Source: Pseudomonadales bacterium (GTDB taxonomy: Bacteria > Pseudomonadota > Gammaproteobacteria > Pseudomonadales > Pseudohongiellaceae). From it: DNA of 38,977 nt. The position numbers and the translations under genes are program-made. The DNA lies in contig JAJEGU010000056.1 of assembly GCA_022819645.1 (NCBI GenBank), positions 1-38,977 on the forward strand. The letters are read 5' to 3'. Position 1 is the stretch's first letter; each line of letters begins with the position of its first letter. The notes under the pieces were generated by a model, which was not told the DNA's origin, did not search any database, and saw only the letters and a program-made list of their open reading frames with translations. Shown one piece after another: positions 1-38,977 of the stretch.

Positions 1-98
1 CGTGGTTTTGTTTTGCCCCCGAATTCAATGGCTTACGCCATCGAATTCGGCGGCACTTCCATGTGCCGCAGGGAAGCTCTGACTTGATCAGAGCTTCC
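1..98 (+). repeat. 98-base palindrome-rich repeat, left copy
   Basis: This segment is matched almost base for base (about two differences) by the reverse complement of 38820-38917. It contains three consecutive hairpins: GAATTC-ATGGC/GCCAT-GAATTC (about 21-48), GCGGCAC/GTGCCGC around a TTCCAT loop (50-69), and a near-perfect palindrome centred on TGATCA (70-100). It starts at the first base of the window, so the unit is probably cut by the end of the contig. No coding function is visible. It is a dispersed REP- or MITE-like intergenic element. Confidence 0.85.
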
Positions 99-100
99 CT

Positions 101-141
101 AGGAGCCTGCGCCGCAGGAATTCACGGCTGCAAATCCGCTC
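101..141 (+). repeat. CCTGCGCCGCAGG-type repeat module
   Basis: The module holds the small hairpin CCTGC-GCC-GCAGG followed by GAATTC and a conserved tail running to GCAAATCCGCTC. A reverse-oriented copy with three differences in 41 bases lies at 32322-32362. Shorter copies of the hairpin part occur at 311-335, 1209-1233, 3025-3049, 19381-19408 and 32201-32221. It directly follows the 98-base unit, so the two modules can be joined or separate. Confidence 0.8.
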
Positions 142-187
142 CCGGCCGCGCCCGAAGCTGCGCTTCGAAAACGCTTGCCTCCACCCT

Positions 188-232
188 TGGGATTTTTCAT
201 TATCGCAAAACAACAGCGTGGTCTTGTTTTGC
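188..232 (+). repeat. Second copy of outer repeat module (AT-rich part)
   Basis: The sequence around TTTTTCATTATCGC and the following CAAAACA...TTGTTTTG inverted repeat matches, in reverse complement, 38902-38946 at the other end of the window with only a few differences. It shows that the 98-base unit normally extends outwards into this AT-rich module. The stretch 142-338 contains nothing else recognisable except a small CGAAG/CTTCG hairpin (152-166) and the upstream region of cysQ. Confidence 0.65.
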
Positions 233-310
233 TTACGCTGTGTATCCAGTGTCGGCACGAGGGTAAATGACCGACAGGAAAAAGCAAGGTCGCGGTACCA
301 GAATCCAGTC

Positions 311-335
311 CCGGGAACCTGCGCCACAGGAAATT
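311..335 (+). repeat. CCTGCG hairpin repeat overlapping the cysQ ribosome site
   Basis: A short copy of the CCTGCGCCACAGG module. Its reverse complement recurs at 3025-3049, including the neighbouring CCCGGGAA. The AGGAA at its right edge lies about seven bases before the ATG at 339 and is the only plausible Shine-Dalgarno sequence for cysQ. Confidence 0.6.
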
Positions 336-338
336 GAC

Positions 339-1205
339 ATGAACTCGGGAATGACAATGTTGGGAACGATTGAGGCCATTGCCCGGAGGGCCGGGGCGGC
401 GATCATGGAAGTCTATCGGTTCGCAGGCGGCATGGAGGTGCAATACAAGGAAGATGATTCGCCCCTCACCGAGGCGGACCGGCAGGCAAACGCCATTATC
501 ACCGAAGCTCTGGAGAGGCTGGAGCCGCGCCTGCCGGTGCTTTCGGAAGAATCGATGCTGCCCGACTTTGCCGAGCGCAGGCAATGGCGCAGCTACTGGC
601 TGGTGGACCCGCTCGACGGCACCAGGGAGTTCGTCAAGCGCAATGGCGAGTTTACCGTGAATATCGCCCGGGTCAGTGGAGGCGTGGCCGAACTCGGCGT
701 GGTACACGTGCCGGTGAGCGGCACAAGTTATCTGGGGGATACTGCCAGCGGCGCGTTCTGCCAGAAGGCCGGGGAATTGCCCATGCCTATTCAGGTGCGG
801 AAGATTTCCGAGCCGGGCCTGGGCGACTCCCGTCGCGAGTTGTTGAAAATAGTGGCAAGCCGAAGCCATCTGGATTCCCCTCTGGGATCCCTGCGCAAGC
901 GGCTTGAGGCAGAATTCGGCGAGGTGGAACTGGTCAATATGGGCAGTTCCCTGAAGATCTGCCTGATTGCCGAGGGCAAGGCCGACATCTATCCTCGCCT
1001 TGCGCCCACCTCGGAATGGGATACCGCCGCCGCCCATGCCGTGCTGACAGCCGCCGGCGGCGAAATCACCGATACCCGCTTCGCCTCCCTGCGCTACAAC
1101 AGCAAGGAAGGCTTGCTCAACCCACACTTTCTGGCAGTGGGGGACCGGTCACAACAATGGCGGAAAATCCTTGGAGCGATATTTGATCCAGCGGCGGCAA
1201 ATTAG
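339..1205 (+). CDS. cysQ: 3'(2'),5'-bisphosphate nucleotidase CysQ
   Basis: The product (288 residues) is a Mg2+-dependent phosphatase of the inositol monophosphatase superfamily. CysQ removes the 3'-phosphate from PAP and PAPS and so limits a toxic by-product of sulfate assimilation. The metal-site motifs are all visible: E70-E71 in VLSEES, WLVDPLDGTREF (D90, D93) and PTSEWDTAAA (D228). The Arg-Glu-Phe after DPLDGT is typical of CysQ rather than of inositol phosphatases. The reading frame is open back to 267, but those residues come from a repeat. The ATG at 339 has AGGAA seven bases upstream and begins where the family begins. It converges with the rhodanese gene 28 bases downstream. Function is assigned by family; confidence is high. 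Confidence 0.9.
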   Translation: MNSGMTMLGTIEAIARRAGAAIMEVYRFAGGMEVQYKEDDSPLTEADRQANAIITEALERLEPRLPVLSEESMLPDFAERRQWRSYWLVDPLDGTREFVKRNGEFTVNIARVSGGVAELGVVHVPVSGTSYLGDTASGAFCQKAGELPMPIQVRKISEPGLGDSRRELLKIVASRSHLDSPLGSLRKRLEAEFGEVELVNMGSSLKICLIAEGKADIYPRLAPTSEWDTAAAHAVLTAAGGEITDTRFASLRYNSKEGLLNPHFLAVGDRSQQWRKILGAIFDPAAAN

Positions 1206-1208
1206 CCT

Positions 1209-1233
1209 GGGCGCCTGCGCCACAGGAATTTTC
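1209..1233 (+). repeat. CCTGCG hairpin repeat between convergent genes
   Basis: A copy of the CCTGCGCCACAGGAA module fills the 28-base gap between the stop codons of cysQ and the rhodanese gene. Its small stem may be tolerated here because it lies between two convergent transcripts. Confidence 0.6.
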
Positions 1234-1629
1234 TTAACAGCCACAAACCAGCTCTTTTCCGATCCGGGCTTTCCTGCCTTGAGTGGCGTAGCCGTCTCGC
1301 TTCCACCAGTCCAGCCCGCCAATCAGTTCACGCACTTCAAAGCCAAGATTCAGCAGTTTGAGCGCGGTCTTGGTCGAGGCATTGCAGCCTATGCCGTCGC
1401 AATAACAGACATAGGTTTTCGCTTTGTCGAGCGACGCCGTGGTGGCGGAGGACAGTTCACGATGAGGCAGATTGAGCGATCCGGGAATATGTTCATTCGC
1501 ATAAGCTTCGGCAGTCCGACCATCCACCACTACAAAAGGCCCGCCATTTTCCAAGGCTTCGTATATGTCCCATGAATCCATCTCATAAGCAAGTTTGCTC
1601 TGATAGTGCCGCAATTGTTCGGCGTTCAT
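1234..1629 (-). CDS. Rhodanese-like domain protein
   Basis: A single-domain rhodanese of 131 residues, probably cytoplasmic. The sulfurtransferase fold is shown by FVVVDGRTAEAYANEHIPGS, then the active-site strand and loop VCYCDGIGCNAS, then GFEVRELIGGLDWWKRDGY. The catalytic cysteine should be the one in VCYC; the loop is of the GIGCNAST type rather than the classical CRxGxR, so the sulfur donor and acceptor are unknown. The protein ends in CGC, which adds two more cysteines. The ATG at 1629 was chosen over the upstream in-frame extension because AGAGGA lies eight bases before it and the extension reads through the end of the neighbouring permease. The permease gene lies 59 bases upstream on the same strand, so they may be co-transcribed. 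Confidence 0.85.
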   Translation of the reverse strand: MNAEQLRHYQSKLAYEMDSWDIYEALENGGPFVVVDGRTAEAYANEHIPGSLNLPHRELSSATTASLDKAKTYVCYCDGIGCNASTKTALKLLNLGFEVRELIGGLDWWKRDGYATQGRKARIGKELVCGC

Positions 1630-1688
1630 ATTGAATTCCTCTTTGAGACCTGATTCGAGCGGAGCCGAATTGTACAAAACCGGACGGC

Positions 1689-2996
1689 TCAGTGTCGCAG
1701 CCGCGCGGTCAGGAAGTAGAACAGCAGTCCGCTGCCGATGATCGCAAGGGAAAACAACGCTTCCACCGGGCGGTTGATCAGGGTGAATGTCAGGATCCAT
1801 CCGGTCACTGTGAGATAGACCAGCGGCGGCAGGGGAAACAGAAAAGTGCGATAGGGCCGCGGCAGTTCGGGCTGCCGCCGCCGCAGCACGAAAACGCCGA
1901 ACACCGTGACGAAACTGTTCAGTGCCATGGTAAAACCGGCAAAGACCAGCACCGATTCGAATGTCGAGGTAAAAATGAAAATCAGCGCTATCGCCGTCTG
2001 GGTGTATATGGCGATGGCGGGAACGCCGTGGCGATTCCTGCTGGCGAAAAATCCCAGCGCGGGAAAGTCCTCGCCGATTACCTGAATGACCCTCGGCCCG
2101 GCCATGGTCATGGCGCTGACCGTTGAAATCAACAACAGGGCGAACACGAGCCCGGCAAAACGCCCGCCCGCGGCGCCAAAGGCGGACTCGGCGACGATGG
2201 CGCCCACTTCCACCTGTCCCACCATGGCGTCCATGGGCGCCACCCGGAGAAAAACGAAGTTCAGCGCCAGATACAGCACCGTGACGATCAGGGCGCCGCT
2301 TGCCAGCACCCAGGGCAGGGTACGCTGTGGATTGTCGATTTCGCTGCTCAGGTAGGTGGCCGCATTCCAGCCGGTATAGGCGAAACTGACATAGATCAGC
2401 GCCACCGCGTAGGCGGCGCTGCCGATTACCGCCGCATCGTCTTCCCGGGGAAGAAAGGAAACCGGCTGGGGTTCGCTGGTCACCATCAGCGCCAGCAGGC
2501 AGAAAGCCACGATCACGAAAATCTTGATACTGGTGAAAATCAGCTGCGTGCTGCCGCTGGTGCGGTGATTGCCCGCATGGGCCAGGGCCATGACGATAAC
2601 CAGCGTGGCGGCGACCAGTTTGCGCCAGTTGTCGCCGAGCCCATCGGGAAACGCCGAGGCGAGATAGGCGGCGAATGTCATCGCTCCCAGCGCCGTGGGG
2701 CCGGCGAAGCCGATGGTGGAGGAAATCCAGCCCGACACAAAGCCCGCCGCGGGATGATAGATGCGCCGCAGCAGGTTGTATTCGCCGCCGGAGCGCGGCA
2801 GGGCGGCGCCGAGCTCGGCGTAGGAAAGCGCGCCGCTGAGCGCCACCAGGCCACCCACGGCCCAGAGCATGAGCAGGGCAAAGCCCGAGCGGATGTCCAC
2901 CAACTGGAATCCGAGGCTGGTGAAAACCCCGGTGCCGATCATGTTGGCGACTACCATGGCGGTAACAGTGTAAAAACGGAATTTGCTCGACGCCAT
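1689..2996 (-). CDS. APC-family amino acid permease
   Basis: A 435-residue integral inner-membrane transporter with about 12 hydrophobic segments. The first helix carries the APC-superfamily signature (TVTAMVVANMIGTGVFTSLG), where the broken helix with its glycines binds substrate and ion. SGGEYNLLRRIYHPAAGFVSGW and the later EIDNPQRTLP loop are also typical of amino acid permeases. Substrate cannot be read from the sequence. The frame is open up to 3266, but the extra N-terminal part translates two intergenic repeats, so the ATG at 2996, just before the first helix, is preferred. The gene diverges from the FG-GAP gene at 3257; the 260 bases between contain two repeats and presumably both promoters. 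Confidence 0.88.
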   Translation of the reverse strand: MASSKFRFYTVTAMVVANMIGTGVFTSLGFQLVDIRSGFALLMLWAVGGLVALSGALSYAELGAALPRSGGEYNLLRRIYHPAAGFVSGWISSTIGFAGPTALGAMTFAAYLASAFPDGLGDNWRKLVAATLVIVMALAHAGNHRTSGSTQLIFTSIKIFVIVAFCLLALMVTSEPQPVSFLPREDDAAVIGSAAYAVALIYVSFAYTGWNAATYLSSEIDNPQRTLPWVLASGALIVTVLYLALNFVFLRVAPMDAMVGQVEVGAIVAESAFGAAGGRFAGLVFALLLISTVSAMTMAGPRVIQVIGEDFPALGFFASRNRHGVPAIAIYTQTAIALIFIFTSTFESVLVFAGFTMALNSFVTVFGVFVLRRRQPELPRPYRTFLFPLPPLVYLTVTGWILTFTLINRPVEALFSLAIIGSGLLFYFLTARLRH

Positions 2997-3024
2997 GATT
3001 GTGAACCTGGGGGACGGCGCAGCA

Positions 3025-3049
3025 GGAGCCTGCGGCGCAGGTTCCCGGG
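3025..3049 (-). repeat. CCTGCG hairpin repeat
   Basis: A copy of the CCTGCGGCGCAGG module plus flanking CCCGGG, in inverse orientation to the copy at 311-335. It lies in the divergent intergenic region 2997-3256. No clear promoter motif could be told apart from the repeat sequence there. Confidence 0.6.
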
Positions 3050-3118
3050 AAACTGTCTGAATGGGTTGCAGATTATCCTCCGGCGAACCGCCTGAGTCCA
3101 TGCCAAATTCTCCCGCCA

Positions 3119-3142
3119 TTCCGCGACTTCGCGCAGAATGAC
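3119..3142 (-). repeat. GTCATTCTGCGCG-type repeat
   Basis: A reverse-oriented copy of the second dispersed repeat family, whose core is GTCATTCTGCGCGAAGTCGC. Other copies lie at 7541-7576, 12236-12256, 13311-13336, 32125-32194 and 38766-38802, all in intergenic DNA. Confidence 0.7.
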
Positions 3143-3256
3143 AGTGCGTTTCTCGGATTGACATGGCAAAGCGTGGCGACGATTCCCTGGAGTAACGGCG
3201 GGGTAGGGACATCGACCTGGCTTCTGCTACCATCGGGCGGTAATCGGGAGAAAGAC

Positions 3257-4681
3257 ATGCGCGCAAACCTTGCCCGCCCGGGCCTTGCCCTGCTGCTGCT
3301 TGCCGGCGCGGCCCAGGCGCAGACGCCGGTGGGCGATACTCTCACCCGCGCCCGGGCCGCTGACGGTGGTTTCATCAGTTGGCGTGAACACATCATCGAC
3401 GATTCCGAAGTCACCGGCGTGCCCTTCAGCGGCAGCGACGGGCTGGTGATGGGCGATATCGACCAGGACGGCTTCGAGGATGTGGTGTCAGTCCACGAAT
3501 CCGACGCCGAATACGACTCGGCCCGGTTCCGGCCCGGGTTCGTGGCGCCGCTCGCCGGCCACGTGCGAATCGCCTTTGCCTCCGAATCCCCCGAGGACTG
3601 GACCAATATCACCATCGCCGAAGCCGCGGACGCCCCCGCGCCGGAAGACGCCGCCCTCGCCGACATGAATGGCGACGGCTGGCTCGACGTGCTCGTGGCA
3701 GCCGAACTTTCCCACATCATCTACCTGCAGAATCCAGGCCCCGGCGCCCGCGACGAAACCTGGCCGCGGCTGATCCTGCCCATGACCCGGGACCGCGGCT
3801 CCTACATTCGCGTATTCGCCGCCGACCTCGACAATGACGGCATTCCCGAAGTCACCGCGCCCAACAAGGGCGCCCAGACTCCAGGCCCGGAGGATTATGC
3901 CCGCTCCACGCCGGTGGAGCTGTTCCGGCTTGACGGCGACCCACTCGACGGCGAGGCATGGCGGCGCAGCGAGCTTGGCCGCTACAGCATTCCCCAGAAT
4001 GCCGAGCCGGTGGACCTCGACGGCGACGGTGACCTCGATATCGTGGTGGGAGCCCGGGGCGAGAACAGGCTCGTGCTGTTCGAAAATCTCGGCGGCGCCG
4101 GCCCGCAATTCGCCGAGCGCGCCATCGGCATCAACGGCCCGGCGATGGCGGGCTTCAATCTCGAATATGCCGACCTCAGCGGCGATGGCAGGCTCGACAT
4201 CATCGGCGCCGCCGGCCGGGGCCTGTCCTGGATTGAACAGCCCGCGCGCAAGGGCGACGCCTGGAATTCATTCCCCATCGGCAGTTTCACACCAGACAGC
4301 GTCACCGGCATGGAACTCGCCGACATCGACGGTGATGGCGATACCGACATCATGGTGGGAAGCTACAGCCGCGGGCTTCGCACCGGCGACGGCGATGTGG
4401 GCCTCGGCGACCCATTGGGCCGCATCGGCTGGTTCGAGAATCCCGGGGATGCGAAATCGGCATGGACCCGGCACGACATCTCCCGGCGCAAGCGCGGCAT
4501 GTTCGACAAGTTCATCGCCAGGGACATCGACCGGGACGGCGATATCGACTTTGTCGGCACCCGGGGCAACAGCCGGCCCCATGATGGCGTATTCTGGCTG
4601 GAACAGGTGCGTACCGGGGAAGCCGTGGCGGCATTCCGCCGGGCCCGGGCCGTGGAAAGCGACGAGGTGCCGCTGCCATGA
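3257..4681 (+). CDS. Secreted FG-GAP/VCBS repeat beta-propeller protein
   Basis: A 474-residue exported protein. Residues 1-22 form a Sec signal peptide (charged start, LALLLLAGAAQAQ). The rest is a run of about seven FG-GAP/VCBS blades, each with a calcium-binding DxDxDG loop: DIDQDGFEDVV, DMNGDGWLDVL, DLDNDGIPEV, DLDGDGDLDIVVG, DLSGDGRLDIIGA, DIDGDGDTDIMVG and DIDRDGDIDFVG. Such propellers are extracellular binding or scaffold domains; no catalytic motif is visible. The ATG at 3257 follows GGGAGAAAG and starts the signal peptide. The stop overlaps the next gene by ATGA, so the two are translationally coupled and may act together outside the cytoplasm. The ligand is unknown. Confidence 0.85.
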   Translation: MRANLARPGLALLLLAGAAQAQTPVGDTLTRARAADGGFISWREHIIDDSEVTGVPFSGSDGLVMGDIDQDGFEDVVSVHESDAEYDSARFRPGFVAPLAGHVRIAFASESPEDWTNITIAEAADAPAPEDAALADMNGDGWLDVLVAAELSHIIYLQNPGPGARDETWPRLILPMTRDRGSYIRVFAADLDNDGIPEVTAPNKGAQTPGPEDYARSTPVELFRLDGDPLDGEAWRRSELGRYSIPQNAEPVDLDGDGDLDIVVGARGENRLVLFENLGGAGPQFAERAIGINGPAMAGFNLEYADLSGDGRLDIIGAAGRGLSWIEQPARKGDAWNSFPIGSFTPDSVTGMELADIDGDGDTDIMVGSYSRGLRTGDGDVGLGDPLGRIGWFENPGDAKSAWTRHDISRRKRGMFDKFIARDIDRDGDIDFVGTRGNSRPHDGVFWLEQVRTGEAVAAFRRARAVESDEVPLP

Positions 4682-5760
4682 ATCCAATTGCCGAATCCCG
4701 CTGTTTCGCGGGAACATTCGGCCTGCTGCTGGCGGTTGCCGGCCCCCTGGCCTTCGCCCAGGCGCTGGAATTCCGCGTAAATCCCGACTGGCCGCAAATC
4801 CCGCTTGGCGACAACTGGCTCACCGGAGGGCTGGGCGGCATGTGCGTGGACCAGCGGGACCACGTATTCCTGCTCAACCGCCAGAATGTGGTGGCGGATG
4901 ATCTGGACGGCGCCCGGCTGGCTCCACCCATCATTGAACTCAATCCCCAGGGAGAAGTGGTGCAAGGCTGGGGCGACCCGGATTTGCTCGGCGGTCGCCT
5001 GCACGATTGCCAGCCTGATGCCGACGGCAATCTGTGGATCGTCGCCGCCGCAACCGGGCACATCCAGAAATACGACCCCACCGATGGCAGCCTGCTGATG
5101 CAGATCGGCGAAACCGGCTTGTTCGATTCCAGCGATGGCAGCCGTGAAGGCGAGCCGCTCAATTCCGACCGCCCCCGATTCTTTTTGCCCTCCGCGGTGG
5201 ACACCGACAGCAACGGCAATATTTATGTCGCCGATGGCGAACTCCCCGGCGGCAACACGCGAATCGCCGTGCTCGACGCCCAGGGCAATTTCCTGCGCCA
5301 ATGGCGGCTGCGGCGCGAGCCCGGCGAAGAAGGCGTCATCGAATTGCCACACTGCATCCGGGTATCCGGCGACGACCGGGTCTACGTCTGCGACCGCCGC
5401 GCCGACCGCATCCAGGTATTTGATTTGTCTGGCAATTTCCTGGGCCACATCGCGCCTGGATTTACTCCGCTCAGCGACCCGGCGGGCCGGGCAAGCGGCG
5501 CCCGGGGCAATGCCGTGGTGCTTGATTTTTCCCCGGACCCGGAACAGCGGCACCTGTACGTAATCAACCAGAACAGTGTTGCCGTGGAAGTGCTTGACCG
5601 CCACAGCGGCGAGCGACTTGCGAGTTTCGGCCACGGCCCCGGGCGCTACCCCGGGCAATTCGAACTGCCGCATGGCATTGCCGTGGATTCCCGCGGCAAT
5701 GTCTATATCGCCGAACAGGAAGGCCGGCGCGTCCAGCAGTTCCAGCCGGCGGGCCCCTGA
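4678..5760 (+). CDS. Secreted NHL-repeat beta-propeller protein
   Basis: A 360-residue exported protein. A signal peptide ends near residue 28 (LLLAVAGPLAFAQA). The body contains NHL-type repeats with the pattern G-x-h-x-V-D-x-x-G-N-h-Y-V-A-D: GGMCVDQRDHVFLL, DCQPDADGNLWIV, SAVDTDSNGNIYVADGE, HGIAVDSRGNVYIAEQ. The family includes the lyase half of peptidyl-glycine alpha-amidating enzyme, but I see no strong reason to claim that activity here. Histidines near PHCIRVS and PHGIAVDS sit where that lyase places metal ligands, so it remains possible. The start overlaps the FG-GAP gene stop (ATGA), and the DUF4153 gene begins eight bases downstream, indicating an operon. Confidence 0.83.
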   Translation: MNPIAESRCFAGTFGLLLAVAGPLAFAQALEFRVNPDWPQIPLGDNWLTGGLGGMCVDQRDHVFLLNRQNVVADDLDGARLAPPIIELNPQGEVVQGWGDPDLLGGRLHDCQPDADGNLWIVAAATGHIQKYDPTDGSLLMQIGETGLFDSSDGSREGEPLNSDRPRFFLPSAVDTDSNGNIYVADGELPGGNTRIAVLDAQGNFLRQWRLRREPGEEGVIELPHCIRVSGDDRVYVCDRRADRIQVFDLSGNFLGHIAPGFTPLSDPAGRASGARGNAVVLDFSPDPEQRHLYVINQNSVAVEVLDRHSGERLASFGHGPGRYPGQFELPHGIAVDSRGNVYIAEQEGRRVQQFQPAGP

Positions 5761-5768
5761 GACCGGCA

Positions 5769-7499
5769 ATGGAGGCGCAAGTCCCGGCAACCGCGAGGCC
5801 GCAACTGCGGCTGATGCTGGTGATTTCCCTGGCCCAGGGCCTGGCGCTGTTCCTGCTCTGGCGCGCGGGGAGCAATGAAGTCTGGCCAAGCCAGACCCCG
5901 CTGCTGAATTTCCCGCTCTGGACCCTGGCGGTGACGCTGCCGCTGTCGCTGCTGCTGGGCCTGGAAAGCGGCAATCAGCGCCGGACCCTGGCCATCGCCG
6001 GCGGCTTTTGCGCCGTGCTGTCGCTGCTTGCCGCCTACATCGGCTGGCAGGCCACTCCCTGGGGCGAATTTCCGGTGGATTCCATCCTCGCCGCGTACAT
6101 TCTGCCCCTGATCCTCGCCTGCTTTCTCGCCCTGCTGTATCTTCGCCCCCTGGCAGAGGGCAGAAAGCCCGATTACGGCGAGATCTTCACCGATTCCTGG
6201 CGCAATGCCCTGGTGGCCGGGTTGTCCTGGGCGCTGGCCCTGGGAGTGACCGCGGTGCTGATGCTCTGGGGCGAATTGTTCCGCGTGATCGGCATCGAGT
6301 TCTTCATCGACCTGTTCACCGAAGACTGGTTCCTGTTTCCGGTGCTGTCCGTGGTGGTCGGGCTCGGCATATACATATTCCGCGGGCTCGCCCGGGTCAT
6401 CGACGGCATCTCCAGCCTGTTGCAGGGGCTGATGTGGCTGTTGCTGCCGCTGGCGCTAACCGTTACCGCGCTGTTTCTCGCCGCCCTGCCATTCACCGGA
6501 CTGGAGCCCTTGTGGGATACCGGCAGCGGCACTTCCCTGCTGATGGCGCTCAATCTGTTCGCCCTCTTCACCCTCAATGCGGTGTACCAGCAGGGTGGCC
6601 GGGAACCGTATCCGGCAGTGCTGCACCGCCTGCTCGGCATCGCCGTTGTCCTGTTGCCGATAATCTCGCTGCTGGCGCTGTACGGGCTGTACTTGCGGGT
6701 CGATCAATACGGCTGGACCGTGGCCCGCTGCTGGGCCCTGCTCATCAGTCTGCTGATCACCCTGTTTTCCCTGGGCTACACCGGTGGCATCATCCGCCTG
6801 CGGGAGCGCTGGACGGACAAGCTGTCCCGCGTCAATCTGCCCATGAGCGTCCTGATGATCGGGCTCGTCCTGCTGCTGAATTCACCCCTGCTCGACTTCC
6901 GCAAGATCTCCCTGACCAGTCAGCAGGCTCGGGTGGAGCGCGGCGAGATCGCAATGGAGCAATTCGACTTTTTCGACGCCAGGGAAAACATGGGCCGCCC
7001 CGCCTGGCGCTGGATGCGGGAAGTCATCGAGGAAAACGGGGAATCCAACCCGGAACTTGCCCGCCTCGCGCTGGAGCCGGTCCGCCCGGATTACGGATTA
7101 CGATCCGGCCCCGGGCGCCAGCCGATCGATTTCGAGCAGGACGTGATCTACCGTCCCACGCCTTTCACCGTACCCGAAGCCTTGCGCGGCGAAATGCGGT
7201 TCTCGCCTGCCGCGCAAACCGCGCAATACGAGCCGGACGCCGAACTGTACCTGTTCCAGGCCGACCTCAACCAGGACGGCAACCCGGAATATGTGCTGAT
7301 CTGCAGCTTTGACGAAGCCCTGATCGCCAGCGGTTTCCGCCAGGATGCCAACGGCGCCTGGCGCCTTTTCCCGATGATTCCGTCCGATGGCCCCGTTTCA
7401 GACGCGAACCGGACCCTGTCCACCGCCTCCATGGAAATCGTCACCCCGGAATTCAGCCACCTGCAAGTCGGCGATCTTGCTTTCCGGGTGGCGGATTAA
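5769..7499 (+). CDS. DUF4153 domain membrane protein
   Basis: A 576-residue polytopic inner-membrane protein with about 11-12 hydrophobic helices in the first 380 residues and a soluble C-terminal part of about 190 residues. The membrane part resembles DUF4153: FALFTLNAVYQQGG, then LLALYGLYLRVDQYGWTVAR, a conserved loop in that family. Its function is not established. The C-terminal part carries a DLNQDGNPEYVLIC segment that looks like one more calcium-type loop, as in the FG-GAP gene upstream. The ATG lies eight bases after the NHL gene stop with only a weak ribosome site. The gene is probably the last of the 3257-7499 operon. Confidence 0.75.
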   Translation: MEAQVPATARPQLRLMLVISLAQGLALFLLWRAGSNEVWPSQTPLLNFPLWTLAVTLPLSLLLGLESGNQRRTLAIAGGFCAVLSLLAAYIGWQATPWGEFPVDSILAAYILPLILACFLALLYLRPLAEGRKPDYGEIFTDSWRNALVAGLSWALALGVTAVLMLWGELFRVIGIEFFIDLFTEDWFLFPVLSVVVGLGIYIFRGLARVIDGISSLLQGLMWLLLPLALTVTALFLAALPFTGLEPLWDTGSGTSLLMALNLFALFTLNAVYQQGGREPYPAVLHRLLGIAVVLLPIISLLALYGLYLRVDQYGWTVARCWALLISLLITLFSLGYTGGIIRLRERWTDKLSRVNLPMSVLMIGLVLLLNSPLLDFRKISLTSQQARVERGEIAMEQFDFFDARENMGRPAWRWMREVIEENGESNPELARLALEPVRPDYGLRSGPGRQPIDFEQDVIYRPTPFTVPEALRGEMRFSPAAQTAQYEPDAELYLFQADLNQDGNPEYVLICSFDEALIASGFRQDANGAWRLFPMIPSDGPVSDANRTLSTASMEIVTPEFSHLQVGDLAFRVAD

Positions 7500-7506
7500 A
7501 ATCTGA

Positions 7507-7664
7507 TCAGCAATTCTCATTTTGGCGCTCCAGCCTTCATGTCATTCTGCGCGAAGCGAAGCGCAGTCGCAGAATCTCTTGCAGCGGCCACATAATGATA
7601 TCCCGCGACTGCGCGCAGGATGACCAATTGTGAGCGCGCCCATTGCCATAATGAGAATTGCTGA
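7507..7664. mobile_element. MITE-like element with 20-base terminal inverted repeats
   Basis: The ends 7507-7526 and 7645-7664 are inverted copies with one mismatch (TCAGCAATTCTCATT at the left, its complement at the right). Inside them a copy of the GTCATTCTGCGCG repeat (7541-7576) faces a second, degenerate copy (about 7603-7623), so the whole 158 bases form one long imperfect palindrome. It carries no open reading frame of note. I see no convincing target-site duplication. It fills most of the 238-base gap between the DUF4153 gene and the leucine-rich-repeat protease gene. Confidence 0.6.
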
Positions 7665-7737
7665 CTTCGATTACACGGAAGTGACTTTCCGCCCTTCTTG
7701 CTGGCAATATGGCCAAAAATTCCAGGATGGACCCACA

Positions 7738-10700
7738 ATGAAAATTATTGCTGTTGCTGCAATCGCAGCCCTGCTGTCACTGCCGGGCCTTGCCCAGTCG
7801 CCGGATCGGAGCGCCGGGCGGCAACATGTTTTCCCACTCATCATGGACGGCGATGGTTTCCGCTCCCGACTCATCCTCAACAATGCCGCCGCCTCGGCAA
7901 ACCAGTGTGCGCTGGTGCTTCAGGGTGGGCAAGACCAGGGCGAATTGCTCGATACTTCCCGATTGCAAGCCAACGACGCCCTCAAGGCGGATGGCGCCAA
8001 TGCCACGATAAGTCTGCCGGCGGGCGGCGCCGGAGTCACGCTCGCCACCACGGGCGAAAGCGGCTTTGCCTTCGGCTATGCGCTGCTTGACTGCGAGCGG
8101 AATGTCATCGCCCGGCTGCTGCTCACACTGGACGATGCGGCCAATCCCGGGTCCCCGCTCGCCCTGGCGGCCTCCGGCGGCGCTCCTGGAGGTTCGGATT
8201 TCATTTTTCCCCTGCAGCGGCAAAGCGCCGATTTCGCCCTGGTGTTTGCAAACCCGGGAGCCAGCGCCGCCAATTGTTCCCACTTTTTCGACGAGCAGGC
8301 AGACACCGGCGCGGGTGGGGAGAACCTGACCGTGCCGCCCGGGTCCACGGTGTTTGAGTTCCCGGTTGCAGCGGAACAGTTCCCCGACTCATCCGTCATT
8401 TTGGCCTCGTGCGATAGCGATGTTGCCGCCATCGGCATTCCATTCGAAGGCCAGGTTTTCAGCGCCGTGCTGCCGTTTTCGCCTGATGCGGACAACTCCG
8501 AAAGCAGCAATCCGGTCTTGCCGCTCATCGTGGACGGCAGCGGATTCCGTTCCCGGCTGCTGCTGGCCAATCCCACCGGCGCAGCCACAAGCTGCGCGCT
8601 GACCCTGCGCGGCCAGGGGCTCGACGAGAGCCGATTTGAACTTCCGGACGGAGTGACTCCCACGAGCGCCGGCCTGCTGATGAATCTCGAAAGCGGCGGC
8701 GAGTTGCAATGGCTCACGAGCAAGGGCGAAGGCTCACTCGTCCTCGGCCATGCCAGCATCGACTGCGAACAGCCGGTGCTGGCGAGCAATACGCTGAGCC
8801 TGGAGCTTGGCGGCATACTTGCCGGAATGGCCACCATTCCCGGCTCGCAAAAGGCCAGCGCGTTTCAGGTTCCGGTGATTCCGGAAAGCGGCAGACTGGC
8901 GCTTGCCACAAGCAATGATTCCTCGAGTGATGTCAGTTGCGGGCTGGAGTTGACAGATTATGGCGGCGCCAATTTCGGGCTGGCCGCCTTTCAGGTCGAG
9001 CCAGCTTCCACCACCGTGCAATTTCTCGATGAACTGTTCCTGCTGCCGGAAAATTTCCCCGGCGGCGAGGCGACCGTTTCCTGTGATCAGCCCGTGGAAG
9101 CCGTGGCGCTGCCCTTGAGCGGCGCCGCTTTTGCCGCCCTGTCGCCGGCGATTCTGGCGGCGGAAACCCTTACCCCGGAGCCCGGGCTGATTTTCAACCC
9201 GGCGGACTTCCCGCTCATCTCCATCTTCCGGCTCGACGAGACCATTACGCCCCTGCAACTTCCCGAACCGCTCAATGGCGAGCCTCCCTTCTCCTATACG
9301 CTGGAGCCGCCGATTCCCGGCCTGCCATTCGACCCGGTAACGCGCCGGCTCAGCGGGACACCCACCGAAGCCGGCGAATATCTCCTGCAGTACCAGGCCA
9401 GGGACGCCAGCGGCAAATCCGGCCTTTATCCGGTTTTCATCCTCGTGCGAGGCCCGGATTCCGAGCCGGGCTTTGCCGATGACAGCGCCCTGCCGGACCA
9501 GAACTACACACTCGGCAGGGAAATCGAGACCCTGCAATTTCCCGAAGCCACCGGCGGCAATCCGCCACTGGTCTACTTTCTCAGCCCGGAGGTGCCGGGC
9601 CTGACTTTCGATATTCCAACGCGACAGCTCAGCGGCGCGCCGGAAAGAACCGGCGTGTACCCCATCAGCTATAACGTGACCGACGCGGATTTCGACATGG
9701 ACTCACTCGAGTTCACCATTACCGTCACGGCGCCGGAAAGCGCGCGAACGCCATTGGAGGCCGACCGTTGCGCAGACGGCGATTTTGTCGAAAACCCCAG
9801 CGAAAATTCCGGCCTCGTTGCCGATTGCCAGGCCCTGGTCAGCTTCGCCAATGCGCTCATCGAGACCGGCCTTATCATGGAGGACAATGTGCTCAACCAA
9901 TGGGGCGGGAAAGGGCAAGTGCAGGTGGAAAGCTGGTCCGGCGTGGGCACAAGCGAAGCACGGGTCAGCAGCCTGGAACTGCCCTTCAGCAGCCTGAAGG
10001 GCGATCTTCCCGCCGCGCCCGGCGAACTCGAAGCCCTGACCCGGCTTGACCTGCGGGGCAATGAGCTTTCCGGGGGGATTCCACCTGAAATCGGCAATCT
10101 GTCCCGGCTCGAAACCCTCGACCTCTCGGCCAATCGGCTGAGCGGCTCCGTTCCCGCGGAACTGGCAAAGCTCGAAAACCTGCGTAATCTTTCACTAGCG
10201 ATCAACAAGCTTTCCGGGCCGATTCCACCCGGCCTTGGCGCGCTGGGCAAGCTGGAATCCCTGTCCTTGATGGAAAACGAACTGAGCGGGACCATTCCCG
10301 CCGAACTCGGTCAACTCGCGAATCTGCGGGAACTCAACCTTGCCGCGAACCAGTTCGCCGGCTCGATTCCTTCGAGCCTGGGGCAGCTTGGCAAGCTCAC
10401 CACATTGCAGTTGTTCGCCAATGAACTCACCGGCGCCATTCCTCCCGAGCTGGGGCAACTGGAGAATCTGGAAAAACTGGTACTCGGATTCAACGAGCTC
10501 AGCGGCGCCATTCCCGCCGAACTGGCCATGCTCCGCAAGCTGCGGCAACTGATCCTGAGCATGAACCGGCTCAGCGGGCCGATTCCGCCGGACCTGGGAG
10601 AACTGTCGGCGCTGGTCATGCTCGATCTCCGCTTCAATGCCCTGGAAGGGAGTATTCCGGTGGAACTGGCAGGGCTGGAAAACCTGCGGGACCTGTATGT

Positions 10701-12192
10701 TTCCTTCAATCAATTGCGGGGAACCGTGGATTGGGCTTTCCGCGAACGCATTGCCGAAGGCAACCTGCTGCTGGAAACCGAGGGCAATCGGATCACTGGC
10801 CTCGCCGCGCCGCCGGAAAGGGAGCCAGCGCCGGCGGAGCCACCGGAAAGCCCGGTCAATGCCTCCCATCATTCGATTGCCTGGTATCAGGGGCCACTGC
10901 TCATGGAGTGGGACTGGCAAGGAGAGCGAGTCGAGCATCAAACGCCGATTCTCGGTCGCTGGGCGCTGCTGGCGGTGCGGGTGAACCACGCCACGGAACA
11001 GCCGCCGGAGGTCATCACCCGCGTGCTGGACGCGGAAGACAAGATACTCGTGGAAAGCCTCGCCGAGGCCGCGCCACCGACAACCAAAGCAATCGAACCC
11101 GGTCAATTCCGCTCAGAGTTTCTCTTTTACCTGCCCGGGCGGATGTATCAATCCGGCAACCAGATCGTGCATGTGATCGACCCGGAAAATGCTCTCAATG
11201 AATCGGATGAAAGCGATAACATCGCCGAGCCGATTGTTCTCCATGGCGAACAACCGCCAAGGTTCCGCGCGGTTTTCATCCCCCTGCTCATGCCGGATGA
11301 AAAGCAATGGCACAAGGACTTCGACCCCAATGCGCTGCTGGCGGGCACCCTGGCTTTCCTGCCGATCGCCGATGATTTCGAGGCGCGATTCGGGCCGACC
11401 CTGGAATTTGACGCCCACGAAATCGACGACCCATTGATTGACGTATTCGAGTTGTGGAATGCCGAAGCCGAGCCCGATGAGTTCTATCACGGCATCGTCA
11501 ACCACGAAACCGGCGGTGTCGCGGTGCTGGGAAGCCAGGTGGCGGTGAGCGAACTTTCCATCCACCGCGTCATCCCCCATGAATTCGGCCACAACCTGAC
11601 TCTCGAACACACTCCCGGCTGCCACGCCGAAGGAGTGGACGAGGACTACCCCTATCCCGACGGCAAACTCGGTCCGGACCCGGCCTGGGAACACAACTGG
11701 CGGCTGTTCGCCTCCGGCGATGACGAGGCCTACACCGACCTCATGTCCTACTGCACCGAATTGAAGCTGATTTCCGACTACAACTACCGCCGCGCCGCGG
11801 AGTACTGGCTCGCCTTCGGCATACAGACGAACACCAGCCCGGTCACCTCGGGACCAGCCCCGCAAAGCCTCGCCGCCGCCAGAACCGGGAACGAAGGCAG
11901 CATCGCCCTCTCCGGCCGCATCAGCGCCGGCGGCGCCTGGAGTCTGACCCAGGTCAGTCAATCCACTCGCCAGCCACGCCCGCCGGCCGATAATGGCGAA
12001 TACACGCTGCTCCTCTTCGACGCCGCCGGCGTGCAAGTTCACGCCGAACCACTGGCCCTCCTGCCGCTAAGCCACGGCGAGGGAAGCTTCTGGGCCGCGA
12101 GAATCCCGATACCCCTGCGAGAACCGGAAGAAATCGTGATTCTGGATGCCCAGGGCAACGAAATGCTGCGGCGAACCCTGCCCGAGATGTGA
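7738..12192 (+). CDS. Secreted leucine-rich-repeat zinc metalloprotease
   Basis: A 1484-residue exported multidomain protein. Residues 1-20 are a signal peptide. Residues about 30-480 contain two tandem copies of a module of about 230 residues (FPLIMDGDGFRSRL and LPLIVDGSGFRSRL). Residues 490-665 hold two putative Ig domains (LPFDPVTRRLSGTPTEAGEY; LTFDIPTRQLSGAPERTGVY). Residues about 765-1000 hold about ten plant-type leucine-rich repeats of 24 residues (LxxLxLxxNxLSGxIPxxLG). A CARDB-like domain follows. The protease domain has HEFGHNLTLEH (H1281, E1282, H1285, H1291), the HExxHxxxxxH zinc site of metzincins, and a likely Met-turn in TDLMSYC. Substrate is unknown; a role in adhesion or in degrading extracellular protein is inference. 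The ATG at 7738 starts the signal peptide. Confidence 0.85.
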   Translation: MKIIAVAAIAALLSLPGLAQSPDRSAGRQHVFPLIMDGDGFRSRLILNNAAASANQCALVLQGGQDQGELLDTSRLQANDALKADGANATISLPAGGAGVTLATTGESGFAFGYALLDCERNVIARLLLTLDDAANPGSPLALAASGGAPGGSDFIFPLQRQSADFALVFANPGASAANCSHFFDEQADTGAGGENLTVPPGSTVFEFPVAAEQFPDSSVILASCDSDVAAIGIPFEGQVFSAVLPFSPDADNSESSNPVLPLIVDGSGFRSRLLLANPTGAATSCALTLRGQGLDESRFELPDGVTPTSAGLLMNLESGGELQWLTSKGEGSLVLGHASIDCEQPVLASNTLSLELGGILAGMATIPGSQKASAFQVPVIPESGRLALATSNDSSSDVSCGLELTDYGGANFGLAAFQVEPASTTVQFLDELFLLPENFPGGEATVSCDQPVEAVALPLSGAAFAALSPAILAAETLTPEPGLIFNPADFPLISIFRLDETITPLQLPEPLNGEPPFSYTLEPPIPGLPFDPVTRRLSGTPTEAGEYLLQYQARDASGKSGLYPVFILVRGPDSEPGFADDSALPDQNYTLGREIETLQFPEATGGNPPLVYFLSPEVPGLTFDIPTRQLSGAPERTGVYPISYNVTDADFDMDSLEFTITVTAPESARTPLEADRCADGDFVENPSENSGLVADCQALVSFANALIETGLIMEDNVLNQWGGKGQVQVESWSGVGTSEARVSSLELPFSSLKGDLPAAPGELEALTRLDLRGNELSGGIPPEIGNLSRLETLDLSANRLSGSVPAELAKLENLRNLSLAINKLSGPIPPGLGALGKLESLSLMENELSGTIPAELGQLANLRELNLAANQFAGSIPSSLGQLGKLTTLQLFANELTGAIPPELGQLENLEKLVLGFNELSGAIPAELAMLRKLRQLILSMNRLSGPIPPDLGELSALVMLDLRFNALEGSIPVELAGLENLRDLYVSFNQLRGTVDWAFRERIAEGNLLLETEGNRITGLAAPPEREPAPAEPPESPVNASHHSIAWYQGPLLMEWDWQGERVEHQTPILGRWALLAVRVNHATEQPPEVITRVLDAEDKILVESLAEAAPPTTKAIEPGQFRSEFLFYLPGRMYQSGNQIVHVIDPENALNESDESDNIAEPIVLHGEQPPRFRAVFIPLLMPDEKQWHKDFDPNALLAGTLAFLPIADDFEARFGPTLEFDAHEIDDPLIDVFELWNAEAEPDEFYHGIVNHETGGVAVLGSQVAVSELSIHRVIPHEFGHNLTLEHTPGCHAEGVDEDYPYPDGKLGPDPAWEHNWRLFASGDDEAYTDLMSYCTELKLISDYNYRRAAEYWLAFGIQTNTSPVTSGPAPQSLAAARTGNEGSIALSGRISAGGAWSLTQVSQSTRQPRPPADNGEYTLLLFDAAGVQVHAEPLALLPLSHGEGSFWAARIPIPLREPEEIVILDAQGNEMLRRTLPEM

Positions 12193-12235
12193 GCGTCGCC
12201 TGCTCCCAGGCTCTCATGCGGTGGCCTCTGAAGGA

Positions 12236-12256
12236 GATTCCGCGACTCCGCGTCAT
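12236..12256 (-). repeat. GTCATTCTGCGCG-type repeat, degenerate
   Basis: A short, degenerate reverse copy of the second repeat family (GATTCCGCGACTCCGCGTCAT). It lies in the 186-base gap between the protease and the ZIP transporter genes. The same gap also holds a small GC-rich hairpin (12337-12352). Confidence 0.45.
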
Positions 12257-12336
12257 GGAAAGCGACGATTCTTCGCTTGAATTCGGCGTATTCGGCGACT
12301 TGGTGAACGCGGAGTTCCATTCCGGCGGCTATGTGC

Positions 12337-12352
12337 CCCGCCTCCCGGCGGG
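12337..12352 (+). promoter_or_regulatory. Short GC hairpin in the ZIP transporter leader
   Basis: CCCGCC and GGCGGG pair around a TCCC loop, 27 bases before the start of the ZIP gene. It has no U tract, so it is not a classical terminator. It might be a leader structure or chance in GC-rich DNA. Confidence 0.25.
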
Positions 12353-12378
12353 ACTTTGTGTTTGGGGAATCACGCAAA

Positions 12379-13248
12379 ATGCAGTATGTTAGCCTCGACA
12401 TGTCTTCCCTGGTCGCACTCAAGATTTTCGCTGCGCTTTCCGTTCTCGCAGTGGCGGTACTCGGTGGAATCATACCGATGCTCGCCGCACGCCGGCAGTC
12501 GAGCCGGCGGTTCTTTTCCCTGGGCAATGCCCTGGCCGGGGGAATCTTCCTCGGCGTGGGCTTCACCCATTTGCTACCCGAAGCGGAGGAAATGCTTGCC
12601 GGATTTACCGACTATCCCCTGGGTCCCTTGCTGGCGGCAGGGGGCATTGCGATCCTTTTGTGGATTGACCGGGTGTATTTCGAATCCCTGGGGCCGAAAG
12701 CGAACGGCGAGTCCGGAGAACGCCGCCAGCCGGTGTATCCCGTGGTCATGCTGGCGGCGCTCTCGGTCCACTCGGTAATCACCGGCATCGCGCTTGGGTT
12801 GGAACCGGAAATCGCCGCCTCGGTGCTGGTGATGACCGGCATACTCCTGCACAAGGGATCGGCGGCTTTCGCCCTCATGGTAAGCGCCCACACTTCAGGC
12901 ATGAACCAGTACCAGCTTCGGCTGGTGCTTGCCATTTTCGTGTCCATGACGCCACTGGGAATCGCCTTCGGCGCTTCGGTTTCAAGCCTGATGAACGGGG
13001 AAAGCGCCGAACTGGCGGAAGGCGTATTCAATGCCCTGGCTGCGGGAACTTTCATTTACGTGGCCGTGATGGACGTCATCGATTCGGAAATGAGCCGAAT
13101 CGATGACCGCATGGCGCGTTTCGTCAGCAGCGCCCTGGCGGGAACCAACGATGTCGCCATGCCGGTGCAGGACAGCGACCGCCTGCTCAAGTTTCTGCTG
13201 GTGCTTATTGGCCTCGGCAGCATGGCGGTGCTGGGGATCTGGGTGTAG
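12379..13248 (+). CDS. ZIP family divalent metal transporter
   Basis: A 289-residue inner-membrane protein with about eight helices, of the ZIP (SLC39) family that brings zinc or related divalent metals into the cytoplasm. Family signatures: the polar helix LSVHSVITGIALGLE (H131 in the transport site), LLHKGSAAFALMVS (H158, K159), and AAGTFIYVAVMDVI near the end. The loop between helices 3 and 4 (about residues 100-118) is short and lacks the histidine-rich stretch of many ZIP proteins. The ATG at 12379 was chosen because GGGGAA lies upstream at good distance; the ATG at 12400 is an alternative. It stands alone between the protease and carbonic anhydrase genes. Confidence 0.85.
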   Translation: MQYVSLDMSSLVALKIFAALSVLAVAVLGGIIPMLAARRQSSRRFFSLGNALAGGIFLGVGFTHLLPEAEEMLAGFTDYPLGPLLAAGGIAILLWIDRVYFESLGPKANGESGERRQPVYPVVMLAALSVHSVITGIALGLEPEIAASVLVMTGILLHKGSAAFALMVSAHTSGMNQYQLRLVLAIFVSMTPLGIAFGASVSSLMNGESAELAEGVFNALAAGTFIYVAVMDVIDSEMSRIDDRMARFVSSALAGTNDVAMPVQDSDRLLKFLLVLIGLGSMAVLGIWV

Positions 13249-13255
13249 TTTTCCT

Positions 13256-13283
13256 GGGAGTCTGACTTGATCAGAGCTTCCCT
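13256..13283 (+). repeat. Partial palindrome of the 98-base repeat
   Basis: GTCTGACTTGATCAGAGCTTCCC matches the third hairpin of the end repeats (70-100) in part only; the left arm is altered. It follows the ZIP stop codon and is followed at once by a GTCATTTTGCGCG repeat (13311-13336). Confidence 0.65.
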
Positions 13284-13310
13284 GCCTTGTGATTCTGTCT
13301 GCAATCTGTT

Positions 13311-13336
13311 GTCATTTTGCGCGAAGTCGCAGAATC
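13311..13336 (+). repeat. GTCATTCTGCGCG-type repeat
   Basis: GTCATTTTGCGCGAAGTCGC followed by AGAATC, a shortened copy of the second repeat family. It lies 28 bases before the start of the carbonic anhydrase gene, so it is probably in that gene's leader. Confidence 0.65.
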
Positions 13337-13364
13337 TTTTCGGGGAAGTGGCGGGAGTTCTGTC

Positions 13365-13895
13365 ATGCTGTACAAACTGGGCGACACCGAAGTGGAAATC
13401 GCCGGCGAGGACTGGTTCGTGGCGCCGGACGCCGCGGTGGTCGGCAGCGTGCGGCTTGAGAACAACGCCAGCGTCTGGTTCGGCGCCGTGCTGCGCGGCG
13501 ACAATGAACCGATTGTGGTAGGAGAAAACTCGAACGTGCAGGATCTGTCGGTACTGCATACCGACCCCGGGGTCCCGCTCACCATCGGTCGCAATGTCAC
13601 CGTGGGCCACAAGGTCATGCTCCACGGCTGCACTATAGGCGACAATTCGCTCATCGGCATCAATTCCGTGGTGCTCAATGGGGCGAATATCGGCAGCAAC
13701 TGTCTGATCGGCGCCAACAGCCTGGTCACCGAAGGCAAGCAGATCCCCGATGGCTCCCTCGCACTCGGTTCGCCCGCCAGGGTGATCCGGCAACTGACCG
13801 ACGCGGAAAAGGCCATGCTGCGGGAAAGCGCCGCGACTTACGTCCGCAACTTCAAGCGCTTCAGAAAAGACCTCAAGCCCGACCCCCGGAGTTGA
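13365..13895 (+). CDS. Gamma carbonic anhydrase family protein
   Basis: A 176-residue left-handed beta-helix protein of the gamma carbonic anhydrase/YrdA/PaaY group. Hexapeptide repeats run from about residue 20 to 145. The three zinc-binding histidines are present: H65 in [13 protein letters not shown], and H82 and H87 in [10 protein letters not shown]. Many members of this group are weak or inactive as carbonic anhydrases, so CO2 hydration is possible, not shown. The ATG at 13365 follows GGGAG by seven bases; the in-frame extension upstream translates repeat DNA. The gene stands alone. Confidence 0.9.
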
Positions 13896-13986
13896 ATCAG
13901 GCTTGACGATACCCGATACCGCGATGTTCAGTCAGGGATGCACGCCGGACAACGCGCTTCCCGCAACACGCGCCGCAAATCTGTGT

Positions 13987-14041
13987 AGTCAGCAGCCTTC
14001 TTTCGCATACGGTCGGGTATGCGCTTCCCTGTGTACTGACT
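13987..14041. repeat. Nested inverted repeat in a 244-base gap
   Basis: An inner hairpin CGCATAC/GTATGCG (14004-14023, six-base loop) lies inside an outer AGTCAG/CTGACT pair. It sits between the carbonic anhydrase gene and the orphan coiled-coil gene. A TTGACG follows at 14049 but no well-spaced -10 box could be found. Apart from this I see nothing recognisable in 13896-14139. Confidence 0.35.
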
Positions 14042-14139
14042 CCTCCAATTGACGCATGACAATTACTGAGAAAGCGGTATGGTGAGGCCATGATAGTATC
14101 TCGACAAATTTGGATTCCCGGAAGCTGTCGTCAAAAATC

Positions 14140-16023
14140 ATGCTGAAAAAGACAAATACAAAAACACCTTCGTCTGAAACTGAATCGTCCGATGTCTCTA
14201 CCGGAATCTCGGACCCTGAATTGTCCGAAGACAGGCTCGTGCAGAAAAAGAATCCCCTGCTGCGGGCGCTGGATTTGCTTTCGGCGGACCAGTTCGGACA
14301 AGTCGTCGAAGACGTTCTGAAGGCCCCGCGCGCGGGAGACTCGAAAAGTGCGCGGCAGAGCCTCAACGCCGCCATAGACGCCTGCGAATACATTGAAATC
14401 AAGGGAGTTCGCCCGGGAAAAGTCAGCAAGGCGAGCCCCGCGCAACTGAAGCTTCCCATAGTCGAGGAATGTGGCCGTTACGAAAACGTTCGATTGCTGG
14501 GGGCCCTGCTCCGCGTTTGGCGGGCGAGCAAGGCGCGGTTGCGGGAGAAGGTCCAGGATTATCTCAATGAAGCGGGAGTCGCCGCAGTACCGGTGTCTTT
14601 CAAGGAAGGTCAGTATCACGGTCTTTGGCGGCCCGAAGACTGGGAACGGCACATGGCGTCGCTGCTCGAATCCGACGAAGAATCCGGCGAAACGGACAAC
14701 TCCGGTTTGGCGGCCGCGGAAACCCGCTTGATGCTGAGCCTGGTGTCGGGCGCGTCTCCTGCCCGGCCGGAAGAGTTGTCGGCGGGGAAGTTCGACGACC
14801 CGGTGCTGGCGGGTTTTCTGGTCCGACTCTGGACCTTCAGCCCACAAGATCCCATCTGGGGTGAGATGGACAGTTTCATCGAGGAACTTGGGGAACTTAA
14901 CGACACGAAGGGACGCGAGATGATCGAGGCCCGGATTACGACCGGCAAGCAACGGCTGGAAGAACTCGATAACTGCCACAAGGAATCGCTTGCCTATCTC
15001 GAATGCGATCTTGGCCGGATCCGGTCCGCGATCAACGAAAACGCGGAATTGATGTTGTGCACCGGTGACGACTATTGCACTGACCTGATTGAGTCGCTGA
15101 GCGAGTACGAGTCGGTTCGGCGCCGGGGTGACACGAAGAGCGAGGAGAGCGCGAGGGCCGTCAAGCGCGCCCCACTCGAAGATGAAATCGTCAATCTGGT
15201 GAAGCAATGGGAGCGCGAAATCGGCAACCGGAAATCGAAACTGCGGGAGGAAGACTCCACCGCCGATGAATCGCCCACCACGGAAGAATTGCCGATAGAG
15301 GAGGATATTCTTGCGCTGCGCAATCGGCTGCAAGCCGAGACCTTGAAGCGTAAGGAATTCCAATCCAGAATCGAAACGCAGTCCGCCGACCTGCGCAAGC
15401 TGCGGCAGTTCTTTCGCAACGCCGAATCGAGAAGCAGGCGATTGTCAGAAGAAAATCTGGAACTCCGGGAGTGTTTGGAAGAGGCAACGGAAACCGAAAC
15501 GCAGAATTCAGCCGCAGCGGTGGGAAAAGACGGGGGCGACTATCTCGTCACGTATCCCCCACGGCTGATAAAGGACGTCAAAGATGCCGTGAGCCAGGCG
15601 GAGCGTACGTTCGAAGACAAGCTTGTCGTTGACACGAACGCCGAATCACAACTGAACAGCGCTTTTGAGAAACCGGATGAAGTTTTCAAGGCGCTCGCTT
15701 GGCTTGCGACGGATTTACGGGTCGCCAAACTCAATCCCGATGTCGGCGTCAACTTGAACGAGGCGCTTGATAAAAGTCTGAAGAAAGCGGTGAGGCCAAA
15801 CTGGTTTTACACGCCCCGTCAATCGCCCACCGCCACCGGAAAGTATCCCGATTCGTACACTACTTCGCATCAAGGGAAAAAGTACGACCTGCACGAGCAC
15901 ATCGGCCGGGGGAAGAGCCACAGCGCCAAAGGCAATATCCGCATCGCTTTCGCCTGGGATGAAAAGAAGGGAAAGTTGATCGTCGGCTACATCGGCCGCC
16001 ATCAGCCGACAGGCCGCTCCTGA
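14140..16023 (+). CDS. Unrecognised coiled-coil protein
   Basis: I do not recognise this 627-residue soluble protein. It has no signal peptide or membrane segment. The N-terminal 35 residues are Ser/Thr/Glu-rich and probably disordered. Residues about 35-250 are mostly helical. Residues about 370-470 are rich in Glu, Arg and Leu and look like a coiled coil (ALRNRLQAETLKRKEFQSR and following). The last 50 residues form a separate small domain with GNIRIAFAWDEKKGKLIVGY followed by IGRH. That ending resembles the C-terminus of the protein at 20063-21040 (GQYRVHFGW...VVYIG). The ATG at 14140 was preferred to a TTG at 14110; neither has a good ribosome site. The gene stands alone and converges with the next gene, 21 bases away. 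Confidence 0.7.
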   Translation: MLKKTNTKTPSSETESSDVSTGISDPELSEDRLVQKKNPLLRALDLLSADQFGQVVEDVLKAPRAGDSKSARQSLNAAIDACEYIEIKGVRPGKVSKASPAQLKLPIVEECGRYENVRLLGALLRVWRASKARLREKVQDYLNEAGVAAVPVSFKEGQYHGLWRPEDWERHMASLLESDEESGETDNSGLAAAETRLMLSLVSGASPARPEELSAGKFDDPVLAGFLVRLWTFSPQDPIWGEMDSFIEELGELNDTKGREMIEARITTGKQRLEELDNCHKESLAYLECDLGRIRSAINENAELMLCTGDDYCTDLIESLSEYESVRRRGDTKSEESARAVKRAPLEDEIVNLVKQWEREIGNRKSKLREEDSTADESPTTEELPIEEDILALRNRLQAETLKRKEFQSRIETQSADLRKLRQFFRNAESRSRRLSEENLELRECLEEATETETQNSAAAVGKDGGDYLVTYPPRLIKDVKDAVSQAERTFEDKLVVDTNAESQLNSAFEKPDEVFKALAWLATDLRVAKLNPDVGVNLNEALDKSLKKAVRPNWFYTPRQSPTATGKYPDSYTTSHQGKKYDLHEHIGRGKSHSAKGNIRIAFAWDEKKGKLIVGYIGRHQPTGRS

Positions 16024-16044
16024 ACATGGCGTTCGAACCTCACC

Positions 16045-17058
16045 TCAGGGCGCCACTTCCATGCCGTCGCGGCCGACGACGATAGGGCCGTCGAAGTAGT
16101 CGCTCATGCCCTGGATAAACAGCGCTTCGGCGGCTTCCGTTGGGGCGATCGACGGGAACAGGTGGGTCAGCGCCAGTTTCTTCACGCCGGCCTCCTGGGC
16201 CATCCGCGCCAGGGCGAGGGTTTCGGCGTGGTACTCCATGCCTTCCTCGATCATTTCGAGTTGCCGGGTATTGCCGGCGGCCCTGGCAAGGGCGATGGGC
16301 GTATTGAACATGGCCGCGTTTTCGGCCTCGCTGATGAGCAGGTCGGCGCCGGCGGCGCCTTCGGCATAGGCGGGGCAGACCCGGGTGTCGCCGGAGACCA
16401 CGAGCACTTCGCCGCGAAACTCGAAACGGTAACCCACCGCGGGCTCGATGGGCTCATGGCAGACGGGAAACATCGTTACCCGCAGGCCGTCTTCCTCGAG
16501 CACGATGCCCGGTTCGTGCTCGGTGACCCGTGGATTCATGGCGGCGGCGGCGAACTTGTCGCCATGATGGGCTATGCGGTATTCGAGATCGAGCCGGTAC
16601 GCGGCAAGCAGACCGGTCACCACTTCGATCGCGCCCTCGGGGCCGCGAACCGGGATGCGGCGGTCGATGCCGCCAATGCCGAAATCGAGCAGGATTTCTC
16701 CGAGCCCGATGAAGTGGTCGGAGTGGTAGTGAGTGTAGAACACGCCATCGACTTCGTCGATTCCCGCCTGGTCCAGCGGCAGGATGCAATTGCGGCCGGT
16801 ATCCACGAGAAACACCCGGTCGCCGGCGATTACGGCGGTGCAGGCGGTCTGACGGTCGGGGTTCGGCAGCGGTACCCCGGTGCCAAGCAGAATCGCCGAC
16901 AGGCCCGCGTCTGGGTCGAACTCCCGCGCCCCGGGTTGGGCGAAGGCATGGCTCCACGCAGTGAGAAGAAGCAGTCCGAGCGCCAGGGCGAACACCCTGG
17001 AGGGCCATGCCAGCGCGGCTACGGGTAATGGGTGTCCAGTTTTTTCAGTTTCTTTCAT
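16045..17058 (-). CDS. Exported metallo-beta-lactamase-fold hydrolase
   Basis: A 337-residue protein of the metallo-beta-lactamase superfamily. The N-terminus has a hydrophobic export segment (FALALGLLLLTAWSHAFA, about residues 23-40), so it acts in the periplasm or outside. The metal site is complete: THYHSDH (H110, H112, D114, H115), a later histidine in FPVCHEPIEP, the aspartate in VVSGDTRVC and the histidine in LALTHLFPS. The layout, with HYHSDH and SGDT, is that of the RNase Z/arylsulfatase-like branch. The export signal speaks against an RNase role. Substrate unknown. The flavoprotein gene lies 20 bases upstream on the same strand, so they are probably co-transcribed. Confidence 0.83.
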   Translation of the reverse strand: MKETEKTGHPLPVAALAWPSRVFALALGLLLLTAWSHAFAQPGAREFDPDAGLSAILLGTGVPLPNPDRQTACTAVIAGDRVFLVDTGRNCILPLDQAGIDEVDGVFYTHYHSDHFIGLGEILLDFGIGGIDRRIPVRGPEGAIEVVTGLLAAYRLDLEYRIAHHGDKFAAAAMNPRVTEHEPGIVLEEDGLRVTMFPVCHEPIEPAVGYRFEFRGEVLVVSGDTRVCPAYAEGAAGADLLISEAENAAMFNTPIALARAAGNTRQLEMIEEGMEYHAETLALARMAQEAGVKKLALTHLFPSIAPTEAAEALFIQGMSDYFDGPIVVGRDGMEVAP

Positions 17059-17077
17059 AGGAATTCCACGAAGTTTC

Positions 17078-18550
17078 TTAACTTAACCGCAGGGCGCCGT
17101 CTTCGATCGGCGATCGTTCGATGAGCTTGCGGTCGAGCAGGTAGTCCTGGGTGTTGCGCCAGGGGGCGCGGACTTTCTGCCGGGGGAAAAGATGCATCGC
17201 GCGTTGCATGTACCCCGGATTGAAGTCGTCGATCCATTGCAGTTCCGGCAGGTCCTTCCCGTTCTCGTCAAGCACCGGCACGCACTGCCTCGCTCCCCTG
17301 GCGTCCATGGTCTTGAGCAGCTTGCAGACGTAGCGCGAATTGAGGTCTGCGCGCAAGGTCCAGGAAGCGTTCACATAGCCGAAGGTATAGGCCAGATTCG
17401 GCACCCCGGACAACATCATGCCGTGGTAGTTGAAAGTTGCGCCCGGGTCGATTTCCTCGCCGTCCCGGAACAGTTTCACGCCGCCGAACATTTGCAGGTT
17501 GAGGCCGGTGGCGGTGACCAGGATATCGGCCTCCACCCTTTGGCCGTCCGCCATCCGCACGCCGGTTTCGTCAATTTCCTCAATGGCGCCGGTGACCACA
17601 TCGGCCTTGCCGTCGCGAATCGCGAGGAACAGGTCGTTGTCCGGCACGAGGCAGACCCGCTGGGTCCAGGGCTCGTAGGAGGGCGTGAAGTGCTTCTCCA
17701 CGTCGTAATCCTCGCCGAGGACCTTGCGCACGCGCTTGAGCAGATAATCCTTGACCGCCTCGGGCTTGTTGCGCGAGCGCCGGTACAGCATGTCCTGCAT
17801 GCGCACGAAGCGCCAGCGGTTCACCGCGCTGGCCCAGCGCGCCGGCAGCAGCGCATTGACGAGACCCGCGAGAAAATCCTTTCCCGGGCGGGAAACGATA
17901 TAGCTCGGCGAGCGCTGGATCATGGTGACCCCGGCGGCTTTCTCCGCCAGCGCGGGAATCATGGTCACCGCGGTGGCGCCGCTGCCGATGACCGCCATGC
18001 GCTTGCCGGTGAAATCGAGCCCTTCGGGCCAGTGCTGGGGATGCGCCACGGCGCCGGTGAAGTTCCCGAGCCCGGGCAGGTCCGGCGTATAGCCCTCGTC
18101 GTAGCGGAAATAGCCGCAGCACATGAACAGGAAGCGCGCCTGAATCCGCGACTCGCGCCCTTCGGCGTCCACCGCGGTGGCGGTCCAGCTTGCGCTTTCG
18201 CTGTCCCAGGCGCATGACAGAACCTTGCAGCCGAAGCGGATGCGCTCGCGGATGCCGAACTCGTCCACGGTCTCCCGCAGGTAATCGCGGATGTGTTCGG
18301 CTTCGGAGATGATTTTGGGATTGGTCCAGGGCTTGAACCGGAAGCCGAAGGTGTACATGTCGCTGTCCGAGCGGATGCCCGGAAAGCGGAACAGGTCCCA
18401 GGTGCCGCCGATATCTTCCCGGGCTTCCAGAATCGAAAACCGCTTGCCGGGGCACTCCCGGGTCAGGTGGCAGGCCGCGCTGATGCCGGAGATTCCGGCG
18501 CCGACAATGAGGACGTCAAGCAAGGGGGAATGAGGCGCAGCCGCGTTCAT
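17078..18550 (-). CDS. Flavin-containing (Baeyer-Villiger-type) monooxygenase
   Basis: A 490-residue FAD- and NADPH-dependent monooxygenase. The FAD-binding motif is VGAGISG (residues 16-22). The Baeyer-Villiger fingerprint FxGxxxHxxxW is present as FTGAVAHPQHWP (F164, H170, W174). The NADPH Rossmann motif is IGSGATAV (188-195). Near the C-terminus TATGLNL is also typical. Such enzymes insert oxygen into ketones or oxidise N and S atoms; the substrate cannot be predicted. The ATG at 18550, 26 residues into the open frame, was chosen because AGGGAT precedes it and the FAD motif then falls at the usual distance. It lies 20 bases upstream of the exported hydrolase gene. Confidence 0.88.
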   Translation of the reverse strand: MNAAAPHSPLLDVLIVGAGISGISAACHLTRECPGKRFSILEAREDIGGTWDLFRFPGIRSDSDMYTFGFRFKPWTNPKIISEAEHIRDYLRETVDEFGIRERIRFGCKVLSCAWDSESASWTATAVDAEGRESRIQARFLFMCCGYFRYDEGYTPDLPGLGNFTGAVAHPQHWPEGLDFTGKRMAVIGSGATAVTMIPALAEKAAGVTMIQRSPSYIVSRPGKDFLAGLVNALLPARWASAVNRWRFVRMQDMLYRRSRNKPEAVKDYLLKRVRKVLGEDYDVEKHFTPSYEPWTQRVCLVPDNDLFLAIRDGKADVVTGAIEEIDETGVRMADGQRVEADILVTATGLNLQMFGGVKLFRDGEEIDPGATFNYHGMMLSGVPNLAYTFGYVNASWTLRADLNSRYVCKLLKTMDARGARQCVPVLDENGKDLPELQWIDDFNPGYMQRAMHLFPRQKVRAPWRNTQDYLLDRKLIERSPIEDGALRLS

Positions 18551-18655
18551 GGGCAATCCCTGATCCAATCGAACGGCGCATGATAGCAGAAGCGCGCGAG
18601 GATCATTCTTTCTCCGATTGCCAGCCACTCGGGGGGTCCCGGTGTTGTCGATGAA

Positions 18656-19069
18656 TCAGGCAGTGGTTGAAAACAGCAGGGATACGTCCGTCAGCGACGA
18701 CATCTTCCGGTCCAGGGTAAGCACTTCCAGGCCCGCCGTCCCGTAATCCAGGGCGATCAGGCGGTCGAATAATCCCGGCCCGCCGGTAACGGCGAGTGCA
18801 TCCAGCACCGGCTTGCCGTGCAACGGCGCCACGAGGCCACTTTGCAGCACCTGGGAAAGGGCGGCCCTGGCCTCCTTCTTGCCAACCCCGTAATGGTGTC
18901 GCACGGCGACATAGGCTTCTCCGATAACTTGATTCGAGGCCAGAATTTCTGTTTCCCCGGACTCGATCAGGCTTCGCAGCTCGGCCACACAGCGCTGGAA
19001 CTCTTTTTCCGGTTCCGCAACGAGCAACCGAACCAGAATCGACGTGTCAATCCCGCAGCGTCGACGCAC
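18656..19069 (-). CDS. PIN-domain toxin (VapC-like ribonuclease)
   Basis: A 137-residue PIN-domain protein. The acidic metal-binding residues of the family are in place: D8 in GIDTSILVRLL, E51 in QVIGEAYVAV, D102 in GLFDRLIAL and D120 in LTLDRKM. VapC toxins cut tRNA or rRNA; the target here is unknown. The start is a GTG at 19069, which makes a 23-base overlap with the upstream antitoxin gene, typical of coupled toxin-antitoxin pairs. The pair lies directly beside the left edge of the defence island and may belong to it. Confidence 0.8.
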   Translation of the reverse strand: MRRRCGIDTSILVRLLVAEPEKEFQRCVAELRSLIESGETEILASNQVIGEAYVAVRHHYGVGKKEARAALSQVLQSGLVAPLHGKPVLDALAVTGGPGLFDRLIALDYGTAGLEVLTLDRKMSSLTDVSLLFSTTA

Positions 19070-19289
19070 CGGCCCGCTCCCTGACCCGCTCCAGGTCGAA
19101 CGTGCCCCGGCCCCGTTTCAGCTTGTCGCGCAGCCCCCCGAGCATCGATTCGTCCACCCGCACAGGCCGCAACACATAGCCGTCGCTCCCTTCCCGCAGT
19201 TCCAGCCGATCTCCCGGACCAACGCCCAGCGCATCCAGCACCCGGGCCGGAAACGTCACCTGTCTTTTTGCTGTTATCTTCACTTGCAT
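19047..19289 (-). CDS. AbrB-type antitoxin (VapB-like)
   Basis: An 80-residue SpoVT/AbrB-domain DNA-binding protein. The swapped-hairpin domain is visible in residues 1-45: VKITAKRQVTFPARVLDALG and GDRLELRE. The C-terminal part, rich in Arg and Glu, should wrap the toxin. It has a strong Shine-Dalgarno sequence (AAGGAG, six bases before the ATG at 19289) and an inverted repeat over that site that could be its own operator. It precedes and overlaps the PIN toxin gene. Confidence 0.82.
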   Translation of the reverse strand: MQVKITAKRQVTFPARVLDALGVGPGDRLELREGSDGYVLRPVRVDESMLGGLRDKLKRGRGTFDLERVRERAGASTLRD

Positions 19290-19297
19290 CAGTATCT

Positions 19298-19323
19298 CCT
19301 TACTATAAAGAAAAAAAGTAAGG
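19298..19323 (-). promoter_or_regulatory. Possible operator of the toxin-antitoxin operon
   Basis: CCTTACT (19298-19304) and AGTAAGG (19317-19323) form an inverted repeat with a 12-base AT-rich spacer. The arm nearest the gene overlaps the AAGGAG ribosome site of the antitoxin. A self-regulating VapB-like antitoxin would be expected to bind such a site; binding is inference. Confidence 0.45.
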
Positions 19324-19380
19324 CAACGTCGGAAAGCATACGCCCACTCTCACTTGAAGTCCAGCACTGTTTAGCCTCCT

Positions 19381-19408
19381 GGGAGCCTGCGCCGTAACGG
19401 CACTTCCG
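19381..19408 (+). repeat. CCTGCG hairpin repeat at the edge of a gene fragment
   Basis: GGAGCCTGCGCCG, then a segment like the second hairpin of the 98-base unit (CGGCACTTCC). It lies at the point where the gene fragment at 19399-19620 begins, so it may mark the breakpoint. Confidence 0.5.
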
Positions 19409-19620
19409 AGGAGTTGCTGTCGGTGCCGAACTACCAGTTCAACTGGCAGATGCGCCACCATCTGGAGCGCAAGTTCGTGCCGGCCGGCACCGAGATCGTC
19501 GCGGTCGGCGCCTTCGACAATTCAACCCAGAACGCGTTCAATCCGGACCCGAGCCAGGAAATCGACTGGGGCCCGCAAAGCTGGGACGAAATGTTCATCG
19601 GCTACAATCTGCTGGCAGCA
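19399..19620 (+). pseudogene. C-terminal fragment of a redoxin/copper-monooxygenase-like protein
   Basis: The frame GTSEELLSVPNYQFNWQ, then PAGTEIVAVGAFDNSTQNAF, then NPDPSQEIDWGPQSWDEM looks like the C-terminal part of the secreted copper type II monooxygenase/redoxin-associated proteins found in environmental bacteria, where DNS-x-NP-x-NPDP and WG-x-QxWDEM are conserved. Only about 70 residues remain; there is no start codon with a ribosome site and no upstream part. Past about 19620 the frame continues to 19806 but the sequence no longer resembles the family. I take it as the remains of a chromosomal gene cut by insertion or deletion at the island edge. The family assignment is from memory of the motif. 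Confidence 0.55.
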
Positions 19621-19674
19621 TGTGGAAGACGCAACGGAATAGAACCCGCAACGACCGGTTTCAACCTTCAACAT

Positions 19675-19713
19675 CGCGGGCGGCTGATCATTCAGCTGCC
19701 CGCGTTTCGTTTC
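19675..19713. terminator. Strong hairpin, probable intrinsic terminator
   Basis: CGCGGGCGGCTGA (19675-19687) pairs with TCAGCTGCCCGCG (19692-19704) in a 13-base stem with one G-T pair and a TCAT loop, followed on the plus strand by TTTCGTTT. It could end transcription leaving the fragmented gene upstream. Beyond it, 19714-20062 holds only short unsupported frames. Confidence 0.5.
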
Positions 19714-20062
19714 CCCTTCCACTTAATGACTTCGGAGCCACAATTCCCGCCGCGCTGGCCATCGACGAATTTCAGTGCGACGTTCGGTATCGTCCGGCAT
19801 CCGTAGTTGACCCTTGGTCGGCACCAGCGTCGATTGGACTCGCCGACGTAACCAGTTCTCCTTTTTCGCCGCAAAGGTGAGGTCTGTAGTAGTCGATGTG
19901 AGGACAGGGTCTAGGAGGCCATCATGGAGAAACACCTACATTTGGTCCAACCGATTGTGTTTTTCTGCTATGGAACGCGAGCTAGCCTATTCGTGCTCCC
20001 AATCTGAGGGACAAACTATGCCAAATCACCCTTAGTCGATCAGTAATGTCGATCTGCACATA
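19714..20062. other. Intergenic stretch with no recognised gene
   Basis: This stretch is the transition from high-GC to low-GC sequence. It contains a minus-strand frame (about 19723-19935) that is arginine-rich in its second half and has no family I know; another short minus-strand frame ends inside the terminator hairpin. They may be the remains of a gene, but nothing supports a functional product. No direct repeat or tRNA end that could be an attachment site was seen. Confidence 0.4.
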
Positions 20063-21040
20063 TCATCTTTTAGTTATTTTTGGGCCAATGTAGACCACAG
20101 GTAAACCGTCAGCGGGTTTCGACTTCGGCCAGCCAAAATGAACCCGGTATTGACCGCTTGCCCTGGTCTTTCCATGCCACGGGAAGAGCCGTCGATCACC
20201 ATTCACAGGGCAGCGAAACGTGAGATCAGACTTGAAAGCTATCTTCTCTGAATCTGTCGAATCGGAAAAGAGGGCTGTTTTCCCTTCAAGAAAAGTTTTT
20301 CGGAGTACTTCACCACAGGAACTCAATGCTCCAGTCTCGGCGTCCATTTCCTCGCTAAGTCGATTGAGAATATCAAGTAATCTGATGATTTGTTTACACA
20401 ATGCCAATGAGAATGGCGATTTTAAGATTGGGTCGAAGGCGTCGATGGAAAACATGAGATTAGCGAAGCGATGAACTGCATGATCGCGTAGTTCTCGCCA
20501 AGTGCACAAGCTAGTCGAGTTATCCAAGTACTGTCTCAGTGGCGGGTCATCCCGATGATTAAGAAGTTCACACTTGTCTATCACTTCGTCGTCGTCGCGA
20601 ATCCCTGCTTGAACGGGGGTATAAGTGAAGTCGGAAGGACTCGCACTCAGAAGCGCTGCACCTTCTTGATCAAGTACCCGACGGGCGCACTCGGCTAGTG
20701 CCGAGTCTGTAGCCAAGAGTTCCTCGCTCTCATGAATTGTGAAGTACCAGTCATCTGCATCGTGCTCGCGATTCGTATCCCAGTAAGGCCCCTGTTTATC
20801 GAGCCAAGTCATTATAAGGCGACGAATATCGGCCTGGGGGTATTGGATCACGACTTCTCGCAAGGTCATGTTGGCGAGTACCTTGCGATCCCCGAGAAGT
20901 ACGCGAGAGCAAAAGCACTGCGCGGCGTATTCTTGGCATACTGAGCGCAAAGTCCAGAGGCGCTGAATGGCAGCGACAACATCGTCATGAGAGTTGAATT
21001 GGCCGTGAAACGAATAGTCATTGACGTATAGAGATGCCAT
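20063..21040 (-). CDS. Unrecognised third protein of the DUF262-ATPase cassette
   Basis: A 325-residue soluble protein I do not recognise. There is no signal peptide or membrane helix. The first 250 residues look mostly helical. The last 50 residues form a compact segment, GQYRVHFGW...LPVVYIGPK, with a G-x-x-R-[VI]-x-F-x-W...Y-I-G pattern also seen at the end of the protein at 14140-16023; a faint likeness to RelE-type toxin strands is only a guess. The ATG at 21040 was chosen: it overlaps the ATPase stop as TAATG and has GGAAG five bases upstream; an ATG four codons earlier has no ribosome site. It is last in the six-gene series 29089 to 20063. It could be the effector or a target sensor of the trio; this is inference. 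Confidence 0.75.
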   Translation of the reverse strand: MASLYVNDYSFHGQFNSHDDVVAAIQRLWTLRSVCQEYAAQCFCSRVLLGDRKVLANMTLREVVIQYPQADIRRLIMTWLDKQGPYWDTNREHDADDWYFTIHESEELLATDSALAECARRVLDQEGAALLSASPSDFTYTPVQAGIRDDDEVIDKCELLNHRDDPPLRQYLDNSTSLCTWRELRDHAVHRFANLMFSIDAFDPILKSPFSLALCKQIIRLLDILNRLSEEMDAETGALSSCGEVLRKTFLEGKTALFSDSTDSEKIAFKSDLTFRCPVNGDRRLFPWHGKTRASGQYRVHFGWPKSKPADGLPVVYIGPKITKR

Positions 21041-22191
21041 TACTGCTTCCATTTGGTCAAGTTTGCCAGATCTGCTTCATACTGATCGCAAAACCCTTCG
21101 GGCCAGTGGTCCAGAACGCCTTCGCGATCAATTGAAATTGTGCTGTGTTGGTGCATATCTCCATCTTCGGTAAATTCACCGAAGTAATGAAGGATGACAT
21201 TCGAGGCAGGTATCTCCCCATCGCGAACGGCAATGCGAGCCCCATTGATGAAATGGTCATTATGCGTTTCAACAAGAACCTGAACACCTGAAGCGGCAAC
21301 TTTGGCCAAGAACTTCGCAACCTCATTTTGACATGACGGATGTAAGTGAGCTTCTGGACTATCGAGCATCAGAAGCTGCCCTGGAGTTCTGCTTAGCGCG
21401 GCTGTGACTATGGGCAAAGCGTAGTATGGGCCGTAACCGACATTAGGCGGTTGGTGAAACTCCCCCGAGAGTTCAGTACGAATCCGCAGAGTCATAATTT
21501 CCATTGCACTATCTACAGGTTGGATCTCCATGGCAAAGCCAGGGAAGAAATGCCTCATCCATGCTTCGACCTGTCGAGGTAGCGTCGGTGGTACGTCAGC
21601 GATACGAAGAGATTCTGAGATATGTGCCTGATCGTTGAGATACAGCAACGGTACAGCTCCTTCGCCTAAAGTGCCAATACGGTGTTCAGAATCGCTGTCG
21701 ATTGTTGCAATAACCTCTGCGGGATCAGACCGGAGAGTCGTCAGAAACTCAAGATCCCGCAAGAGAACCGCGATCGGCTCTTCTACACCCTCACCAAGTG
21801 ACACGTTTTGGAAGTCAATCTTTCGACTGCCGTCGAATGCTCGAATTTCACCATTATGTAACACCGCCTTTGGGTTTCGTCGCTCCCCGGTGAATCGCCA
21901 AGTAACCTCCGCTGTTTCATTTCGTAGTGTGATCTCAAAAACTTGTTGGTCTGTCGATTGATTCTGGACGTCACCTACGTTTCCCAGTCGAACGAGGTCT
22001 CCATTTAGAAGCAGTTCGTCGCGAGAACGGTGCCCTCCTTCCCTAATGCTTTGACCTAGAACGGCCAGGGCGTGACACACTGTTGATTTTCCTGCGGAAT
22101 TCAATCCCGTCAGAATTGTGAACGGTGCCAAAGGTAAATCCAAAGCGACATGACATTTGAAATCTCGAAGGGATAAGAAGCTAATGCTCAT
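21040..22191 (-). CDS. AAA family ATPase with DUF3696-type C-terminus
   Basis: A 383-residue SMC/RecF-like ATPase. Walker A is GLNSAGKST (residues 29-37). The combined Walker B and D-loop is LLMLDSPEAHLHP (about residue 272 on), and the switch histidine lies in VETHNDHF. The C-terminus DREGVLDHWPEGFCDQYEADL matches the short DUF3696 ending (WPEGFFDQ-like). Proteins of this kind are frequent in anti-phage loci, where ATP binding controls a partner nuclease. No TOPRIM or nuclease motif is present in this chain, so the effector must be a partner. The ATG at 22191 overlaps the DUF262 gene stop (ATGA). GC is low, about 45%. Confidence 0.85.
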   Translation of the reverse strand: MSISFLSLRDFKCHVALDLPLAPFTILTGLNSAGKSTVCHALAVLGQSIREGGHRSRDELLLNGDLVRLGNVGDVQNQSTDQQVFEITLRNETAEVTWRFTGERRNPKAVLHNGEIRAFDGSRKIDFQNVSLGEGVEEPIAVLLRDLEFLTTLRSDPAEVIATIDSDSEHRIGTLGEGAVPLLYLNDQAHISESLRIADVPPTLPRQVEAWMRHFFPGFAMEIQPVDSAMEIMTLRIRTELSGEFHQPPNVGYGPYYALPIVTAALSRTPGQLLMLDSPEAHLHPSCQNEVAKFLAKVAASGVQVLVETHNDHFINGARIAVRDGEIPASNVILHYFGEFTEDGDMHQHSTISIDREGVLDHWPEGFCDQYEADLANLTKWKQ

Positions 22192-23306
22192 TGAAGCACC
22201 TCCTTTATCATCATCTCTGTACGCTTGAATCGAAGCGCAACCTTCTTGACATCATTTGTGGCGTAGGAAATGGCATCAAAGTAGTCATTCTCTCTCACGA
22301 GTGTTGCTAGACTCTGTCGAATAGCATCATCGTACTGTGGCTTAATACGGTCACCATATTTTGCAAACAATACTGAGAAGACATCAAAAAGAGCCACATT
22401 AATGACACTCCGTCTTTCGTGGTTTCCTCGAGGCTTTCGGAAAGCATCCCGTTCAAAGACACGTTTACTGATCTCCATACTAAGCATAAATTTTGAAGTA
22501 ATTTCTTTCCAGTAGTTGTCGCCCACTTCCTTCTTATCTTCAAGCACATCTCGGAGAAAGTTGTCCATATTCCCTGTGTATTCATTGAAGCCACGATCAT
22601 AGAATGCAAGAAAACGGTTTATGCATTCTCTATCGCGCATAGTCTTCCAGTTCAATCCATTATCTGTTGCTAACCGGAATTTTTCTGACTCCGCCATACT
22701 TGAAAGCCATCTAGTTGCTTCCCCAAGATAAAGGCAATTCCTCATCTGCTGCTTTGTCAATAGTTGACCACTATTAACACGCTCAAATATATCCAGCTTG
22801 GCTTGCTCCGGAACTTGGTTATCTATAAGATAAAGCGTTAGACTTGTATCCTCAATACGGTTCCGCAGTTTAGGGCTTAAGTCTACAAAGCGCTTTCCGT
22901 TAAGGGTATTCGCGTATTCCAGTCCTTTGAGGCGCAATTCATTTTTTAGAAACCGATGAAAGGTAGAAAGGCGCTGTAGGCCATCCACAATCACTATCTT
23001 TCCATCAGCTGTCTCTGCTAGATAAAAGACTGGCAAGGGGATACGCATGATCGCAGATTCTATAAGTTTGCATTGCTTGCCTTCGTCCCAAATGAATTTA
23101 CGCTGAAAATCTGGATTAAGAATATAAATGTCATTGTCTATTCGACGGCACACTTCAAATGTTGAGCGTTTGTCAGTTCTGATCATCAGACTGTCTAACG
23201 GATAATCACCCAATTCAATTGGTTCACTTTCGTCGAGACCTTCTGGCTCCGGCGGCTCGTCTATCGATAGCGACGACTTCAACCTATTGTCTTCTTCATT
23301 AGTCAT
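22188..23306 (-). CDS. DUF262 domain protein
   Basis: A 372-residue protein with an N-terminal DUF262 (ParB/Srx-like fold) domain. Visible motifs: ILNPDFQRKFIWDEGKQ (residues 62-78) and IVDGLQRLSTFHRFL (106-120). The usual DGQQR core appears here as DGLQR. FERVNSGQLLTKQQ is the third conserved block. DUF262 domains occur in GmrSD and BrxU enzymes, where they hydrolyse nucleotides and control an HNH nuclease domain; this protein has no DUF1524/HNH domain, so it is not a complete GmrSD. It has a strong ribosome site (AGAGGAG) before ATG 23306 and lies 29 bases after the Mod stop. Lines in the gene are about 43-45% GC, the lowest in the window. Confidence 0.85.
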   Translation of the reverse strand: MTNEEDNRLKSSLSIDEPPEPEGLDESEPIELGDYPLDSLMIRTDKRSTFEVCRRIDNDIYILNPDFQRKFIWDEGKQCKLIESAIMRIPLPVFYLAETADGKIVIVDGLQRLSTFHRFLKNELRLKGLEYANTLNGKRFVDLSPKLRNRIEDTSLTLYLIDNQVPEQAKLDIFERVNSGQLLTKQQMRNCLYLGEATRWLSSMAESEKFRLATDNGLNWKTMRDRECINRFLAFYDRGFNEYTGNMDNFLRDVLEDKKEVGDNYWKEITSKFMLSMEISKRVFERDAFRKPRGNHERRSVINVALFDVFSVLFAKYGDRIKPQYDDAIRQSLATLVRENDYFDAISYATNDVKKVALRFKRTEMMIKEVLQ

Positions 23307-23335
23307 CGGTTTCTCCTCTTTTGCTCACAGCACCA

Positions 23336-25246
23336 TTAGAATGCCACTAGCCTCTCTCCGAATTCAGTGCGGAGATTCCACTTCTTTGTCGTGTTGAGCG
23401 CTTGCTCAAGACAGATGAAAATGCCTTCCATGCCTTTGAGTTTGGCGATAGTATGCTCCTTCAGGTCTTGGTCAAGGCAAACTGTTGCCTCTTTCCGTGA
23501 ATCCTGCGCTCGGAAGACCATGTTATCGGTGAAGCCAGTAAGTTGCTCCGTCTGAACGTCAAGCATAAATCCGTTTTTAAGGAGGACTTCTTGTAAAATA
23601 TCTTCTCTCGAGAAAGTCATCAGGAACGCTGCTTCTTTCTCTCGGATGTAAGCGTCAAGCGCTTCAAGGTTTTCCTCTTCCGTCTTATCAGGATTTGGTT
23701 CAAAATCTGTACGAGGAAAGCGAGACTTGGCAAGACGAAAGACCTTGAAGCCGGACGTCCAAATCGATGGTGAGACCCCATCGTCACCAAGCAAGTCATT
23801 CCGAGTTTTGGTTTTGGCAGTCATTGCAGCCTCGTCGAAACGATAAGCTACTTTCTTGTTTCGGTCGATGGTGATATCCGAAATTTTGCGGTAGCCCGCA
23901 TTGTACGCCTCAGTCTGCACAGATATAGGTTCAGGAAGCTGCACGAGTATGAACTTTCGATTGCCTCCATCACTGGCATTGAGTTCCCAAACGCCCTGAC
24001 CTGTCGAGCCAGATCCGGCGAAAAAGTCCAATACTATGTCCTCCCCAGATGATGCTTGCTCACATAAAGCGCGGATTAGCTGAGACGGTTTGGCGAAATC
24101 GAATATTTGTGCACCAAAAAGATCGCGAATCTCTGCTGTTCCGTGTGACGTGTAGACTTCCTCGATTATTGTAGGGAATGACGTGAAGGAATCCCCCAGG
24201 TCGGAACGAAATTTCTTCTCTCTCGGACGTCCTTCGGTATTGTCCGGAAAGAGAATTGCATGACTATCAATCAACTTCTGCATTCTCGCCTTGGAGTATC
24301 GCCAGCCAGTGGCTTCTGGAGGATGAAAGATGTTTCCATTGCTTGGGTCTATGATGGGATAGTGGAGATTTGGCCTCTGATCGCGGGTTGCAAGCCCAAG
24401 GATACTTCTGCTCATCCAAGGTCCGCGGGCATCATCATCCGGGTTTAAGAACTTAGACTCATCCCGTGGTGTTCCCCGAAATGCGAAGTCCGCGCTTCTG
24501 GCATAACAAACAACGTACTCATGATCGGTTGAAAGATGCCGTAGAGAACGAGCATCGGTGAACTGCCGACAATGCCAGGTGAACTGAGCCACAAAATACT
24601 CTGGCCCGAAGACCTCGTCACAGAGCTTGCGCAGATGGTGCAACTCGTTGTCATCGATAGAGATGAAGATCACCCCGTCATCTCTAAGAAGTTGACGAGC
24701 AAGCAGAAGACGAGGATACATCATGTTCAGCCAATTCGAATGGAATCGTCCGTCTACCTTTGTGTTTGTATCAACCTTGATGCCATTTTCGGTAATACCG
24801 ACATGTTCCCAATAGGTTCTCCTTTCCTGGTCCCAAGTATCGGAATAAACGAAATCATTTCCCGTGTTGTACGGCGGATCAATATAGATGCACTTTATCC
24901 GATTGCGGTAAGCGGCGAGCAGACACTTCATGACTTCGAGATTCTCTCCCTCAATGATCGCGTTCCCTTCGGCAAGCTCTGGATTCACAGAGCGCGCGGG
25001 ATCGTACTCCAAAGTTGCGAGAGTCGGTGTGAATGCGTTGCGTTTGGCATCGGCCTTGCCGAACCAACGGAATTCGAAGCGTTCGGTTTCCGGCGTCGAA
25101 GAGGGGTCGATGAGGCGTTTCAGCTCGTCGGGGTTGAGAGCCCCGTCATTGGTAAACAGATCCGGCATGAGTTCGCGGAGTTGCTCCAGACGTTCCTGGT
25201 TTAGATCAGGCGTGGCTGGCATTCGGTCCATAATTGCCTTGTTCAT
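23336..25246 (-). CDS. Type III restriction-modification DNA methyltransferase (Mod)
   Basis: A 636-residue N6-adenine DNA methyltransferase. The catalytic motif is IYIDPPYNTGND (DPPY at 123-126) and the S-adenosylmethionine motif is VLDFFAGSGSTGQG (409-413). This order, DPPY before FxGxG, is the beta class to which type III Mod subunits belong. The part between residues 200 and 390 should hold the target-recognition domain, which sets the recognition site; the site cannot be predicted. Mod methylates alone and guides Res to DNA. The frame is open 95 codons further upstream, but ATG 25246 overlaps the DUF1016 gene stop (ATGA) and follows GGAGGCAAGTC, a good ribosome site. Confidence 0.92.
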   Translation of the reverse strand: MNKAIMDRMPATPDLNQERLEQLRELMPDLFTNDGALNPDELKRLIDPSSTPETERFEFRWFGKADAKRNAFTPTLATLEYDPARSVNPELAEGNAIIEGENLEVMKCLLAAYRNRIKCIYIDPPYNTGNDFVYSDTWDQERRTYWEHVGITENGIKVDTNTKVDGRFHSNWLNMMYPRLLLARQLLRDDGVIFISIDDNELHHLRKLCDEVFGPEYFVAQFTWHCRQFTDARSLRHLSTDHEYVVCYARSADFAFRGTPRDESKFLNPDDDARGPWMSRSILGLATRDQRPNLHYPIIDPSNGNIFHPPEATGWRYSKARMQKLIDSHAILFPDNTEGRPREKKFRSDLGDSFTSFPTIIEEVYTSHGTAEIRDLFGAQIFDFAKPSQLIRALCEQASSGEDIVLDFFAGSGSTGQGVWELNASDGGNRKFILVQLPEPISVQTEAYNAGYRKISDITIDRNKKVAYRFDEAAMTAKTKTRNDLLGDDGVSPSIWTSGFKVFRLAKSRFPRTDFEPNPDKTEEENLEALDAYIREKEAAFLMTFSREDILQEVLLKNGFMLDVQTEQLTGFTDNMVFRAQDSRKEATVCLDQDLKEHTIAKLKGMEGIFICLEQALNTTKKWNLRTEFGERLVAF

Positions 25247-26397
25247 GACTTGCCTCCTTCGTTCTCGGAGCGCCATTCGAGAAGCAGTCTGCGCAGTTCC
25301 TCCTTGGGTGGAAGTTCCAGCTTGTAGCGGCTGGCGAAAATGCGTTCGTTGCCCTTGTCGAGCACGTATTCGACGACAGCATCGTTCTTGTCGGTACAGA
25401 GGATCAGGCCAATCGTCGGGTTGTCTTCCCGGGCGCGTATTTCGCGATCGAAATAGTGAACGTACATCTGCATCTGGCCAATATCGCCATGAGTGAGCTT
25501 TTCTGTTTTCAAATCGATGATCACATAACACTTCAGGCGCACATGATAAAAGACCAGGTCCGCGTAGAAATGGTCTCCATTCAGCGTGAGTCTTTTCTGA
25601 CGGGCTACGAAGGCGAATCCAGCCCCCAGTTCCAATAGAAACTCCTGCATGTGGCTAGTAAGGGCCGTTTCCAGTTCGCTTTCGACCAATCGATGCGACT
25701 CGGGAAGGCCGAGGAACTCCAAAGCATAGGGGTCTTTGATAATGTCGATGGGGTGTTGGGTCTCCTGTCCTTTGCTAACGAGTTGGAGCACACCGTCCTT
25801 GTCTCGGCTCTTGAGCAGGCGTTCAAAAAGCAGGGTGTTGATCTGTCGCTCAAGCTGCCGCTTGCTCCAGCGGTTACTGGCGGCTTCCTGTTCATAGAAT
25901 TGCCGCGCTTCATCGTTTTCAACGCGCATCAGGGTGCGGTAGTGTGACCAGCTTAGGTCGGGATGGAAGCCTGTGACGAATTCAGTACCCACTGGGTACT
26001 GTTTTTGTTTAAGTTCTCCCCCAGCGGGATAACCAATTGCAGCCATAGCAAATTTAGTACCCATTGGGTACTGAATTGCCAGTCGGTGTTCATAGATCAG
26101 ATAGAACTTCCTGCAATTTTGGAGGGTTGGCACGGAATATCCAGCGCCGTACTGCTCATTGAGCCGTTGGGAAAGGTCCAGTAGTAATGCCTTGCCGTAT
26201 TCGGCCCGTTTCTGCCCCTTCTGCTCTTCCTCAACGATTTCGCGTCCGATCAGCCAATATGCGGCCACCATTGCGCTATTGACCGTTCGGGCGACACGAC
26301 TGCGGGCTTCTTCGAGAATATCCACAATCCGACCGAACAACGCGGCATTGTCCGAGGCCGGCGTATCCGGGACTTGCGTTTGAATCTGTTCAGGCAT
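25243..26397 (-). CDS. DUF1016/YhcG-family PDDEXK nuclease
   Basis: A 384-residue protein with an N-terminal DUF1016 helical domain (about 20-180) and a C-terminal PDDEXK nuclease domain (about 215-360). The nuclease motif is HFYADLVFYH (D280) followed by YVIIDLKTEKL (D295, K297), with a conserved Gln in HGDIGQMQMYV. Such proteins are often found inside restriction operons; their role is not settled. Residues 109-140 contain three related short peptides, QYPMGTKF, GYPAGGEL and QYPVGTEF, encoded by DNA with two near-identical palindromes. It overlaps Res by eight bases upstream and Mod by four bases downstream. Confidence 0.87.
   Translation of the reverse strand: MPEQIQTQVPDTPASDNAALFGRIVDILEEARSRVARTVNSAMVAAYWLIGREIVEEEQKGQKRAEYGKALLLDLSQRLNEQYGAGYSVPTLQNCRKFYLIYEHRLAIQYPMGTKFAMAAIGYPAGGELKQKQYPVGTEFVTGFHPDLSWSHYRTLMRVENDEARQFYEQEAASNRWSKRQLERQINTLLFERLLKSRDKDGVLQLVSKGQETQHPIDIIKDPYALEFLGLPESHRLVESELETALTSHMQEFLLELGAGFAFVARQKRLTLNGDHFYADLVFYHVRLKCYVIIDLKTEKLTHGDIGQMQMYVHYFDREIRAREDNPTIGLILCTDKNDAVVEYVLDKGNERIFASRYKLELPPKEELRRLLLEWRSENEGGKS
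25983..26073. repeat. Pair of 17-19-base palindromes inside a coding region
   Basis: AGTACCCACTGGGTACT (25984-26000) and AGTACCCATTGGGTACT (26056-26072) are perfect odd-length palindromes, except for the central base, and lie exactly 72 bases (24 codons) apart. Between them CCCAGCGGGA looks like a degenerate third copy. They keep the frame of the DUF1016 gene. Confidence 0.75.
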
Positions 26398-29089
26398 GCA
26401 TCACTCCCTTGGCGCGAGACTTGAAGACTGAGTATTCCTTGACGGGCGCGTCGTACTTGACATGCGCATCCACCCCCAGCGCGTCAAAGTGTTTCATGGC
26501 GCACTTGATCTTGTAGACCTCGCTCTCACGAAGCGCCTTCTTGTCGGCAAGCTCGTTCGTGCCCTTGGTTTCGACAACGAAGTAGAACTCGGATTCATTG
26601 CCATCCTTGAGGTGCCTCCGGCGAAGAACAACACCGAAATCCGGGTTGTATGCGCCAATGGGGGTTGGAATCTGATAAAAGGCCGGGAGCTTGAGAAAGC
26701 AAACGACTTCGTCGTCGTTGTCCGCGGACAAGGCGAAATTCCGCTCGAAATTGCTGTCTAACGCAACGCAGTCGTAGAGGCCTCGGTTCGGCGTTTCGAT
26801 GGTGTCCGTGAAAGTCACGGTACTCGGTTCAAGCCGCGAGATATCGAAGTCCTCGCCGTTGGGCGCATAAGTCAAACCGCGAAGCAATTCATCCAGTTCG
26901 ATTGCCCGGATTCGCGATGATGCTTCATGGATGAAGCGGACAGGGTTTGCGACGATGTCCTCACGGTTGGTTACGTTTCGCAGAATCTCGATTACCGTCG
27001 GATAGGCAAGTGACGTTCCTTCGCTGATTTCCTCGACGAGGTCTACTGCCCCGAAAGTGGCGCGCAGGCGTCGTCGTTCGCTGCCCATGTGCTGTGTCGT
27101 CACCCCTTCGGCTTCAAGCCGCTCAATGCGGTCGAGTGATACTTCGGCGATGTAGCGTTCAATTTTCAGGGCATTCAAGGCCTCGGTGGCTCGATTGATA
27201 ACGGCGTCTTCGTCTATCACTACCGTGTAATCGGTGCGCAGACTCAGGCGCCGCCAGAATTCACGGAAGGAATCGCTCTCATAGATCGCATCGTTCCTTT
27301 TCACGCGGCGCTTGCGCGGGTGCTTGCCCTTCTGTTTGTGCCTGGTCTTTGCGCCGGACGCAGAAGACCCGTAGATCTCCGTGATTTCGCTCTGGTACTG
27401 ACTCACGAACGTTTCGTAAGTCTCGTTCGGCACGATCGTCAGAAGATTGATTTCGTCTCCCTCGGGGCAGTCTTCGGCGTCGTAGACGCGCTGGCCGTCC
27501 TGGTTGACCGAGATGCGAAGCCCGCGGCCGATCTCTTGGCGTTTCTTGATTTCGCTGTAGCTCTGGTTAAGCGTCGCGATGTTGAACACGTTGGGGTTGT
27601 CCCATCCTACGCCCAGAGCGGAATGCGAGAAGATGAACTCAACCGGGTTCCCGAGACGCAGCAGTTCTTCTTTCTGTTTCAGGATGAGGTCGAAAAGCTC
27701 CTTGTTCGTGCGCATGGAATGCTTGTTGTCCGTGTATTCGCCCTTTCCCGTTTGTGCGAAATAATAGCCCTGCACGGCAGCAATTTCTTCCTCGGATGGA
27801 GAGCGGTTCAGTTTTTCCTGACAGACTCGTCGATACTTCTCAGCGAAGACGCGGCGTATGATGCCGTCCGGCCGAACGTAGTTGTCAACGCAATCAATGA
27901 AGATGAGGGACAAGCACTTGATTCCCTGCGGCGCAAGCCGTTCACGCTTTGTGAAATGACTGTCGATCAGCCAATAGAGCTGCTCCCCGAAGATGCCCTC
28001 CAGGTCTGCGGCTTTCTCTTTTTCAGTCACCATAGCGCCATTCTCGAATTCGCAACGGTAGTGGCGTTCTCGAAGCGGTTTCGAGATGCGGCGAATGACA
28101 TAGCCCCGATAGCCGACGTTGCGCGTCTTCTCTTCGAGGTTATCACCGACCTTGAGAAGCGGAGACTCGCGTGAGGTAAACGATCCGTCTTGCTTTGCGT
28201 ACCAGAGGCGCAGTTTCGCCCTCGGCGGTTTGCCGTCCTGATACGTTTTCACTTCGACAAGCTCGACGCGCGACATCGCTTCCTGGTGTCGCTCTGCAAC
28301 GGTCAGCACTTCGATCTTTTTCACAAGGCCCTGCTGATAGCTGTCAAACGGAGTCAGCCGGTAGATGAGATTTCGCATGACCTTGTGGGTCGCGGAGTAA
28401 CGAAGCCGGCATAGCGGACTCAGTGCGTCGATTCGTTTGACGGCGTTCTTGGTGTCCATGCCTTCCTGTGGCTCGTCCATGATGACAATCGGGCGCGTAC
28501 TCGCAATGGCGCGGATGAACGGCATATTGGAGAACAGGTCTTCCCGCTGGGCCTGATTGAGAATGCGATCCTCCGCATTGAATGACTGAAGCGTCATCAC
28601 CATGAGTTGGGGATGCTGCTCCTCGACGAAGGCCTTCACGCGACTCAAGCGCTTGCTGTCGTATTCGAAGCACGCGGGCGTGAAGCCGTATACGTCGGCC
28701 AGTTGTCGCTTGAACACGTCGAAAGTGGCGAGGACGCCCTCCTTGATAGCAACGGAGGGGACAAGGATGATGAACTTCGTGAAGGCGTATTGGCGGTAGA
28801 GTTCGTAGACAGTCTTGAGGTAGACGAGAGTCTTGCCGGTGCCAGTCTCCATCTCGATGCAGAAGTCCAGAGCTTCATCGAGGGAAGCAGAATCTTCGTC
28901 GATGCCGCTGCCTTTGAGGACTGCGAGGACGTTCTCGCTGATTTGCTTCGGGGGGATGGTAAGGGCGTTGCGTCTCACACCTTCGTGGCAAGCCGTATCG
29001 AACGTGTTGCGCGGTTGTCCCTCAAAGAGGCGCACGACGGCATCGATAGCGTCGCGCTGATAGGAAAGTTCCTCAAGTTTCAGTTCCAT
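26390..29089 (-). CDS. Type III restriction endonuclease subunit (Res)
   Basis: An 899-residue superfamily 2 helicase-nuclease. Walker A is METGTGKTLVY (GTGKT at 83-87), the helicase motif II is IVIMDEPQ (205-208), motif III is YSATH, and motif VI is QEIGRGLRI. The C-terminal PDDEXK nuclease is complete: YNPDFGVV (D817) and FVVETKGTNE (E840, K842). The length and the DEPQ variant fit type III Res, which cuts unmethylated DNA after ATP-driven communication between two sites, in complex with Mod. It is the first gene of a six-gene minus-strand series. GC on a line I counted is about 50%, lower than the chromosome. No clear promoter was found in the 139 bases upstream. Confidence 0.92.
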   Translation of the reverse strand: MELKLEELSYQRDAIDAVVRLFEGQPRNTFDTACHEGVRRNALTIPPKQISENVLAVLKGSGIDEDSASLDEALDFCIEMETGTGKTLVYLKTVYELYRQYAFTKFIILVPSVAIKEGVLATFDVFKRQLADVYGFTPACFEYDSKRLSRVKAFVEEQHPQLMVMTLQSFNAEDRILNQAQREDLFSNMPFIRAIASTRPIVIMDEPQEGMDTKNAVKRIDALSPLCRLRYSATHKVMRNLIYRLTPFDSYQQGLVKKIEVLTVAERHQEAMSRVELVEVKTYQDGKPPRAKLRLWYAKQDGSFTSRESPLLKVGDNLEEKTRNVGYRGYVIRRISKPLRERHYRCEFENGAMVTEKEKAADLEGIFGEQLYWLIDSHFTKRERLAPQGIKCLSLIFIDCVDNYVRPDGIIRRVFAEKYRRVCQEKLNRSPSEEEIAAVQGYYFAQTGKGEYTDNKHSMRTNKELFDLILKQKEELLRLGNPVEFIFSHSALGVGWDNPNVFNIATLNQSYSEIKKRQEIGRGLRISVNQDGQRVYDAEDCPEGDEINLLTIVPNETYETFVSQYQSEITEIYGSSASGAKTRHKQKGKHPRKRRVKRNDAIYESDSFREFWRRLSLRTDYTVVIDEDAVINRATEALNALKIERYIAEVSLDRIERLEAEGVTTQHMGSERRRLRATFGAVDLVEEISEGTSLAYPTVIEILRNVTNREDIVANPVRFIHEASSRIRAIELDELLRGLTYAPNGEDFDISRLEPSTVTFTDTIETPNRGLYDCVALDSNFERNFALSADNDDEVVCFLKLPAFYQIPTPIGAYNPDFGVVLRRRHLKDGNESEFYFVVETKGTNELADKKALRESEVYKIKCAMKHFDALGVDAHVKYDAPVKEYSVFKSRAKGVMHA

Positions 29090-29228
29090 AAGGGAATGTC
29101 ATGATTCAGGAAGCGACGGCATATCCAGATCAAGCAATCGGCAAGGCTTCAACGGCGAACCTAAGCCGACCCGCGCTCGATGTCCAGAAAATCCAGGAAA
29201 TTTACCTCCGCGCTCGGTCCTTGTCCGA

Positions 29229-30206
29229 TCAAGCCGCCAGGAAGCCTTCGAGGCGGCCGCGGATGATCTGATCGGCCTGGTTCATGATGCGGTCGATGAG
29301 TTCCTTGACCGTGGGGATGTCGTGGATGAGGCCGGCGACCATGCCGCAGGACCAGGCGCCGGCGTCCATTTCGCCTTCGAGCATGACGCGCGGATAAACG
29401 CCGACGACTTCTTCCATGATGTCCTCGAAGCTGATCTCCTGGCCAAGTTCCTTTTCCTTCTCCAGCAGTTTTTCCACCGCGGCATTGCTCAGCACGCGTT
29501 CGGTGTTGCGCAGGGGGCGCATGATCAGCCGGGTCTGCAACTCGTCGGCCTCGACCAGGGCCTGTTTGACGTTCTCGTGAATCGGCGCTTCCTGCGTGGC
29601 CATGAAGCGGGTGCCCATGTTCATGCCGTCGGCGCCCATGGCGAGGGAGGCGACAAGGGAGCGGCCGTCGGCCTGGCCGCCCGAGGAGACGAAGGGGATT
29701 TCCAGTTCGTCCGCGGCGCGCGGCAGCAGGATCATGTTGGGGATGTCGTCCTCGCCGGGGTGGCCGCCGCATTCGAAGCCGTCGATGCTGGCGGCGTCGC
29801 AGCCGATGCGCTGGGCCTTGAGCGCGTGCCGCACGGATGTGCATTTGTGGATCACCTTGACGCCGGCGTCTTTCAGGTACGGCAGCACCTGCTGGGGATT
29901 GTTGCCGGCCGTTTCGACGATTTTCACGCCGCTGTCGATGATGACCTTGACGATGGCCGGATAATCGACCGATCTGACGGTGGGCAGAAAGGTCAGATTG
30001 ACGCCGATGGGCTTGCCGGTCATGTCCTGGGCCTTGGCGATCTCGTTGGCGAGGTCGGCGGGCGTTTTCTGGGTCAGCGCGGTAATGATGCCGAGGCCGC
30101 CGGCCTCGGAAACGGCCGCCGCGAGTTCGGCGAAACCGACGTAATGCATGCCGCCCTGGATGATGGGATGCTCGATTCCGAGCATTTCGGTGATTCGTGT
30201 CTTCAT
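29229..30206 (-). CDS. Nitronate monooxygenase family FMN protein
   Basis: A 325-residue TIM-barrel flavoprotein of the nitronate monooxygenase/2-nitropropane dioxygenase family, related to FabK. Visible motifs: HPIIQGGMHYVG (13-24), GFECGGHPGE (143-152, with the conserved His), and the FMN-phosphate region SSGGQADGRSLVASLAMGAD then GMNMGTRFMAT. Family members oxidise nitronates or reduce enoyl thioesters; here the lack of a specific marker leaves both open. GAGAGGATC directly before ATG 30206 supports the start. It diverges from the acyl-CoA dehydrogenase gene (153 bases between), which may hint at a shared role in acyl-CoA metabolism. Confidence 0.87.
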   Translation of the reverse strand: MKTRITEMLGIEHPIIQGGMHYVGFAELAAAVSEAGGLGIITALTQKTPADLANEIAKAQDMTGKPIGVNLTFLPTVRSVDYPAIVKVIIDSGVKIVETAGNNPQQVLPYLKDAGVKVIHKCTSVRHALKAQRIGCDAASIDGFECGGHPGEDDIPNMILLPRAADELEIPFVSSGGQADGRSLVASLAMGADGMNMGTRFMATQEAPIHENVKQALVEADELQTRLIMRPLRNTERVLSNAAVEKLLEKEKELGQEISFEDIMEEVVGVYPRVMLEGEMDAGAWSCGMVAGLIHDIPTVKELIDRIMNQADQIIRGRLEGFLAA

Positions 30207-30358
30207 GATCCTCTCTCAACGCACCACAAGCCGGGCCGAATGCTCTCATTCTCCGGGGCCGTTGTCATCTGTCTTCCTCTCCCTCCCCGTTTGATATTGA
30301 CGTGGGCTTGCGGCACTCTTGTTGCCGCTCTGACAAGACTAATCGACGGGAGACGGGC

Positions 30359-32113
30359 ATGACGTATCGGGCGCCTTTGAAGGAGATGCGGTTCATGCTG
30401 CACGAACTGGCCGGCGTCGATGAAGTCTGCGGCCGGGCGCCGTTCGAGGAAGCCAGCCCGGAACTCGTGCCCGCCATTCTGGAAGAGGCCGCGAAACTTG
30501 CCGAAAACGTGCTTGCCCCGCTGAACGGCGCCGGCGAAGCCGATCCGCCGGAAATCGTGGAAGGGCAGGTGCGCGAGACTGCGGGTTTCGCGGAAGCCTA
30601 CCGGCAATTTGCCGAAGGCGGCTGGAGCGCCTGCTCCGCAAGTCCCGAATTCGGCGGCATGGGCCTGCCCCAGGCCATCAATTGCGCGGTTTCCGAGATG
30701 TGGGCGGCGGCCAATCTGAGCTTTTCCATTTGTCCGATCCTGAGCATGGGGGCCGCCGAAGCGCTGGAATCCCACGGCGACGAGGCGCTGCGGACTCGCT
30801 ATCTGGAAAAGCTCGTCAGCGGCCAGTGGACCGGCACCATGAACCTCACCGAACCCCAGGCCGGCTCCGACCTCGGCGCGATTCGCAGCAGGGCGGTTCC
30901 CGAAGGCGACCATTACCGCATCTTTGGCCAGAAGATATTCATCTCCTGGGGCGACCACGGCATGGCCGAGAATATCGTCCATCTGGTGCTCGCCCGAGTC
31001 GATGGCGCGCCTGGGGGCGTGCATGGGATTTCCCTGTTTCTGGTACCGAAATTCCTGCCCGGGGCTGATGGCATTCCCGGCGAGCGCAATGACGTTCGGC
31101 CCATCGCCCTGGAACACAAGATGGGGATCCAGGGCAGCGCCACCTGCGCCATGGCCTATGGCGAAACCGGCCAGGGCGCCGTGGGCTGGCTCATCGGCGA
31201 GGAAAACAAGGGTCTTTCGTACATGTTCACCATGATGAACAGCGCCAGACTGCATGTGGGCCTGGAAGGCGTGGGCATTGCCGAGCTCGCCTGCCAGAAA
31301 GCCGTCGCGTTTGCCGCCGAGCGCGTGCAGGGCCGGCCCCTGGGGCGCAGCGACGGAACCATCATCCACCACCCCGACGTGCGGCGCATGATCATGTTGA
31401 TGAAATCCATGACCGAGGCGGCGCGGGCGATCTGTTATGCCGCCGCCGGCGCCATGGACCGGGCCCGCACCGGAGTGGCCGGCGCCGAATCCAGGGCCGC
31501 ATTGCTGATTCCCGTCGCCAAGGCCTGGAGTACCGAAATCGCCCAGGAGACGGCTTCGCTGTGTCTGCAGATTCACGGCGGCATGGGCTATGTGGAAGAG
31601 ACCGGCGCCGCGCAAATCGTGCGCGATGCCCGCATCACCACCATCTATGAAGGCACCACGGCAATCCAGGCCAATGATTTCATCGGCCGCAAGGTGCAGC
31701 GCGATGGCGGTGCGGAGCTTGCGCGGCTATGGCGGGAATCCGGCGAAATCTGCTCGCGGGGGGAACAGTCGAACCGGCTTGCCGCGGCGGCGGATTCGAT
31801 TCGGGAGGTCCTTGGGGAAGCTGAAGAGCTGCGACAATGGCTTTTGCGGCAAAACGATACGACCCGGGCGGCGGCGGCGGTGAATTTTCTCATGGGCTGC
31901 GGCACCTTGATGGGTGCCTGCCTGTTGCTCAAGTCCGCCCTGGCGGCCGAGGCGGCCATGGCGCGGGAACCGGACTTCCACGAGTCGCGCATCCGCCTCT
32001 GCCAATTCTTCGCGACCCAGGTTTTGCCCCGGGCCAAGGCGCACTTCAGCGCCTTGCGCGGCGCATCCCTGCCGGACCAGTTGCTGAGCGACCAGGCCCT
32101 GGAAATCGCCTGA
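30359..32113 (+). CDS. Acyl-CoA dehydrogenase, DmdC-like long type
   Basis: A 584-residue FAD-dependent acyl-CoA dehydrogenase. FAD and substrate motifs are MNLTEPQAGSDLG and KIFISWGDHG, and the C-terminal signature is CLQIHGGMGYVEE followed by ITTIYEGTTAIQAND with the catalytic base E431. The length and the roughly 120-residue extra C-terminal part fit the long branch that includes 3-methylmercaptopropionyl-CoA dehydrogenase (DmdC), an enzyme of DMSP breakdown; many members of this branch act on other acyl-CoAs, so DmdC activity is only possible. The start ATG follows GGGAGACGGGC. It is divergent from the nitronate monooxygenase-like gene. Confidence 0.9.
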   Translation: MTYRAPLKEMRFMLHELAGVDEVCGRAPFEEASPELVPAILEEAAKLAENVLAPLNGAGEADPPEIVEGQVRETAGFAEAYRQFAEGGWSACSASPEFGGMGLPQAINCAVSEMWAAANLSFSICPILSMGAAEALESHGDEALRTRYLEKLVSGQWTGTMNLTEPQAGSDLGAIRSRAVPEGDHYRIFGQKIFISWGDHGMAENIVHLVLARVDGAPGGVHGISLFLVPKFLPGADGIPGERNDVRPIALEHKMGIQGSATCAMAYGETGQGAVGWLIGEENKGLSYMFTMMNSARLHVGLEGVGIAELACQKAVAFAAERVQGRPLGRSDGTIIHHPDVRRMIMLMKSMTEAARAICYAAAGAMDRARTGVAGAESRAALLIPVAKAWSTEIAQETASLCLQIHGGMGYVEETGAAQIVRDARITTIYEGTTAIQANDFIGRKVQRDGGAELARLWRESGEICSRGEQSNRLAAAADSIREVLGEAEELRQWLLRQNDTTRAAAAVNFLMGCGTLMGACLLLKSALAAEAAMAREPDFHESRIRLCQFFATQVLPRAKAHFSALRGASLPDQLLSDQALEIA

Positions 32114-32124
32114 TGCGCGCTCCA

Positions 32125-32194
32125 TGTCATACCTGCGCGGAGTGAACTCCCCACTCCCGTCATTCTGCGCGGAGCGAAGCGGAGTCGCAGAATC
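32125..32194 (+). repeat. Double GTCATTCTGCGCG-type repeat
   Basis: A partial copy (32125-32150, GTCATACCTGCGCGGAG) is followed by a full copy (32159-32194) with the palindromic core GCGCGGAGCGAAGCGGAG. They lie between the acyl-CoA dehydrogenase stop and lptF. Confidence 0.7.
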
Positions 32195-32200
32195 CTGGCC

Positions 32201-32246
32201 GGAGCCTGCGCCGTAGGAATTCGCGATAGCGAAAATTCGCTATCGC
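32201..32246 (+). repeat. CCTGCG hairpin repeat joined to an 11-base-stem hairpin
   Basis: GGAGCCTGCGCCGTAGGAAT (32201-32220) is followed by GCGATAGCGAA/TTCGCTATCGC (32223-32246), a perfect hairpin. The combined unit faces the inverted module copy at 32322-32362. Confidence 0.65.
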
Positions 32247-32321
32247 CGCGCCGCTGGCCGGTCGATTGAGGCGAATATTGGTGAATATGCAACGAAATCG
32301 AGCGGCCAGGGGCATGGATGA

Positions 32322-32362
32322 GAGCGGATTTACAGCCGTGAATTCCCGCAGCGCAGGCTCCT
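32322..32362 (-). repeat. Inverted copy of the CCTGCGCCGCAGG module
   Basis: The reverse complement of 101-141 with three differences in 41 bases. It occupies the DNA just before lptF; the upstream extension of the lptF frame is a translation of this repeat and not part of the protein. Confidence 0.8.
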
Positions 32363-32394
32363 GGGACGTTCATTCGATTCCTCATGGCTTCCAG

Positions 32395-33471
32395 TTGATC
32401 GTTTTCCGCTATCTGGCAAGGCAGGTGTGGTTGACCACCGCCGTTGTGGCGCTGATTCTGCTCGGCGTGGCGGTGATTTCCCGCTTTGTGCAGTATCTTG
32501 GCGAAGCCGCAAGCGGCCAGAAGGCGGTGGACGCCCTGCTGCTGATCATGCTCTATCGCCTGCCGGAATTCCTGCTGGTCATCCTGCCCCTGGCGCTGCT
32601 GCTCGGCATCGTACTCGCCTATGGCCGCATGTACGCCGAAAACGAAATGGTCAGCCTCATGGGCGCGGGCATCGGTCAAACCCGGCTGCTGCGGATCACC
32701 CAGGGCATCGCCGGCGCGGTCATGGCGCTGATGGCTGTGCTGAGCCTCGGGCTGGCGCCCTGGGGCATGCGCCATGCGGAAGCCATCGTCCAGGACCAGG
32801 AGCAACTCACCGAACTCGACCTGATAGTGGCGGGGCAGTTCCGCAGCTTCAGCGATGGCGACCGGGTTACCTGGGTTGAAGCCGTCAGCGATTCCGAAGC
32901 GGGAGGACGGGAATTGCGCAATGTCTTCGTGGCCCTTGCCGGGGAAGACAACGCGCCGGTGATCGTACTCGCCGACTCGGCCCGCCCGGTACTCGACGAG
33001 GCCACCGGCGCCCGCTACATGCGCATGGATCGCGTGGCCCAGTACGACGGCGTTCCGGGAGACGCGCAATTCCGCCTCGGCCGCTTTGATTCCCAGTCGA
33101 TTCTCCTGCCGCAACCGACCGGGTTCGAGGAGACCCTGGAACGATCAACCATTCCCAGTCTGCAACTGCTTGCATCCGCCGAGCCGTTGCATCTGGCGGA
33201 ACTGCAATGGCGCCTGTCGCTGATTGCCCTGGTCCCGGTGCTGGCGGCGCTGGCGATTCCCCTGAGCCGGGTGCGACCGCGGCAGGGACGATATCTCAAG
33301 CTGTTGCCTGCGGCTTTTCTCTATGTGGTGTATTTCGCCGGACTGGAATTCTTCCGCGATGCCGTGGAAGACGGCGGCTCGCCCTTCAGCCTGTGGCTGG
33401 TGCACGCTGTTTTCCTCGCCCTCGCGCTGTTGCTCGGGCGCAGTGAAATGCCGGGTGGAAGCCGAACATGA
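32395..33471 (+). CDS. lptF: LPS export system permease LptF
   Basis: A 358-residue inner-membrane permease of the LptB2FGC complex, which extracts lipopolysaccharide from the inner membrane and passes it towards LptA. It has the LptF/LptG layout: two N-terminal helix blocks (residues about 10-120, including LPEFLLVILPLALLLGIVLAYGR without the break), a periplasmic beta-jellyroll (about 130-270) and three C-terminal helices. LptF homologues begin with IIFRYL; here LIVFRYLARQV starts at a TTG (32395), just after the repeat copy at 32322-32362, so this start is preferred to the ATG at 32314. The ribosome site is weak. The stop overlaps lptG by ATGA. Start choice is uncertain; identity is not. 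Confidence 0.85.
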   Translation: MIVFRYLARQVWLTTAVVALILLGVAVISRFVQYLGEAASGQKAVDALLLIMLYRLPEFLLVILPLALLLGIVLAYGRMYAENEMVSLMGAGIGQTRLLRITQGIAGAVMALMAVLSLGLAPWGMRHAEAIVQDQEQLTELDLIVAGQFRSFSDGDRVTWVEAVSDSEAGGRELRNVFVALAGEDNAPVIVLADSARPVLDEATGARYMRMDRVAQYDGVPGDAQFRLGRFDSQSILLPQPTGFEETLERSTIPSLQLLASAEPLHLAELQWRLSLIALVPVLAALAIPLSRVRPRQGRYLKLLPAAFLYVVYFAGLEFFRDAVEDGGSPFSLWLVHAVFLALALLLGRSEMPGGSRT

Positions 33472-34544
33472 ACCGGCTCGACAGTTTGCTGCGAAACGCC
33501 ATGCTGCTGGCCACGGCAGGCGCGACCCTGGTGATTCTCAGCCTGGACATGACTTTTTCCCTGATGGACCAGATGCAGGACACCAATGCCGGCTATACCG
33601 CGCTGGACGCCGTGGTTCACGTGTTGTGGACGACGCCGGCCAGCCTCCATGAACTGCTGCCGTTTGCAGCGCTCGGCGGCGCCCTCATCGGGCTCGGCAT
33701 GCTGGCCTCGGGCAATGAACTGGTAGTCATGCAGAGCGCCGGGGTCTCCACTGGAAGAATCCTGTTTGCCGTGTTCAAGCCCACGCTTGGGATCATGCTG
33801 TTCGGCCTGCTGATCGGCGAGTATGTGGCGCCGCCCCTGGAGCGGCAGGCGGAAAGCCACCGGGCGGAATTGCGTGGCGCCGACCCCGGGGCGGCGCTGG
33901 AGCAGGGTGCCTGGTACAAGTCCGGCGACGAGTTCATCCATGTGGGCGCCATCAGCCCCGATGACGCTTCGCTGATCGGCGTCAGCCGCTACCGCAGCGA
34001 TGGCGGCGGCAAACTGCTTTCGGCCAGCTTCGCCGCCAGCGCGCACTATGTGGCGGACCCCGAAACGCCGCACTGGCGCTTGCGGCAGGTGCGGGAGAGC
34101 CGCTTCACCGGCGAAGACATCGTTTCCAACAGCTATCCGGAGCAGGAATGGCGTGTTGACCTGTCGCCGGATTTGCTCGGGGTTTTGCTCATCGAGCCGG
34201 ATCAGCAGCCCATCAGCGGATTGTGGCGCATGGCGGGATTCCTGGAGGCGGAAGGCCTCGACAGCGCCCCGCATTACCTCGCATTCTGGAAAAAACTGCT
34301 GCAACCTCTGGCGACCCTGGCGCTGGTGCTGGTGGCGGCCTGTTTCGTGTTTGGCCCCCTGCGCGAGGCAACCATGGGCTACCGGATTTTTGTGGCGCTT
34401 TCCGTGGGGCTCGGATTCACCATCGTGCAGCGCATTCTGGAGCCATTGAGCCTGCTGTTCGGTTTCTCGCCCCTGCTCGCCGCCGCCGCGCCCATTCTTC
34501 TGCTCGCCCTGCTCGGCTGGCTATTGCTGCGCCGGGTAAACTGA
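33468..34544 (+). CDS. lptG: LPS export system permease LptG
   Basis: A 358-residue partner of LptF in the LPS exporter. It has the same fold: N-terminal helices (MLLATAGATLVILSLDM; LHELLPFAALGGALIGLG), a coupling segment ASGNELVVMQSAGVS that contacts the LptB ATPase, a periplasmic jellyroll and C-terminal helices ending LGWLLLRRVN. The start codon overlaps the lptF stop, so the two subunits are coupled in translation, as in most proteobacteria. The pair shows that the host makes an LPS outer membrane. Confidence 0.9.
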   Translation: MNRLDSLLRNAMLLATAGATLVILSLDMTFSLMDQMQDTNAGYTALDAVVHVLWTTPASLHELLPFAALGGALIGLGMLASGNELVVMQSAGVSTGRILFAVFKPTLGIMLFGLLIGEYVAPPLERQAESHRAELRGADPGAALEQGAWYKSGDEFIHVGAISPDDASLIGVSRYRSDGGGKLLSASFAASAHYVADPETPHWRLRQVRESRFTGEDIVSNSYPEQEWRVDLSPDLLGVLLIEPDQQPISGLWRMAGFLEAEGLDSAPHYLAFWKKLLQPLATLALVLVAACFVFGPLREATMGYRIFVALSVGLGFTIVQRILEPLSLLFGFSPLLAAAAPILLLALLGWLLLRRVN

Positions 34545-34621
34545 AGAACCCACTTTTGCGGGAAGCTGGAATCCCGTATTCTTGCGCCCTGCCTTTATAC
34601 AATGAAACTGGAGACGCACCC

Positions 34622-37108
34622 ATGTCACTCCGTATTCTGCTGTCCGGCCTCACCCTGATTTTCAGCCTGCCGGCGCTGTCCCAGGTTCCCATCATCCAGC
34701 CCGGCCCGCCGGGGGAGCCGAGCCGCCAGATCAGCGCCGAGGAAGCTTCGGACCTCGCTGGCCTCAAGTTCTCCGAGGCCGATGTACATTTCATGCGGGG
34801 CATGATTTCCCATCATCGCCAGGCCATGGAGATGAGCGCCCTGGTGGACGCCCGCAGCAACCGGGAAGCCGTCGAAGCGCTGGCACAGCGGATTTCACTT
34901 TCCCAGGAAGACGAAATCGACATGATGGCGGGCTGGCTCGAAGACCGGGGGATTGAACCGCCGGCGGCGGACGCCCATCACGGCGGCGATTTCGACTTGA
35001 TGCCCGGTATGTTGACCGCCGGGGAATTCGAGCAGTTGGAAGCCGCCGAAGGATTCGCCTTCGATTCGCTGTTCCTGCAATTCATGATCGACCACCACGA
35101 AGGCGCCCTGGAAATGGTGGATACCCTGCTCGACCAGCCGGGTTCGGCCCAGGATTCAGAGCTGTATCGTTTCACCTCGGATGTCACTTCGGATCAGACC
35201 AGCGAAATCGAACGCATGAATACCATGCTTTCCGGCTTTTCTCCGGATCCCCGGGTCGCCCTCTCCGCCGGTTTTCGGGACGCCGGCGAAGCCGCATTGA
35301 ACATGGCCCTGGTGGCTTCCCTGCCGAAACCCGAAGGATTCTTCGACCCGGCCAACCCTGGCGGACTGCCCAATCGCGAAGGCCGGGACGAGGAAGCCCT
35401 GGCGCCGGACCCGAACGCCGACGCCGAGCCAGACGCCGAGCCGGTCAGCGACCCGGGCACCGGTCAGAACGTGCAGGAGACTCCCGTCGCCGAAGACGAG
35501 GAGGAAGACGAGAATTCCGAGCCGCGCCCCTCCCTGCTCAATTTCGGCAATACCGACCTGGTGTTCGCCGGCAATGTGCTCGTGGCGGGCAGCTACCACG
35601 GTTTCAATGCCTACGACATCAGCAATCCCACGGCGCCCCGGCTGCTCAGTTCGGTGGTCTGCCCCGGCGGCCAGGGCGATGTGTCCATCGTGGGCGACCT
35701 GCTGATCATGTCGGTGGAGCAGACCCGGGGCCGCCTCGACTGTGGCCTGCAGGGCGTTGCCGAGCCGGAAAGCGAGGAGCGCTTTCGCGGCATCCGTATC
35801 TTCGATGTCAGCGATTTCAGCCTGCCGCAGCAAGTGGGCGCGGTACAGACCTGCCGCGGCTCGCACACCCACACCGTGGTCACCGATCCGGGCGACGACG
35901 GCAATATCTACGTGTACGGCTCGGGCACGAGTTCAGTGCGCTCGGAAGACGAACTCGCCGGCTGCAGCGACCAATCGCCTTTCGAGAATCCCGAATCGGC
36001 GCTGTTCCGCATCGACGTGATCCAGATACCCGTGGCCGCTCCCGGCAACGCCCGGGTGGTCAATCGCCCCTTCATCTTCTCCGACCCTGAAACCGGCATT
36101 GCCGCGGGGCTCTGGGAAGGCGGCGATCACGGCCCCGACACCCAGACCACGCGCATCACCAATCAGTGCCATGACATCACCGCCTTCCCGGAAATCGGCC
36201 TGGCGGCGGGCGCCTGTTCCGGCAATGGCATCCTGCTCGATATCTCCGACCCGACCAATCCGGCGCGAATCGATGAAGTCATCGACCCGGGCTTTGCCTA
36301 CTGGCATTCGGCGACTTTCAACAATGACGGCAGCAAGGTGATCTTCACCGATGAATGGGGCGGCGGCGGGCGGCCCCGTTGCCGCGCCCAGGACCCTTTG
36401 AACTGGGGCGCGGACGCCATTTACGACATAGTCAACGGCCAGATGGAGTTCCGCAGCCATTACAAGATGTCGGCGCCCCAGAGCGAAACCGAAAACTGCG
36501 TGGCTCACAATGGCTCCCTGGTGCCGGTTCCCGGTCGCGACATCTTCGTCCAGGCCTGGTATCAGGGCGGGGTTTCGGTAGTGGATTTCACCGATTCCGA
36601 AAACCCGGTGGAAATCGCCTTCTTCGACCGCGGCCCACTGGATGAGGAAGAGCTGATCACTGCCGGATACTGGTCCACCTACTGGTACAACGGCTATATC
36701 TACGGCACCGAAATCGCCCGGGGCCTGGATGTGCTGCAATTGCAGCCCAGCGATTTCCTCACGGAAAACGAAATCGCCGCAGCTTCGCTGCCACACGGCA
36801 CAGTCACATTCAATGCCCAGCAGCAGACCATGTTCCGCTGGCCCTCCGAGCCGGTGGTCGCCAGGTCCTATCTCGACCAGTTGGCCCGGGGCGACGCCCT
36901 GGGCGGCAATCAGCGGCAGGCCCTGAGCGACGCCCTCGATGCGGCCCAGGACGCCCTCGACCGCGGCGCCCGCGACAATGACGCCGCCGACCGGCTGGAA
37001 GAACTCGCCGGGGAAACCGAATCCGCCTCGGCCTCCGTCTCGGGTGCCGACCGTGACCGCCTGCTCGCCCTGGCCGAAACCATGAACGGAATTGCGGATC
37101 GGCTGTGA
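34622..37108 (+). CDS. Exported DUF305-LVIVD propeller fusion protein
   Basis: An 828-residue exported protein. Residues 1-21 are a signal peptide. Residues about 50-210 form a DUF305 (ferritin-like four-helix) domain with both histidine motifs, HFMRGMISHHRQAMEM and FMIDHHEGALEMV, which bind metal in relatives linked to copper. A Pro/Asp/Glu-rich linker follows (about 370-440). Residues about 290-720 resemble an LVIVD-type propeller (GNVLVAGSYHGFNAYDISNP; GNGILLDISDPTNPARI). The last 90 residues are a helical Ala/Asp/Leu-rich tail. The open frame extends back into lptG in another frame; the ATG at 34622 follows GGAGACGCACCC and starts the signal peptide. Metal binding or extracellular display is inference. 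Confidence 0.85.
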   Translation: MSLRILLSGLTLIFSLPALSQVPIIQPGPPGEPSRQISAEEASDLAGLKFSEADVHFMRGMISHHRQAMEMSALVDARSNREAVEALAQRISLSQEDEIDMMAGWLEDRGIEPPAADAHHGGDFDLMPGMLTAGEFEQLEAAEGFAFDSLFLQFMIDHHEGALEMVDTLLDQPGSAQDSELYRFTSDVTSDQTSEIERMNTMLSGFSPDPRVALSAGFRDAGEAALNMALVASLPKPEGFFDPANPGGLPNREGRDEEALAPDPNADAEPDAEPVSDPGTGQNVQETPVAEDEEEDENSEPRPSLLNFGNTDLVFAGNVLVAGSYHGFNAYDISNPTAPRLLSSVVCPGGQGDVSIVGDLLIMSVEQTRGRLDCGLQGVAEPESEERFRGIRIFDVSDFSLPQQVGAVQTCRGSHTHTVVTDPGDDGNIYVYGSGTSSVRSEDELAGCSDQSPFENPESALFRIDVIQIPVAAPGNARVVNRPFIFSDPETGIAAGLWEGGDHGPDTQTTRITNQCHDITAFPEIGLAAGACSGNGILLDISDPTNPARIDEVIDPGFAYWHSATFNNDGSKVIFTDEWGGGGRPRCRAQDPLNWGADAIYDIVNGQMEFRSHYKMSAPQSETENCVAHNGSLVPVPGRDIFVQAWYQGGVSVVDFTDSENPVEIAFFDRGPLDEEELITAGYWSTYWYNGYIYGTEIARGLDVLQLQPSDFLTENEIAAASLPHGTVTFNAQQQTMFRWPSEPVVARSYLDQLARGDALGGNQRQALSDALDAAQDALDRGARDNDAADRLEELAGETESASASVSGADRDRLLALAETMNGIADRL

Positions 37109-37151
37109 ATCCCGATAGCAAGGAATCTGACGGGAGAATCGCAGTACGGCG

Positions 37152-37394
37152 ATGAGAATCACGCGAGCCGAACTGCGCGACCCCACCCGCTGGATACTCG
37201 GGTTTTCCGTTGCGACGATAGCCTTCGACAGCTATGCCTTTCGCGGGCATGAACTCGACGACGGTCTGATTTACGCGCGTTACATCCAGAATCTGATCGA
37301 GGGCAAGGGCTTCGTCTACAATGTGGGCGAAGCCGTGAATGGCCTCACCTCGCCGCTGTTTGCCTACCGATATCTGCCGCAAAATGGCGATTGA
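37152..37394 (+). pseudogene. Collapsed polytopic glycosyltransferase-like gene
   Basis: The 80-residue frame begins like a large membrane glycosyltransferase of the GT-C/mannosyltransferase type: one hydrophobic segment, then DDGLIYARYIQNLIEGKG, VYNVGE and VNGLTSPLF, a motif usually at residues 40-70 of proteins of more than 400 residues. Directly after SPLF it ends in AYRYLPQNGD and a stop. That stop overlaps the ATG of the next frame, as coupled genes normally do, so the stop may be the original one and the middle of the gene lost. The product as written cannot be a working transferase. Family identity comes from the motif only. Confidence 0.6.
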
Positions 37395-37650
37395 GTCGGA
37401 TACGCCACTGTTTGTGGATCTCGATGGGACCCTGATCCGCACTGATCTGCTGTTCGAGTCGCTGCTGCGTCTGGTTCGGCGCAATCCGCTCTGCCTGTTC
37501 CTGATCCCCCTGTGGCTGCTGCTCGGCCGCATCTGGCTGTTCGCCCGATCCGGCAAGCTCCACGAAGACCCGGTACTCTTCGCCGTCGAAGACCGCCTCA
37601 GCCAACTGCTGGTCCTCGCCGCGGGCAGCCTCATCTGGCTGGCCGCCTGA
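37384..37650 (+). pseudogene. Collapsed HAD-UbiA prenyltransferase-like gene
   Basis: The 88-residue frame starts like the HAD phosphatase domain of HAD-UbiA fusion proteins (PLFVDLDGTLIRTDLLFESL, LRLVRRNPLCLFLIPLWLLL) and ends like the last helix of the UbiA part (SGKLHEDPVLFAVEDRLSQL). Only the first roughly 45 and the last roughly 40 residues of a protein of about 480 residues seem to remain, joined in frame near 37520-37550. HAD-UbiA proteins are linked to polyprenyl-phosphate sugar transfer. DLDGT, the HAD nucleophile motif, is intact but no other catalytic motif is left. Its ATG overlaps the stop of the previous collapsed gene. Confidence 0.6.
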
Positions 37651-37757
37651 GCCGCAGCTTTCCGGCCTATTGATTATTGGAGGCGGGTGGATTAGCTTCA
37701 GGGGCTGAATTCTTCATTCGCCGGGGTTTGTCGGCACAGTTCACACGGGAGTCGAAG

Positions 37758-38750
37758 ATGCGGAAAATTGTTGTAGTGACCAGTTGCATACTGGCCCTGT
37801 TCGCCGCTGGCGCGCTGGCCCAGAGTGACTGGGAGCCGCCGCGGACGCCGTCGGGCCACCCGGACTTCCAGGGATTCTGGACCAATGCTTCGCTGACCAC
37901 CCTGCAGCGCGCCGCCAATTACGAGGAATTCGGCCTGGTGATTCCCGCCGGGCTGCTTGAGGATGTGACCCGCAACAATCACCAGAACGTGCGCCAGGCC
38001 ACCGACGACAATCAGGTGCAGGGAGAATTGCCCGATGGCAGCGACCTCGCCAGGGGCCGGGGCTACAACGCCTTCTGGGTTGATCCGGGATCGCGCTTTG
38101 GCGTAATCGACGGGCAGGCGCGCACCTCATGGATCACCTACCCGGAAAGCGGCCGAATCCCGTTCTCCGAACAGGGCAACCGGTTGCGCCGGGATTACCG
38201 GGCGAGGTTTTCCGGCGATCACGGCCCGGAAGGCCGCGCACTCGGCGAGCGCTGCATCATCGGCTTTGGCGGCACCGGCGGGCCGCTGATGAAAAATGTG
38301 TTATACAACAACCTGTACCAGTTCGTGCAGACCGATGACTACCTGATGATCCTGGTGGAGATGGTCCACGACGCCCGCATCATCCCCATCGGCGGCGAGC
38401 GCCGCCCGGCGGAACTTGCGCCCTGGTTCGGCGACTCCGTGGCGAACTGGGAAGGCGACACCCTGGTGATCGAAACCGTCAACCTGCACCCCCTGCAGGC
38501 GCCCCAGAGCGCCGCGCCGGTTACCGGACAGGGCCGGATCACCGAACGCCTGACCCGAATCTCCGAAGGCGAAATCCACTACGAGTTCAGCGTTTCCGAC
38601 CCGGTCTACTACACCCGGGACTGGGGCGGCGAGATGGTCTTCAACGCCACCGACACCATGCCCTACGAATACGCCTGCCACGAAGGCAACTACGGCCTGG
38701 AAGGAATCCTCGCCGGCGCCCGCAGACTGGAGTTGCTGAGGGAAGATTAG
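37758..38750 (+). CDS. Exported protein of unknown function
   Basis: A 330-residue exported protein. Residues 1-21 are a signal peptide (IVVVTSCILALFAAGALAQ). The mature part begins PRTPSGHPDFQGFWTNASLT, a pattern (G-x-PD-x-x-G-x-WTN) shared by a large group of uncharacterised secreted proteins from environmental bacteria. A later segment, WFGDSVANWEGDTLVIETVN, is also typical of that group. No enzyme motif is recognised. GGGAGTCGAAG before ATG 37758 supports the start; the open frame extends upstream to a TTG at 37677 that lacks these features. It is a single gene after the two collapsed genes. Confidence 0.8.
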   Translation: MRKIVVVTSCILALFAAGALAQSDWEPPRTPSGHPDFQGFWTNASLTTLQRAANYEEFGLVIPAGLLEDVTRNNHQNVRQATDDNQVQGELPDGSDLARGRGYNAFWVDPGSRFGVIDGQARTSWITYPESGRIPFSEQGNRLRRDYRARFSGDHGPEGRALGERCIIGFGGTGGPLMKNVLYNNLYQFVQTDDYLMILVEMVHDARIIPIGGERRPAELAPWFGDSVANWEGDTLVIETVNLHPLQAPQSAAPVTGQGRITERLTRISEGEIHYEFSVSDPVYYTRDWGGEMVFNATDTMPYEYACHEGNYGLEGILAGARRLELLRED

Positions 38751-38765
38751 CTTTCTGGCCTTTCC

Positions 38766-38802
38766 GTCATTCTGCGCGGAGCGAAGCGTAGCCGCAGAAT
38801 CT
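38766..38802 (+). repeat. GTCATTCTGCGCG-type repeat
   Basis: A full copy (GTCATTCTGCGCGGAGCGAA and following AGCGTAGCCGCAGAATC). It lies directly after the last gene and next to the right copy of the 98-base repeat. Confidence 0.7.
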
Positions 38803-38819
38803 CACGCAGGGGCCGTTAA

Positions 38820-38917
38820 GGAAGCTCTGATCAAGTCAGAGCTTCCCTGCGGCACATGGAAGTGCCGCCGAATTCGATGGCGTAAGCCATTGAATTCGGG
38901 AGCAAAACAAAACCACG
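38820..38917 (-). repeat. 98-base palindrome-rich repeat, right copy
   Basis: The reverse complement of 1-98 with about two differences, aligned without gaps. It holds the same three hairpins. It continues outwards into the AT-rich module (38902-38946) that recurs at 188-232. Confidence 0.85.
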
Positions 38918-38936
38918 CTTTTGTTTTGCGATAATG

Positions 38937-38960
38937 AAAAACTCCACGGATGGAGTTTTT
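38937..38960. terminator. Bidirectional terminator-like hairpin
   Basis: AAAAACTCCA and TGGAGTTTTT pair perfectly around a CGGA loop. The A and T tracts on both sides give the form of a two-way intrinsic terminator. It belongs to the outer part of the repeat unit, so the repeat may work as a transcription terminator. Confidence 0.5.
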
Positions 38961-38977
38961 CAGTGAGGAAGGATCCG

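Follow-up and report, generated by a model that had tools for sequence, protein, structure and literature searches.

A divergent Menshen (nsnABC) operon next to a type III restriction operon in a Pseudohongiellaceae genome, with a RelE/YoeB-type fold predicted in NsnC

The founding paper of the Menshen anti-phage system is said to be that of Millman et al. 2022, and a paper of 2025 reportedly deals, by its title, with Menshen domain polymorphism. In excerpts of a review (PMC10952713), Menshen was described as DUF262 plus a predicted OLD nuclease/TOPRIM, and its resistance was abolished by mutating or deleting the DUF262 gene; the DUF262 domain of GmrSD, BrxU and SspE was tied there to NTP binding or hydrolysis. 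Menshen was also listed among the systems found in PMC10121019 and PMC11680222, according to excerpts of both. Excerpts of a 2025 paper (PMC11980606) reported 17 operons of ptuXYZ, which contain a DUF262 protein without DUF1524 (called a putative nuclease), a PtuA-like ATPase and a two-domain third protein, the latter composed of a PIN-like part devoid of catalytic residues and, at the C-terminus, a BECR (RelE/YoeB) part.

In our study, the window (the whole stretch of 38,977 nucleotides analysed, from contig JAJEGU010000056.1) was found to contain a trio of genes identified from profile matches as a Menshen operon, nsnABC, of divergent sequence. The trio and the genes behind which it lies are as follows.

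nsnC, 20063-21040, minus strand: two-domain protein; the ORF opens at 21052 (20063-21052, 329 aa)
nsnB, 21040-22191, minus strand: 383 aa, OLD-type ABC ATPase with a DUF3696 tail, no TOPRIM listed
nsnA, 22188-23306, minus strand: 372 aa, DUF262/GmrSD_N (ParB/Srx-like NTPase) protein with a VDGLQR motif
mod, 23336-25246, minus strand: type III DNA methyltransferase (Pfam N6_N4_Mtase, E 6e-29; PADLOC MTase_III, 503.7 bits)
DUF1016/YhcG gene, 25243-26397, minus strand: PD-(D/E)XK nuclease gene between res and mod (Pfam YhcG_C, E 1.9e-59; PADLOC PDC-S02, 472.4 bits)
res, 26390-29089, minus strand: type III restriction enzyme (Pfam ResIII, RE_endonuc; PADLOC REase_III, 614.5 bits)

The frames of nsnA, nsnB and nsnC were all uninterrupted, with an ATGA junction at 22191-22188 between nsnA and nsnB and a TAATG junction at 21042-21038 between nsnB and nsnC. 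Good ribosome sites were seen by eye ahead of nsnA and nsnB. The nsnC gene probably starts with the ATG at 21040, giving 325 aa, which was preferred over the ATG at 21052 because it fits the starts of the homologues better; the residue numbers of NsnC are counted from the ATG at 21052. The mod ORF was listed to 25531, and we infer the ATG at 25246 as its start; mod lies 29 bp upstream of nsnA. The earlier note on this DNA had described three minus-strand genes with overlapping ends, placed directly behind a type III restriction operon, and both descriptions held, the second with the MTase_III and REase_III matches; the DUF1016/YhcG gene inside that operon was absent from it. The note had also given the trio a much lower GC than its surroundings. 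The GC of the trio was 0.470, whereas equally long windows outside 20063-29089 (n=470, overlapping) averaged 0.625 (sd 0.018) and none fell below 0.577. The low GC extended, however, over the entire six-gene minus-strand run 20063-29089 (GC 0.508), of which the trio is only a part and in which neighbouring genes overlap or sit 29 bp apart.

Borders of a mobile element were considered for the low-GC run and rejected: no tRNA was found within the window, and the three families of direct repeats in 19200-29400 were all inside the run, none at its ends. Promoter and terminator scans gave fewer sites than were found in shuffles. The DUF1016 gene contained two near-identical 19-bp palindromes (25983-26001 and 26055-26073), encoding QYPMGTKF and QYPVGTEF, respectively, where shuffling gave an expectation of 0; no further copies were found in the same genome. 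Over the matched part, the protein of this gene exceeded the best PDC-S02 profile by ~33 residues. Adjoining the defence run, a PIN-domain gene and a MazE-type antitoxin gene were present at 18656-19069 and 19047-19289 on the minus strand (Pfam 23.1 bits for the PIN domain, slightly under the cut-off of 23.6, and 36.1 bits for the antitoxin). Between this pair and nsnC, a 130-aa ORF (19414-19806, plus strand) looks like the end of a larger protein; it had no Pfam match (E<=1e-4) and is perhaps a gene cut when the low-GC run was inserted. Elsewhere in the window, the plus strand at 7630-12192 encoded a protein of 1520 aa, in which leucine-rich repeats and a putative Ig domain were recognised.

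NsnA matched Pfam GmrSD_N/DUF262 (E 7e-21) and NsnB matched AAA_15, AAA_21 and DUF3696 (1.3e-9); for NsnC no Pfam family rose above its cut-off. DUF1524, HNH and TOPRIM were listed for none of the three proteins (Pfam, E<=0.1), in agreement with the earlier statement that neither the DUF262 protein nor the ATPase carries a nuclease domain. The PADLOC models of NsnA and NsnB matched with 383.4 bits (residues 29-371) and 299 bits (residues 3-380), respectively, and the NsnC model PDLC03896 matched with 278.7 bits (residues 7-329). The phage record PQ189377.1, annotated Menshen__NsnA, Menshen__NsnB and Menshen__NsnC, has the gene order of the window, and its proteins match the same NsnA and NsnB models but a different NsnC model (PDLC03915). 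The Nsn profiles were taken as Menshen because this record carries the Menshen annotation and matches Nsn models. The window NsnA and its annotated counterpart in the phage were 31% identical across 71% of the query. When the proteins were compared by sequence with solved structures, one match at E<=1e-4 was found for NsnB (6p74, OLD family, 1.6e-6); NsnC gave a single weak match (E 0.39), and NsnA gave none at E<=1. By the profiles and the annotated record, the trio is Menshen. The earlier note had offered it as a possible new defence cassette and had stated that this would be overturned by an exact match with a system named before; such a match was found, the novelty of the system is refuted, and the candidate is closed as Menshen.

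The contigs of 84,980 species were searched for NsnC with a two-row NsnC alignment and two peptide patterns drawn from the N-terminal part of that alignment, and 22 loci were found. NsnA and NsnB matches (tblastn) were present ahead of NsnC, in conserved order, at 22/22 loci, with only the end of nsnB matched at one of them (L020). Homologues of the third gene standing apart from the other two, which the note had named as evidence against a unit, were not found among the 22 loci. In the 369 genomes of the class to which the window belongs, window-type NsnC was found in three, its own genome counted. The NsnB model matched 22 places in these genomes, of which eight, in six genomes, scored at least 298 bits and the other 14 scored 111-214 bits, the cut being set after this gap was seen; NsnA preceded and an NsnC-model or NsnC-like gene followed NsnB at all eight high-scoring places. 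NsnC was absent from the 18 relatives searched, so that the own genome alone was positive (1/19). An NsnA-like protein was present in 16 plasmid records, and the three of these that were opened all contained DUF262, DUF3696 and a hypothetical protein matching NsnC; in the first of them the annotated third gene lacked the model start and was placed after a gap. Because NsnA and NsnB stand beside NsnC at 22/22 NsnC loci and 8/8 high-scoring NsnB places, nsnABC is confirmed, as far as gene neighbourhoods tell, as one functional unit, as had been supposed.

Some of these loci showed peculiarities of their own. At L013 (3916-5139), in a Pseudohongiella-named genome bin, a transposase-like ORF (IS256-like by eye) interrupts nsnB, and at L064 (7038-8005) nsnC is split over two overlapping frames, owing to either a break or an error of sequencing. 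At L066 (6614-9046) the NsnC match was weak (41.6 bits); this NsnC of 249 aa appeared by eye to have no RelE-like ending, and its gene is followed by one for an MvaI/BcnI restriction enzyme, a possible effector exchange.

The NTP motif of DUF262 was conserved as DGLQR in 26/26 NsnA rows. NsnB contained Walker A, Walker B and ETHxDH segments, the last as ETHNDH in the window copy. Compared with 22 rows (the contig 62 copy described below and 21 loci), the window NsnB contained Y in place of the signature glutamine (position 257) and 'DS' in place of the 'EN' of Walker B. In a 33-row set, which added L035, L036 and eight further operons including the Menshen-annotated phage, position 257 was Y in 11 rows and position 278 was S in seven, and a divergent or impaired ATPase was rejected on these counts; the apparent aberrance arose because the search patterns had confined the first loci to a narrow clade. 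A second complete nsnABC was present in the same genome on contig 62 (L003, 7448-10797), with 49%, 39% and 37% identity to the window copy in A, B and C, respectively. It is no recent duplicate, because the two copies fall at separate positions in the trees. The window copy had a long end branch in all three trees, and the exact position of the copies is unsure because of the long branches.

The structure of the third protein, whose prediction the earlier note had called for, was modelled. In the predicted model, residues ~1-195 of NsnC formed an alpha/beta part, PIN- or Rossmann-like, of which the PIN-like fold was not firmly reproduced, and residues ~196-329 were shown as a RelE/YoeB (BECR) toxin fold; Foldseek alone gave no significant match for the C-terminal part. 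Such a C-terminus fits the suggestion that the third protein is an effector. ParE has the same fold as RelE, and a RelE-like fold alone is therefore no proof of RNase action.

Our main reading, to which we give a probability of about 0.6, is that of a Menshen operon in which NsnA and NsnB gate a RelE-fold RNase in NsnC. NsnA, with its ParB/Srx-like NTP pocket, and NsnB, an OLD-type ABC ATPase, would keep NsnC silent. A phage-made signal (candidates are modified DNA, DNA ends and altered NTPs) would shift the NTP state of NsnA and NsnB, which would free or arm the RelE-fold domain of NsnC. This domain would then cut RNA and phage production would stop; host translation would probably be stopped too, as in abortive infection. 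A wider version, in which NsnA and NsnB form an NTP-gated, phage-responsive antitoxin complex with an exchangeable toxin end on NsnC, in a module common to Menshen, ptuXYZ and perhaps HEC-07-like proteins, is put forward tentatively.

The window also contained, at 14110-16023 (plus strand), a 637-aa ORF of lower GC (0.57), residues 389-635 of which match PADLOC HEC-07 (E 3.8e-13) and residues 607-635 of which weakly match an NsnC C-terminus (E 0.0015). Its end contained an IRIAF...GYIGRH stretch, RelE-like by eye, and matches were found in 4/369 class genomes, the own one included, the other three covering the C-terminal part only. It is possibly a stand-alone toxin-fold defence protein. The likeness among the ends of NsnC, the third genes of L063 and L066 and this ORF comes from PADLOC and reading by eye, and in hhalign NsnC gave a probability of <=7% with the other three, nothing confident.

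Within Menshen, NsnC might instead be the subunit for sensing or recognition and its RelE-like fold inactive, cleavage being left to an OLD-type activity of NsnB or to NsnA. The predicted OLD nuclease/TOPRIM in the review excerpts (PMC10952713) and the term putative nuclease for the DUF262 protein in those on ptuXYZ (PMC11980606) point this way, as does the sensor-like variability of NsnC, the most variable part, with many NsnC models against one NsnA and one NsnB model among the matches. We consider it rather unlikely, as TOPRIM, HNH and DUF1524 were not listed for NsnA or NsnB (Pfam, E<=0.1) and the invariant polar residues of NsnC are clustered near the end of its RelE-like domain. It is very improbable that the six genes of 20063-29089 are one layered unit, in which Menshen would act as a second line of defence, set off by a block of the type III enzyme. 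Their single strand, single low-GC run and close spacing would suit it, but with the mod, DUF1016 and res proteins of the window as queries (tblastn, E<=1e-5, covering homologues of these three only), 29 Menshen loci gave three short weak matches of 49-65 bits (L018, L025 and L036).

A new system sharing with Menshen the DUF262 and ATPase parts alone can hardly be credited. The NsnC without a Pfam family above cut-off and the low identity to the annotated phage NsnA would be in its favour; the nearly full-length matches of all three proteins to Nsn models (279-383 bits) and the gene order of PQ189377.1 refute it, unless the Nsn models lump distinct systems. An inert remnant, to which the long end branch in all three trees could point, seems scarcely conceivable for an operon with three intact frames, good ribosome sites by eye ahead of nsnA and nsnB, and its key motifs kept. 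The reading of a Menshen operon with NsnC as a gated toxin is the one we prefer.

Among known systems, GmrSD, BrxU and SspE are like NsnA in having a DUF262 domain with a DGxQR motif, DGLQR in NsnA and DGQQR in GmrS and SspE (PMC10952713, excerpts), whereas they contain a DUF1524/HNH domain and no DUF1524 was listed for the trio (Pfam, E<=0.1). The model of the PD-T4-2 DUF262 protein matches NsnA at 123.1 bits, far under the 383.4 of the NsnA model. Among the best 25 of 122 families for NsnB, PARIS AriA (65.4 bits), Septu PtuA (43.1) and Gabija GajA (42.8) stand against 299 for the NsnB model, and PtuB, GajB and AriB were not among the PADLOC families listed for the eight window proteins scanned. 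Septu pairs the PtuA ATPase with the HNH partner PtuB and Gabija pairs the ATPase-TOPRIM protein GajA with the helicase GajB, whereas the neighbours of NsnB are NsnA and NsnC and no TOPRIM was listed for it; the trio is thus no plain GmrSD, Gabija or Septu, as had been expected. The review excerpts (PMC10952713) give Menshen a predicted OLD nuclease/TOPRIM; the window NsnB is an OLD-type ATPase for which no TOPRIM was listed (Pfam, E<=0.1). Compared by description only, from excerpts (PMC11980606), ptuXYZ has the three-part architecture of nsnABC and the RelE/YoeB-like C-terminus, whereas its PIN-like N-terminus was not firmly reproduced in NsnC. No paper equating the two was found in our literature search, which did not include the two main Menshen papers. 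The word 'Menshen' has zero occurrences in the text of PMC11980606, and Menshen and ptuXYZ are probably two names for one system. If they are one, Menshen gains a concrete hypothesis for its effector, namely that NsnC ends in a RelE-type toxin.
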